Made by a program: the position numbers and the translations under genes
The notes under the pieces: generated by a model
Told to the model about the DNA's origin: nothing
The model's input: only the letters and a program-made list of their open reading frames with translations
Databases searched by the model: none
Virus record (IMG/VR): IMGVR_UViG_3300044832_000035
Span: 1-40,179 of that record
DNA from: a virus
Strand: one strand, 5' to 3'
Length of the DNA stretch: 40,179 nucleotides
Part shown: positions 1 to 40,179 of the stretch, piece after piece
Numbering within the stretch: position 1 is the first letter of the stretch
Layout of the letters: each line of letters starts with the position of its first letter

Positions 1-251
1 GCAATGGCTTCCAGGCTCTTCACCAGACCCAGCAGGCGCTTGTTGTCTGCATCCAGATCGGTAATCCAATCTATATCTTCAGTGGCTTTCTTTTCCTCGC
101 TGTAAAACTTTCCGATAGAATCCATTAAGAGCGCACGACGGGCGCATTCTTGCCATACTTCTTCCGGTGTTGGCGGACCTTTCTCTGGATTAAGCATTCG
201 CAGCCATTCTCGGCGCGCCTCGTCGCTCAGCGGGTCGTGTTCTATGCTCAT
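1..251 (-). CDS. Hypothetical protein, cut by left window edge
   Basis: The frame is open from an ATG at 251 to the window edge, giving 83 residues with no stop, so the C-terminus is missing. The ATG overlaps the stop of the upstream gene as ATGA, which supports the start. The product is charged, rich in Glu, Arg and Lys, and probably a soluble helical protein; no family is recognised. It is the last visible gene of a packed minus-strand operon of small early-type genes. Confidence 0.75.
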   Translation of the reverse strand, partial: MSIEHDPLSDEARREWLRMLNPEKGPPTPEEVWQECARRALLMDSIGKFYSEEKKATEDIDWITDLDADNKRLLGLVKSLEAI

Positions 252-448
252 CTGATTGGTGTTGCGTTTACTATCGGGTGATCAGGAATATCCAGTATTC
301 CCCACTGTTCATCATTAGTCATCGATTCTTGGATGCGGGCCCGATGCTCTAAGACCGGATTCTTAGCCTGGTAATGGCTGATACAGCTCCACTGTGACAA
401 GCCAATCACTCCACCCAGGAGTGCGGCTAGCGCTAAGTTGATTTTCAC
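248..448 (-). CDS. Small exported or membrane protein
   Basis: A 66-residue product starting at GTG 448. The first 20 residues are hydrophobic after a Lys (KINLALAALLGGVIGLSQW) and look like a signal peptide or membrane anchor. A Cys follows at 22 without a clean lipobox. The stop overlaps the next start as ATGA. The function is unknown; a spanin-like or host-envelope role is possible but unsupported. The Shine-Dalgarno signal is weak. Confidence 0.6.
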   Translation of the reverse strand: MKINLALAALLGGVIGLSQWSCISHYQAKNPVLEHRARIQESMTNDEQWGILDIPDHPIVNATPIR

Positions 449-515
449 GATGTTAAGATCCAGAAAGCGGCTGCCATTAGTGGCCAGCTCGCAATCGCTA
501 AGTAGTGTAGTTTAT

Positions 516-716
516 TCATAAATTTGGCTTAATTGACAGATCAGCCAACGCTTCTTGCCGATCCATTATTTCGTAAGCTTCTTCGCGGCTGACTATCCTT
601 AACGGTATCCCGTACCATTGTTTGTACGGGCTCATGTTGTGGCGTTCCATAATCCTGCACTCCGCGATATAGCGCCGGTAAATGCTGCCATCCCATTTAA
701 CGAGATGATAGTTCAT
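516..716 (-). CDS. Hypothetical protein, 66 aa
   Basis: The start is placed at ATG 716, because this ATG overlaps the stop of the upstream 32-residue gene (ATGA) and GAGTG lies about 10 nt upstream; a longer frame from TTG 779 would overlap that gene. The product contains several aromatic and Arg residues (for example SIYRRYIAECR) and no recognisable domain. A 67-nt gap with no gene separates it from the next downstream gene. Confidence 0.65.
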   Translation of the reverse strand: MNYHLVKWDGSIYRRYIAECRIMERHNMSPYKQWYGIPLRIVSREEAYEIMDRQEALADLSIKPNL

Positions 717-811
717 AGACTGCTCACTCTTTCCATCCACGCCTTGATAAGCGCGATCAGGAGACAAACACAGATCCAAAAGGCAAAGATCGTTAAGTAG
801 ATTCGGATCAT
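713..811 (-). CDS. Tiny single-pass membrane protein, 32 aa
   Basis: The ORF runs from ATG 811 to TGA 713-715 and encodes MIRIYLTIFAFWICVCLLIA followed by a basic, amphipathic tail. Roughly residues 4-21 form one hydrophobic transmembrane helix with two Cys. It begins 3 nt after the nuclease gene stop and its stop overlaps the next start (ATGA), which argues that it is a real gene. The function is unknown; such proteins are common in phage early operons. Confidence 0.6.
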   Translation of the reverse strand: MIRIYLTIFAFWICVCLLIALIKAWMERVSSL

Positions 812-814
812 GGC

Positions 815-1282
815 TTAAACCTTCGTTTGTGCGTCATCCGCCATGGGTTCGCCCATTTCCGCTGCTCTGCAAGCAACTCTCTCTCTCCATTTCCTGGTAA
901 TTTCGATTGCTTCGTAGGCGCTTGTTGGGATGTGGACGTAATTACCGCTCCGTAAGAGCCGTGTATGACACTCAACCTGCTCTCCCGAGAGGCGGCCAGT
1001 TCTCGTTTTAAATTCGAGGCATAGCCATGCGCCCATATAGCAAACGAGGAAGTCGGGATCTCCGAGGTGTCCGGTTCTCTTTTTGTAAACGCTGTCGTGG
1101 AAGTGGGTTCCATGTTCTTCGTACCATTTTTGTTGATTTAACCAGTTTATGTAAATTGAGTGCTGAACGTTCTCCGCTTTGTTCTGGTGAGCGTATGCAG
1201 CCTCTTCAGCCGTTTGTTGCTTGATCGCTCTTCGATCCGCTGCGCTCATTCGGCGCAAGATATTATCAGGAAGAACTTTCAT
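815..1282 (-). CDS. VRR-NUC-type PD-(D/E)XK nuclease
   Basis: A 155-residue protein. The VRR-NUC core is visible: GDPDF (residues 74-78) supplies the metal-binding Asp, LEFKT (89-93) supplies the E-x-K pair, GEQVE (100-104) the conserved Gln, and a Gly-rich segment with SAYEAIE follows. VRR-NUC proteins in phages are structure-selective DNA nucleases, probably acting on branched or replication intermediates. It lies downstream of an ERF recombinase, fitting a recombination and replication module. The ATG at 1282 overlaps the upstream 50-aa gene by 17 nt. Confidence 0.85.
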   Translation of the reverse strand: MKVLPDNILRRMSAADRRAIKQQTAEEAAYAHQNKAENVQHSIYINWLNQQKWYEEHGTHFHDSVYKKRTGHLGDPDFLVCYMGAWLCLEFKTRTGRLSGEQVECHTRLLRSGNYVHIPTSAYEAIEITRKWRERVACRAAEMGEPMADDAQTKV

Positions 1283-1418
1283 CTTCAGCTAACAGCCTTT
1301 CCCCCTCTTGCACCGCTTCCATCAGCCGGATAGTTTCCAGGAGTGAATCTTTCGGTCCGCCATCGAATTCCAATTCGAAGTAATGATCCCAATACGCACA
1401 ATAATCGTCATTGCTCAT
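1266..1418 (-). CDS. Small acidic protein, 50 aa
   Basis: The ORF from ATG 1418 to TGA 1266-1268 encodes an acidic peptide beginning MSNDDYCAYWDHYFELEF. Its ATG overlaps the stop of the upstream gene (ATGA) and its end overlaps the nuclease start by 17 nt, the operon style seen throughout the window. An imperfect copy of the dispersed 15-bp palindrome (1415-1429) covers its start codon. No family is recognised. Confidence 0.65.
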   Translation of the reverse strand: MSNDDYCAYWDHYFELEFDGGPKDSLLETIRLMEAVQEGERLLAEDESSS

Positions 1419-1429
1419 ACTGAGTGTGG
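1415..1429. promoter_or_regulatory. Dispersed palindrome copy (two mismatches)
   Basis: TCATACTGAGTGTGG matches TCACACTnAGTGTGA with two mismatches. It spans the stop-start overlap between two small genes. It is interpreted as a repressor site by family resemblance to the better copies near 3.5-4.0 kb. Confidence 0.5.
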
Positions 1430-1669
1430 TTTCCAGGCTTCAGGCAAATTCTGCATAGCGTTTGCGGGGTTTTCAACTTCAGGCGGTTCTGGCTCAACAT
1501 CCAACCCAACCAACCGCGCATCAGCCGCTCGCTTCAGCGCCCATAGGCCGCCTAGATCCGTGACCGCTAAGCCTTTATCGAACTTCTCATCCAATAGCAG
1601 GCTTAACCCTTCCACCACGTAATTGATCTGTTGCCGGGTTAAATCTTTAAACAGTTGTCTTGGTCTCAT
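1415..1669 (-). CDS. Hypothetical protein, 84 aa
   Basis: It starts at ATG 1669, overlapping the upstream stop as ATGA. The N-terminal half (MRPRQLFKDLTRQQINYVVE) is basic and helical, and the C-terminal third is Pro- and Glu-rich and probably disordered. No domain is recognised. It belongs to the recombination and accessory operon downstream of the ERF gene. Confidence 0.65.
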   Translation of the reverse strand: MRPRQLFKDLTRQQINYVVEGLSLLLDEKFDKGLAVTDLGGLWALKRAADARLVGLDVEPEPPEVENPANAMQNLPEAWKPHSV

Positions 1670-2256
1670 ACCGTTCTATAGCTATGCCCAGAGCCGTCCC
1701 TAATGCCTAGGTCCTTCATGTGCTTGCGCTGGTATTTTAGGTTGGGCACATAGGTTCCTTTAGCTTTTGCCGTGTTTTCCAATTTTTGCACCGCCCTATG
1801 TTTTTCTCTCCGGTTCGGATAATGCTTGTGGTCGTATTCTTTTTGTTTATTGAGCCGCTCACTAGGAGCCGGAGCCTTAAACATGCATGGTGTTATATCC
1901 CCAACCCCTTGATCCAAATTAATTACCGCCCGCTGGCCAGGGAGGTTTATTTTGTAACGCAATGCTATCGTATCGCTCTTTTTATACGGTCTGCCGTTGC
2001 TATCAACTCCAGCCGTCCCGGCTATATGCTCAACCAACGCTACTTCTCTCCATACCCTAACCCTCCTAATTCCTAGCCCCTCTTTTATGCATTGCGCATA
2101 TACGCAGTTCTCTGGATCGCCTGGAATCGCCTTTGCCAAATGTCTGGCCCTTGGAAAAACCTTTATTGGTGAATCCGCATCAACTACTGGAACATTTTTC
2201 CAAAACGCGTTGGTAAGCGCTAATTGTTTTTCTCTTTGATATTGTCCTTTTGCCAT
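1666..2256 (-). CDS. Hypothetical basic protein, 196 aa
   Basis: It starts at ATG 2256 with AAGAAAG about 6 nt upstream. The centre is mixed alpha/beta and contains ALRYKINLPGQRAVINL. The C-terminal 70 residues are strongly basic (for example NKQKEYDHKHYPNRREKHR), suggesting nucleic-acid binding. Scattered His residues do not form a clear HNH motif. It follows the ERF gene after a 59-nt gap containing an inverted repeat, so it may have its own promoter. The function is unknown. Confidence 0.7.
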   Translation of the reverse strand: MAKGQYQREKQLALTNAFWKNVPVVDADSPIKVFPRARHLAKAIPGDPENCVYAQCIKEGLGIRRVRVWREVALVEHIAGTAGVDSNGRPYKKSDTIALRYKINLPGQRAVINLDQGVGDITPCMFKAPAPSERLNKQKEYDHKHYPNRREKHRAVQKLENTAKAKGTYVPNLKYQRKHMKDLGIRDGSGHSYRTV

Positions 2257-2267
2257 TTTTGCTTTCT

Positions 2268-2283
2268 TACATGATTACATGTA
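2268..2283. promoter_or_regulatory. Inverted repeat, possible operator
   Basis: TACATG-ATTA-CATGTA is a perfect 6-bp inverted repeat with a 4-nt centre in the AT-rich gap between the ERF stop and the next minus-strand gene. TATACC on the minus strand, just upstream in the direction of transcription, could be a -10 element. No matching strong -35 is seen. Confidence 0.4.
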
Positions 2284-2315
2284 TTGGTATACTTATTTTA
2301 GTTCGTGCGTAAAAA

Positions 2316-3146
2316 CTATCCTTCATCTCCCGGTTGTCTGTCGTCATCACTTGGGCTGGTCATATCCAGATCGTCATTCATACTCGCTGGCACTAGCTTC
2401 AGCACTTGCGCCGTATGGCTGCCCTTCGCGCTCAGCTTCGTCATTGAACAGGTCGCAACCACCTCGTGGTGATCGCAGCTAGCCAGCATGAGCCCCAGCT
2501 CCGCCTCCTTGGTCCAGAGATAGATCCCATTGATTACCGCCCCGTAATAGCCGTTCGCAAAGCTGTACTTTGACAAGAGCCCCTGAAGCTCCTGAGTGCC
2601 TTCCGCGCGCTCAGACGCCGCTACAGCGCGTTTTGAGCCTTCGGGCGGCTTAGGCATGGCCGTTGATGCTCCAGCGAACTGGCGGGCATCCTGGGCCTTT
2701 GGACGCATCTTTGCTATCTTATCAAAGACCGGGTGATCGTTGTCTCTTCCCCCGTCGTCCTCGGGGTCGTCGCCCGTAGCAATGAGGAACGTCTTCATCA
2801 GAAGATATTTCTCGGAGCCGGTCAGCGCCTTATAGACTCCCTTATCCCCCTTATCCTGCCCGCACCCAGGGAAACGCAGGGTTTTGGTTTCCCCGGTGTC
2901 GCCATCCTCAAAGGTCCAATCGACCAAGACATCGGTCATATCCCCTTCGCGAACATGACTGTGTAAGGTTGGAAAACACATTATGTTGCGAGCCGCCAGC
3001 CTCGGGCGAATAGCGTCCACGAGGTCTGCTTCCATAGCGTAGTTGTACTTATGGAACGTGTTCACCCCGTTCTTCGGGATGCGCTCCACCTCTGCCATGA
3101 TCTCGCACAATTTTGTAACAAGGTTCTTTTGAATATCATTGGTCAT
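2316..3146 (-). CDS. erf: ERF-family single-strand annealing protein
   Basis: A 276-residue protein. The first 140 residues carry the ERF pattern: a helical start (NLVTKLCEIMAEVERIPK), NTFHKYNYAMEADLVDAIRP, a beta region with LVDWTFEDGDTGE, and GDKGVYKALTGSEKYLLMKTF followed by a short acidic GDDPEDD. ERF proteins (phage P22 Erf) form rings on single-stranded DNA and promote annealing-type recombination, including circularisation of phage DNA. The C-terminal part is divergent and carries a small beta-rich domain. The ATG at 3146 overlaps the upstream regulator by 11 nt. Confidence 0.88.
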   Translation of the reverse strand: MTNDIQKNLVTKLCEIMAEVERIPKNGVNTFHKYNYAMEADLVDAIRPRLAARNIMCFPTLHSHVREGDMTDVLVDWTFEDGDTGETKTLRFPGCGQDKGDKGVYKALTGSEKYLLMKTFLIATGDDPEDDGGRDNDHPVFDKIAKMRPKAQDARQFAGASTAMPKPPEGSKRAVAASERAEGTQELQGLLSKYSFANGYYGAVINGIYLWTKEAELGLMLASCDHHEVVATCSMTKLSAKGSHTAQVLKLVPASMNDDLDMTSPSDDDRQPGDEG

Positions 3147-3372
3147 TTTCCGTCTTTTCTATACTTATCTTCGTTTTCCACCATTCCTGCACCTCACTGA
3201 GTAAGAGACGCTTAGACTCCTTGCCAAATATGTAGAGCCTTAGTTCCCCCTCCCTTACCGCCCTGGAGATCTCCTTCTCGCTCACCTCGGTCATTACCGC
3301 GGCTTGCGCCCTGGTCATCATCTTGTCCCCTGGCTTTATCACATTCAGTGTGTTTTTAACGTCGTTTTTCAT
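3136..3372 (-). CDS. Excisionase/MerR-like HTH protein
   Basis: A 78-residue protein. Residues 18-65 resemble a winged helix-turn-helix of the excisionase/MerR type: a helix (MTRAQAAVMTEVSEKEISRA), then VREGELRLYIFGKESKRLL as turn and wing, and LSEVQEWW as the closing helix. Such proteins act as excisionases, Cox-like switches or repressors. It is co-transcribed between the small RHH-like gene (ATGA overlap) and erf. A palindrome copy lies inside its N-terminal codons. Confidence 0.75.
   Translation of the reverse strand: MKNDVKNTLNVIKPGDKMMTRAQAAVMTEVSEKEISRAVREGELRLYIFGKESKRLLLSEVQEWWKTKISIEKTENDQ
3339..3353. promoter_or_regulatory. Dispersed palindrome copy (two mismatches)
   Basis: TCACATTCAGTGTGT, two mismatches from TCACACTnAGTGTGA, lies inside the N-terminal codons of the HTH gene, about 200 bp downstream of the divergent switch region. 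It may be an auxiliary operator. Confidence 0.5.
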
Positions 3373-3527
3373 TTGCGGTGCTTGATCAAATAGCGATTAA
3401 TCGCCTCAAAAACCTGAAGCTCGATAGTCATGTGTCTTTTCCTTCCGATCTCCTCTAGAATCGCCCTCGGTACGCCCTCGATCCACAGAAGCTCTCGCTC
3501 GTCGTTCCCATCGTTGAATCTTTCCAT
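3369..3527 (-). CDS. Small RHH-like regulator, 52 aa
   Basis: The ORF from ATG 3527 to TGA 3369-3371 overlaps the next start as ATGA. The predicted order is a short beta strand (LLWIEGVP), helix 1 (RAILEEIGRKR) and helix 2 (TIELQVFEAINRYLIKH), which fits the Arc/CopG ribbon-helix-helix layout. It is divergent from the plus-strand RHH gene at 3658, with two palindromes between them, like a two-repressor genetic switch. The RHH call comes from pattern alone; a small helical protein of another type is possible. Confidence 0.6.
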   Translation of the reverse strand: MERFNDGNDERELLWIEGVPRAILEEIGRKRHMTIELQVFEAINRYLIKHRK

Positions 3528-3536
3528 ACATAGCAA

Positions 3537-3551
3537 TAGCACTCAGTGTGA
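3537..3551. promoter_or_regulatory. Operator in divergent switch region
   Basis: TAGCACTCAGTGTGA has a perfect right half-site and a left half with two mismatches. It lies 10 bp upstream of the minus-strand 52-aa gene and overlaps the position expected for its -10 box. Repressor binding here would block leftward transcription. Confidence 0.65.
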
Positions 3552-3572
3552 CGCATTTGGGAGCTAAGTCAA
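3544..3572 (-). promoter_or_regulatory. Putative leftward promoter (TTGACT)
   Basis: On the minus strand TTGACT (3572-3567) is a good sigma70-type -35. With 16-17 bp spacing the -10 falls in CACACT/ACACTG, inside the operator. The -10 is a poor consensus match. The arrangement resembles the TTGACT plus palindrome pair at about 31.5 kb. Confidence 0.45.
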
Positions 3573-3583
3573 GCGAAAATTCG

Positions 3584-3613
3584 GGAATTTACCGGAATTT
3601 TCCAGAATTCACT
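3584..3613. repeat. Three phased 10-bp repeats
   Basis: Three consecutive decamers, GGGAATTTAC, CGGAATTTTC and CAGAATTCAC, lie midway between the two divergent genes. A further AATT occurs at 3578. AATT recurs every 10 bp, one helical turn, which could bend the DNA or array a second regulator on one face. Confidence 0.55.
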
Positions 3614-3639
3614 TGCGCACCGCTTAAATGTGGTTTAAC

Positions 3640-3654
3640 TCACACTCAGTGAGA
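3640..3654. promoter_or_regulatory. Operator at RHH gene start
   Basis: TCACACTCAGTGAGA, one mismatch from a perfect palindrome, ends 3 nt before the ATG at 3658. This position fits autoregulation of the RHH gene. Confidence 0.7.
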
Positions 3655-3657
3655 AAA

Positions 3658-3900
3658 ATGACCCGAAAACGTAGCAGAAGGAGCGGTAACGACAGGCAGG
3701 ACCGATTTTCCATATCTGTCAGAAAAGGCAGCAATAAACTCTTGCGTAAAGTCGCCGATGAACTGAACACCGATAAATCGAAAATGACTCGCTCTGCCCT
3801 AGAGGATCACGTCAAGGCGCATTTTCATGAATTAAGCGACAGCCTCAAGGAAGAATGGGAACGATTCAAGATGGGTCACGGCACCACCGAACTACTTTGA
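3658..3900 (+). CDS. Ribbon-helix-helix DNA-binding protein
   Basis: The 80-residue product has a basic N-terminal arm (MTRKRSRRSGNDRQ), then RFSISV as the beta strand that pairs in an RHH dimer, KGSNKLLRKVADEL as helix 1, and SKMTRSALEDHVKAHF as helix 2, followed by an acidic helix. ATG 3658 was chosen over ATG 3628 because an operator occupies 3640-3654. RHH proteins bind short palindromes as dimers of dimers, making this the best candidate to bind TCACACTnAGTGTGA genome-wide. It is the first gene of the only plus-strand cluster, as expected for a prophage repressor. Confidence 0.8.
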   Translation: MTRKRSRRSGNDRQDRFSISVRKGSNKLLRKVADELNTDKSKMTRSALEDHVKAHFHELSDSLKEEWERFKMGHGTTELL

Positions 3901-3970
3901 CGTGCCTAACCATTTTATACATCATTTATTGTTGGAACTTATGACTCTACTAATTCAATATACATTAAAA

Positions 3971-3985
3971 TCACACTCAGTGTGA
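3971..3985. promoter_or_regulatory. Perfect palindromic operator
   Basis: TCACACTCAGTGTGA is a perfect 7+1+7 inverted repeat, the best copy in the window. It lies in the 92-bp gap between the RHH gene and the next plus-strand gene, 7 bp before that gene's ATG, downstream of an AT-rich stretch (3921-3970) with TATACA that may hold a promoter. Confidence 0.75.
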
Positions 3986-3992
3986 CAACTTT

Positions 3993-4172
3993 ATGATCGA
4001 TTCGCGAACTCTCTCACTAATTAACCGACAGCAAGCGGTCATCGAAGCTCAGGCCCAGCTCATCGAGAACCTTGAGGCGCAGCTTGCCGCCACTCAAGGC
4101 CAAGTCACCACCCTAGACACGCAAATGGCTATTCTCCAGCCAGTTGCGATAACAACGGTCCCAGGACCATAG
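3993..4172 (+). CDS. Small coiled-coil protein, 59 aa
   Basis: The ORF from ATG 3993 to TAG 4170-4172 encodes a helix rich in Gln, Ala and Leu (INRQQAVIEAQAQLIENLEA) with heptad-like Leu/Ile spacing, then a Pro/Val-rich tail. No signal peptide is visible. The start is 7 bp after the perfect operator. It precedes the lipoprotein gene by 9 nt, so the two are probably co-transcribed. The function is unknown. Confidence 0.6.
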   Translation: MIDSRTLSLINRQQAVIEAQAQLIENLEAQLAATQGQVTTLDTQMAILQPVAITTVPGP

Positions 4173-4181
4173 AAAGTAGAT

Positions 4182-4466
4182 ATGCACAGATATTTAATGA
4201 TCTTATGCGCAGCCGCCGTAATGGCCGGATGCGCCACTGATTACGAGCATTTGAGCGGGCCCCTTCATCGGTTCCCAACTCAAGGCGAAGTTAATCAATA
4301 CTACGCCAACGGAGGCCCTTCGACATACGCACAAGCGTATATTTCCGCTTATGATGCGACTCACCCAACGCTAGAGACAGTAGTAGACGCAATTAACAAC
4401 CAAACTCAGGCGATCAATAAACAAACTGAAGCGATTGATTACGCTGCCATTCAGGGTCGGCCATGA
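4182..4466 (+). CDS. Outer-membrane-type lipoprotein, 94 aa
   Basis: The N-terminus MHRYLMILCAAAVMAGC is a lipoprotein signal peptide with lipobox M-A-G-C, so Cys17 is the likely lipidated residue. The mature protein ends in a Gln/Asn/Ala-rich helix (DAINNQTQAINKQTEAIDYA) with near-repeats, possibly an oligomerising coiled coil. It sits behind the RHH regulator, away from the lysis genes. It could act in superinfection exclusion or as an envelope moron. The next gene overlaps as ATGA. Confidence 0.75.
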   Translation: MHRYLMILCAAAVMAGCATDYEHLSGPLHRFPTQGEVNQYYANGGPSTYAQAYISAYDATHPTLETVVDAINNQTQAINKQTEAIDYAAIQGRP

Positions 4467-4834
4467 AAAACCTAATCATCTCAGCCGCTGCGCTCGTCGC
4501 GGCTCTTACCTTGCTTGCCGCGGAAACTAATGCCAAAGAGCCCAACAAGTTCCAGGGAGCGCTCACGATTGAACAAGTGTGCGCTCAAGGGTTTGTATTC
4601 ATGCAGGCTGGTCCATCAGGCGATGAAAAGACAATCCGATGGACATTCAAATCAGTCAAAGACTGGGACGATCTCCCTATCGTCATAGACGTAGGAGCTA
4701 ACCCCAGCATGGCCGAGGTCAGGATAGCGTCTGTAGCAGCGTTAACCGAGGCCCGCTTTATCCGCGCACTACTTCATGCTGCTACCCCTAAAGAGTCACC
4801 CAAACAAGACAGTGGCCCGAAGCTTTACTTCTAA
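4463..4834 (+). CDS. Secreted protein, 123 aa
   Basis: A Sec signal peptide is clear: MKNLIISAAALVAALTLLAA, cleavage probably near ETNA-KEP. The mature part is about 95 residues of mixed alpha/beta with WTFKSVKDWDDLPIVIDVG. No family is recognised. The ATGA overlap with the lipoprotein gene indicates coupled expression, so the two may work together in the envelope. Confidence 0.7.
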   Translation: MKNLIISAAALVAALTLLAAETNAKEPNKFQGALTIEQVCAQGFVFMQAGPSGDEKTIRWTFKSVKDWDDLPIVIDVGANPSMAEVRIASVAALTEARFIRALLHAATPKESPKQDSGPKLYF

Positions 4835-4860
4835 AGCAGAAACAAGATACACCTACTAAA

Positions 4861-5283
4861 ATGACTAAATTAATCGTGCTAGCGGCCATGTGCTTGCTGG
4901 CCCCACAACTCAAAGCCCAAGCGCTCAGGAGCGCGCTCATCGTGTCTGGACCGGTGTTTAACAGCACCACGGCAAGCGAAGCTCCGTACTGGACGAACAA
5001 CACCGGCAACACTATTCGGATTTTTAAGGTATTCATCGCCATGAATGCAGGCTATGGAACCCAGCGTCTAGGGTGCGTTATCCGAGTGGATTCAAACAAC
5101 TCCCTGATGGCTACTGGATATTGGCCCTGTAACGGTATAGCTGTAACCGGTGGCGAATGGTACACATCAGAGGACACATTCAGCCCTTTCTACTTCGAGC
5201 TTCCCGCGGGTGGACAACTCTCGATCTATTGCTATTCTATCGGTGGAAACAGCGTAGCTAGCGCTGAGATCTGGTACTACTAA
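4861..5283 (+). CDS. Secreted beta-rich protein, 140 aa
   Basis: The N-terminus MTKLIVLAAMCLLAPQLKAQA is a signal peptide with an A-x-A-type end. The mature part is rich in Gly, Ser, Thr and aromatic residues in alternating strands, with Cys in GCVIRVDSNN, YWPCNG and YCYSIGG that could form disulfides in the periplasm. It resembles small periplasmic beta-sandwich proteins, but no family is certain. It is the last plus-strand gene before the convergent junction. Confidence 0.7.
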   Translation: MTKLIVLAAMCLLAPQLKAQALRSALIVSGPVFNSTTASEAPYWTNNTGNTIRIFKVFIAMNAGYGTQRLGCVIRVDSNNSLMATGYWPCNGIAVTGGEWYTSEDTFSPFYFELPAGGQLSIYCYSIGGNSVASAEIWYY

Positions 5284-5300
5284 AAATGACCCGTATGGTG

Positions 5301-5317
5301 TCGGAGGAGATCTCCGA
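5301..5317 (+). terminator. Possible terminator of the plus-strand cluster
   Basis: Hairpin TCGGAG-gagat-CTCCGA, 20 nt after the last plus-strand gene, is followed within about 15 nt by CCCTTTT. The stem is only 6 bp and the T-tract is not adjacent, so this is a weak candidate. A second small hairpin, AAGGG-tca-CCCTT, lies at 5353-5365. Confidence 0.35.
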
Positions 5318-5377
5318 ACGTTTATCCCTTTTGGGGTGTGAACCATGAAACAAAGGGTCACCCTTACACTTCTAAAA

Positions 5378-5453
5378 TGATGAGAGGCAGCGCACCGTGA
5401 TTACCCTACAATCAGGCCTGTGCGGGGAAAGAGGAAGAGCGGGCCTCTCGTCA
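5378..5453. repeat. Inverted repeat at convergent gene junction
   Basis: TGATGAGAGGC (5378-5388) and GCCTCTCGTCA (5443-5453) are inverted copies with one mismatch, separated by 54 nt. The right arm includes the stop codon of the minus-strand gene. It may serve bidirectional termination. The 5284-5450 interval holds no other convincing gene. Confidence 0.4.
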
Positions 5454-6968
5454 CCTTTTAACCGGTTTCTGTGGTTCCTCTTTGACATGGACGCCGGTAG
5501 CGCCTAACCCAGTGATAATCAGACCTTTGGTTATGGTCATCGCGTCCATGGAGCTTGCCCCGCCTTGCTTAAGGTGGTCGTAGACGTAACCTATCGGTCC
5601 CTCTAAGGGGATTGGGCCGATAGATGCCGCGTATTCTCCCCAGCTCAACGCAGGCTTCTTTACCACCCCTGCTTTATTTGCTGTTTCCAGATCTTTTCTC
5701 CAAGGCAATGGTCTACCCTGCCAGTTCTGGCCATACCCGATCTCTATTCCTTTTGAAATAGTTGGGGTAAATTTCGCCGTCCCGTACTGGCCTAAGATTT
5801 CAGCGAGCTTGTTCTGTCTAGGTTCGCCTCGTAGCTCCTTATTACTCATGAATGCCGTAGCTAAGATCTTGCCAACCGTCCTTAGCTCAGTGTGCAACCC
5901 AGGGAAATAACCCTCTATTCCAGCAGATTTAAAAGCCAGCCAATCCGATCTGGTTGGGTCGGTCAGATTGACGTTATCCTTGTCCTTTGTTCCAATCGCC
6001 TTATTTACCCCATAATTTGCCGCTAAAAAACCCAAGCCGGTGACTAGGTATTGAGTCGCTCCGCTTAGCCGAATCCGTGCGACTGCTTTTTCCCCGTGTG
6101 TGGCAGCATTCCAATTGGCGTACGTCTTGATTGTTTGGGCCGGGTCGATGGTCAGGCGATTCAATTTGGACTGAGTAAGCTTAGGCCCGAACAGCAAATT
6201 CTTGCCCAGCTCTGCAACCGGCCCCTTTCCTGATCCGGTAGCATGGTTGGCCCAGTTCGCGAGGTGTTTACCTACATCTAAAACTTCCTCGTGGCTCATT
6301 TCTGGTTTCAGCGACTTCTGCATCTGACCTTCCCAGAGCTTGAAACGCATCACCGTCAGCATGTCCCAAGCTCGTGCCGCGGGACCGTGCGCTCCCCCTG
6401 AAAGTATACCGGTAGCATGGGATTTCGGGCCTACGTCCAGGCCGCTGCGAAGAGCCGTGGTGTAAAGGGAACTTCTCTGCATGGTATCAAGCATCCTCCC
6501 AGTGAAAGCCTTGGAAGCTGCACCATGGTAGGTGCGCAGTATTCCGGTTACAAACTGTCCCCAGCTCAAAGGACGGAAAGCAAGGTCGCCACCATGAGTG
6601 ATAGGGAAAACGGCAGCATGACCGGTCACCGCTAAACTCCTGGGCAGCGTCCACAATGTACTCAGAGCTTTACCGACCGGTCCTATCGCCTTCAGTCTGG
6701 ACATGTCAGCCGCCTGCTGGGTAATGACTCGGCGGTTATACTGCGCCCTCCAGGCTACGTCGGCCACTTGTTTATAAGGAGTTTTACGGCCAGACAGAAT
6801 ATCAGAAATCCATTCAGGTCGAGCGTGCCCGGAGAAGAAGTGGTCATTTATCGCATTACCAACTTTTTCGAGGGGCATTCCCTGGTCGATCCCGTTAGCC
6901 TTAGCCCATTTCCAAATGGCGGCTCGCTCCTCATCATTTACTGGATTCGGACCTGAGTAGCAGCTCAT
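5451..6968 (-). CDS. Internal virion / polyvalent-type protein, 505 aa
   Basis: The start is ATG 6968, overlapping the upstream stop as ATGA. The central part (from WTLPRSLAVTGHAAVFPITH through ANHATGSGKGPVAELGKNLLFGPKLTQSKLNRL) resembles the conserved region found in large podophage internal or polyvalent proteins (LPD38-like), with a following hydrophobic stretch (TQYLVTGLGFLAANYG). Such proteins are packaged in the head and ejected with DNA. It is the last gene of the virion operon, directly behind the M15-domain protein, with which it may form one ejection complex. Family assignment is by pattern only. Confidence 0.65.
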   Translation of the reverse strand: MSCYSGPNPVNDEERAAIWKWAKANGIDQGMPLEKVGNAINDHFFSGHARPEWISDILSGRKTPYKQVADVAWRAQYNRRVITQQAADMSRLKAIGPVGKALSTLWTLPRSLAVTGHAAVFPITHGGDLAFRPLSWGQFVTGILRTYHGAASKAFTGRMLDTMQRSSLYTTALRSGLDVGPKSHATGILSGGAHGPAARAWDMLTVMRFKLWEGQMQKSLKPEMSHEEVLDVGKHLANWANHATGSGKGPVAELGKNLLFGPKLTQSKLNRLTIDPAQTIKTYANWNAATHGEKAVARIRLSGATQYLVTGLGFLAANYGVNKAIGTKDKDNVNLTDPTRSDWLAFKSAGIEGYFPGLHTELRTVGKILATAFMSNKELRGEPRQNKLAEILGQYGTAKFTPTISKGIEIGYGQNWQGRPLPWRKDLETANKAGVVKKPALSWGEYAASIGPIPLEGPIGYVYDHLKQGGASSMDAMTITKGLIITGLGATGVHVKEEPQKPVKR

Positions 6969-9529
6969 CTGACTATACACGGGTCATCTTTGAACCGTTC
7001 CATGATTCTGTTTCGGACCTCTTCTGCTGACGGGATAGGTCGAGCATTAGCCCGATCTATACTTTGACTTAAATTGTCCATTGCTATCTTTTCAGCCGTT
7101 GCCGCATCTCTGACCTGTTTGGCGGTTCTCTTCATGGTTCCTAGTTGGTCTGGAGTGGGCGGTTTCCCTACGTCACGAAGCCACGCTTCCCGCAGCCCGT
7201 TAAAGGTGCCCAAATCTACCGGAATCTCGCCTTGAAGTGTCATGCCTTGAGCGTGCCAGTTGTTTTTTAGTTTAGCAACCGGGCCGTTATGGAAATCGGT
7301 GAGATCCTTAAACGCGTTTTCAGCGTCTACTTGAGCCTGCCTATCTGCCGGGTTTGCCTCAGCAACTCTTGAAGCCTGAGATGACACATCACTCAGCCTC
7401 GCCTCTTCCGCTCTAACCGCACCTGCCTGCAATTTTGGATCACCGGTATTTTGCATCAAATCGGATACATGCTGAGCTATTTCCTCTGGCTTCATCCGCT
7501 GACCAACCTTAATGAGATCCTCGGTGGCATACCCTTGCCCAGGCGCGATTTCGCCGATTTCGCCTTGAGCGGAACGCTCCTCAGTGAACCGGTTAGCGAT
7601 TCGGGAAACCCAGGGTTCCGTTTCCTCAATTGGCTCGGATGCGCTATGTTCTTCTGCCGCCGTGTGGATAGGCCCCGTAATCGCGCGTGTAGTCGACTCA
7701 GCAGGTAAGCTCTGCGGCGGCACTTCCCCTTTCTGTTCCACTACAGCCGCCTTTGGGGTCTCTGACTGCCACGTAGGCACGTTTTCAGGCGTTTTGGGTG
7801 CCTCTATGGCGGGCGGAGGTGCTGAAGGCTCCTGAGCCGTTTCTGGAGGTTTAACCACCGCTTTACCAACCTCGCCGGCTACGTGCGGTAACTCGAACGC
7901 TGCCCCACCGACCGCCCCCTGGACCAATGCATCTTGCAATCCGTCTGTAATTGCCTGTTTCGGATCAACGTTCTTCTGGATCGCCTGATTGGCTTGTACC
8001 CGTTGGATTACATTGGATGTAGCAAGGTAAGCTCCTCGCATTCCCATTCGTTCGACAAGCCGCGCCACGAGTGGTCCCACACCCGGCACCGGCAGGAGCG
8101 AGAGGACCAAGCCGTTCTCTCCCGCGTAAGCGCTTCCTTCTTCCGCTGCCGTGTGGGCCGTGTCGTCGGTTGCCCCTTTGGCTTTTGCTCTTTGGTAGAT
8201 GTCTTCATAAGCGCTTTCTTTGTTCTGGAGTCCAAACGCTATCGGGGCAACCGGACCCAATGCGCCACTAGCCACATAAGGAACAGCGCCCCCAAGAGAA
8301 CCAGCCACTTTACCTGGGCCGGTTTGCGCGTAGGGCTGATCGATAGCGGCTTCTGCCTTGGTAGCGGTAGTCTCGGCACCAGTGAGCCCCTTCTGGAGGT
8401 CGGCTTTCTGTTGAGCGCTTTTCTGATTTCGCGCTGATATGATTGAATCAGCTTCTTCGCGACTAGTGTTGGGATCAGCAAGGATCTGGTCTTCTTTGGC
8501 TTTCTGTACTTGAGCTTCATATGGCAACACCGCTGGAGGTGTCTTCTGGTTGAGTTGTTCGCGGTATCCGCCAGCTTCAGCGGTAGCGCCGCTCTGTACC
8601 CCGCTCTGCCAGAGGTTATTGAAGAACTTACCTAAATCCCACGGGTTAGCTGCTGGTTGTGCGACTGGCTCAACCGGTGCTTTGCTTGGAGTCGCGTATC
8701 CGCTCTCAACCGATTGTGCTGGCTGTACGTCAGTGCTGACTGGTTGAGCTACTGGCACCGCACGAGGGGCCTTTGTTTGATCAACTACCGGGTAATCGGC
8801 TAGCCAGCTTTGGCTTGCTCCTGGCCTATAATAATCAATGCGTTTATCTGATTCTGGAGCCGTGTCGGCATCCGTGACCGTCCGACCTTGGTCACTGAAA
8901 GTTTTGCCAGTGCTTTTCCCGGTCACACCGAACTTGGCCTGCCGCTCTGCTTGGGTCAGCGCAACATCACCAGATCCGAGAGGATTCCCGCGATCGCCTA
9001 CGTGCGAATCGGGGTGATTGTACCCGATACGCGAAGCGTCGATCTGTGGACCGTATTCCGTTCTTTTTACGTCTGTATCCGAACCAGCTACAGGGTACTG
9101 AGCCAGCCATGAATACGGGTCATACGATTTAGCGCCCCTTACGCTGAAATTTGAGTTTTGGAGGTGGCCGCTCTCGTTCGATATCCCAGTTATCCCGAAC
9201 TCGTGCGCAATCTTTTCCGCTTCAGCGTAGGCTTTCTCGTTATGGAGATCTGTTCCTTTAGGGCCCTTGAACCCGTAATCAAAAGCTTCTCCGTAATTGT
9301 GATAACTCTGACCGCCAGGCAGAGCCATCACCCCTTGCGCCCGTAGAGTGTCAGAACGCTTAGGGTCGCGGTAACCCTCAGTAATTACCGGCTCTAACCC
9401 GGTCCGCTCTTTTACTGCTGCCGCCCACTTATCAACGTTAGGACCAAAATCAGGGGCAAGATTGTAATTGTCCGAAATCCCTGGAGCAGCTCCCACCACC
9501 GGGTAAGCCGATAACCAATCATCCGCCAT
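6965..9529 (-). CDS. Internal virion protein with M15 peptidase domain
   Basis: An 854-residue protein. Residues 25-125 match the M15/VanY peptidase fold: TEGYRDPKRSD, then SYHNYGEAFDYG with metal ligands His77 and Asp84 (HxxGxAxD), and ESGHLQ with His122. It should cleave peptidoglycan stem peptides. The motif WLxxYPV occurs three times (residues 5, 141 and 242). The middle has Gly/Ala-rich hydrophobic stretches (GKVAGSLGGAVPYVASGAL, GLVLSLLPVPGVGPLV) that could enter the host membrane, then long Ala/Glu/Gln helices. Its size, position and domains suggest an ejected protein that opens the cell wall for DNA entry. Confidence 0.75.
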   Translation of the reverse strand: MADDWLSAYPVVGAAPGISDNYNLAPDFGPNVDKWAAAVKERTGLEPVITEGYRDPKRSDTLRAQGVMALPGGQSYHNYGEAFDYGFKGPKGTDLHNEKAYAEAEKIAHEFGITGISNESGHLQNSNFSVRGAKSYDPYSWLAQYPVAGSDTDVKRTEYGPQIDASRIGYNHPDSHVGDRGNPLGSGDVALTQAERQAKFGVTGKSTGKTFSDQGRTVTDADTAPESDKRIDYYRPGASQSWLADYPVVDQTKAPRAVPVAQPVSTDVQPAQSVESGYATPSKAPVEPVAQPAANPWDLGKFFNNLWQSGVQSGATAEAGGYREQLNQKTPPAVLPYEAQVQKAKEDQILADPNTSREEADSIISARNQKSAQQKADLQKGLTGAETTATKAEAAIDQPYAQTGPGKVAGSLGGAVPYVASGALGPVAPIAFGLQNKESAYEDIYQRAKAKGATDDTAHTAAEEGSAYAGENGLVLSLLPVPGVGPLVARLVERMGMRGAYLATSNVIQRVQANQAIQKNVDPKQAITDGLQDALVQGAVGGAAFELPHVAGEVGKAVVKPPETAQEPSAPPPAIEAPKTPENVPTWQSETPKAAVVEQKGEVPPQSLPAESTTRAITGPIHTAAEEHSASEPIEETEPWVSRIANRFTEERSAQGEIGEIAPGQGYATEDLIKVGQRMKPEEIAQHVSDLMQNTGDPKLQAGAVRAEEARLSDVSSQASRVAEANPADRQAQVDAENAFKDLTDFHNGPVAKLKNNWHAQGMTLQGEIPVDLGTFNGLREAWLRDVGKPPTPDQLGTMKRTAKQVRDAATAEKIAMDNLSQSIDRANARPIPSAEEVRNRIMERFKDDPCIVR

Positions 9530-9532
9530 AAG

Positions 9533-10549
9533 CTACGGTACTTGGTGCGTTTTTCCGTCTGGACCTATGAATTGATCGCCAGATTTTAACCCGGCTGCCT
9601 GCAATTGCCCTGGAGAGTTTATTTTAGGGATAGCCCCACCGCCACCGCTTGGAGCAGTCGGTGTAGCGCTAGCAGGAGAAACATACCGGCCTCCGCCCTC
9701 GATAATGTTCTGCGAACGCTCTTTCCATTTATTGAGAGTATCTAGAGGCGCAATTGTCTTAATAGCGCTTTTTGGCGTTCCGTCTGGGATAGCATTTTCA
9801 GCAGTGCCAGCATCAGCACTTTCTGGCAAAGCGTATTGGTCCCCATTCGGATCATTAAGCCATTTGCCCTCAACAACCCTACCACGGTGCCCATAAGGAC
9901 TGGCAAAGTCTGCCATCCACTTGACAGAGCTACCCTTTCCGGTTGTATCCTCAATTTCCTTGGTAAGCTTCGGGACCGTATCGGCATTCTTTTCCCGTGT
10001 CGCTTGATCCCTGGCTGCGGCCTGTGCGGCTAGTCTCTCATTCTGAGCGTCTTTCCTATCCTGCCGGCGTTCTTCAGGTATGGTCTTCAGGTATTCTGTA
10101 TGCGCCTGGGTATTCGCTAGTTGAGCTTGTTCCTTCGCGATTTGAAGCGGAGTGCCACCTGCTGCTTCTCTTTGCGCGTTCATAATCGCGATACGCGCGT
10201 GTAGTCCTGCCTGACCTCCCGTAGCCACCACTGGTGCCGTCCCGGTCGAGCCAGAGTAGCTGCCTTGCGTTGCCGGGTTGACTCCGTACGGATTGCTAGC
10301 CGGTCCCTTAACCGTATTGATCGCCCCAGTTATCGGGTCTAGCCCAGGTGAGACGAGTCCGGCGTGTGGCGCGTAATTACCTGAGTTGGCGAGTTGGCTA
10401 GAAAGTTGGTTGTACTGCTTATCTTGTCCAGCCCGCTGAATAGCGCCACTGATCGAGCCAGCAGCGTTTTCAATCCCAGCACCTAGCGCGGCCGCGGATT
10501 GCTCTTTTGACCTATACCAGGCCGCTATTGCTTGGTCATACCAACTCAT
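9533..10549 (-). CDS. Probable internal virion protein, 338 aa
   Basis: The start is ATG 10549, overlapping the upstream 32-aa gene stop (ATGA). The N-terminus MSWYDQAIAAWYRSKEQ is amphipathic, the middle is Ala/Gln-rich coiled coil (QAQLANTQAHTEYLKTI), and the C-terminus is Gly/Pro-rich ending in GDQFIGPDGKTHQVP. No enzyme motif is seen. Low-complexity helical composition and position next to the M15 protein suggest a head-packaged or tail-internal protein. Confidence 0.6.
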   Translation of the reverse strand: MSWYDQAIAAWYRSKEQSAAALGAGIENAAGSISGAIQRAGQDKQYNQLSSQLANSGNYAPHAGLVSPGLDPITGAINTVKGPASNPYGVNPATQGSYSGSTGTAPVVATGGQAGLHARIAIMNAQREAAGGTPLQIAKEQAQLANTQAHTEYLKTIPEERRQDRKDAQNERLAAQAAARDQATREKNADTVPKLTKEIEDTTGKGSSVKWMADFASPYGHRGRVVEGKWLNDPNGDQYALPESADAGTAENAIPDGTPKSAIKTIAPLDTLNKWKERSQNIIEGGGRYVSPASATPTAPSGGGGAIPKINSPGQLQAAGLKSGDQFIGPDGKTHQVP

Positions 10550-10644
10550 TTGTCGAACCAATCAAAAATGAAATCGATAACTGTTCCGATAACAACGCAA
10601 ATAGGCTCACCAATCTTGCAAATTATAGATTCAACCCAGCTCAT
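10546..10644 (-). CDS. 32-aa hydrophobic Cys-containing peptide
   Basis: The ORF from ATG 10644 to TGA 10546-10548 encodes MSWVESIICKIGEPICVVIG and a hydrophobic, acidic end (TVIDFIFDWFDK). It is joined to the gene before it by TGATG and to the next by ATGA, strong evidence for translation. Residues 6-28 could form one membrane or amphipathic helix with Cys9 and Cys16. It shares MSW with the next protein. It could be a membrane-active virion peptide, or speculatively a substrate of the YcaO-TfuA pair 1.5 kb upstream in the operon. Confidence 0.6.
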   Translation of the reverse strand: MSWVESIICKIGEPICVVIGTVIDFIFDWFDK

Positions 10645-11114
10645 CAGTATTGCCTAAGCTGGAGGCCAGCCGTAGGACCAAACGGCGACATTCCCGGCAC
10701 TATCGGCGGCGGAGGCACAGCGCCACTTGTGGGTTGCGGTAGATAAGTACCTGCTCCCGGCGCCGGCGCGCCCATTGGCGGGTTAGCAATCGGCCCTGGC
10801 GCTGTTGTGGGTAATGCCGGTGCGCCAATCATCCCTGGAGGCGTTCCCGCTGGCGGTGAGCCGTATGGGTTCGGATGATACGGTTTCATTATCGGGTTAA
10901 TCTGAGTCGGCCCCTGAAGCGGCTGATGCTGCGCCATGATCGGATTGATCTGAGTCGGCCCCTGTAACGGCGGACGATATGGAGCTGCAATAGGCCGGAT
11001 CTGGGTTGGACCAACGGGCCGGTTGGCGTACGGCCTGGCAGCATTAATGGAATTCTGGATAGGCGTTCCATACATTCCCTCGCCACCCCGGCCGTATGCG
11101 GTCCCGATCTGCAT
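10644..11114 (-). CDS. Pro/Gly-rich repeat protein, 156 aa
   Basis: It starts at ATG 11114 via a TGATG overlap. Residues about 33-75 carry three near-identical units, GPTQIRPI, GPTQINPIM and GPTQINPIM, spaced 15-18 residues. The rest is Pro, Gly and Ala-rich and presumably disordered, ending GLQLRQY. No known domain. It is probably a virion or morphogenesis protein. The repeated short motif also recalls multi-core peptide precursors seen with some YcaO-TfuA pathways, so it is noted as a possible modified substrate. Confidence 0.6.
   Translation of the reverse strand: MQIGTAYGRGGEGMYGTPIQNSINAARPYANRPVGPTQIRPIAAPYRPPLQGPTQINPIMAQHQPLQGPTQINPIMKPYHPNPYGSPPAGTPPGMIGAPALPTTAPGPIANPPMGAPAPGAGTYLPQPTSGAVPPPPIVPGMSPFGPTAGLQLRQY
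10890..11022 (-). repeat. Three direct repeats encoding GPTQI-PI
   Basis: Two closely matching units begin at 10891 and 10939, sharing TGAGTCGGCCCCTG, and a diverged third begins near 10989. The spacing is about 48-50 bp and keeps the reading frame. They are coding repeats, not CRISPR. Confidence 0.75.
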
Positions 11115-11422
11115 CAGTATTTCCTCTGTGCCTTTTTCCCGCTCACTTTGCCCGCCGTAAACAGAGGATTAATTCCTTGCATTGAAGCGTGTCCGGCTGG
11201 TTTAGGGTCAGTAACGCTCCCTATCTGTGGCGGCTTAAATCCGAGCATCCCGAATTGGCTGGTTGGCGGTCCACCCTTATTCGGTCCACGCTGCGAGTCC
11301 CATGGGCCGCCTACTTTCGGGCTCTTGATCGGGTGAATGCTCCCGAGCTTAGGAGCACGGCCCCTGCCGTGCTTCTTAACGCCCATCGGCTGATTGACAC
11401 GTTTAATCGTGCTCTTAGCCAT
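11114..11422 (-). CDS. Small basic protein, 102 aa
   Basis: It starts at ATG 11422, 2 nt after the upstream stop. It is strongly basic at both ends (KKHGRGRAPKLG and SGKKAQRKY) and rich in Gly and Pro, with little predicted fold. It could bind packaged DNA or be a small head or internal protein. No family is recognised. It is joined to the repeat-protein gene by TGATG. Confidence 0.6.
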   Translation of the reverse strand: MAKSTIKRVNQPMGVKKHGRGRAPKLGSIHPIKSPKVGGPWDSQRGPNKGGPPTSQFGMLGFKPPQIGSVTDPKPAGHASMQGINPLFTAGKVSGKKAQRKY

Positions 11423-11424
11423 TT

Positions 11425-12171
11425 TTACCCCCTGGTCGGTCTGCCGATTGGGCTTATCTCAACGAAATCCACTACGGCAATACCGCTCTGCGCTGCCGAG
11501 ACGTTCTCGTTTAAACCAAAGGTCGGTTTATACGCTACTCCAGCCGGGATGACCGCACTGGTAGAGCCACCGTAAGGCGATCCTACTGCGTACATCGGTG
11601 ATGCGACTCCATTCGCGAATCCCTGGATCGTTTTCCAATCTGGACTGATTCGGAGTTTGAGCGATTGAACGACATCTAATGCCGCCGATACGCCAAAAGG
11701 TGCGGAAGCTGCTGCTGCGGTGTTGCCAATAAGCTGTGCAATCGTACCCGATGCTAAAGCCCAACGAAGCTCAACGCCGTTTACAACCGGATTCCACCCC
11801 ATATGCAGGCCCACGAAATTAGCCGCACTGGTGGTGCCATCCGACATCCCGAAGAAGAACGAATAAGCGTTGGTAGCGGTAGGCAACGCCGTATCAAACA
11901 TCACGTTGGCTTCCATCTGGATACCAAGCAGTCCGGTGGTGCTGTTAGGATTGATTGCATAAGCTAGCAATTGCTGCTGGCTCAATACTGTGGTCGAGCC
12001 TGAAGCGGTCTGCATAGAGCCGCCCACGCCTTGCATTAAAGACATCAAAGAGAGCGTGGCTGTGGCTTGTGCTACACCTGCGACCGTGGTTGCCGTCCAT
12101 CCGAGCGTGCCCGCTAAAGTAGCGAAATCCTCGAATAATACCGGCGTTCCTTCACTGTATTTACTTTGCAT
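11425..12171 (-). CDS. LamG-like jelly-roll structural protein, 248 aa
   Basis: The product alternates short beta strands: VLFEDFATLAGTLGW at the start, GIQMEANVMFD and YSFFFGMSDG in the middle, and SLKLRISPDWKTIQGFANG, ending in VVDFVEISPIG. This is typical of concanavalin/LamG-like sandwiches in phage decoration or tail proteins. Its layout resembles the 285-aa protein at 35.3-36.1 kb. It begins 6 nt after tfuA, so it is the nearest downstream structural gene to the thioamidation pair. The precise virion location is unknown. Confidence 0.65.
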   Translation of the reverse strand: MQSKYSEGTPVLFEDFATLAGTLGWTATTVAGVAQATATLSLMSLMQGVGGSMQTASGSTTVLSQQQLLAYAINPNSTTGLLGIQMEANVMFDTALPTATNAYSFFFGMSDGTTSAANFVGLHMGWNPVVNGVELRWALASGTIAQLIGNTAAAASAPFGVSAALDVVQSLKLRISPDWKTIQGFANGVASPMYAVGSPYGGSTSAVIPAGVAYKPTFGLNENVSAAQSGIAVVDFVEISPIGRPTRG

Positions 12172-12177
12172 TACTTT

Positions 12178-12765
12178 CTACGTTTCTAATTTGTTTAGTT
12201 TTTTGCGGGCTTCATCCCGCGATTCCGTTAAAAGTAGACTATCAGATAAGATCCTGTCTATCACTGGTGCAAGGATCGGCATTAGTTCTTCCTTGTTAAA
12301 TTTGCACACTGGTTGTGATTTATCGGTGCGAGCGAACTCTATAGCTTCGAGCGCGTCCGCTTCTTTTTGCTCTGACCCGCAAGGAGGGGGATCAATGATT
12401 CGGTAGTTGCTAGGATCATAGCGGCAGGCAACCCAGGCTTCATCGCTAAATCCGTCTCGGTATCGTTCGAAGATCTTGCCCACACCGATAGCGCCATATC
12501 TTTGGAGCTCAGCAGCTCGTAGCGCCCCCATTGATGCGGTGCCGATGAACCGACAACCTTGTGCCATGATATAGACGAGTTCTTTGACCCAGACTGCGAG
12601 TCGTTGTCGGAATTCTCCATCGATCAATATTATCTGTTTTGGGTTATAACACAAAAAGGTGTTAAGCACATCCCCTTGAGCGGCCGGTGGAAGCCAAAGC
12701 TCGCCCTTGAGCGGTTTCGGAAGTTTCCCGGCTAGCGTTGGTCCTATGAAATAGACGCTATGCAT
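12178..12765 (-). CDS. tfuA: TfuA-like protein (YcaO partner)
   Basis: The 195-residue product shows the TfuA core: YFIGPTL (5-11), PPAAQGD (26-32), IILIDGEF (45-52), VWVKEL (58-63), ASMGALRAAEL (77-87) and GVGKIFERYRDG (94-105). TfuA proteins work with YcaO enzymes to form backbone thioamides, perhaps by activating YcaO or delivering sulfur; examples are trifolitoxin clusters and methanogen McrA. The start has AGGGGA about 5 nt upstream and overlaps ycaO by 22 nt. The usual VWHKE carries Val instead of His at residue 60. Membership is clear; the substrate is unknown. Confidence 0.92.
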   Translation of the reverse strand: MHSVYFIGPTLAGKLPKPLKGELWLPPAAQGDVLNTFLCYNPKQIILIDGEFRQRLAVWVKELVYIMAQGCRFIGTASMGALRAAELQRYGAIGVGKIFERYRDGFSDEAWVACRYDPSNYRIIDPPPCGSEQKEADALEAIEFARTDKSQPVCKFNKEELMPILAPVIDRILSDSLLLTESRDEARKKLNKLET

Positions 12766-13685
12766 CTTTCCCCTGGCTGCCAGCCCGGCAAAATCAATCC
12801 CTCAAGTCCCGATACGGTTGCCTTAACCGCCGTAAGCCGGGATGTATCCAATCCAATCTCTGCTTTCGGTTCCCGTGTCCCGAGCTTAGCTAGGGTTGTG
12901 GCCAACATCTGGCCAGCAGTCCAACCACAAATGAAACCGGCGTCGTATTTGGTTGCGTCTGTCCGGTCGTACCACTCCAGCAACTCATCGTGTCCAATCG
13001 AGCGTAAGAACTCAATATTACGTCGGTCTAGGTCGTCTCTGGCTCCAGCAATGATAACAGCTCTGGATTGAATAGCCTCCAAGATCGCGCGATTAATCGC
13101 CTGTCCTGTATCCAAATGACAACCCCAGCCCCCGAAGTTCTCCAGACCACCGTAGCGGTCAACCAAGATCGCCCAATAGACAGGTATAACGATGTCCCTG
13201 GTACAATAAAACAGGAGAACCCTGAGGTCGGCTTGCTCACATTTATCGATTAATCGTTGTGAGCTTTTTGGCAATAGGTCTGGGTCAGCTTTAGGTGGTG
13301 GCTGCCCAGTCTTTTGCCAGCGGTAGGTAGCAATCGTAACTGCATCCCGCTCGATTAGTTCTAAAAGCGCTTGCAGATAAGCATCTTCGAAGGTCGCGCC
13401 CAGCGCCTGGCCATTGCTGTGCTGGTTATCCTGATCGAATACACAAAACTCTATTGCTTCGGCCACAGCGCCAGCACGCGCTTGTTCGTCGACGAATCCT
13501 TTTCCGGCGTTGACGCTGATTCGTTTAGCAAGTGGTCGTACGCTGCTCCAGACAGGTACCCCGATAACATCAAGACCGTCAATTTTTCTAACGGCAGTGA
13601 TTCCGTACTTCTCGAATAGTTCATCTGGTCCAATCGAGTTAAGGTACGTTTCACTGTCTAACCGTAATTCGCTTCGACTTAGCAT
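12744..13685 (-). CDS. ycaO: YcaO-family cyclodehydratase/thioamide synthase
   Basis: ATG 13685 gives 313 residues and overlaps the upstream stop as ATGCTAA; a longer frame from TTG 13817 is unlikely. Diagnostic motifs are present in order: NAGKG (59-63), AVAEAIEF (73-80), ELIERDA (109-115), GCHLD (188-192), ILEAIQSR (201-208), GARDD (214-218) and a C-terminal GLDTSRL...SGLEGLILPG. These supply the ATP/Mg-binding site that phosphorylates a peptide amide oxygen. With TfuA next to it, the expected product is a thioamide rather than an azoline. No E1-like partner or dehydrogenase is visible. The gene sits between virion genes, suggesting a phage protein as target. Confidence 0.93.
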   Translation of the reverse strand: MLSRSELRLDSETYLNSIGPDELFEKYGITAVRKIDGLDVIGVPVWSSVRPLAKRISVNAGKGFVDEQARAGAVAEAIEFCVFDQDNQHSNGQALGATFEDAYLQALLELIERDAVTIATYRWQKTGQPPPKADPDLLPKSSQRLIDKCEQADLRVLLFYCTRDIVIPVYWAILVDRYGGLENFGGWGCHLDTGQAINRAILEAIQSRAVIIAGARDDLDRRNIEFLRSIGHDELLEWYDRTDATKYDAGFICGWTAGQMLATTLAKLGTREPKAEIGLDTSRLTAVKATVSGLEGLILPGWQPGERCIASIS

Positions 13686-14920
13686 CGCACCATCTGGTTC
13701 ATGAAGATTCGTACAATTGCCTTTGCTATCGGCTTCCCCTTGAGCCAGTTCCCGATTGCTCCCGCATTTTTGGCATAAAATGTTCTCAACCAGCCCGGAG
13801 CCTTGAATAGTATCCAATCTCTGAATGCCAAGTGTCCTGGCGTTCCAGGGCCGTAAACCTCCCTGGCCGCGTTACAGGCAAAAGCTGCGGCAATCGCGGT
13901 TCCTGCAGCGGATGCCGCGCTCCCTAGTCCAGACACAGCCGCTGCTCCTGCGCCAGATGTAAGCGCCGCGCTCCCTAGTGCCCCCGCCGCACCGATACCA
14001 GCCCCGATGTATTGGCCGCTTGTGTCCGGGCTACCAGGTCTAGCGCCAGTCCCGGCATTAAGGAAGTTGGAGGTTCCTTGCGCGAAAGCGCCTCCAGCGC
14101 TCGGATCGATAAATTGGTAGGCAGCCGGCACCCCGGTGTTCGGATTATATGTCGGCGTCATCTGGCCGGTCATGGCCGCCGATTGCTGGTTAAGCGCTCG
14201 ATCAACGTACTGACTGGAAGAGGCTAACTTGCTCTGGCCGCCACCCAAATACCCTAGAGCCGCGCTCCGCACGTTATTAAGATATTGTAGTCCAGCGCTC
14301 CCAGTCGTTTCACCTTCCTGTACCGCTTGAGTGACTCCGGCATCGTTACCGCGTGCAGTCTGGTTACCGCGCACATCCTGCTGAATCTCACGCATTACAC
14401 CTGGAGGGAGTTGGCCGGCAGTCGCGCTATTTAAGTCCGCGTTGTACCCGGTCCCGAGCGTCGTACGCATCGATTCCCCGGTCGGATCGATCTTCGCCAT
14501 CTGTTTTAGGGCGACTTGCTCAGGGAGTGGCGCGTTCGGATTATAGGATGGCTGCGTCTGGACTGGCGCGGGTGGAACACTAGGCGGATTCCATTGCCAT
14601 GGGCCGCCAAAATTGGGACTAGCGAGGGTCCTAAGCCCCATCGTCTGGACCTGGGATGGAGTCAGGTTATAGCGGGAACCGCCCTTGGTGTAATACTGCT
14701 GCCCGCCTGAACCGGTATAAATCTGTTCGTTACCGACTCCTGGCACATTACCTAACCCCATGCCGTACGAACCTGCATTAGGATCAGGGGCGGCGGCCTT
14801 TTGCGCAGATGACGCAGGCGAATCAGTTGCTGTGGGAGCGGGACCAGTACCAGGCCAGTACCATTTATTACCTATCTGCTGTGACCCTGGCGTGCCTTGC
14901 GCTACTTCTTGCCATGCCAT
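13679..14920 (-). CDS. Virion protein with C-terminal AREVYG domain, 413 aa
   Basis: The first 300 residues are Gly, Pro, Ser and Gln-rich and repetitive. A hydrophobic Gly/Ala segment (about 300-345) could insert in a membrane. The last 65 residues carry the C-x-AREVYG...FRDWILFKAPGW...YAKNAG pattern widely found at the C-terminus of phage tail or internal proteins. It is probably an ejected or tail-tip protein. Its stop overlaps the ycaO start, so the modifying enzyme is translated in step with it, making it one candidate target. Confidence 0.65.
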   Translation of the reverse strand: MAWQEVAQGTPGSQQIGNKWYWPGTGPAPTATDSPASSAQKAAAPDPNAGSYGMGLGNVPGVGNEQIYTGSGGQQYYTKGGSRYNLTPSQVQTMGLRTLASPNFGGPWQWNPPSVPPAPVQTQPSYNPNAPLPEQVALKQMAKIDPTGESMRTTLGTGYNADLNSATAGQLPPGVMREIQQDVRGNQTARGNDAGVTQAVQEGETTGSAGLQYLNNVRSAALGYLGGGQSKLASSSQYVDRALNQQSAAMTGQMTPTYNPNTGVPAAYQFIDPSAGGAFAQGTSNFLNAGTGARPGSPDTSGQYIGAGIGAAGALGSAALTSGAGAAAVSGLGSAASAAGTAIAAAFACNAAREVYGPGTPGHLAFRDWILFKAPGWLRTFYAKNAGAIGNWLKGKPIAKAIVRIFMNQMVRC

Positions 14921-14922
14921 AC

Positions 14923-15414
14923 TTAATTAGAAAACTGTGATTGACCCGGAAACTGTAGCGAATTAGGACCACCTTGATTGATGCTGACGCTTCCTAGTTG
15001 TCCGGCGTACGTGCGAGCTAAATTAGCAATTTCACCTAAGTTGGGAAGGTTCATGGAAGGCATAGCAAATTCCGAGGGAGCGCTAAAGGAATAATCGCTT
15101 GGCTTTACCCCATAAAGACTTGCTACCCGATTATTGGCTCCTTGTAACGCCATCTCACGGCCTTGGTATGCGCCTGGGTCGGTCTGATATTGGATCGCGC
15201 GGTTAGCTTGCGCGCTTGATAACGCGCTCCTATTCGAGAGAGCTGTATTTAGCGCGCTCTCATAGGGGGAAATCATCGAACGAGTTGCCGCATCCTGCGC
15301 CGCTAAGATCGGCGCGTTCATCGCCTGAAACTGCTCACCGGCTAGCTGCGAACTGGCCTGAGCTTGCGCGCTCTGGGTCGGACTAGGAGGTGTGGGTTGC
15401 GATCCGCTGCTCAT
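14923..15414 (-). CDS. Probable internal virion protein, 163 aa
   Basis: The product is Ala, Gln and Ser-rich, with a helical N-terminal half (AQAQASSQLAGEQFQAMN) and Asn-rich ends (SINQGGPNSLQFPGQSQ). There is no transmembrane segment or enzyme motif. Composition and placement just after the nozzle genes fit small head-internal proteins of podophages. The start overlaps the 149-aa gene by 32 nt. Confidence 0.55.
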   Translation of the reverse strand: MSSGSQPTPPSPTQSAQAQASSQLAGEQFQAMNAPILAAQDAATRSMISPYESALNTALSNRSALSSAQANRAIQYQTDPGAYQGREMALQGANNRVASLYGVKPSDYSFSAPSEFAMPSMNLPNLGEIANLARTYAGQLGSVSINQGGPNSLQFPGQSQFSN

Positions 15415-15832
15415 ACTTCCTTGTAAGTAACAGCATCAACCGCTTGAGCTGCAATAGACTATAAACGCGTGGAGGCCCTAGCTCCTCGATATCACGGTGC
15501 CACATGTACGCTTTGTCCGGGTTACGGCCCTTAGCCATCTTCCCTACCACTTGAGGGATAAAGAGCGGATGAATCGCGCCGTAGAGGTTGCACCGTGCCA
15601 AAGGTCCGTCCTCGAAGTTCACAAACTCGGTCCGATAGTGCTCGATCGAATAGAAAAAACGCACTGTTCCGACACCAGCCACCCGCCTGCCGTACCAAAC
15701 CACAGAGAGTAGCCCTCTATCGAAATACCATTTGAAATAACGACGTAGGTTGAGGATTGGGGAATTATTCCAGGGTCCATAGTGTTCCTTAACAAATTTA
15801 CAGATCTTTTTAGCGTTCCTGTCCCAGTTCAC
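15383..15832 (-). CDS. Possible acetyltransferase-like phage protein, 149 aa
   Basis: It starts at GTG 15832 overlapping the nozzle stop (GTGA). RRVAGVGTVRFF resembles the first core beta strands of GNAT proteins, and flanking helices are basic and aromatic-rich. Similar proteins often sit between the nozzle and internal protein genes in T7-like gene orders. A diagnostic acetyl-CoA pyrophosphate loop is not clear, so the assignment is tentative. Its role may be virion assembly rather than catalysis. Confidence 0.5.
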   Translation of the reverse strand: MNWDRNAKKICKFVKEHYGPWNNSPILNLRRYFKWYFDRGLLSVVWYGRRVAGVGTVRFFYSIEHYRTEFVNFEDGPLARCNLYGAIHPLFIPQVVGKMAKGRNPDKAYMWHRDIEELGPPRVYSLLQLKRLMLLLTRKYEQRIATHTS

Positions 15833-17472
15833 AGGTTATCCTTAGGTTTCGAGATAAAGGCGGTTGCGTCCATTTTATGTAGCCGCCAGTCACCGGTTCC
15901 GGTAAGCCGTACCTGGAGCTCGTTACATTCGCCGGCTACACCCTGAACATTGAATGAGGCGTATTGATCCCCGGTAGTGTCCAGGTTCCACGGCAAATCG
16001 TGCGGAAGCTGCAAAACCTTGGTGGTTGTGGATAAGTTCAGTAAAACGCCATCGGTTTCGTTGGTGTCAGTAATCACATCCACTGTGACCGGAGCAACCG
16101 ATTGACTGAATCGTAACCGGACATTGTACGGCTGAACTTGGTTTAAAAACTTGGTGTTATAGGGTTGCCCGCCCGCGCTAGGCGGGACTATAGTCGAATC
16201 CCAATGGAACCCTCGACTCAAGATGGAGCTTACGATTGGTATTGGTGTAACGCCATCGATGGCAACATCATTGAAGAGGCCAGATTGCGGTTTGGTTTGC
16301 AGGCCCACATCGCCATTCTGAAATGCATAAAGGAGTTCGCTACCCCCAGGCGCGCTTGGGTTCGCGAAGAGCGCTCGCCAAACGGCAGTAGAACCATCCT
16401 GGTTCGTCCCTGTCCAGATACCTTGCCATTCGTCTAAAGGCACGCTGTAGACCAATAGCGCGTTGGGAACGGTGCTCCCGTCGAGTGGTACGGCCAGGAT
16501 ATACAAATCCTGCCAGACAATAGCCCGGCTTGTGTAAATCACGTTCCAATTGATACGGTTTATGTCCGGCTGAATCCTTGCGGATAACTTGTCAGTAACC
16601 CCAACGTTATCGGTTCCTTGCAGGGTCGAAAGCCGGAACACTCCGTTCGCGCTTTCACTGAGCATTAGCGCATCGTTTCCGATCTGGCGCATGGTGTTGT
16701 GCTCAGCTACACCGACCACACTGGATACGATCTGTTTATGGAAATTGGCTACGGTTGCGGTTGGGTCAGCGTAGATGGCGTATATCTTGCCCTTCTTGGC
16801 TGCTAGCACGACCCCTACCTGGAACCCCATGAGTCCATTGATAGCATCCGAGCCTTCCGCATCCAGTGTGACCCGGACACTAAGATCGTTGTTACCTGGA
16901 CCGAAATTGGGCGGAATCGCTCCCAGATCACCGAATACCACATCGTTTGTACCGGTCCTGGCAGTAACTAAACGGTTACTGAACCAGATCGGGTAACTCA
17001 TATTCGGGCTCGCGGTCGGCATAGAGACCGTGTTTAGGTTTGTCCCATCCCAGTAGTAGAGTCCAGCCCCTTGGTTTAGGAATAGTGCTGCGTTGGTACC
17101 AGGGTTACCGCCTGGACAAGAATTGATCGGGGCTGATCCAGCGCCAGCCACAAATGGTAGCCCGGTCGTAAGCAGGGTTAACACCTTGGTCAGCGTGGAA
17201 TAGCTCCAAAGATTGGTTCCGTCGCTCAGCAGGTAAAGGCCGCCTCCAAAGTATGAGGCAACCACGATCGGGACCGCTGCCGCGTTGATCTGGCGAGTAA
17301 TCCCTGGTCTGGCCCGGTTTCGGTTATCGATGACCGCCAGCCGGTTAGCGAACGCCATTGCGCGGGTAGCCGCGATCTCAGTCGGAGGATTCGCGTTCTC
17401 GACCCCGTTAATAATCGGGCAAGAATCGAGCGCTACCTCCTGGTTCCCACCCGTATGTGATAGTTGCGCCAT
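15829..17472 (-). CDS. Tail nozzle / DNA stabilization beta-propeller protein
   Basis: A 547-residue protein beginning one base after the connector gene. The N-terminus (NPPTEIAATRAMAFANRLAV) is followed by repeated short beta hairpins with aromatic turns: YLLSDGTNLWSYS, GLYYWDGTN, FSNRLVTART, YILAVPLDGS, LLVYSVPLDEWQGIW. This beta-propeller pattern is typical of podophage tail nozzle proteins (T7 gp12 or P22 gp10 role), which close the portal channel and extend the tail. The gene order connector then nozzle supports the call. Confidence 0.75.
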   Translation of the reverse strand: MAQLSHTGGNQEVALDSCPIINGVENANPPTEIAATRAMAFANRLAVIDNRNRARPGITRQINAAAVPIVVASYFGGGLYLLSDGTNLWSYSTLTKVLTLLTTGLPFVAGAGSAPINSCPGGNPGTNAALFLNQGAGLYYWDGTNLNTVSMPTASPNMSYPIWFSNRLVTARTGTNDVVFGDLGAIPPNFGPGNNDLSVRVTLDAEGSDAINGLMGFQVGVVLAAKKGKIYAIYADPTATVANFHKQIVSSVVGVAEHNTMRQIGNDALMLSESANGVFRLSTLQGTDNVGVTDKLSARIQPDINRINWNVIYTSRAIVWQDLYILAVPLDGSTVPNALLVYSVPLDEWQGIWTGTNQDGSTAVWRALFANPSAPGGSELLYAFQNGDVGLQTKPQSGLFNDVAIDGVTPIPIVSSILSRGFHWDSTIVPPSAGGQPYNTKFLNQVQPYNVRLRFSQSVAPVTVDVITDTNETDGVLLNLSTTTKVLQLPHDLPWNLDTTGDQYASFNVQGVAGECNELQVRLTGTGDWRLHKMDATAFISKPKDNL

Positions 17473-18459
17473 TTAATCTGACCAATTCCAAACCTGCCCT
17501 GGATCATCATAAACCTTTGGCACGATTTGCTGGAAAGCTGCTTGGCTACTCATCTCTTCCTCGACCGCTTTCATTGCGATCGCGTTGGCCGACTGGAATT
17601 CAGCGTTACTCATGTCCTTTTGTTTCTGACGCGAGTAAGCTGCCGCCAGGGCTACATGGTAAAGAGCGTCTAAGAGCCCGCTGATACGGGGTACGGAATT
17701 ATCGCTCAAGAGCGGGTCAAACTTCATCTTTGCTCCGACCCGGATTCGGAACGGCCCGGTATACGGCGGCCAGATCACCAGATTGGTATAGCGCAAATGC
17801 TCGTCATTAGGCTGCATCGTGACGGTTGCGCCGGTCCCGGCGATCGTAAGCGGGACTGTGCCGGTCGGCTTCGTGATATTGTGCACTTCGGCATAAGTTT
17901 TAACGGTTGTGATCGGGTTCGTGCCGGTCATTGAAAACATCTCGGATTGTTCCAGACCGCTCGTATCGGTTCCCTCGATCGTGAGCGGAAACCCGGATGC
18001 CGTACCGATCGGTGTTATCGTGATTGCGCCCGGATTAAAAGCCGGGAACCCGAGCGGTTTACCTAGAAAGAAATAGCGCGGTACATTCTGAATTAAGGTG
18101 GTCAAGAAAGCATCACCTGAATATTTCTCGATCCAACCACGGTCGCGCGGGTCGAGCTTGTACGGAAACGATAGCCCACCATCAATCGAGCCTTTTACCC
18201 ATTGCACTTTATCAGCCTGCAGTGGGAGGATATTAGGGAGCCAATAGCTGGAGGTGCCTGGGATCAAAAGAGGCGATGGGCAATTCTGTTCGATTGCCGG
18301 TTCCATCATCGCTTCTTTCCAAGGGTGCATGTTGTACATGCTCTCGTAATTGCGACGTATCTGCGCTTTGACGTAGCTGAGCATGGTGACCCCTTGCGCG
18401 GCTTGGCCCAGGTCGCCTACATCCTGACAAGCGAGTGTGGCTATGTCGGATAGTGTCAT
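17473..18459 (-). CDS. Head-tail connector / tail adaptor, 328 aa
   Basis: The N-terminal helices (MTLSDIATLACQDVGDLGQ... KAQIRRNYESMYNMHPWKEA) and C-terminal helices (GLLDALYHVALAAAYSRQKQ... SANAIAMKAVEEEM) match T7 gp11-like adaptor architecture, with a beta-rich insertion (GAITITPIGTASGFPL, GTVPLTIAGTGATV) that could be an Ig-like decoration. Adaptors form a 12-mer under the portal. The ATG overlaps the upstream receptor-binding gene as ATGA, and the nozzle follows directly. Confidence 0.75.
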   Translation of the reverse strand: MTLSDIATLACQDVGDLGQAAQGVTMLSYVKAQIRRNYESMYNMHPWKEAMMEPAIEQNCPSPLLIPGTSSYWLPNILPLQADKVQWVKGSIDGGLSFPYKLDPRDRGWIEKYSGDAFLTTLIQNVPRYFFLGKPLGFPAFNPGAITITPIGTASGFPLTIEGTDTSGLEQSEMFSMTGTNPITTVKTYAEVHNITKPTGTVPLTIAGTGATVTMQPNDEHLRYTNLVIWPPYTGPFRIRVGAKMKFDPLLSDNSVPRISGLLDALYHVALAAAYSRQKQKDMSNAEFQSANAIAMKAVEEEMSSQAAFQQIVPKVYDDPGQVWNWSD

Positions 18460-19769
18460 AGCTCAGAGGAAAATGTTCCGGCCCAGCTTAGCAAAGCCCC
18501 GGCAGTGGAGGCGGTGCCAATAGTGGCTTGAGTAAAGGCGCTATCAGTGGCTAAAAGGCCGGTGCTGCATGTCCTGTTACCCGTATTGGTTACATCGTAA
18601 ATATTATTTATCGCTCCATTATTAGGGGAATAAATAACCGGAGTGGGTGCACCACTCATCGTGTTCGGGAATTTAAACATCGTCAGGAGATTCGATAAAA
18701 ACCCGGTTGGTACAAGGGAAGTAACAGCCCCCGCTGCAGTAGGCCCTATACTCGTACCTGGAACAGTGCCGTAATTATAGGTTTTGCAAAAATAGCGTTG
18801 GCATTGCCAAAGGTTCTCGTCGAAATCCATTGGCGCAAACGACGTGCAGACAGCTCCTGGCTCATGCTGCGCCAGGCAGATATCGAAGGTAGCCGCATTA
18901 GTCGCTAGGAGATTGGTCTGGCTTGCGGTCGCGTAAAAGTTACCGTTATTCCAAGCGTTTTCTTGAGTCGATTGAAACGTAACCCCGCATCCCAGACACA
19001 CACTGATCTGGTAACTGAAATCGGTTTCCGCTGTTCCCCAGGAACCAGTCCCGGTAGGTAATGCCGGAATATTCGGGAGCGCTACCCGTTGCCACACGTT
19101 GGGCGAACCGATCGACACGGTAAACTTATAAAACTGGCTAGCGTCCGCGTTATGGATCGATACGCCATAAGAACCGGAAACGCTTGTCCTGAGCCAGATC
19201 GAGAGTGAATGAACGTTATCAAAGAGTTTACGCGCTTTCTGTAATTCGATCCGTTGCGAGATCGTAAAGAACTCACCGCTCAAGAGCGATGCTTGTAGCG
19301 TGGCCACTGTTGCCCGGAGTCCATATCGCGGACGGTGACTGAAGGCTCCTCCCGCCAGTGAGCCAGCTAGATCGACCTGGGTAACGTTGATCTTACCAGT
19401 CGCCATCACGTAGTCAGTTCGGTACCGGTCAAGTGTATATTGGCCGTTGGTGACGTTGTTATACGGCCCAACCCGCTGATTTACCGCCATATCACCGTTA
19501 CAGATCGTAGTAACTGGCGAGAGTAACCCAACCGCTGCGCGCACCGCAGACTGAGTAAAGAAATTCGAGTAAAGTACCTTAGCGTATGCACCCCCGGACT
19601 GGAGAAGGAGAATCAGGTCATTGACACCTGGACCGCTAGCACCAGTCTGCGCGGAATAGAACGCTGGTTGGATCGATGATTGATTGACGATCGCGTTCAG
19701 ATCGGGTCCATCAACGCCTAGCTGCCCGCTTGTAAACTGCTTGGTTGTCGATATATCACCAATCGGCAT
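18456..19769 (-). CDS. Tail fibre / receptor-binding protein, 437 aa
   Basis: The N-terminal part (GDISTTKQFTSGQLG... GPGVNDLILLLQSGGAY) looks like an attachment region. A distal domain begins near residue 88 with ICNGDMAVNQRVG and YTLDRYRTDY, the pattern common to phage tail-fibre receptor or carbohydrate-binding domains, and contains QRVALPNIPALP and WQCQRYFCKTYNYG. It probably sets host range. The start lies 3 bp from a strong palindrome copy. It belongs with the connector and nozzle genes. Confidence 0.75.
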   Translation of the reverse strand: MPIGDISTTKQFTSGQLGVDGPDLNAIVNQSSIQPAFYSAQTGASGPGVNDLILLLQSGGAYAKVLYSNFFTQSAVRAAVGLLSPVTTICNGDMAVNQRVGPYNNVTNGQYTLDRYRTDYVMATGKINVTQVDLAGSLAGGAFSHRPRYGLRATVATLQASLLSGEFFTISQRIELQKARKLFDNVHSLSIWLRTSVSGSYGVSIHNADASQFYKFTVSIGSPNVWQRVALPNIPALPTGTGSWGTAETDFSYQISVCLGCGVTFQSTQENAWNNGNFYATASQTNLLATNAATFDICLAQHEPGAVCTSFAPMDFDENLWQCQRYFCKTYNYGTVPGTSIGPTAAGAVTSLVPTGFLSNLLTMFKFPNTMSGAPTPVIYSPNNGAINNIYDVTNTGNRTCSTGLLATDSAFTQATIGTASTAGALLSWAGTFSSEL

Positions 19770-19772
19770 AAA

Positions 19773-19787
19773 TCACACTGAGTGTTA
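19773..19787. promoter_or_regulatory. Operator in tail gene junction (one mismatch)
   Basis: TCACACTGAGTGTTA fills the 15-bp gap between the RlpA-like gene and the receptor-binding gene. Its position in a tight junction far from the switch region fits a stoperator-like silencing site. Confidence 0.65.
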
Positions 19788-20384
19788 CGACCCAGTTACG
19801 CGACCAAGCGCGAAATCCCAACTCTTAACCTCGGTCGCTATTCCTTTTGCGTCATTAATCCAGAAGGTCACCGGTATCCCGGCTGGCCAACTCTTCGGGT
19901 TCGCCCCGTAATTCGTTTTAAAATAATCCATTGTGCCTAGCGCCATGTGAGCCGCATACGTGAGATCGAGCGGACGATGAACGCTGGCACTTGGTCCCTT
20001 ATCGATAAACGGAATCACGATCGTCTTCTGGGTAGCGTGACTGTAGACCTCTAGGAGCGCTGTCGGCTTGTTGCCGGTCCCGAATGTCGCATCGAGTACC
20101 TTGATCGGGATCGAGCCGCCTAGTGCCGTGTGGTTGTGCGTGACATCGCCCCATGCTCCCTTCAAATCGCCACCAGCCCCAACGTCACCAAGATCGTTTG
20201 AGCCATCGTAGTTCTGGCCAAATATGGTCGCGATACCGCTTACCGCGTACGGTGGAAGAAGTGCATTAGCTGGTGCCGGAACACTAGCGGGAGGAGGAGG
20301 AGCAGCAGCGCCGTCACGAATAGCGGCGAGCATATCCAATAATCTTTGGGTTTCATTAATAGCATCCTGGAGTGGGCTGCTCAT
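19785..20384 (-). CDS. RlpA-like double-psi beta-barrel protein, possible lysin
   Basis: A 199-residue protein. After a helical N-terminus and Pro-rich linker, residues 45-155 follow the RlpA double-psi barrel: GIATIFGQNYDG, TALGGSIPIKV, VYSHATQKTIVIPFIDKGP, and RPLDLTYAAHMALG, equivalent to the D-R-G-P and IDLSxAA motifs of RlpA lytic transglycosylases. The Asp in IDKGP is the likely catalytic-type residue. No signal peptide is seen. It borders the spanin and holin genes, so it could be the endolysin, or a virion hydrolase since it also borders the receptor-binding gene. Fold call is good, activity is inferred. Confidence 0.7.
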   Translation of the reverse strand: MSSPLQDAINETQRLLDMLAAIRDGAAAPPPPASVPAPANALLPPYAVSGIATIFGQNYDGSNDLGDVGAGGDLKGAWGDVTHNHTALGGSIPIKVLDATFGTGNKPTALLEVYSHATQKTIVIPFIDKGPSASVHRPLDLTYAAHMALGTMDYFKTNYGANPKSWPAGIPVTFWINDAKGIATEVKSWDFALGRVTGS

Positions 20385-20388
20385 GTTC

Positions 20389-20904
20389 TTAACCGTGACC
20401 TGTCCATCGTAAAATTACTTCAAGGATGCCAACTGCCAGTACAGCAGCCCCGATTGCGTAACCGTAAGTCGCTCCGGTAGATGCCTTGGTTTCGGTTGCA
20501 CCAACCTTGATGGCTTCAATTGCCGTTACTCTGGTTTTTAGATCCTCATGCTTGCTTTCAAGCGCTGAGCGAACCTGATTAAGAAGCTCCCCGCTTGCAT
20601 CAATCTGTTTCGTAAACCCAGCTTCCATTTTTGTGTTGGCTGCCGTGTTGGCCAATTGCTGGGCGAACACTGCGTCTTGAGCTGCTTTAAGCGCTGCAAG
20701 TAAGGCTTTATCATTTAGCTCAAACTGCTTGGCGATTGATTCGAATTTCTCTTTATTGACTAAATCCTTACCCTCGATCGTTGCTTCGATGATGTCCTTA
20801 ACTAGCCCGATCTCGCGGAGGAGTTGCTGCGTCGTTTTCTCGGTCGGATCCGGTACCGGTACGCTCCCCTGACCCATCATTGCCGGTACGCTTACCTGAG
20901 GCAT
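20389..20904 (-). CDS. Coiled-coil protein with C-terminal membrane anchor
   Basis: A 171-residue protein with a long Ala, Lys and Glu-rich helix (residues 25-130) and one C-terminal transmembrane helix (GATYGYAIGAAVLAVGILEVIL) ending WTGHG. There is no signal peptide, so it is probably a tail-anchored inner-membrane protein. Placed in the lysis block between the spanin pair and the RlpA-like gene, it may act in lysis control. No exact family is recognised. Confidence 0.6.
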   Translation of the reverse strand: MPQVSVPAMMGQGSVPVPDPTEKTTQQLLREIGLVKDIIEATIEGKDLVNKEKFESIAKQFELNDKALLAALKAAQDAVFAQQLANTAANTKMEAGFTKQIDASGELLNQVRSALESKHEDLKTRVTAIEAIKVGATETKASTGATYGYAIGAAVLAVGILEVILRWTGHG

Positions 20905-20906
20905 AG

Positions 20907-21179
20907 CTACTGAGTAAGTTGGTTCTGAGCCCTAAGCTGGTTAAGCGCGGTTGTGAGGCCCACTACCTGATGCTGCAACCGTTGGTATTCCGCTGCTGAC
21001 ACCCACGTCTGGCCCTGATACGTCAGGAATCGCGGATCTGATCCTTGCTGCAAAGAGAGCGGCGTTTGCTTGATCGTCGAGGTACATGCTGGTAGCGACC
21101 AGATCGCCAGCATTGCGAGCATAGTCAATCTTAGCCGAGAGCTCGCGGCCCTCTTTAAGTATTTGTTGATCCAGATCAT
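20907..21179 (-). CDS. Outer-membrane spanin (Rz1-like lipoprotein)
   Basis: A 90-residue lipoprotein: after a long basic lead, TMLAMLAIWSLPAC is a signal with lipobox L-P-A-C and lipidated Cys32. The mature chain ends in a helix (AEYQRLQHQVVGLTTALNQL). It starts inside the gene at 20941-21279 in another reading frame and extends 34 nt past its end, the hallmark overlap of Rz/Rz1 pairs. It would span the periplasm with the inner-membrane partner to fuse membranes at the end of lysis. Confidence 0.78.
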   Translation of the reverse strand: MIWINKYLKRAASSRLRLTMLAMLAIWSLPACTSTIKQTPLSLQQGSDPRFLTYQGQTWVSAAEYQRLQHQVVGLTTALNQLRAQNQLTQ

Positions 21180-21279
21180 AGGCTAATTTCCTTGCGTTAA
21201 TTTTGGTTAGCGCCACTTGCCATTGCAGGTACTCACTCAAAATAGTGAGTACCGTTTGGATAATGGCGAAAATTCCCAT
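20941..21279 (-). CDS. Inner-membrane spanin (Rz-like)
   Basis: A 112-residue protein with an N-terminal hydrophobic anchor (GIFAIIQTVLTIL) followed by a charged coiled-coil segment (LDQQILKEGRELSAKIDYAR) and an Ala-rich tail, matching Rz topology. Its 3' part overlaps the Rz1-like lipoprotein gene out of frame. It starts next to the holin stop. Together with holins and the RlpA-like protein it forms a Gram-negative lysis block. Confidence 0.75.
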   Translation of the reverse strand: MGIFAIIQTVLTILSEYLQWQVALTKINARKLAYDLDQQILKEGRELSAKIDYARNAGDLVATSMYLDDQANAALFAARIRSAIPDVSGPDVGVSSGIPTVAASGSGPHNRA

Positions 21280-21582
21280 TTAGAAAACGGCTGAGAGCGG
21301 CAGGATTACGTAAAATATTACGATTAGAGCAAACCCAAGTATCCCGAGAACTACCAGGACCGTCCTAAGTGGTTCCGGTACCTTTGGCCCTAGTCTGCTC
21401 CACGCCCATAAGATCACAAGAACTACAAGGGCAAGGATGACAATCAGCCAAATGAAATGACCCCAGCCACCTAAATTAAGAGTCTGCTGTGCCGGAGCGC
21501 CAACCGAAATGATTGGATGAAATGGGCCAGTCGCCGCCCACATCTGGCTTGACCACAAATGCAGAAACCAAAGCGTATTCAT
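21280..21582 (-). CDS. Holin-like membrane protein, 100 aa
   Basis: Hydrophobic segments at about 43-61 (HFIWLIVILALVVLVILWAW) and 73-93 (TVLVVLGILGFALIVIFYVI) are separated by a short Pro/Lys loop, with a possible N-terminal hydrophobic lead. Size and two-helix topology fit a class II holin or a pinholin. It is flanked by a second holin-like gene (ATGA overlap) and the Rz gene. Confidence 0.65.
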   Translation of the reverse strand: MNTLWFLHLWSSQMWAATGPFHPIISVGAPAQQTLNLGGWGHFIWLIVILALVVLVILWAWSRLGPKVPEPLRTVLVVLGILGFALIVIFYVILPLSAVF

Positions 21583-21836
21583 AACGGTTTTGTTTTGATT
21601 TCGTTAGCTGGCGTGACCGCTGCCGCGCTCGCCAGAGGATGCGGAGCATTGCTAACCCCGACCATCTTGGTTGCGCGTCCGAAAACCGCGATAGCAACCG
21701 CCGTCACGAGTTTCATATAATCCATTTTGGATAAGTCGCCGTTGGTGCTCAGGTAATCCTGAACTGCCACAACGATTGCGACGATGTAACCAAGCAAGCT
21801 AGGTAGCCAGCTCGGTCCCAGTATAGTTTTTAACAT
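21579..21836 (-). CDS. Second holin-like membrane protein, 85 aa
   Basis: Two hydrophobic helices (LLGYIVAIVVAVQDYLS and YMKLVTAVAIAVFGRATKMVGV) flank a short polar turn, followed by a soluble tail ending in KTKPL. This pattern is common in annotated phage holins. Two adjacent holin-like genes suggest a holin and antiholin pair. Its start directly follows the zinc-ribbon gene stop. Confidence 0.65.
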   Translation of the reverse strand: MLKTILGPSWLPSLLGYIVAIVVAVQDYLSTNGDLSKMDYMKLVTAVAIAVFGRATKMVGVSNAPHPLASAAAVTPANEIKTKPL

Positions 21837-22211
21837 TTAGACCTTTGCTGGCGGATTAGCCGCGGCTGCTGCCGCTAGGGCTGCGTTAGACGCCGCTACT
21901 AGGGCTGGATCTTGCAAGGCTGCATCGGTAGCCTGGAGCGCTGCCAAAGCGTCCTGAGCGGTTTTAAGAGCAGCCGCGTTACCTGCTTGCGAGGTTACCA
22001 GTGCTGCCAGCGCGTTAAGCGCTGCGATTAATGCATTTACGATTTGTGGTGTCATTAGTTGTTCTATCAGGTTAACGATTATTTCTAGAGCTGCGGCTAT
22101 CCGGTATTGCATTGCATGATTCAGCCTGGCGTCCTCGCTTAGGTTCCATTGAAACAAGCTTGAGCAGTCCGGGTGATGCCCGATTTTCTCGCCGCATGAT
22201 GGGCATTCCAT
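21837..22211 (-). CDS. Zinc-ribbon plus Ala-rich helical protein, 124 aa
   Basis: The N-terminus MECPSCGEKIGHHPDC holds C-x-x-C and a His/Cys pair, a likely zinc site. The remainder is strongly helical and Ala/Leu-rich (LNALAALVTSQAGNAAALK) and ends NPPAKV. The middle (ALEIIVNLIEQLMTPQIVNAL) is amphipathic and could contact membranes. No family is recognised. Position just before the holins makes a lysis or assembly role possible. Confidence 0.6.
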   Translation of the reverse strand: MECPSCGEKIGHHPDCSSLFQWNLSEDARLNHAMQYRIAAALEIIVNLIEQLMTPQIVNALIAALNALAALVTSQAGNAAALKTAQDALAALQATDAALQDPALVAASNAALAAAAAANPPAKV

Positions 22212-22214
22212 AAA

Positions 22215-22646
22215 TCATGATCCAACGAAAATATCTGCGGTTATGGTCCCAACGGTCTGGGAAACGGTAATTACCCGCATGGCCTGGAATGGTCCCTCAA
22301 AAGTAAAGCTTTGCTGAGAGGGTCCTAGCCTATTCGCCGTGACCGTAAAACTAGCTGTGGACGTAGCTGAGGTATTAGGGTTAGGGCTAATCGGGTTACC
22401 GACTACCCAAGTGCCATCAATCATTTGTACCTGGATAGTGATAGTGGCGGTAATGTTCGCGCCATTATCCGTAATTAGAACGTTCCATTGGCTGCCACCG
22501 TTTGAGATCGATCCGAGCGCTGCTCCATTGGTATCGGCAGCCACCGCATTAAGCGACCGCAATTGGCGCAGACCTCCGACCGCTCCGGCCGGATGCGTCG
22601 GCATCCCGAACGCTAAACAAAATAGGATTAAAAAGAGTTTTTTCAT
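22215..22646 (-). CDS. Secreted beta-sandwich protein, 143 aa
   Basis: The signal peptide MKKLFLILFCLAFGMPTHPAGA is clear. The mature chain is Thr, Asn and Val-rich with strands such as NITATITIQVQMIDG and RVITVSQTVGTITADIF, typical of an all-beta fold. It may be an exported phage protein of the envelope. It begins with an ATGA overlap. No family is assigned. Confidence 0.65.
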   Translation of the reverse strand: MKKLFLILFCLAFGMPTHPAGAVGGLRQLRSLNAVAADTNGAALGSISNGGSQWNVLITDNGANITATITIQVQMIDGTWVVGNPISPNPNTSATSTASFTVTANRLGPSQQSFTFEGPFQAMRVITVSQTVGTITADIFVGS

Positions 22647-22975
22647 TCTACCGCTATGGTTGGGATTCCGTCTCGTTCTTCCATCTTGTGGGCGAGTTCG
22701 TTACCCCATTTCATCCGTTCATCATACCGATCCGTTACCGATGTTTTGCGCGGGTCCGCCAGTTCCGATTCCCAAACCTGTTTGACTGTCTGTGCTGGTA
22801 CCCCCGACCCAGCCATGAAATTCGTCCCCTTTTGTTCCTCCAGCTTGCGACACCCCTTGAGGAAGTTCTTGGCCGCTTGGTCTTCGCACTGGCGTTGCTC
22901 GGTCTTTCCTGAACGGATTAGCGTTCCAGGGAACTGGCGAGTTGCCAAAATTTCCAATATCCCGTTGTGGATCAC
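22643..22975 (-). CDS. Hypothetical protein, 110 aa
   Basis: It begins at GTG 22975 with AAGGAAAG upstream and ends with an ATGA overlap to the secreted protein gene, which supports this frame. It is charged and helical, containing CEDQAAKNFLKGCRKLEEQK and ERMKWGNELAHKMEE. Most of it overlaps another open frame (22722-23093). The function is unknown. Confidence 0.55.
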   Translation of the reverse strand: MIHNGILEILATRQFPGTLIRSGKTEQRQCEDQAAKNFLKGCRKLEEQKGTNFMAGSGVPAQTVKQVWESELADPRKTSVTDRYDERMKWGNELAHKMEERDGIPTIAVE

Positions 22976-23093
22976 CTGTATGTCTTTCTTTCCTTGTGTT
23001 CTTTTCGATCCTGACCAGTAACCCGATCACGCTCCCAACCAGGACCAGCCAAAATACCGCGTATGGTTTTTGCACGTTAGTAACCAGTATCAT
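22722..23093 (-). CDS. Possible small membrane protein, overlapping frame
   Basis: The frame from ATG 23093 begins with one transmembrane helix (YAVFWLVLVGSVIGLLVRI) and a basic stretch, which looks genuine. Beyond about residue 40 it overlaps the 110-aa gene and the composition becomes Gly/Pro-rich and less protein-like. Either these are two overlapping genes, or ribosomes or a sequence error join the membrane segment to the other frame. Low confidence for the full length. Confidence 0.35.
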   Translation of the reverse strand: MILVTNVQKPYAVFWLVLVGSVIGLLVRIEKNTRKERHTGDPQRDIGNFGNSPVPWNANPFRKDRATPVRRPSGQELPQGVSQAGGTKGDEFHGWVGGTSTDSQTGLGIGTGGPAQNIGNGSV

Positions 23094-23466
23094 TTGCTAC
23101 GGTTTGTTTTCTTAATCGATCTCCCATGGCTGAAGTGCTTTCACCCGAGACTCCAGGGCCAGCATTTCCGCCGACAGCTTCTCCATCAACACTATTGATT
23201 GTGATCTCAGCGTTCCCTCCTGAGAGTCCCTTAACAACGCCCTCGACTGAAAAATTAACTTTGTCGCCAACCGATGGAGGTGTTCCATCCGCTGAGAGCG
23301 AGTCAATCGGTACTGTCGCATATGGTGATCCACCGGTATCTTGCGCGTCTTGCGCGTCTGGTCCTGCGCTATCGTCATCGATCCCACCGGAATCTTTCAT
23401 CCCGGCTGGTCCTAGTGCTCCTCGTTGAGCCCGTGTTCCGATCATAATAATTACGTGAGGTTTCAT
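23077..23466 (-). CDS. Small acidic capsid-neighbour protein, 129 aa
   Basis: The start is ATG 23466 (TTG 23499 is an alternative). After MKPHVIIMIGTRAQRG and an acidic Asp/Gly-rich middle, a compact beta motif appears: VGDKVNFSVEGVVKGLSGGNAEITI. Small acidic proteins of this kind commonly follow the major capsid gene in related phages and may decorate or stabilise the head. No function is proven. The gap to the capsid gene is 72 nt and includes a T-run (minus strand) near 23490. Confidence 0.6.
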   Translation of the reverse strand: MKPHVIIMIGTRAQRGALGPAGMKDSGGIDDDSAGPDAQDAQDTGGSPYATVPIDSLSADGTPPSVGDKVNFSVEGVVKGLSGGNAEITINSVDGEAVGGNAGPGVSGESTSAMGDRLRKQTVANDTGY

Positions 23467-23538
23467 TCCAGATGAGCGACCTAAAGGAAAAAATGACAAA
23501 CCTCTAGGCCGCCCACTCTATGGAGGAGGACAATTATC

Positions 23539-24582
23539 TTATAATTTCCACTGCGATTTGTGTCTCAGGCATACGCCAAATAGAGGTTGCAACACGCTCC
23601 AGCCCGCATACGCCTTCCATGAGAAGTTTACGAACTGGCCAATGACATCATATTTATCGGGCTTGCCGTTAACCATCACCCTGGGAGACCACGGCGTGTT
23701 ACCTTGAAGGGCACTCGCTCCGTAGCTGTCTTTACCGGTCACAATCGCGGTAAAGATCTTAGATCCTAAGGCAAGGTCATCGGTACCGGAGTTGTTATAA
23801 ACCCCGAGTCCAGTAGCATTCAGTTCAACGAATGGGTTGGTCGAAAGGAAGAACCCGATCCCGTACAGGTTGTCAATCCAGCCTGATCGGATAGATTTAC
23901 CGCCATGTGCGAACGCATCAGCCTGGACGAATGCCGTGTTATTGGTATCCATGAACAAATCGCTTTGTCCCTGTGCACCAACGACAGCCGCATAACTGCC
24001 TTTTGCTGGCCCGGTTTTTACCTTAGGTGTCCGGTTTATACGGAGCTGGGTTGCAGCTGCGATAATGTTACGGATCGCTAGCGCTGCCGTAACACCGGTA
24101 ATACCGTTTAGCCCGGCCAGATTCGTTACCGCTGCCCCTGGAGCGCCACCGGTATACATCTGCGTAAGGCCGCTTGGTGCTGCCGCACAGCAAAGGTTGC
24201 GGATCTGTTGATCGTACCAGAGCGCGGCTTCTTCACCGAACTGGATACTTACGGCTTCACCAGTATCGTTAAACTCGGTGTCGTTAACCAAGTCGGTTAC
24301 TTGGACCCAATCATAGAATTGACTGAGGGTGATGGTGACGAACTCGAACACCATCTTACGCGAGGTGGCCACAAGGACACCTTCAGTAACCGCGTTGACG
24401 TTGGCTGCTGAAGCAGCAGGTATACGGAAAAAGCGAACGCTTTGGTTTCCATTGTTTTTCGGCACGGGCCGAAGCTGAGCGAAATCGGCAAGGTGTACCT
24501 CGTCGATTGCATGATCGAGCATCAACCGGCTAAAATATATTTCATATTCGTTTGGCCTATCGGCCAATAACGTAGCTGGCAT
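23539..24582 (-). CDS. Major capsid protein (N4 gp56-like)
   Basis: A 347-residue protein downstream of portal and scaffold. Features: early SVRFFRIPAASAANVNAVTEG, a beta segment MVFEFVTITLSQFYDWVQVTDL, then long helices (EEAALWYDQQIRNL) and a central beta domain with SYAAVVGAQGQSDLF and GIGFFLSTNPFVEL. This resembles the N4 gp56-type HK97-fold capsid proteins. It has no N-terminal delta domain, consistent with a separate scaffold gene. The start has no clear Shine-Dalgarno signal but is preceded by a palindrome half-site. Confidence 0.8.
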   Translation of the reverse strand: MPATLLADRPNEYEIYFSRLMLDHAIDEVHLADFAQLRPVPKNNGNQSVRFFRIPAASAANVNAVTEGVLVATSRKMVFEFVTITLSQFYDWVQVTDLVNDTEFNDTGEAVSIQFGEEAALWYDQQIRNLCCAAAPSGLTQMYTGGAPGAAVTNLAGLNGITGVTAALAIRNIIAAATQLRINRTPKVKTGPAKGSYAAVVGAQGQSDLFMDTNNTAFVQADAFAHGGKSIRSGWIDNLYGIGFFLSTNPFVELNATGLGVYNNSGTDDLALGSKIFTAIVTGKDSYGASALQGNTPWSPRVMVNGKPDKYDVIGQFVNFSWKAYAGWSVLQPLFGVCLRHKSQWKL

Positions 24583-24586
24583 AAAA

Positions 24587-24601
24587 GATTATTCAGTGTG
24601 A
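24587..24601. promoter_or_regulatory. Palindrome half-site before capsid gene
   Basis: The right half CAGTGTGA is exact, the left half (GATTATT) is degraded. It lies in the 22-bp gap between scaffold stop and capsid start. Counted only as a weak member of the dispersed repeat family. Confidence 0.35.
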
Positions 24602-24604
24602 TTC

Positions 24605-25792
24605 CTAATCAACTTCCCGCGACCTGAGAAAGCGGCGTTGCTCCTCTAGCGACAATGAAGAAAAGGCTCTGGCGTCATCTCTGGACGCTTGCGCGTTACC
24701 GTTATATCGGCTGGAGCCGTTTACTCCGTTCTCGCTAGTGGGTGCGCTTGCACCGATCGAGGTGTGTCCTCTTAGGCGTTGGTTCTCTGCTTCTAACTTA
24801 GCTAGCTTGGCGTTGAGAATATCGACCCGGTAATAGGCTTTCACTATTTCGTAACCAGGGATAAACCCGACCGCTTTCTTCCCAAATTCGCGACCCATAC
24901 CGGTCTGCCGAAAGAAGAAGTTTAAGCGTTGCCCGAGCGGGCTATTTTGATCTCGGTATTCTTTAGCACACTGCCGTTCGAAGGGATCTTGACTCGCTTC
25001 ATCGCGAGCAACGACGTTCCGCTCACATAAACCCCAACATTGGTCGAAGTCTTCTGTATTCGGTTTAAGGAGCATGGCCGACGCATCGAATTCAGGAGTA
25101 CCGAATTGGACCTGTTTCCATTGTCCTTCGCTTGCTCTCTGGCTTTCAGTTTCCTGCGCTAGCTTCCGGTCACCGATCTCTAGACGCATTAGTCTAGCGA
25201 TCTCAAAACCGGCCTTAGCTCCTTCTTCGTCGCCTGTCTCCCTGAGTCGTTTGGCTTCAGCCTCGACGTTCTCAGGGGTTTCCCGTTGGTTGATGAGGTT
25301 AACCGCCTCACGCAACATCGGGTTAGAGTTGATACGTGCTTGCTCTTGGGCTTGGCGTACTTGAGCTTCGAGCTGCAGTGCCCGTTGCTCTGCGGCGTAC
25401 CTTGCCTGTGCTTCTTCGGCTGCTTTGGCTTGAGCTTTCTGGAACCGTCCATCTTCTTTGACCCGATCCCGCTCTTTCTTGGCCCTAGCTAACTCGAATT
25501 TACTAAGCAGCTTGCCTTTTTCTTTGGCTGGCTCTGCGCCGTCTGATTCTAACTCTGGCGATTCGGCTGGTTCATGAGCCGATGTTTCCACACTGGGTGT
25601 GGTTTCAGCCCCCGAGGGAGCTTCTGCTTCCTCTGCGTCTCCTCCCGGCATACCGCCTGGAGGTTTATCGAACCCGCCATCCCCATCGTTGAGGATTCGC
25701 ATGGCGCTGCGCGTATCTACTTCGTCTGGCATTGTGCTATCTACTTCCGATGGATGAGCCGTTGTAACCGTACTCCTCAGAGGATGACTCAT
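24605..25792 (-). CDS. Scaffolding protein, 395 aa
   Basis: It lies between portal and capsid, where scaffolds are encoded. The composition fits: acidic, Pro/Glu-rich N-terminus, then a long charged coiled coil (KFELARAKKERDRVKEDGRF, KLAKLEAENQRLRG) and a basic C-terminal end (EEQRRFLRSREVD) that could bind capsid protein. ATG 25792 has AGAGGA 8 nt upstream but overlaps the previous gene by 56 nt; ATG 25732 (375 aa) is the alternative start. It directs shell assembly and is then lost or cleaved. Confidence 0.78.
   Translation of the reverse strand: MSHPLRSTVTTAHPSEVDSTMPDEVDTRSAMRILNDGDGGFDKPPGGMPGGDAEEAEAPSGAETTPSVETSAHEPAESPELESDGAEPAKEKGKLLSKFELARAKKERDRVKEDGRFQKAQAKAAEEAQARYAAEQRALQLEAQVRQAQEQARINSNPMLREAVNLINQRETPENVEAEAKRLRETGDEEGAKAGFEIARLMRLEIGDRKLAQETESQRASEGQWKQVQFGTPEFDASAMLLKPNTEDFDQCWGLCERNVVARDEASQDPFERQCAKEYRDQNSPLGQRLNFFFRQTGMGREFGKKAVGFIPGYEIVKAYYRVDILNAKLAKLEAENQRLRGHTSIGASAPTSENGVNGSSRYNGNAQASRDDARAFSSLSLEEQRRFLRSREVD
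25588..25602. promoter_or_regulatory. Weak palindrome copy inside scaffold gene
   Basis: CCACACTGGGTGTGG is itself a perfect inverted repeat (7+1+7 except pairing at the centre), with three differences from the consensus. It is coding, so this may be coincidence or a weak site. Confidence 0.35.
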
Positions 25793-26141
25793 CCGTTATG
25801 TCCTCTTGAGTTTCCGAGGTATCCCGTTTTGGATCAGTCAGGGATACTTGACTGTCGTGTTCGACCAATCTCAGCGGGTCGTACGCTGCACTGACACAAA
25901 TCAGATTAAAGAGTTCCTGGTAGCCGCGCGCGCGTTCTGGAGAGCCTTTGTCCCATACGCTCTTCTGAGTCACATCTACGCTAGCGTTGCGGACCATGTG
26001 GATAAACCGGGCTCCGCTCTGGGTTTGCAGGAATAGAGCCAGATTATATTTATCGCGCTCGTTCCAGCTCACACGTACCGGTACACCGCACATAGCGGCT
26101 ATCGTCCGTACCCGGTAAATCAAGTGTGCAAGCCAAAGCAT
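25737..26141 (-). CDS. Hypothetical protein between portal and scaffold, 134 aa
   Basis: The first 95 residues look folded (IYRVRTIAAMCGVPVRVSW, KYNLALFLQTQSGARFIHMV, GYQELFNLICVSAAYDPL). The last 35 are acidic, Ser/Glu/Asp-rich and probably disordered (DITDESSSEEYGYNG). It starts 3 nt after the portal stop. Position suggests a head morphogenesis role; no family is recognised. Confidence 0.65.
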   Translation of the reverse strand: MLWLAHLIYRVRTIAAMCGVPVRVSWNERDKYNLALFLQTQSGARFIHMVRNASVDVTQKSVWDKGSPERARGYQELFNLICVSAAYDPLRLVEHDSQVSLTDPKRDTSETQEDITDESSSEEYGYNGSSIGSR

Positions 26142-26143
26142 TA

Positions 26144-28114
26144 CTACATACGTCCAGCATCAGACGGCATTTGGTCAACAGGCGGTCCTTGTGGCGCACC
26201 GACGGGAGCGGCAGGAGGTCCTCCACCGTTGGCTCCTATGGGTGGCCCCTGCCCGTTCTGAGGCGCGCCTTGACTGGCTGCCTGAAGCTGCTGTTCCATC
26301 TGCTGGGCTATTTGAGTTACCCGAGCATGGTTGTTAGACAGGATCTTCTGGAGTTGTTGCGCTGCGGCCTGATAGCCTTGCGGGTTCTTGGCGTGGAAAG
26401 CGTGTATATGGGCGTCCTCGTGCTGCATGAGGCGCATTTCAACGTCCGGCATCAGCATCTTATCTGGATGACTAGAGAAGTACTTCTTACCCGCTTCGAG
26501 GGTATTGATATGAACCATGTCGTCGTCCTCAGGATTGATCGCCGGGTTAAACCCGTTAATCATCTGCTGAATCTCGTTCGCCTGTTCTTCCATCTGCTGG
26601 TTCTGACCGGTAGCGACCGCAACGAACAAGGTTTTGACCAGATCTGAATCAATGTTCTCTAGGATCTCTTTGCAGCCTTCAGCCTCGTTAAAGTACGGTT
26701 TGCCCTGGAACTGCTGGAAGATCTGGAGAAGCTTCTGAATCTGTTTCTCTCGACTGTAGCCGTCCTTGCCGCCGTTGGGCTCAAGCTCATAACAATCCTT
26801 GAGCATCCCATCATCGAGCTGCTGATACTCCCGCTTGTAGAAATAGCTTAGGTCATCGCCCTTATACTGAAGCTCTAAGCTCCATTGCTGTTCTAGGGTA
26901 TTGGTTACGGATGCACCAAAAACCCGCGCGTGAAGATTAACTCCGCTCTCCTTAACGGCTCCAAGTTGATTAGTTTCAGTAGCAGTTTTCTTTCCTTGGC
27001 CAAGCTGTTGCTGATCACCAATCCCGTAATCAGGGGCTCCGATACGCTGCTCAGCAATTGATCGCACGGTCTGTTGTCTGACAGTAAAATCCAAAGGCGG
27101 GGTTGGGAACTGGAGAGCTTGCAGCCTAGAGTTGAGTACCTGACCTGGAGCCATTTCGAAGTTTTCATAATTTGCTGGTGGCGCGTTTTCGGCTGGCATC
27201 CAGACTGGACGATTGCACGAAATAATGTAATCCATCTCGGTATCGAGCAACATCTTCAAGATGGATTGGTAGAGAGCCAAGATCTCGGCGATGCCGCGCG
27301 GGGTGTAAAACCCCACATCCGTAATCTCGAAATTATATTCGACGATGGGAAACTGTTTGTGGTTGTACGGAAGAGTGAACGGTGGTCTGACTTCTTCTTC
27401 GGGGTGCAAGGGTGAAAACGTCCATACCTTCTTCGATTTATCGGCGAGCTGCTCGTAGACCTCCCATAGGACGATAATATCTTCCTTGCTGTGCCAGCCT
27501 AATCCCTCGCGTAAGTCGCGCGCATCGGACAGCGTATTGGTCTCGGACCCTCGGCCAGCGATCGTTTTAATGAAATCAGGGTCAGCGTTATACCCGTAAT
27601 CTCCGGCTACCCGTTCGTACCGGTATTTACTGATATGCATGATGTGGCCCATTCGATCAGCTTCCTTAAGTTCATCGGTATAACGCGGGACCACGCAGTG
27701 AGTAGCTGCGATCGTCTGGTGATTGACTCGTTGCGCGCTCTCGTCCCAGAACGTTTTAAGGAAGCTTTTCCCTCCGACTAGAAACGCGTCAATAACGTGC
27801 TGAATCTGTTTAACGAAATTGGAGCGTTTCTTGACCCGCCAGTCGAACCATTGCGCTACCTTATTTTGGTACGCGATTGATTGGGCGTTCTTAGAAGAGA
27901 AGCTCGCGATCAGTTCCGGCCCTAGAACCTGTTCCACGTAGGCCGGTTTTAGCCGCTCGATATTGGTGTCGATTAGGGGCCACGTGTAATCGGCTGCGTG
28001 CGGGAACGGGCGGGTACGGCGCTTAATCTGACCGTAGCGGAGCTTGTAGGCGGTCGCCTGGCGATCTTCCCAGGTCTTGCGATCTTCAATATCGCTTTTG
28101 ATTAGCTTATACAC
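26144..28114 (-). CDS. Portal protein, 656 aa
   Basis: The N-terminal region (YTWPLIDTNIERLKPAYVEQV, NFVKQIQHVIDAFLVGGKSFLK) and central stem region (GIAEILALYQSILKMLLDTEMDYI) match podophage portals, which form the 12-subunit vertex ring for DNA entry and tail joining. The C-terminus is Gln-rich, predicted barrel helix (QQMEQQLQAASQ), ending with a Pro/Gly-rich tail. Start is GTG 28114, overlapping the HNH gene by 8 nt with AAGGAA immediately before it. Size and gene order (portal, small gene, scaffold, capsid) support the call. Confidence 0.85.
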   Translation of the reverse strand: MYKLIKSDIEDRKTWEDRQATAYKLRYGQIKRRTRPFPHAADYTWPLIDTNIERLKPAYVEQVLGPELIASFSSKNAQSIAYQNKVAQWFDWRVKKRSNFVKQIQHVIDAFLVGGKSFLKTFWDESAQRVNHQTIAATHCVVPRYTDELKEADRMGHIMHISKYRYERVAGDYGYNADPDFIKTIAGRGSETNTLSDARDLREGLGWHSKEDIIVLWEVYEQLADKSKKVWTFSPLHPEEEVRPPFTLPYNHKQFPIVEYNFEITDVGFYTPRGIAEILALYQSILKMLLDTEMDYIISCNRPVWMPAENAPPANYENFEMAPGQVLNSRLQALQFPTPPLDFTVRQQTVRSIAEQRIGAPDYGIGDQQQLGQGKKTATETNQLGAVKESGVNLHARVFGASVTNTLEQQWSLELQYKGDDLSYFYKREYQQLDDGMLKDCYELEPNGGKDGYSREKQIQKLLQIFQQFQGKPYFNEAEGCKEILENIDSDLVKTLFVAVATGQNQQMEEQANEIQQMINGFNPAINPEDDDMVHINTLEAGKKYFSSHPDKMLMPDVEMRLMQHEDAHIHAFHAKNPQGYQAAAQQLQKILSNNHARVTQIAQQMEQQLQAASQGAPQNGQGPPIGANGGGPPAAPVGAPQGPPVDQMPSDAGRM

Positions 28115-28457
28115 TTCCTTGATAAAACAACTCGTTCTTCAGCATGTATTGATACATCCTAAGAGCGATCTCCGGTGTGCCGAGGTGTCCTTCTGCGAAG
28201 TTGCATCGTGAGCAGATAATTCCTCGAACGATATTAGTTTTGTGGCAGTGATCTACGTGGAGCCGTTTCCCAAATTTCCTTTTGCAGATCTGACACTTCC
28301 CTTCTGCTGCATCTAGCAGCTCCTGATACTGCTTTCTAGTAAGCCCGTATTTCCTCTTCCTGTGATTAGCTAGAGAGCATTCACGCCACTTTTCGGGGTA
28401 CAAAAGACGCCATCGCTTAGTGGCTTCGTACATCCTTTGCTGTTTCGCAGTTCTCAA
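28107..28457 (-). CDS. Endonuclease VII-family HNH nuclease, 116 aa
   Basis: The recombination endonuclease VII pattern is nearly complete: RKYGLTRKQYQELLDAAEGK, CQICKRKF, LHVDHCHKTNIVRG and ICSRCNFAEG. Two CxxC pairs (CQIC, CSRC) bind zinc and HVDHCH holds the catalytic His. These enzymes cleave branched DNA or act as homing endonucleases. TTG 28457 overlaps the upstream stop (TTGA); ATG 28433 is an alternative. It lies directly before the portal gene, a common site for free-standing HNH insertions. Confidence 0.85.
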   Translation of the reverse strand: MRTAKQQRMYEATKRWRLLYPEKWRECSLANHRKRKYGLTRKQYQELLDAAEGKCQICKRKFGKRLHVDHCHKTNIVRGIICSRCNFAEGHLGTPEIALRMYQYMLKNELFYQGSV

Positions 28458-28633
28458 AGCGGCCAGGAGCGGTCGGAGCGCATCATTCCGGGCGGATAAA
28501 CACCGGTTGCAAGGAAGTTGTTCGCTTGAGCTTGTGTAACAAATTTCGCTATTGATTGTTCCCGGTCATCGCGAACCTCGTAAAAGGTTCCTTGCTGCAA
28601 GGCCACCTGTACTACTTTAGTTTTTTCACTCAT
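28454..28633 (-). CDS. Hypothetical protein, 59 aa
   Basis: The start is ATG 28633, within an 8-nt overlap with the upstream 40-aa gene. It encodes a small alpha/beta protein (VVQVALQQGTFYEVRDDREQ then SIAKFVTQAQANNFLATG). YEVRDDREQSIAKF recalls short domains that repeat in accessory phage proteins, including the neighbour at 28745-28987 (HAVVDEDGNVVAHYPNEEEA). The function is unknown. Confidence 0.6.
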   Translation of the reverse strand: MSEKTKVVQVALQQGTFYEVRDDREQSIAKFVTQAQANNFLATGVYPPGMMRSDRSWPL

Positions 28634-28748
28634 CTTTCTGGGTTTCCGATTGCTTAACCAATTGCTCCAACAGATTCTTGATGTCTCTGAGTTGGCTGCT
28701 GACCACATCAAGTGAAGCAAACAACTTTTGCGTTTCGTTTTGGCTCAT
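28626..28748 (-). CDS. Tiny coiled-coil protein, 40 aa
   Basis: The ORF from ATG 28748 to TGA 28626-28628 is a single amphipathic helix with heptad-spaced Leu/Val/Ile (FASLDVVSSQLRDIKNLLEQ). ATGA overlap with the gene before and 8-nt overlap with the one after support translation. Probably oligomeric; function unknown. Confidence 0.6.
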   Translation of the reverse strand: MSQNETQKLFASLDVVSSQLRDIKNLLEQLVKQSETQKDE

Positions 28749-28987
28749 TTGCTCTGTTTGTGTTTCTTCTTCGGCTTAGGCGCGTGCGGAATATGCTTCG
28801 CGTGTTTGGCCTTTGGTTTCGGTTCTTCGGTCGGTATCGCCGGAGTCGGCCCGATGTGTTCAGCTTCGGCTTCTCCAGCGAATTGCCTGGCTTCTTCTTC
28901 GTTCGGATAATGGGCAACTACGTTCCCATCTTCATCGACAACAGCGTGTGTGCTGCTGCCGGGTACTTGTACGATTTTATGTTTCAT
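28745..28987 (-). CDS. Hypothetical protein with basic tail, 80 aa
   Basis: The N-terminal 40 residues form a small beta-beta-alpha unit (KIVQVPGSSTHAVVDEDGNV then NEEEARQFAGEA). The rest is Pro, Lys and His-rich (KPKAKHAKHIPHAPKPKKKH), likely disordered and nucleic-acid or polyanion binding. The downstream 59-aa protein seems to share the first unit, suggesting duplication. The role is unknown. Confidence 0.65.
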   Translation of the reverse strand: MKHKIVQVPGSSTHAVVDEDGNVVAHYPNEEEARQFAGEAEAEHIGPTPAIPTEEPKPKAKHAKHIPHAPKPKKKHKQSK

Positions 28988-28995
28988 TCTCTTGT

Positions 28996-30048
28996 TTATT
29001 TGTGTTGATACGCGCGGATGTATTGAACTTCCATCCGACCCATCGTGATATTGATTGGCCAGCCTCCGCCAAGTGCTAGATCCACAGTCGGAAATAACGG
29101 GTGTAGAAAAGTTTGATCGGTAGGCATTTCAAAAGTAACCACTCCGTCATAAGTGAAATGGGTGACCTGTGCGTCGATAAGCACCCCAAATCGATGAAAC
29201 GCGCCGCTCGGATTGGCTATTGTTATCGTATTTCCGCTACCAGGAGGGAGTAACTCTTGTCCGCTCGGGCTAAAAGCGTGCGCTCTTTGATGAAGTTGAG
29301 TCATATCAACCCCGTACATCTCCATGATGTCGATCTCACATTCATTAGTGGTTCTAGGAACCCTGAAACCGCCCGGAGGAATGCTTTGAAGAGTGATTGC
29401 TGGCCATACGCCACCTCCCAGTCCCGACCCGTCTGAAGGAGAACCCGGCGGGCAACCTGGAGGCAGGTTTGCTGAGACCTCGAAATAAATACTAGGGCTT
29501 GATCCCAGTGATTGGTGAAATCCGTTTCCAGCAGTGTCAACTGTCGCGACAAAGCCGGTTCTCCAATGGCAAATATTGCTATCGTTGTAAGCAGTGATAT
29601 TCAACCAACGCTTGTAAGGCGTATAGCTGAAAGGGTTGGGCGGAACAGCGTGATAAGGCTCTTTATCCAGGCTGTCACCTGCCCCAATGAGTTTTCCATT
29701 GGCATCATAAGTAGCTTCAGCTTGCCCTGTAAAGTAGGCATACCCAAAGCTGCCACCGTCCCATTCAGTATGAGGAAAGAGCGTCCAGGGAGCGGTCGGG
29801 GTGGTCGGTGAGGTCAACGTGCCCCATCCGTACCCTGGCAATATGGTATTAGCCAAGGGGCGGCTGAAATCCTCGTTAAAGGTCATGTTGTACTGAGTGA
29901 GATCGATTTTGTCGCCAACCGCGGCGTTACTCATTGCGCACCAGCCGAAGCTGAAGCCGACAACGAGTGCGATCACAACCAGTGTGATTTTTACAAAGGA
30001 ATCGCCGATTGCTGGGACGAGTTCTGGTTCAATAGGGTCATGTTTCAT
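28996..30048 (-). CDS. Membrane-anchored GH16-family glycanase, 350 aa
   Basis: Residues 20-40 (KITLVVIALVVGFSFGWC) form an N-terminal anchor or uncleaved signal. The rest follows glycoside hydrolase family 16: FNEDFSRPL at the start, SIYFEVSANLPPG, GGGVWPAITL, and the catalytic signature EIDIME with Glu238 (nucleophile), Asp240 and Glu243 (acid/base), then FHRFGVLID, FTYDGVV, and MEVQYIRAYQ at the end. GH16 enzymes cut beta-1,3 or beta-1,4 glucans and galactans. The start overlaps the upstream gene (ATGA). It may remodel host or biofilm polysaccharide. Substrate cannot be told from sequence. Confidence 0.85.
   Translation of the reverse strand: MKHDPIEPELVPAIGDSFVKITLVVIALVVGFSFGWCAMSNAAVGDKIDLTQYNMTFNEDFSRPLANTILPGYGWGTLTSPTTPTAPWTLFPHTEWDGGSFGYAYFTGQAEATYDANGKLIGAGDSLDKEPYHAVPPNPFSYTPYKRWLNITAYNDSNICHWRTGFVATVDTAGNGFHQSLGSSPSIYFEVSANLPPGCPPGSPSDGSGLGGGVWPAITLQSIPPGGFRVPRTTNECEIDIMEMYGVDMTQLHQRAHAFSPSGQELLPPGSGNTITIANPSGAFHRFGVLIDAQVTHFTYDGVVTFEMPTDQTFLHPLFPTVDLALGGGWPINITMGRMEVQYIRAYQHK
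29973..29987. promoter_or_regulatory. Dispersed palindrome copy in GH16 gene start
   Basis: TCACAACCAGTGTGA has complete outer arms with two central mismatches. It lies within the signal-anchor codons of the GH16 gene, about 60 bp after its start. Confidence 0.45.
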
Positions 30049-30506
30049 ATTGGCTTCTGGCCTTTTTTGTGTGGTCGCAAATAGCCAACCACGGTCTTAG
30101 TGTCTACTGACATAAGTTCGTTAAATACGTTGCTGATCGGACGCGAGACTAAGATCCCACGGTGATCGACAGCGCCAGGGATCGCGGTAGCTCCTATGTA
30201 CTGCTCAATCACCAGCCCAAAGTTCGGTGTGCCTCCCTCCCCCATCCATTCGACCATATCATTCTCTTGAGCTGGTCTATCCACAACGAATGTGACGTAC
30301 TCGGACCAATTGAACGGCTTATCATTCGCTGGCACCTCGTACCCGGCCGCTTGCCAGTGTCGGACAAACCAGCTCAGCATCGCATCTGGAACAGCGTCTG
30401 GGTTAGCGGTTGGAGAAACCGAAGGAGGTACGCCGTAAGAGAACGTCATGAGGCCACCTGCGTACGCGCTAACCACACTTAGTATGATAAGGAGGAAAGC
30501 TTTCAT
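30045..30506 (-). CDS. Secreted or anchored protein, 153 aa
   Basis: ATG 30506 overlaps the upstream stop (ATGA) and gives a signal peptide MKAFLLIILSVVSAYAGG; the longer frame from 30590 would bury it. The mature part contains VPDAMLSWFVRHWQAAGYEV and VTFVVDRPAQENDMVEWMG, a mixed fold with a basic C-terminus (LRPHKKGQKPI). It precedes the GH16 gene and is translationally linked to it, so it may act with it at the envelope. Family unknown. Confidence 0.65.
   Translation of the reverse strand: MKAFLLIILSVVSAYAGGLMTFSYGVPPSVSPTANPDAVPDAMLSWFVRHWQAAGYEVPANDKPFNWSEYVTFVVDRPAQENDMVEWMGEGGTPNFGLVIEQYIGATAIPGAVDHRGILVSRPISNVFNELMSVDTKTVVGYLRPHKKGQKPI
30473..30487. promoter_or_regulatory. Dispersed palindrome copy (two mismatches)
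   Basis: CCACACTTAGTATGA lies about 20 bp inside the gene for the 153-aa secreted protein, in the signal-peptide codons. Confidence 0.45.
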
Positions 30507-30841
30507 AAATTCTTTTCGTCTGCGTATCGCATTAGTTCTGAAAAGGTCTGCCCCCTGGCCAGGATTGCTCCAAAGCGGAGCAGGAGCCATTCAGTATCAG
30601 GCGCGTTTGGGTTTCTTGTTTCTTTTGTCCTGTTGATAACGATCCTCATCTCTCTGAACGGAGCGCGCCAGCTCCATACCCTTCCCTCCCGGTCGATGTC
30701 GGCCTTCTCCCATAGAATCTGAGGCTTCGACTCTGTTCTTTGTTCGGGCTCCTCTGGTGTTGACGTAGGGTCTGGCTCGAGAAGTGGTGGATTTTCGGTC
30801 CCTTTCTCGAATCGCCCGGTATACGGATTCTTGCCTTTCAT
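30503..30841 (-). CDS. Hypothetical protein, 112 aa
   Basis: It starts at ATG 30841 with AAAGAAG just upstream and ends with ATGA onto the secreted-protein gene. The N-terminus is Pro/Glu-rich; the C-terminal half has alternating strands and helices (VWSWRAPFREMRIVINRTKE, DTEWLLLRFGAILARGQTF). No family is recognised. It shares 245 nt with another open frame (30597-30935). Confidence 0.6.
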   Translation of the reverse strand: MKGKNPYTGRFEKGTENPPLLEPDPTSTPEEPEQRTESKPQILWEKADIDREGRVWSWRAPFREMRIVINRTKETRNPNAPDTEWLLLRFGAILARGQTFSELMRYADEKNL

Positions 30842-30935
30842 TTTCTTCTTTCTTGCTGATCAGTTTACGGTGAGCGCGTGCATCCCGTTTAGCCTTACGC
30901 TTAAGCGCTCGAAGCTCTTCAATGGTTTGGGTCAC
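30597..30935 (-). CDS. Basic coiled-coil frame overlapping its neighbour
   Basis: It starts at GTG 30935 at a palindrome copy. The first 32 residues are a convincing charged helix (MTQTIEELRALKRKAKRDAR), the only coding content between 30842 and 30918. The remaining 80 residues, Arg-rich and low complexity, overlap the 112-aa gene in another frame. Two real overlapping genes, a truncated real gene, or a frameshift junction are possible. Confidence 0.4.
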   Translation of the reverse strand: MTQTIEELRALKRKAKRDARAHRKLISKKEENERQESVYRAIRERDRKSTTSRARPYVNTRGARTKNRVEASDSMGEGRHRPGGKGMELARSVQRDEDRYQQDKRNKKPKRA

Positions 30936-31197
30936 ACCCAGTGTGTCCGGTTGCGTGCAAGACCCTCATTTGGTGGGCGAGCGTATGCCCGTAGAACCGG
31001 CATTCTTCGGCTTTCACTAGCGCCTTATTGATATCTGCCTCGCTCAAGACTTTTTCCCAGCGGTTCGCTGTATCCCAACGGTTACTCTGCCAGCCTCGTT
31101 TTGCATTCCTGGTTCGATTCAAGATGCTTTCGCACGGCTTGCAATAGGTGCGCTTAGGCAACGTATTGAGTTGGTGGCAGCGTCGGCAGTGATTCAC
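30919..31197 (-). CDS. Small zinc-ribbon protein, 92 aa
   Basis: C-x-x-C pairs at residues 4-7 and 19-22 (MNHCRRCHQ, YCKPCES) form a likely zinc ribbon, followed by a basic, Trp-containing helix region. GTG 31197 overlaps the upstream stop (GTGA). Probably a nucleic-acid-binding accessory protein. Confidence 0.65.
   Translation of the reverse strand: MNHCRRCHQLNTLPKRTYCKPCESILNRTRNAKRGWQSNRWDTANRWEKVLSEADINKALVKAEECRFYGHTLAHQMRVLHATGHTGCDPNH
30932..30946. promoter_or_regulatory. Dispersed palindrome copy at gene start
   Basis: TCACACCCAGTGTGT (two mismatches) covers the GTG start at 30935 and lies inside the end of the zinc-finger gene. Confidence 0.5.
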
Positions 31198-31529
31198 AGG
31201 AGTCTTCTCGGTACGCCTTGCGCCACCAGGCGTTCATCGCGCTCGCGAACGAACTCTCGAGCGTTCGCTAGATCAAAGGGATGTTGCTCTAGTTCGAGCT
31301 GGCCCTCGTAGAGTTCAGCAGCTTCGAGTAAAAGCTCTAATGAAACGGAAGAAGGATTGCGTTCCGCTATGTAATCACGGTAAAGGGTGTGCGTGGTGTT
31401 GGCTGGGTTTTTCAAGTACACATCGATCGAGTCCAGAACTTCTTCCAGCTTAACCAAGAGAATCGATTCTTTACACCAGGCGCTAACGCTTATGTCCACA
31501 CTCAGTGTGAATCTTAAGCCGTCAGTCAA
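31194..31529 (-). CDS. Hypothetical protein, up to 111 aa
   Basis: The open frame runs from TTG 31529, but a promoter-like TTGACT and a palindrome overlap its first codons, so the true start may be GTG 31499 or TTG 31457. From residue 25 the product is helical and acidic (LVKLEEVLDSIDVYLKN, LELLLEAAELYEGQLELEQ). It is linked to the zinc-ribbon gene by GTGA. No family is recognised. Confidence 0.55.
   Translation of the reverse strand: MTDGLRFTLSVDISVSAWCKESILLVKLEEVLDSIDVYLKNPANTTHTLYRDYIAERNPSSVSLELLLEAAELYEGQLELEQHPFDLANAREFVRERDERLVAQGVPRRLL
31496..31529 (-). promoter_or_regulatory. TTGACT element plus operator
   Basis: On the minus strand TTGACT (31529-31524) is followed after 13 bp by a palindrome copy (31496-31510; CCACACTCAGTGTGA on the plus strand, one mismatch). 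The switch-region promoter at 3572 has the same TTGACT with a 15-bp gap to its palindrome. This suggests an internal repressor-controlled promoter for the accessory genes. The -10 match is poor. Confidence 0.45.
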
Positions 31530-31549
31530 CCATAAAGCAAGTTTGAGGG

Positions 31550-31927
31550 TTACTTTGCTTTAGCCTTCAGAGCAGCAGCCTTGAGTTTCGCTCTTCGCGC
31601 ACGGTCGTAAGCCCTGATTTTTTCTCTGTTCTTTTCTCTCCGCTTCGCGCTCGAAATTCTTCTCTGGGCGTTTAGTTTCCAGCGATGCTCTTTCCGATAC
31701 TCTGCTTGATAAGCCTTCTGGTATTCCTGGAGTTTCTTTTTATGTTTCCGGCGATAGGCACGGTAGTATGTTAGAATTTCTCCCCTGGAAGCATCTTTCC
31801 TTCTGTGCAACTTGGTCTTCTCTCTCCTGGATTTCTCTAACTCTTCTCGGCGTTTTTCTCGCGTTTGTTGTGCGGCCAGCGCCCGCTCTTGCTTCAACTG
31901 CTCTCGATAAGCTAAAGAATACGTCAT
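31550..31927 (-). CDS. Highly basic coiled-coil protein, 125 aa
   Basis: Nearly half the residues are Lys, Arg or Glu (EKRREELEKSRREKTKLHRR, EYQKAYQAEYRKEHRWK). Such Lys/Arg-Glu helices resemble the N-terminal arms of phage endonuclease VII-like proteins, but no nuclease domain follows. It may bind DNA or RNA. A strong GGAGGAG lies about 20 nt before the ATG, further than usual. It follows the large terminase gene. Confidence 0.6.
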   Translation of the reverse strand: MTYSLAYREQLKQERALAAQQTREKRREELEKSRREKTKLHRRKDASRGEILTYYRAYRRKHKKKLQEYQKAYQAEYRKEHRWKLNAQRRISSAKRREKNREKIRAYDRARRAKLKAAALKAKAK

Positions 31928-31968
31928 TTGCGACGTTATTTAATACTTGCTCCTCCTAGATTGCAACT

Positions 31969-33453
31969 CTATTGCCAGGAGCCTATTCCACCGAATCCTT
32001 CGGTGCCTCCGGTATCACCGCGTCCTGGGCGTCCAGCTTCTTCCTGTTCCTGGTCAGGAGTGTAATCCCAGCCATTGAGGCGCGAGATCTCCGCAAAGCG
32101 ATCTTCCTGTTCGATGTAACTGGTGGAACGGATAGGATTAACTCCGAAAGCGATGCAAAAAGCATCAGCGTAGTCAGGTGATGAGACGCCTCGTTCTCGC
32201 ATTTCTTGTTTGGATTCGAGCCAGAGTTTTCCATCGTTACTCCATTTTATACGCCTACTGCTAAGCTGTGCAATCAACTTCGGATGATCTGGGACCTTGA
32301 TGAGCCGGTTCTTGACCTTAGCGCTTACCTCGTACCAGATCTGGCTCCAAAGGTTCTTATAACGGTCGTAGGAGGGTTTGACACCTCCATGGAAACGGTT
32401 GACCCGCCAGCCGTTGGCGTCGAGTTCACAACAGATGGGAAGCCCAAGCCCGTCCGCATCGGCCCAGATATTGCGTGCTTCCAGCCCAAGGTGATTAAAG
32501 AGTCGTACGAATTCCCACTTGGCTGCGCTGGTGTCTTTGTCGCGCCAGCCGTAGATTCCATCTTTAGGTACAAAGTTTCCCACTCGCTTAACAAGCGTGT
32601 TAAGGTCTCCACCTGCTGCGAAGTCAACTCCCGTAACTGTTGGGCCACCAAGAGCAGGGATATCAGCTTGTCGATTGTTCTCCAGATCCGGTAGTTCGAA
32701 TACATGTTTAATGGTGTCATCGGTGGACATGAATTCCCCGTAGATGTTTGAACGGGTGTAGGGATCGTTCTCTCCGAATTCTTCGATGGTTTGTTGGACT
32801 TTCTCTTGGCTGATGTGCGGGCAATCTTTGAGTGAGGCTTCATGGATAGAGTATAATGCGCGTTTATGGGTGAAATGTTCATAGAACCGGCCTTGCATCA
32901 AACCACCGGTACTGATTTCCAACAGGAGGTTATAACCGCATCGGTTAAAGCTATCGAAGATCGAATCATCGACTGACTTGGCTTCGTTGATGATAACCAG
33001 CAAAGGTCCGTCAGGCTCCGCTTCATGGTAACCTTCCGCTCTACGCGGATCATCTGTGACCCAACCTGCAAGGAGTCCTCCGGTAGGAGTTGCGATAGTG
33101 TGATCATGATCTCGCCAGGTTTGGTAATCTGGATACAGATGTTTGTGATGACAGAGTGATCGCCATGTTTGATTTGTAAGCTGTTTTTCATCTTTAGTGG
33201 TTATCTGGACCTGCCCACGCTTATACCGTTGCAGCCACCAGAGGGCGAGTGGCGCAATGATCCGGTCATCTTTCCCTGCTCCATTGGGTGCACGTACGCC
33301 AACACGTCTACGTCGGCCTAGCGGCACACTGCAATCGTAGAGCACCTTAGCTTGCCATGGGTGCAACTCGATATTAAGAATCGTGCGCGCATAACGTTCC
33401 GCGTCATGGAGGCTGTCGCGGATGATGTATTGCTTTAGATCCTGCTCAGTCAT
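31969..33453 (-). CDS. terL: Terminase large subunit, 494 aa
   Basis: ATG 33453 is chosen because it overlaps the upstream stop (TAATG). Walker A is RAPNGAGKDD (54-63), Walker B is LLVIINEAK (151-159) with the catalytic Glu, and the C-terminal nuclease begins at TGVDFAAGGD with Asp277, followed by IWADADGLG and a late acidic SPDYADAFCIAFG. It pumps DNA through the portal and cuts concatemers. The C-terminal 50 residues are Gly/Glu-rich and probably flexible. Walker A ends in KDD rather than the usual KS/KT, an oddity also seen in some phage terminases. Confidence 0.92.
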   Translation of the reverse strand: MTEQDLKQYIIRDSLHDAERYARTILNIELHPWQAKVLYDCSVPLGRRRRVGVRAPNGAGKDDRIIAPLALWWLQRYKRGQVQITTKDEKQLTNQTWRSLCHHKHLYPDYQTWRDHDHTIATPTGGLLAGWVTDDPRRAEGYHEAEPDGPLLVIINEAKSVDDSIFDSFNRCGYNLLLEISTGGLMQGRFYEHFTHKRALYSIHEASLKDCPHISQEKVQQTIEEFGENDPYTRSNIYGEFMSTDDTIKHVFELPDLENNRQADIPALGGPTVTGVDFAAGGDLNTLVKRVGNFVPKDGIYGWRDKDTSAAKWEFVRLFNHLGLEARNIWADADGLGLPICCELDANGWRVNRFHGGVKPSYDRYKNLWSQIWYEVSAKVKNRLIKVPDHPKLIAQLSSRRIKWSNDGKLWLESKQEMRERGVSSPDYADAFCIAFGVNPIRSTSYIEQEDRFAEISRLNGWDYTPDQEQEEAGRPGRGDTGGTEGFGGIGSWQ

Positions 33454-33638
33454 TATATCCGGTATCGCATTGCATTCAGCTGGTCCTCTTGACTTGGCGG
33501 TAACGGCACACATCTAAGCACCCATCTAGCGTAGCTATAACGCTCATTTATTAGTGGCCGTAATTGTTTAACTGATAGCCTGGGATACTTCTTTCGAAGG
33601 TCTCTAGCTATCGTCATCTTAAGTTTTGACACAATCAT
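33453..33638 (-). CDS. Small basic protein before terminase, 61 aa
   Basis: It starts at ATG 33638 (or 33617) 3 nt after the previous stop and overlaps the terminase start. It is helical and basic (MTIARDLRKKYPRLSVKQL, ERYSYARWVLRCVPLPP) and could be a DNA-binding helper. KQLRPLINERYSYARWVLR has a possible helix-turn-helix spacing. Unknown function. Confidence 0.55.
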   Translation of the reverse strand: MIVSKLKMTIARDLRKKYPRLSVKQLRPLINERYSYARWVLRCVPLPPSQEDQLNAMRYRI

Positions 33639-33641
33639 TGC

Positions 33642-35288
33642 TCAGTCATTCTCAGGTTGATTCGGATCTATCCATGAGGTTGGTCCAGCGTTGGGCCAGG
33701 TATGGGCGAGATCAGGGAGGACGATTGCATATAGCGGACCTGGCCACACGTTCGGCACGTCCCCGATATATGGGCCGCCCAAATGCTTCCCGGCGTGAAT
33801 TCTCCCAACATGATCGTGTTGAGCAACCTGTTCCAAGCTGAAGTTAATTCCTGAGACGGTGAACACTGGCACATTCCAACCGGTACCACAGAAGAAGGGG
33901 CCGATAAAGCCTGTTGCACGCGCTAGCTTAGTCCCAGAGCCAACGATTGCAATAGGCTGGCTCACAACCAGTGTGTTCGACCAAACGCAGTTACCGGACG
34001 GTATAACCACCGTATCACCAACACTAGCCAGTGCGACCGCTGCGCTTACGTCGGTATACGAACAGCTAGCCGACACCACTGTCTTTGGTCCAGTCAATAG
34101 CGCTGGCAACCCGAGCGCTGCCAAGCTCGCTATCCCGAATGCCGTAATGGTTTGCGGGGAACCGGCAATCGCTATGGTCGGGAGCCCGAACGCCATCCCG
34201 CTTGCTATCCCGATTCCGTGAATGAGCTGGTTAAGCTGAGCCAAACCGAACGCGTCGCTCGGCACGATCCCGCTCGGATGAATAATAAGGTTGAGTTGCG
34301 GGTTACCGAGCGCTGCGCCTGATGCGATCCCGGTTGGGTGAATGGTGAAGTTAAGCTGTGGGTTGCCTAACGCTGCGCCACTTGCTATCCCTGATGGATG
34401 AATGGTGAAATTAAGCTGTGGCAGCCCAAGAGCAGCTCCGCTAGCAATACCGGTTGGATAAACCGTTAAGTTGAGCTGTGGGTTGCCGGCTGCTGCTCCA
34501 CTCGCTATCCCAGTCGGACTGATGGTCTGCGCTACGGGTGCCGGGATGAACCAAGTTCCGCTCCCTCTGTTGGCAGTCCATGTTTGCCATTCGTCCGGCG
34601 AATTGTTGTATACGACCGTGTTTCCGTCATCCCAGGAATCGGTGAGTACGCCTAGCGGATCGAGACTGAACGGATCAGGAACAAAGCCTAGCGCACCGGT
34701 CTGTGTCCAGGTGGACGCCAGCACTTCGTCCGGCTGGTTGACGGTTGCATTACCAAAGCGCAGGAAGCTGATCAGGTTCGGGCGTTCGATCGTTCGCGGG
34801 TCAGCCCCCTGAGCTAGCGCGTACACTTCGGCATCAGTGAGCGCAATGTTCCAGATGGCCGGGTACGCGAATGAACCGCTATAGCCTAAACTGGCAGCAG
34901 TCGATATAAACCAACGCGTATTGGTGAACGCAGCCGGGACATTGGATGTCGCGTTGGTCTGTTTATCGCCTCCGTTGAGATAGGCAGCTCGCAGTACGGA
35001 ACTAGTGAATACACCACATACGTGAGCCCAAACCCCGAGCCTGAGCGCAGTAACGGTGCTGGCCGTAACCCCGGTACCAGCCGCTTTACTCTGGACGAAT
35101 ACTGTTCCGGTCCCGGTATTGGTACCGACCTTGAACCCGTTCGCGTCGGTAGCGTCCCCGAGCTCAAAGAGGTTCATAGCCGCCCCGAAATTGGCGGGCT
35201 TAACCCAGAGCGATACGGTTAAAGGGGAGCTTTGAGCTAGGGCTGAGCCTAGGCTGAGATAAGAAGGAGCAACACCAGAGACGGCCAC
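33642..35288 (-). CDS. LamG plus GIASGAA-repeat structural protein, 548 aa
   Basis: Residues 10-165 form a LamG/concanavalin-like domain (SPLTVSLWVKPANF, GVWAHVCGVFTSS, YPAIWNIALTDAEVYALAQG). Residues 255-395 contain about seven 20-residue repeats built on GIASGAALGNPQLN, a unit also seen in other phage tail proteins. Residues 402-450 begin a right-handed beta-helix (DVSAAVALASVGDTVVIPSG), as in tailspike or pectate-lyase proteins, but the helix is cut short and the last 70 residues look unlike it. Probably a tail or decoration protein binding carbohydrate. Possible C-terminal truncation. Confidence 0.7.
   Translation of the reverse strand: MAVSGVAPSYLSLGSALAQSSPLTVSLWVKPANFGAAMNLFELGDATDANGFKVGTNTGTGTVFVQSKAAGTGVTASTVTALRLGVWAHVCGVFTSSVLRAAYLNGGDKQTNATSNVPAAFTNTRWFISTAASLGYSGSFAYPAIWNIALTDAEVYALAQGADPRTIERPNLISFLRFGNATVNQPDEVLASTWTQTGALGFVPDPFSLDPLGVLTDSWDDGNTVVYNNSPDEWQTWTANRGSGTWFIPAPVAQTISPTGIASGAAAGNPQLNLTVYPTGIASGAALGLPQLNFTIHPSGIASGAALGNPQLNFTIHPTGIASGAALGNPQLNLIIHPSGIVPSDAFGLAQLNQLIHGIGIASGMAFGLPTIAIAGSPQTITAFGIASLAALGLPALLTGPKTVVSASCSYTDVSAAVALASVGDTVVIPSGNCVWSNTLVVSQPIAIVGSGTKLARATGFIGPFFCGTGWNVPVFTVSGINFSLEQVAQHDHVGRIHAGKHLGGPYIGDVPNVWPGPLYAIVLPDLAHTWPNAGPTSWIDPNQPEND
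33962..33976. promoter_or_regulatory. Weak palindrome copy
   Basis: TCACAACCAGTGTGT has three mismatches and is coding. Listed only as a marginal family member. Confidence 0.25.
34090..34526 (-). repeat. Tandem 60-bp coding repeats
   Basis: About seven in-frame 60-bp units encode the P-x-GIASGAALGxPQLNxT repeat. The middle four units are closest to each other, suggesting recent expansion, and the outer ones are diverged. Confidence 0.85.
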
Positions 35289-35289
35289 A

Positions 35290-36147
35290 TCAGAAGCTCC
35301 GCGTTAGATCGTGACCTCGGTAATTTGATCCAAGCCCAGTAACCACGTATTGGCCTGCTAGCTCGATAAGATCCATTGTAAGATCCACGCTAGTCACCCC
35401 TGCTGTGCCATTCATCGCCAACACGTGCGGCTGCATCGCTAGCGTTGTTGCTGGCTTATTCGTAAGGAAGGGACCTCCAGCAAGTAGTGATCCTGCTATG
35501 GTGATGGGCGCAACACCGTCAGCAAATGATGCAACCCTTGCCTGAACGCCACCAGCATCCACGTAGAGTTGGAGATCGTACCAGGTATTAATGGCAACCG
35601 CGACGGTTGAAACAGTCTTGGTCGCAGTACTTGCCGCCGTAAGGGTGAGCTGCCAGTTTGGGCTTACCGCAATATCGAACACCCATTCAATACCGCTTAC
35701 TGGCGCGAGTGATCCAAGGGTGTCGGTAAAGCCTAGCCGCCATTCGGCATAGGTTGTTGCGCCTACCGCTCCGACCGGTAGCACAGCTCCCGTTCTAACA
35801 AGAAATCTTGCGGCTAACTTTCCGAAAAAGCCGGTCTGATAATCGAAGTTGGCTACTGGACCGAGCGTCAGCTCAGGCTTATTCGATGCGACAGTTCCGG
35901 TGGATATCTTCCATTGCCCTGGGTGGCCAAGGGTCGATGCAACACGTGCAATCGTTCCGGTAGCGAACGTCGGAATAATTCCATGCTCGCCAAAAGCTGT
36001 CGCGGTGACTGGAGCTGTCTGATTGTCGAAATGCTCTTGGAGAACGTAACAATCCTGTGCAAGCGCGTTATGCTCTAGCGCTACGATTGAATCGATGTAA
36101 TCCGCTGCGCGTGTATCGAGGCCACCAGATGAATATTGGATAGCCAT
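35290..36147 (-). CDS. Jelly-roll structural protein, 285 aa
   Basis: Alternating beta strands with Ala/Thr-rich loops: CYVLQEHFDNQTAPV, TTYAEWRLGFTDTLG, IEWVFDIAVSPNWQLTL, NTWYDLQLYVDAGG, VDLTMDLIELAGQYVV. This fits a concanavalin/LamG-like sandwich, similar in layout to the 248-aa protein at 11.4-12.2 kb. It ends in RGHDLTRSF. Likely a virion surface protein; it begins immediately after the preceding gene's stop. Confidence 0.65.
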   Translation of the reverse strand: MAIQYSSGGLDTRAADYIDSIVALEHNALAQDCYVLQEHFDNQTAPVTATAFGEHGIIPTFATGTIARVASTLGHPGQWKISTGTVASNKPELTLGPVANFDYQTGFFGKLAARFLVRTGAVLPVGAVGATTYAEWRLGFTDTLGSLAPVSGIEWVFDIAVSPNWQLTLTAASTATKTVSTVAVAINTWYDLQLYVDAGGVQARVASFADGVAPITIAGSLLAGGPFLTNKPATTLAMQPHVLAMNGTAGVTSVDLTMDLIELAGQYVVTGLGSNYRGHDLTRSF

Positions 36148-36555
36148 TTAGAGCACAAAGATCTTGTTGGTGCCTGTATCCCAAACAATCGTGATATCAC
36201 CGCCATTAGGTGTGAGCGGCAGGCCAGTAGCCGTATCGATGAGCGCGATAAGCGGGCTAGTCGAATCTGTACCAGTATCCTTGTACATAACAAATTGGGT
36301 CACGACCGAGCCTGAGACTGCCGGTAGCGTAATGGTGGCGGCAGTGAATGTGCCGAGCGTGGTGGTCTTGGACGCCAGGTTGCCACTGGTGGCGACTAGA
36401 CCCGTAGCGATGTTATGGAACTGATCGGTAGCGGTGTTGGGAACGTAGGTAGCCGAATGCAGGCTGACCTTGATGTTGTTGGCTGAGAGATCGATCTGGG
36501 TCGAACCATCGCCCATGGCTACTTGCCTATATTTATCGTAAAGCCTATTCGCCAC
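36148..36555 (-). CDS. Conserved phage structural protein, 135 aa
   Basis: The pattern LYDKYRQVAMGDGSTQIDLS...NIKVSLHSATYVPN...HNIATG, a variable centre, then PLIALIDTATGLPLTPNGGD and ITIVWDTG matches a conserved phage protein family found next to tail or capsid genes. It is all-beta and probably a small tail or decoration protein. It reads ATG 36555 to TAA 36148-36150. Exact role is not established. Confidence 0.7.
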   Translation of the reverse strand: MANRLYDKYRQVAMGDGSTQIDLSANNIKVSLHSATYVPNTATDQFHNIATGLVATSGNLASKTTTLGTFTAATITLPAVSGSVVTQFVMYKDTGTDSTSPLIALIDTATGLPLTPNGGDITIVWDTGTNKIFVL

Positions 36556-36582
36556 AGTCTTCGACTGATTCTTTAAAAGAGG

Positions 36583-36629
36583 GCTCGGGAGCGGGTTATG
36601 CTACTTGACCCCCACATCCACTCCCGAGC
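36583..36629 (-). terminator. Strong hairpin downstream of small terminase gene
   Basis: GCTCGGGAG (36583-36591) pairs perfectly with CTCCCGAGC (36621-36629); allowing one mismatch the stem extends to 12 bp, leaving a loop of about 23 nt. On the minus strand it is followed by CCTCTTTT, so it could terminate or attenuate transcripts from the small terminase side. Its place beside the small terminase also allows a packaging-site role. The 146-nt gap (36556-36701) holds no gene. Confidence 0.5.
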
Positions 36630-36665
36630 GCGTTGTGTTCGTTCCTATATCAGCGCTTGGAAATT

Positions 36666-36680
36666 ACACACTCAGTGTGC
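36666..36680. promoter_or_regulatory. Operator in terminase intergenic region
   Basis: ACACACTCAGTGTGC has a perfect 13-bp core, CACACTCAGTGTG, with only the outermost bases changed. It lies in the noncoding gap 22 bp from the small terminase stop. Confidence 0.65.
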
Positions 36681-36701
36681 GCCTTGTAAAGGGCGAACCT
36701 G

Positions 36702-37223
36702 CTACCCGGCTTCGCCTTCTGCTTCTTGAGCTTCTTGAACGCTTTGTTGGCGTTTGTCTTGGAGCGCTTTGGTTTCATCTAAACGCTTGCGAGCATCTTC
36801 AAGCTCATGCTGATTGCTATGCAGCTGATTAAGCTGGTTGAAGCTAAATGACTGCGTGTTGCTAGGTGCAATAGCCGGGAATAAATCTCTGTACGTCCTG
36901 GAGCGCTCAAGCATCCAGGTGAATCGCTGCCAACCTTTCGGTTCGGCTTCGGCTTTGGCGATTTGTGCTTCGATGTAATCACTTTTCGCGCGCGCAAGTT
37001 CGCTCTGGAAGTCTTCTGTCTTTTTCCAGGCTTCATAAGTACTTAATGGAACGTAAGAACAAGCTGCGGCCATTTCATCGGAGTGACCGCGAGCTAATGC
37101 CTTACAAAGCTCCGCAATGAGTTCAGGAGTCGCTTTGGAGGGCCGCCCTAGCTTCCGGGCTGATCCAACCGCCTGGCGAGAGCTGCGCTTCTTGTGAAGC
37201 TTGGCTGATCCGTTCTGGTCCAT
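36702..37223 (-). CDS. Small terminase subunit, 173 aa
   Basis: Residues 25-75 form a helix-turn-helix of the type in phage small terminases: GRPSKATPELIAELCKALA, then GHSDEMAAACSYVPLSTYEAWKKTEDF. A helical central domain (LARAKSDYIEAQIAKAEAEP then WQRFTWMLERSRTYRDLF) fits oligomerisation, and the C-terminal 50 residues are Gln/Glu-rich. It would recognise phage DNA and load it on the large terminase, which lies 3.3 kb downstream. The start ATG 37223 overlaps the previous gene by 101 nt. Confidence 0.75.
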   Translation of the reverse strand: MDQNGSAKLHKKRSSRQAVGSARKLGRPSKATPELIAELCKALARGHSDEMAAACSYVPLSTYEAWKKTEDFQSELARAKSDYIEAQIAKAEAEPKGWQRFTWMLERSRTYRDLFPAIAPSNTQSFSFNQLNQLHSNQHELEDARKRLDETKALQDKRQQSVQEAQEAEGEAG

Positions 37224-37362
37224 GTACTTCCTGCATCATATCGTAGGTTTTGCGTCCAATAAAGCCTTCGATGAGCGTTTGTTGTTGGAACGGGTCAAAC
37301 TCCATGGTGAGAGATGTGACCTTACCTTGCTCCATGTCTGTGACTTGAATTCCGAATTTCAT
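37123..37362 (-). CDS. Hypothetical protein, 79 aa
   Basis: It starts at ATG 37362, next to a degraded palindrome half-site (37366-37380). The N-terminal half is beta-like (MKFGIQVTDMEQGKVTSLTM) and the C-terminus is helical and polar. It overlaps the small terminase by 101 nt in another frame, so one of the two ends may be mis-set. Unknown function. Confidence 0.5.
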   Translation of the reverse strand: MKFGIQVTDMEQGKVTSLTMEFDPFQQQTLIEGFIGRKTYDMMQEVHGPERISQASQEAQLSPGGWISPEARAALQSDS

Positions 37363-37392
37363 TTTACTGATTGGGTGTGATTTTTGTCAAGC

Positions 37393-37851
37393 TTAATCGC
37401 CTTCTTCGTCTGCAAGCCGTTTATAGTCTGGGGTGTAATCTACTTCGAATGATTTGGTTTCTCGGTTTGTTCTGAAGTCTTCGCGGGCTTCTTCGATTGA
37501 TTGGCGAGTTTCGGTAATCTTTGGATCGACTTTGTGTTCGCGTTCGAGGCGGCTAATAAACGCTCCTGCCTCCTCTTCCGCGCTGCGTGCGGATTCATGC
37601 ATTGCTTTCTTTTCGTCAAAATAGAGTGATTGACAACGGTCGTTGCGGGCGAGGGCGGCTTGGACAGCGCCGTTAATGAGTTGTTCAGCGGTAGCTAGCG
37701 CTTTGCTTTCGGCTTCAGTGGCATCTGGCCCGAGTAGTTTTAGGGTTTCGGTGGCAGCTTCAGCTTTATCGACCAGCTCCCAAACGGAATGGACTGCTTT
37801 ATCGCGGGTGCCTTGGTTTGGTTTACCCTCAATGTCCGATTTCTTTAACAT
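37393..37851 (-). CDS. Acidic helical protein, 152 aa
   Basis: It is predicted all-helical with Ala, Glu and Lys repeats (VWELVDKAEAATETLKLLG, ESKALATAEQLINGAVQAAL, ETRQSIEEAREDFRTNRE), probably coiled-coil, and ends acidic (LADEEGD). It overlaps the upstream 40-aa gene by 23 nt. Unknown function; it lies just before the small terminase pair. Confidence 0.65.
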   Translation of the reverse strand: MLKKSDIEGKPNQGTRDKAVHSVWELVDKAEAATETLKLLGPDATEAESKALATAEQLINGAVQAALARNDRCQSLYFDEKKAMHESARSAEEEAGAFISRLEREHKVDPKITETRQSIEEAREDFRTNRETKSFEVDYTPDYKRLADEEGD

Positions 37852-37951
37852 ATAGTGCTTCTAGCGCTTTGACGCGCTTCTCCAGCTCTTCCAATCGCAA
37901 TATCAATTCCTGTATCGCGTTGGGGCTTGCTACGTAATAATTAGATGCCAT
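37829..37951 (-). CDS. Tiny leucine-zipper-like protein, 40 aa
   Basis: The ORF from ATG 37951 to TGA 37829-37831 encodes a helix with heptad Leu/Ile (AIQELILRLEELEKRVKALE). It overlaps the previous gene's end by 11 nt and the next gene's start by 23 nt. Likely a small oligomerising peptide; unknown role. Confidence 0.55.
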   Translation of the reverse strand: MASNYYVASPNAIQELILRLEELEKRVKALEALYVKEIGH

Positions 37952-38273
37952 CCCAGATTACTCCCATCGGATCGTATAGCGCTTTCACGCGTTCAAGCTT
38001 TGCTTTGAGCTCCGCATTCTCTTTCGCTAGTGCGTTCTTCTCTGCTGCTAGCGCATTGCGATCTTCCTGCACGTCGTCGTTATTTGGTCCACCGTTAGCC
38101 ATTTTATTGTACTCCTTAAAATGCGTCCACCAATGGAAAAGCGCTCGTGCGTGGGCAAACTCCCATTTGCCGTCGATGAGCTCAACTCCTTGGTGCCATT
38201 TAAATTCCTCGGGCATTTGCTTTGCGTAAGGCCACAATAGGGCCGGTTCCGGTGCTTGGTTTGGTTCCAACAT
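37941..38273 (-). CDS. Hypothetical protein with coiled-coil end, 110 aa
   Basis: ATG 38273 starts a frame with PEEFKWHQGVELIDGKWEFA and HARALFHWWTHF, followed by a Leu/Glu/Lys coiled coil (AAEKNALAKENAELKAKLER). An in-frame internal ATG at 38102 has a strong AAGGAG 9 nt upstream, which could yield a separate 53-aa coiled-coil product. The N-terminal part overlaps the upstream gene by 74 nt. Confidence 0.55.
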   Translation of the reverse strand: MLEPNQAPEPALLWPYAKQMPEEFKWHQGVELIDGKWEFAHARALFHWWTHFKEYNKMANGGPNNDDVQEDRNALAAEKNALAKENAELKAKLERVKALYDPMGVIWDGI

Positions 38274-38595
38274 AACATTCGATATGTTTACCGCGATAGC
38301 TGATCCAGTGGCGCACCTTGCCTGGAATAGCGAGCTTGCAATAGAGCCAGCCACCGACCGGGTTCCAGGTTGGCGCTGTGCTGCGTGCTTCTGGCGGGAT
38401 AAACTCTGGAGCGCCTTTATGGATTGACCAGGGAGCGCAATCGTAGACGAACACCAGGTAAGGTATACCTTTCCAACCACGGGTGAGGCCTGGGAGCGGG
38501 TTGCGCCAGGCCCATCCAACCCAGCGCAACCACTGCGGCCACTTCGGGTGATACTCGACCTGGGGCGCGGTAAAGAACACGTCGAAAAGGCTCAT
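38200..38595 (-). CDS. Aromatic-rich hypothetical protein, 131 aa
   Basis: ATG 38595 overlaps the upstream stop as ATGA. The product is rich in Trp, Tyr and Pro (HPKWPQWLRWVGWAWRNP, GWKGIPYLVFVYD, GGWLYCKLAIPGKVRHWIS) and resembles a family of small phage proteins that share a W-RNP motif, whose function is unknown. Possibly membrane-peripheral. Its end overlaps the next gene. Confidence 0.65.
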   Translation of the reverse strand: MSLFDVFFTAPQVEYHPKWPQWLRWVGWAWRNPLPGLTRGWKGIPYLVFVYDCAPWSIHKGAPEFIPPEARSTAPTWNPVGGWLYCKLAIPGKVRHWISYRGKHIECYVGTKPSTGTGPIVALRKANARGI

Positions 38596-38741
38596 CCTTT
38601 TGTTTCCGGTTTCCAATTTGGTCCCTTGAGCCATGTCCCATCTTTGATCTTTTTCTTTAGCTCCCTCTTCGAATAGGAGTGCTGAATCGGACAATCATCG
38701 ATCCACAGCCACCATAGATGGCGATTAACGATACCTCTCAT
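38592..38741 (-). CDS. Small Trp/Lys-rich protein, 49 aa
   Basis: The ORF from ATG 38741 to TGA 38592-38594 encodes MRGIVNRHLWWLWIDDCPIQ followed by a Lys-rich end (KRELKKKIKDGTWLKGPNW). Its stop overlaps the next start (ATGA). Unknown function. Confidence 0.6.
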   Translation of the reverse strand: MRGIVNRHLWWLWIDDCPIQHSYSKRELKKKIKDGTWLKGPNWKPETKG

Positions 38742-38752
38742 TAGCCTCACTT

Positions 38753-39022
38753 TCATTTGAATCGGTAGAGGGATTGCGCCCGGTTAACTACCTCATAATC
38801 GATGAGGCCGCGCTGCCGCAGGTGGCGTAAAACGCGGTCGGCGCTAGCTGGAGCGATAAGGCCGGTTGAGATGGTGACATAGCTGCGAAGCTCTTCCATG
38901 TGAAACTCGCGTGAAGCTGTCTCTTGTATCTCGGAATGGAACACGAGGATTGCTTGCCCGATTCGGGCTGTCACCCGAGCCAGGTTTTCTTTCTGTTCGA
39001 AGCCAAAGGTTGCCTGGGTCAT
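38753..39022 (-). CDS. Winged-helix-like protein, 89 aa
   Basis: Helix (NLARVTARIGQAILVFHSEI), helix, then HMEELRSYVTISTGLIAPASADRVLRHLRQRGLIDYEVV and a closing strand (AQSLYRFK) match a winged helix-turn-helix, so it probably binds DNA. ATG 39022 overlaps the upstream stop (ATGA). It may be a regulator or replication accessory protein; no exact family. Confidence 0.65.
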   Translation of the reverse strand: MTQATFGFEQKENLARVTARIGQAILVFHSEIQETASREFHMEELRSYVTISTGLIAPASADRVLRHLRQRGLIDYEVVNRAQSLYRFK

Positions 39023-39261
39023 TGCTTAAAGAATTTGATGGTTATGGGTTTACCTTTGCGCCTTGGTTTAGTGCCAAAAACGGCGATATCTGCCAGGTTC
39101 ATAGCGTGATCGAGCAGCGCCTTACTGAAATACTTATCCCAAACGCTGGCTGGTGGCGGAGGGAATTTCTTCCAATAGACTTCGCGCTTAAATTCTCCCT
39201 CAAGTTTGATTAGCTCGTAATCAATGCGATCGAGTTCGGCTTCACGTCGGGAGTTGGTCAT
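39019..39261 (-). CDS. Hypothetical protein, 80 aa
   Basis: ATG 39261 overlaps the metallophosphatase stop (ATGA) and is preferred to GTG 39270. Charged N-terminal helix (RREAELDRIDYELIKLEGE), then a Pro patch (FPPPPAS) and ending with a basic GTKPRRKGKPITIKF. No domain recognised. Confidence 0.6.
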   Translation of the reverse strand: MTNSRREAELDRIDYELIKLEGEFKREVYWKKFPPPPASVWDKYFSKALLDHAMNLADIAVFGTKPRRKGKPITIKFFKQ

Positions 39262-40179
39262 GGGTTCCACTTCGTTTCGAATTTATCATCGCAGGTTGCT
39301 TGATCGGCACCGAAAGGCACAGTCCAATATTCCCCACCTAGTGTGGTTTCTCGTGCGCTAGGCTGCGTACCGTCACCGGTCAACTCCAAACTAATGCGCA
39401 GGAAGCCAGGAGAAAGGTCGTTGTAGGCCCTCAGTGACACTCCTGGCTCGGTTGTCGCAATAGGCAATGTTGCGTATACCCCCGCGTTATCGACCGACCT
39501 AGCGAGCTTGTGGAGGCTTTTAAACGTGTTGGCATACCCGCCAGCGCCCGCAATGATGTACGGCACGCCGTTTACGTCGAAGCGCTGATAGTTATGGACA
39601 TGGCCGGAGAGAACCATAATTGGCCTCACCCCGCTCTTAGAGAAAGCCTCATTGAGTGCCTCTCCGACCGTGCCATAACCCCCATGGGAAGTATCTAAAC
39701 TGTAAGGTGGATGATGGAGCGCGATAATCTTGGGTTTACCGTGAAAGTTGACTAGCGTCGAAACCAGCCAATCAAGCTGGAAACTGGTGCCAGGCGCATC
39801 GAGGAGCCCGTCTACGTTGCTGTAGAGCCCGATAATGTTCACAAGCGGCGTATCAAGCATCCAATAGCAATAGGGCTGGGTCATAGTGGTTCTGTGCTTG
39901 AAATCGAGGTGAGGCCGATCCGAGCAGAAGTTGCGCATGAAGCCGGTAAGGCTAGCCTCACTTGTTTTAGGATCATCTCCACGTGTTCTAGTGTCCCCAT
40001 CGTGGTTGCCTGGGATGGCAAAGATAGGGTAATTAAGATTTTGATATGGCTCATAGAATTGACTTACGTACCCCTCACTTTGCCCGTTGAAATAGACTAG
40101 ATCGCCCAGGTTATAGAGAAACGCTGGCGGGTCATCGCTAGCGATCTGCGCCTGCATCACTTTAGCTAGGCTTTCCTGG
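39258..40179 (-). CDS. Metallophosphatase, cut by right window edge
   Basis: The frame is open to the window edge, so the N-terminus with the first metal-binding motif is outside; GTG 40160 is not likely the true start. Visible motifs: YNLGDLVYFNG, IPGNHDGDT (metal-binding GNHD), HHPPYS and GHVHNYQRF (GHxH), followed by IAGAGGYAN, as in purple acid phosphatase-like calcineurin-fold enzymes. The C-terminal 60 residues form a small beta domain. It probably hydrolyses phosphate esters, perhaps outside the cytoplasm; such genes in phages are often cargo. Confidence 0.85.
   Translation of the reverse strand, partial: QESLAKVMQAQIASDDPPAFLYNLGDLVYFNGQSEGYVSQFYEPYQNLNYPIFAIPGNHDGDTRTRGDDPKTSEASLTGFMRNFCSDRPHLDFKHRTTMTQPYCYWMLDTPLVNIIGLYSNVDGLLDAPGTSFQLDWLVSTLVNFHGKPKIIALHHPPYSLDTSHGGYGTVGEALNEAFSKSGVRPIMVLSGHVHNYQRFDVNGVPYIIAGAGGYANTFKSLHKLARSVDNAGVYATLPIATTEPGVSLRAYNDLSPGFLRISLELTGDGTQPSARETTLGGEYWTVPFGADQATCDDKFETKWNP

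Follow-up and report, generated by a model that had tools for sequence, protein, structure and literature searches.

Two small divergent genes in the 40,179-base record of an uncultured virus analysed here (the window, which is without a terminal repeat) on balance probably serve a podovirus-like phage as its main control over early genes, acting as an immI-type repressor pair with stoperator-like sites dispersed over the genome. Nearly all genes of the window point leftward; the exceptions include a rightward cassette at 3658-5283, which diverges from a leftward operon that begins at 3527. A preliminary description had placed two small divergent genes across a 130-bp region at this junction, and both were found as ORFs on either side of a gap (3528-3657) of exactly 130 bp. 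A 13-bp near-palindrome, CACACTSAGTGTG, adjoins the start codon of each gene. These are the operators that had been predicted for the two ends of the region at 3537 and 3640, and each lies one base away from those positions. The features of the region are listed below.

3369-3527, minus strand: small regulator of 52 aa, RHH-like by pattern (ATG 3527, stop 3369)
3658-3900, plus strand: RHH-type repressor candidate of 80 aa, Mnt-sized (ATG 3658, stop 3900)
3538-3550, no strand assigned: operator-like near-palindrome AGCACTCAGTGTG, 10 nt before the ATG of the 52-aa gene
3641-3653, no strand assigned: operator-like near-palindrome CACACTCAGTGAG, 4 nt before the ATG of the 80-aa gene
3585-3609, plus strand: 10-bp tandem array with three exact GAATT units, at the centre of the divergent region
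3136-3372, minus strand: HTH_17/excisionase-type DNA-binding protein of 78 aa, second gene of the early operon
2316-3146, minus strand: Erf-type single-strand annealing recombinase, third gene of the early operon
3993-4172, plus strand: coiled-coil-like protein of 59 aa, second gene of the cassette
4182-5283, plus strand: remainder of the cassette, ORF calls of 94, 123 and 140 aa

The 52-aa gene is the first of the leftward early operon and the 80-aa gene opens the rightward cassette. The longest ORF of the former has 57 aa, from a GTG at 3542, and that of the latter 90 aa, from an ATG at 3628; these longer starts would place an operator wholly or partly within the coding region. At the centre of the region, GAATTN5GAATTN5GAATT is exact at 3585-3609 (expected 0.07 times in the whole record at two or fewer mismatches), with a degenerate fourth unit at 3575. 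This array is a candidate for a second, cooperative operator or for an AT-rich upstream promoter element. A minus-strand TTGACT hexamer, recognized by eye, lies 16 nt upstream of the 13-bp site, so that a -10 region could lie under the site; no promoter was listed at this hexamer by the consensus promoter scan. The whole window contains no Rfam matches and no tRNAs.

The more surprising part, which the preliminary description missed, is that the 13-bp sites are dispersed across the genome. Besides the two that flank the divergent region, the following strong copies were observed, none with a strand assigned.

3340-3352: CACATTCAGTGTG, 18 nt upstream of 3321, the likelier start of the HTH_17 gene
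3972-3984: exact copy, CACACTCAGTGTG, 8 nt before the start of the 59-aa ORF
1416-1428: copy overlapping the start codon of a 50-aa ORF (1266-1418)
19774-19786: copy 4 nt upstream of a tail-fibre-type gene (18456-19769)
30933-30945: copy overlapping the GTG start of 30597-30935
31497-31509: exact copy at a possible GTG start (31499) of 31194-31529
36667-36679: exact copy in the gap after a small-terminase-type gene (36702-37223)

Matches to CACACTSAGTGTG with up to three mismatches numbered 20 in the whole record, compared to 6.4 expected, and none of 100 shuffles reached 20. A de novo search returned CACAC-N3-GTGTG as the commonest 5+5 palindrome of the record, with five copies against shuffle maxima of 2-3. 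The nine strong copies scored 19.2-25.7 on a weight matrix for which the best score in 10 shuffled genomes was 15.0; the matrix was trained on these nine copies, and the mismatch count and the de novo search are the independent tests. With 3321 taken as the HTH_17 start (an alternative ATG that has the better ribosome site), eight of the nine site centres fall close to a start codon, from 25 nt upstream of it to 26 nt downstream. When copies with at most one mismatch were scored against a gene list built regardless of the sites, seven of nine lay no more than 40 nt from a start (p=8e-6 against a background of 11.6%), and four of six were so placed when the switch region was excluded (p=0.003); this set omits 3538 and includes 25589. 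Degenerate matches inside genes, which score 13-17 (25589, 29974, 30474, 33963, 12305 and 16075), could be weak sites or could have arisen by chance. Just upstream of the start of the major capsid gene, at 24582-24600, there is a half-copy of the operator (TCACACTGA).

Palindromes that overlap or adjoin start codons might be RNA hairpins at ribosome sites, exerting translational control, rather than DNA operators, and the repeat would indeed fold as a stem of 5-6 bp. Read in the sense of the transcript, however, the central base is C in four copies and G in five, with no strand preference, and mismatches in one arm occur without compensation in the other. One of the nine sites is 111 nt from any start, and ribosome-site motifs are generally weak in this phage. 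We consider RNA hairpins very improbable and dropped this reading on account of the neutral centre base and the uncompensated mismatches.

The HTH_17 protein matched phrog_66 (E=3.4e-7), TIGR01764 (E=6.9e-6, just below cut-off) and Pfam HTH_17 (E=3.3e-4, below cut-off), and the Erf-type protein matched Pfam ERF (E=7.2e-13) and phrog_155 (E=6.1e-28). A nuclease-type gene lies farther along the operon, beyond Erf. One relative found through Erf (L005) was set aside as an unrelated phage; it has an integrase-like gene and is without the 13-bp site. Excisionase-type proteins usually bind direct, asymmetric repeats, and it is for this reason, too, that we regard as unlikely the proposal that the HTH_17/excisionase-type protein or a host regulator binds the 13-bp sites while the two small proteins are bystanders. 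It gains from the HTH_17 protein being better supported as DNA-binding than either RHH candidate, and from the site just upstream of the HTH_17 start, but it is precisely the divergent RHH-like pair that two of the sites flank, and such proteins usually autoregulate.

Evidence that the 80-aa protein is an RHH-type repressor comes from profiles and from comparison with a related virus. In PHROG it matched phrog_876 (transcriptional repressor, E=0.0044) and phrog_582 (Arc-like repressor, E=0.15), and a six-frame search of the whole record with phrog_582 gave a single, weak match, the 80-aa gene itself (3652-3825, plus strand, E=0.0023). Its RFSISV strand is in register with the Arc/Mnt strand. 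Neither the 80-aa nor the 52-aa protein had close homologues in viral contigs. Matches of the 80-aa protein in phage records (E 0.04-0.9), two of which resemble a glycosidase segment, were judged to be chance, and the one Pfam RHH_1 match in the record was spurious, covering only 16 residues. A search of 58 loci that carry two sites about 100 bp apart yielded no convincing relative of the window's proteins.

The related virus, IMGVR_UViG_3300012362_000001 (G002; 41,118 b with a 123-bp end repeat), has virion genes related to those of the window, the capsid protein being 71-75% identical and the portal 55%. At the equivalent place we observed two divergent genes, one of 61 aa and one of 63 aa, the latter followed by an HTH-like and then a recombinase-like gene; the 63-aa gene, RHH-like, has the operon position of the 52-aa gene, and the other arm carries a 111-aa coiled-coil-like protein. 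Thus the layout of the divergent pair is the same in the two records, whereas the regulators have little sequence similarity and the recombinase appears by eye to be RecT-like in G002 and is Erf in the window. To rank the 633 ORFs of both records we used an Arc/Mnt profile made of 15 proteins, taken from P22 and further phages. The 61-aa protein of G002 came first and its 63-aa protein second, their scores being matched by 0 and 10 of 1000 shuffles, respectively. The 80-aa protein was not singled out by this profile (about 24th among the 633; shuffle p 0.16), and the 52-aa protein scored no better than shuffles (p 0.70). Aligned directly to the 63-aa protein of G002, the 80-aa protein matched across both helices (equalled by 0 of 2000 shuffles) and the 52-aa protein matched over both helices in register without a gap (shuffle p about 0.017), the p-values being rough and uncorrected for the six pairs that were tried. 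G002 is the best support for an RHH pair. That its layout survives though the regulator sequences have largely diverged is, like the dispersal of the sites, a surprising point that the preliminary description missed. G002 had no CACACTSAGTGTG sites and no other palindrome enriched above shuffles, so the dispersed-operator part is not conserved there. The early region of G002 (L011:5010-7048) also encodes a Lar-type restriction alleviation domain and an MT-A70 methyltransferase.

RHH proteins on both arms, as the preliminary description had it, fared unevenly: the 80-aa protein has the weak profile matches given above, and the 52-aa protein matched no family or homologue in any database searched, viral contigs included. 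The fold of the 52-aa protein had been named as the refuting test, and a single-sequence model predicts an extended segment followed by helices at 21-29 and 35-49, at low confidence (pLDDT 62). The 80-aa protein was modelled by AF2 from its single sequence as a two-helix hairpin, not beta-alpha-alpha (pLDDT 75), and a fold search with both models returned no significant match. RHH strands form in the dimer only, and alignment-free monomer models therefore decide little. The 52-aa protein, which is Arc-sized, probably has the RHH fold. Were its ORF no gene, or its product no RHH protein, control of the early operon would fall to the 80-aa repressor alone; the database and profile results for the 52-aa protein are what this alternative has in its favor. 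We think it improbable, as the 52-aa ORF has the operator on one side and on the other the HTH_17 gene, whose end it overlaps; its product can be aligned in register to the 63-aa protein, and there is an RHH-like counterpart at the same place in G002.

The divergent pair most resembles that of P22, and the earlier comparison with Arc and Mnt proved apt. In the P22 immI record, mnt (83 aa, minus strand) and arc (53 aa, plus strand) are separated by 90 bp; in both phages a long and a short gene of nearly the same sizes (83/53 and 80/52 aa) diverge from a short intergenic region that holds both promoters, the short gene leads an operon, and RHH proteins are, probably in the case of the window, encoded on both arms. 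RHH on both arms is already known from Arc/Mnt and is by itself no novelty. The P22 pair controls the antirepressor gene ant and does so in the secondary immunity region only (PMC8022706), and a long/short divergent pair of the Arc family likewise leads an antirepressor gene in Kapi1, Midgardsormr38, PfDIW6, SPN3UB and Edno5. In the window, by contrast, HTH_17 and Erf come after the short gene and no antirepressor gene was found, the sites recur genome-wide, and there is no detectable similarity to Arc or Mnt. Since ant does not follow the 52-aa gene, we regard the pair as working in the manner of immI and do not class it as a member.

By analogy with mnt/arc, the Mnt-sized protein would be the blocker of the early operon and the Arc-sized protein its early, self-limiting partner. 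In the scheme that we infer for which protein binds which site and what is repressed, the 80-aa protein would be the main repressor, binding the CACACTSAGTGTG sites as RHH dimers of dimers, blocking the 52-aa/HTH_17/Erf operon and limiting its own synthesis. The 52-aa protein would be made first from the early promoter and would later turn both promoters down, plausibly through the central GAATT array. The other 13-bp sites at gene starts would let the 80-aa repressor hold down the cassette and structural genes.

Dispersed sites of this kind would be a palindromic version of the stoperators of L5. In this Cluster A mycobacteriophage, a 13-bp site is repeated genome-wide at promoters and in short gene gaps (PMC9283540). 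There are more than 20 of these sites; each is asymmetric and points in the direction of transcription, and the repressor that binds them is a monomer with two domains and an HTH. The window is alike in repeating a 13-bp site across the genome (nine strong copies, eight at a start codon) and unlike L5 in that the site is palindromic and without orientation, has about nine strong copies and has an RHH protein as its candidate binder. Another partial parallel is F55 of SSV1, a small viral RHH protein that acts at several operators at early promoters and its own promoter and keeps the silent state (PMC9608457). A small viral RHH protein (a candidate here) and several operator copies are shared with the window, but SSV1 is an archaeal virus with a single RHH protein, a non-palindromic 11-nt site and no divergent partner described (PMC9608457).

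The strongest form of this proposal, an RHH master repressor that acts genome-wide through palindromic start-codon stoperators of early, cassette and structural genes and is opposed by an RHH partner, with an immI-type system promoted to main control, is rather doubtful at present. If true, it would mean that an Arc/Mnt-type pair, which governs secondary immunity in P22, can run the main early switch elsewhere, in a phage lineage unrelated to P22; that scattered operators like those of L5 evolved once more, with another DNA-binding fold; and that a single small protein could keep a large part of the virus silent. It would also supply a concrete signature of sites and gene layout for finding regulators in uncultured phages where homologues are not detectable.

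In the rightward cassette, the 59-aa protein was weakly similar to the 111-aa protein at the equivalent place in G002 (BLASTP E=0.047). The three ORFs at 4182-5283 had no family match; each has, as judged by eye, a lipoprotein- or signal-peptide-like N-terminus, and they are possibly superinfection exclusion or envelope genes.

Whether the pair serves lysogeny is a separate matter, and any lysogenic state would be conjectural. The preliminary description had named the locus the lysis-lysogeny switch. The layout on which that claim drew, with opposed small repressor-type genes and shared operators placed before an early operon, is supported and is repeated in G002 and in P22 immI, but the switch itself was not borne out: neither the window nor G002 matched integrase (PF00589) or resolvase (PF00239) profiles, for which the controls were positive, and no prophage relatives were found in 84,980 bacterial and archaeal genomes, a weak search that used two structural proteins and few seed peptides. 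Temporal control in a strictly lytic phage, with the pair only timing early and late expression, is a serious possibility, though short of probable. These two negative results favor it, as does the fact that, judged by the portal, the closest relatives with names are uncultured phages and Pelagibacter phages. However, sites at the starts of structural genes fit a silenced, superinfection-excluding state more easily, and so does a secreted/lipoprotein-like cassette beside the repressor. At the right end of the window a metallophosphoesterase frame (39258-40179) runs off, its gene seemingly without its beginning; the record is therefore incomplete there, and an integrase could be in the missing stretch. 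A full lysis-lysogeny switch, in which the 80-aa protein would keep a prophage silent, is conceivable and somewhat doubtful. Apart from the layout, it can draw on the dispersed sites, which are like those of L5-type temperate phages (PMC9283540, PMC6550527), and on the existence of RHH lysogeny regulators such as F55 with its several operators (PMC9608457). Against it are the missing matches to integration genes in both records and the restriction of such a pair to secondary immunity, for ant, in P22 (PMC8022706).

Further regions of the window drew our attention. A YcaO cyclodehydratase gene (12744-13817; Pfam PF02624, E=2.3e-39) stands amid the virion genes, and neither it nor its neighbour at 12178-12765 had a blastp match in G002 or a PHROG match. 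A peptide- or protein-modifying enzyme of this type looks unusual in such a phage. GH16-like and LamG-like genes are present at 28996-30048 and 33642-35288, and diverged direct repeats occur with them at 34265-34511.
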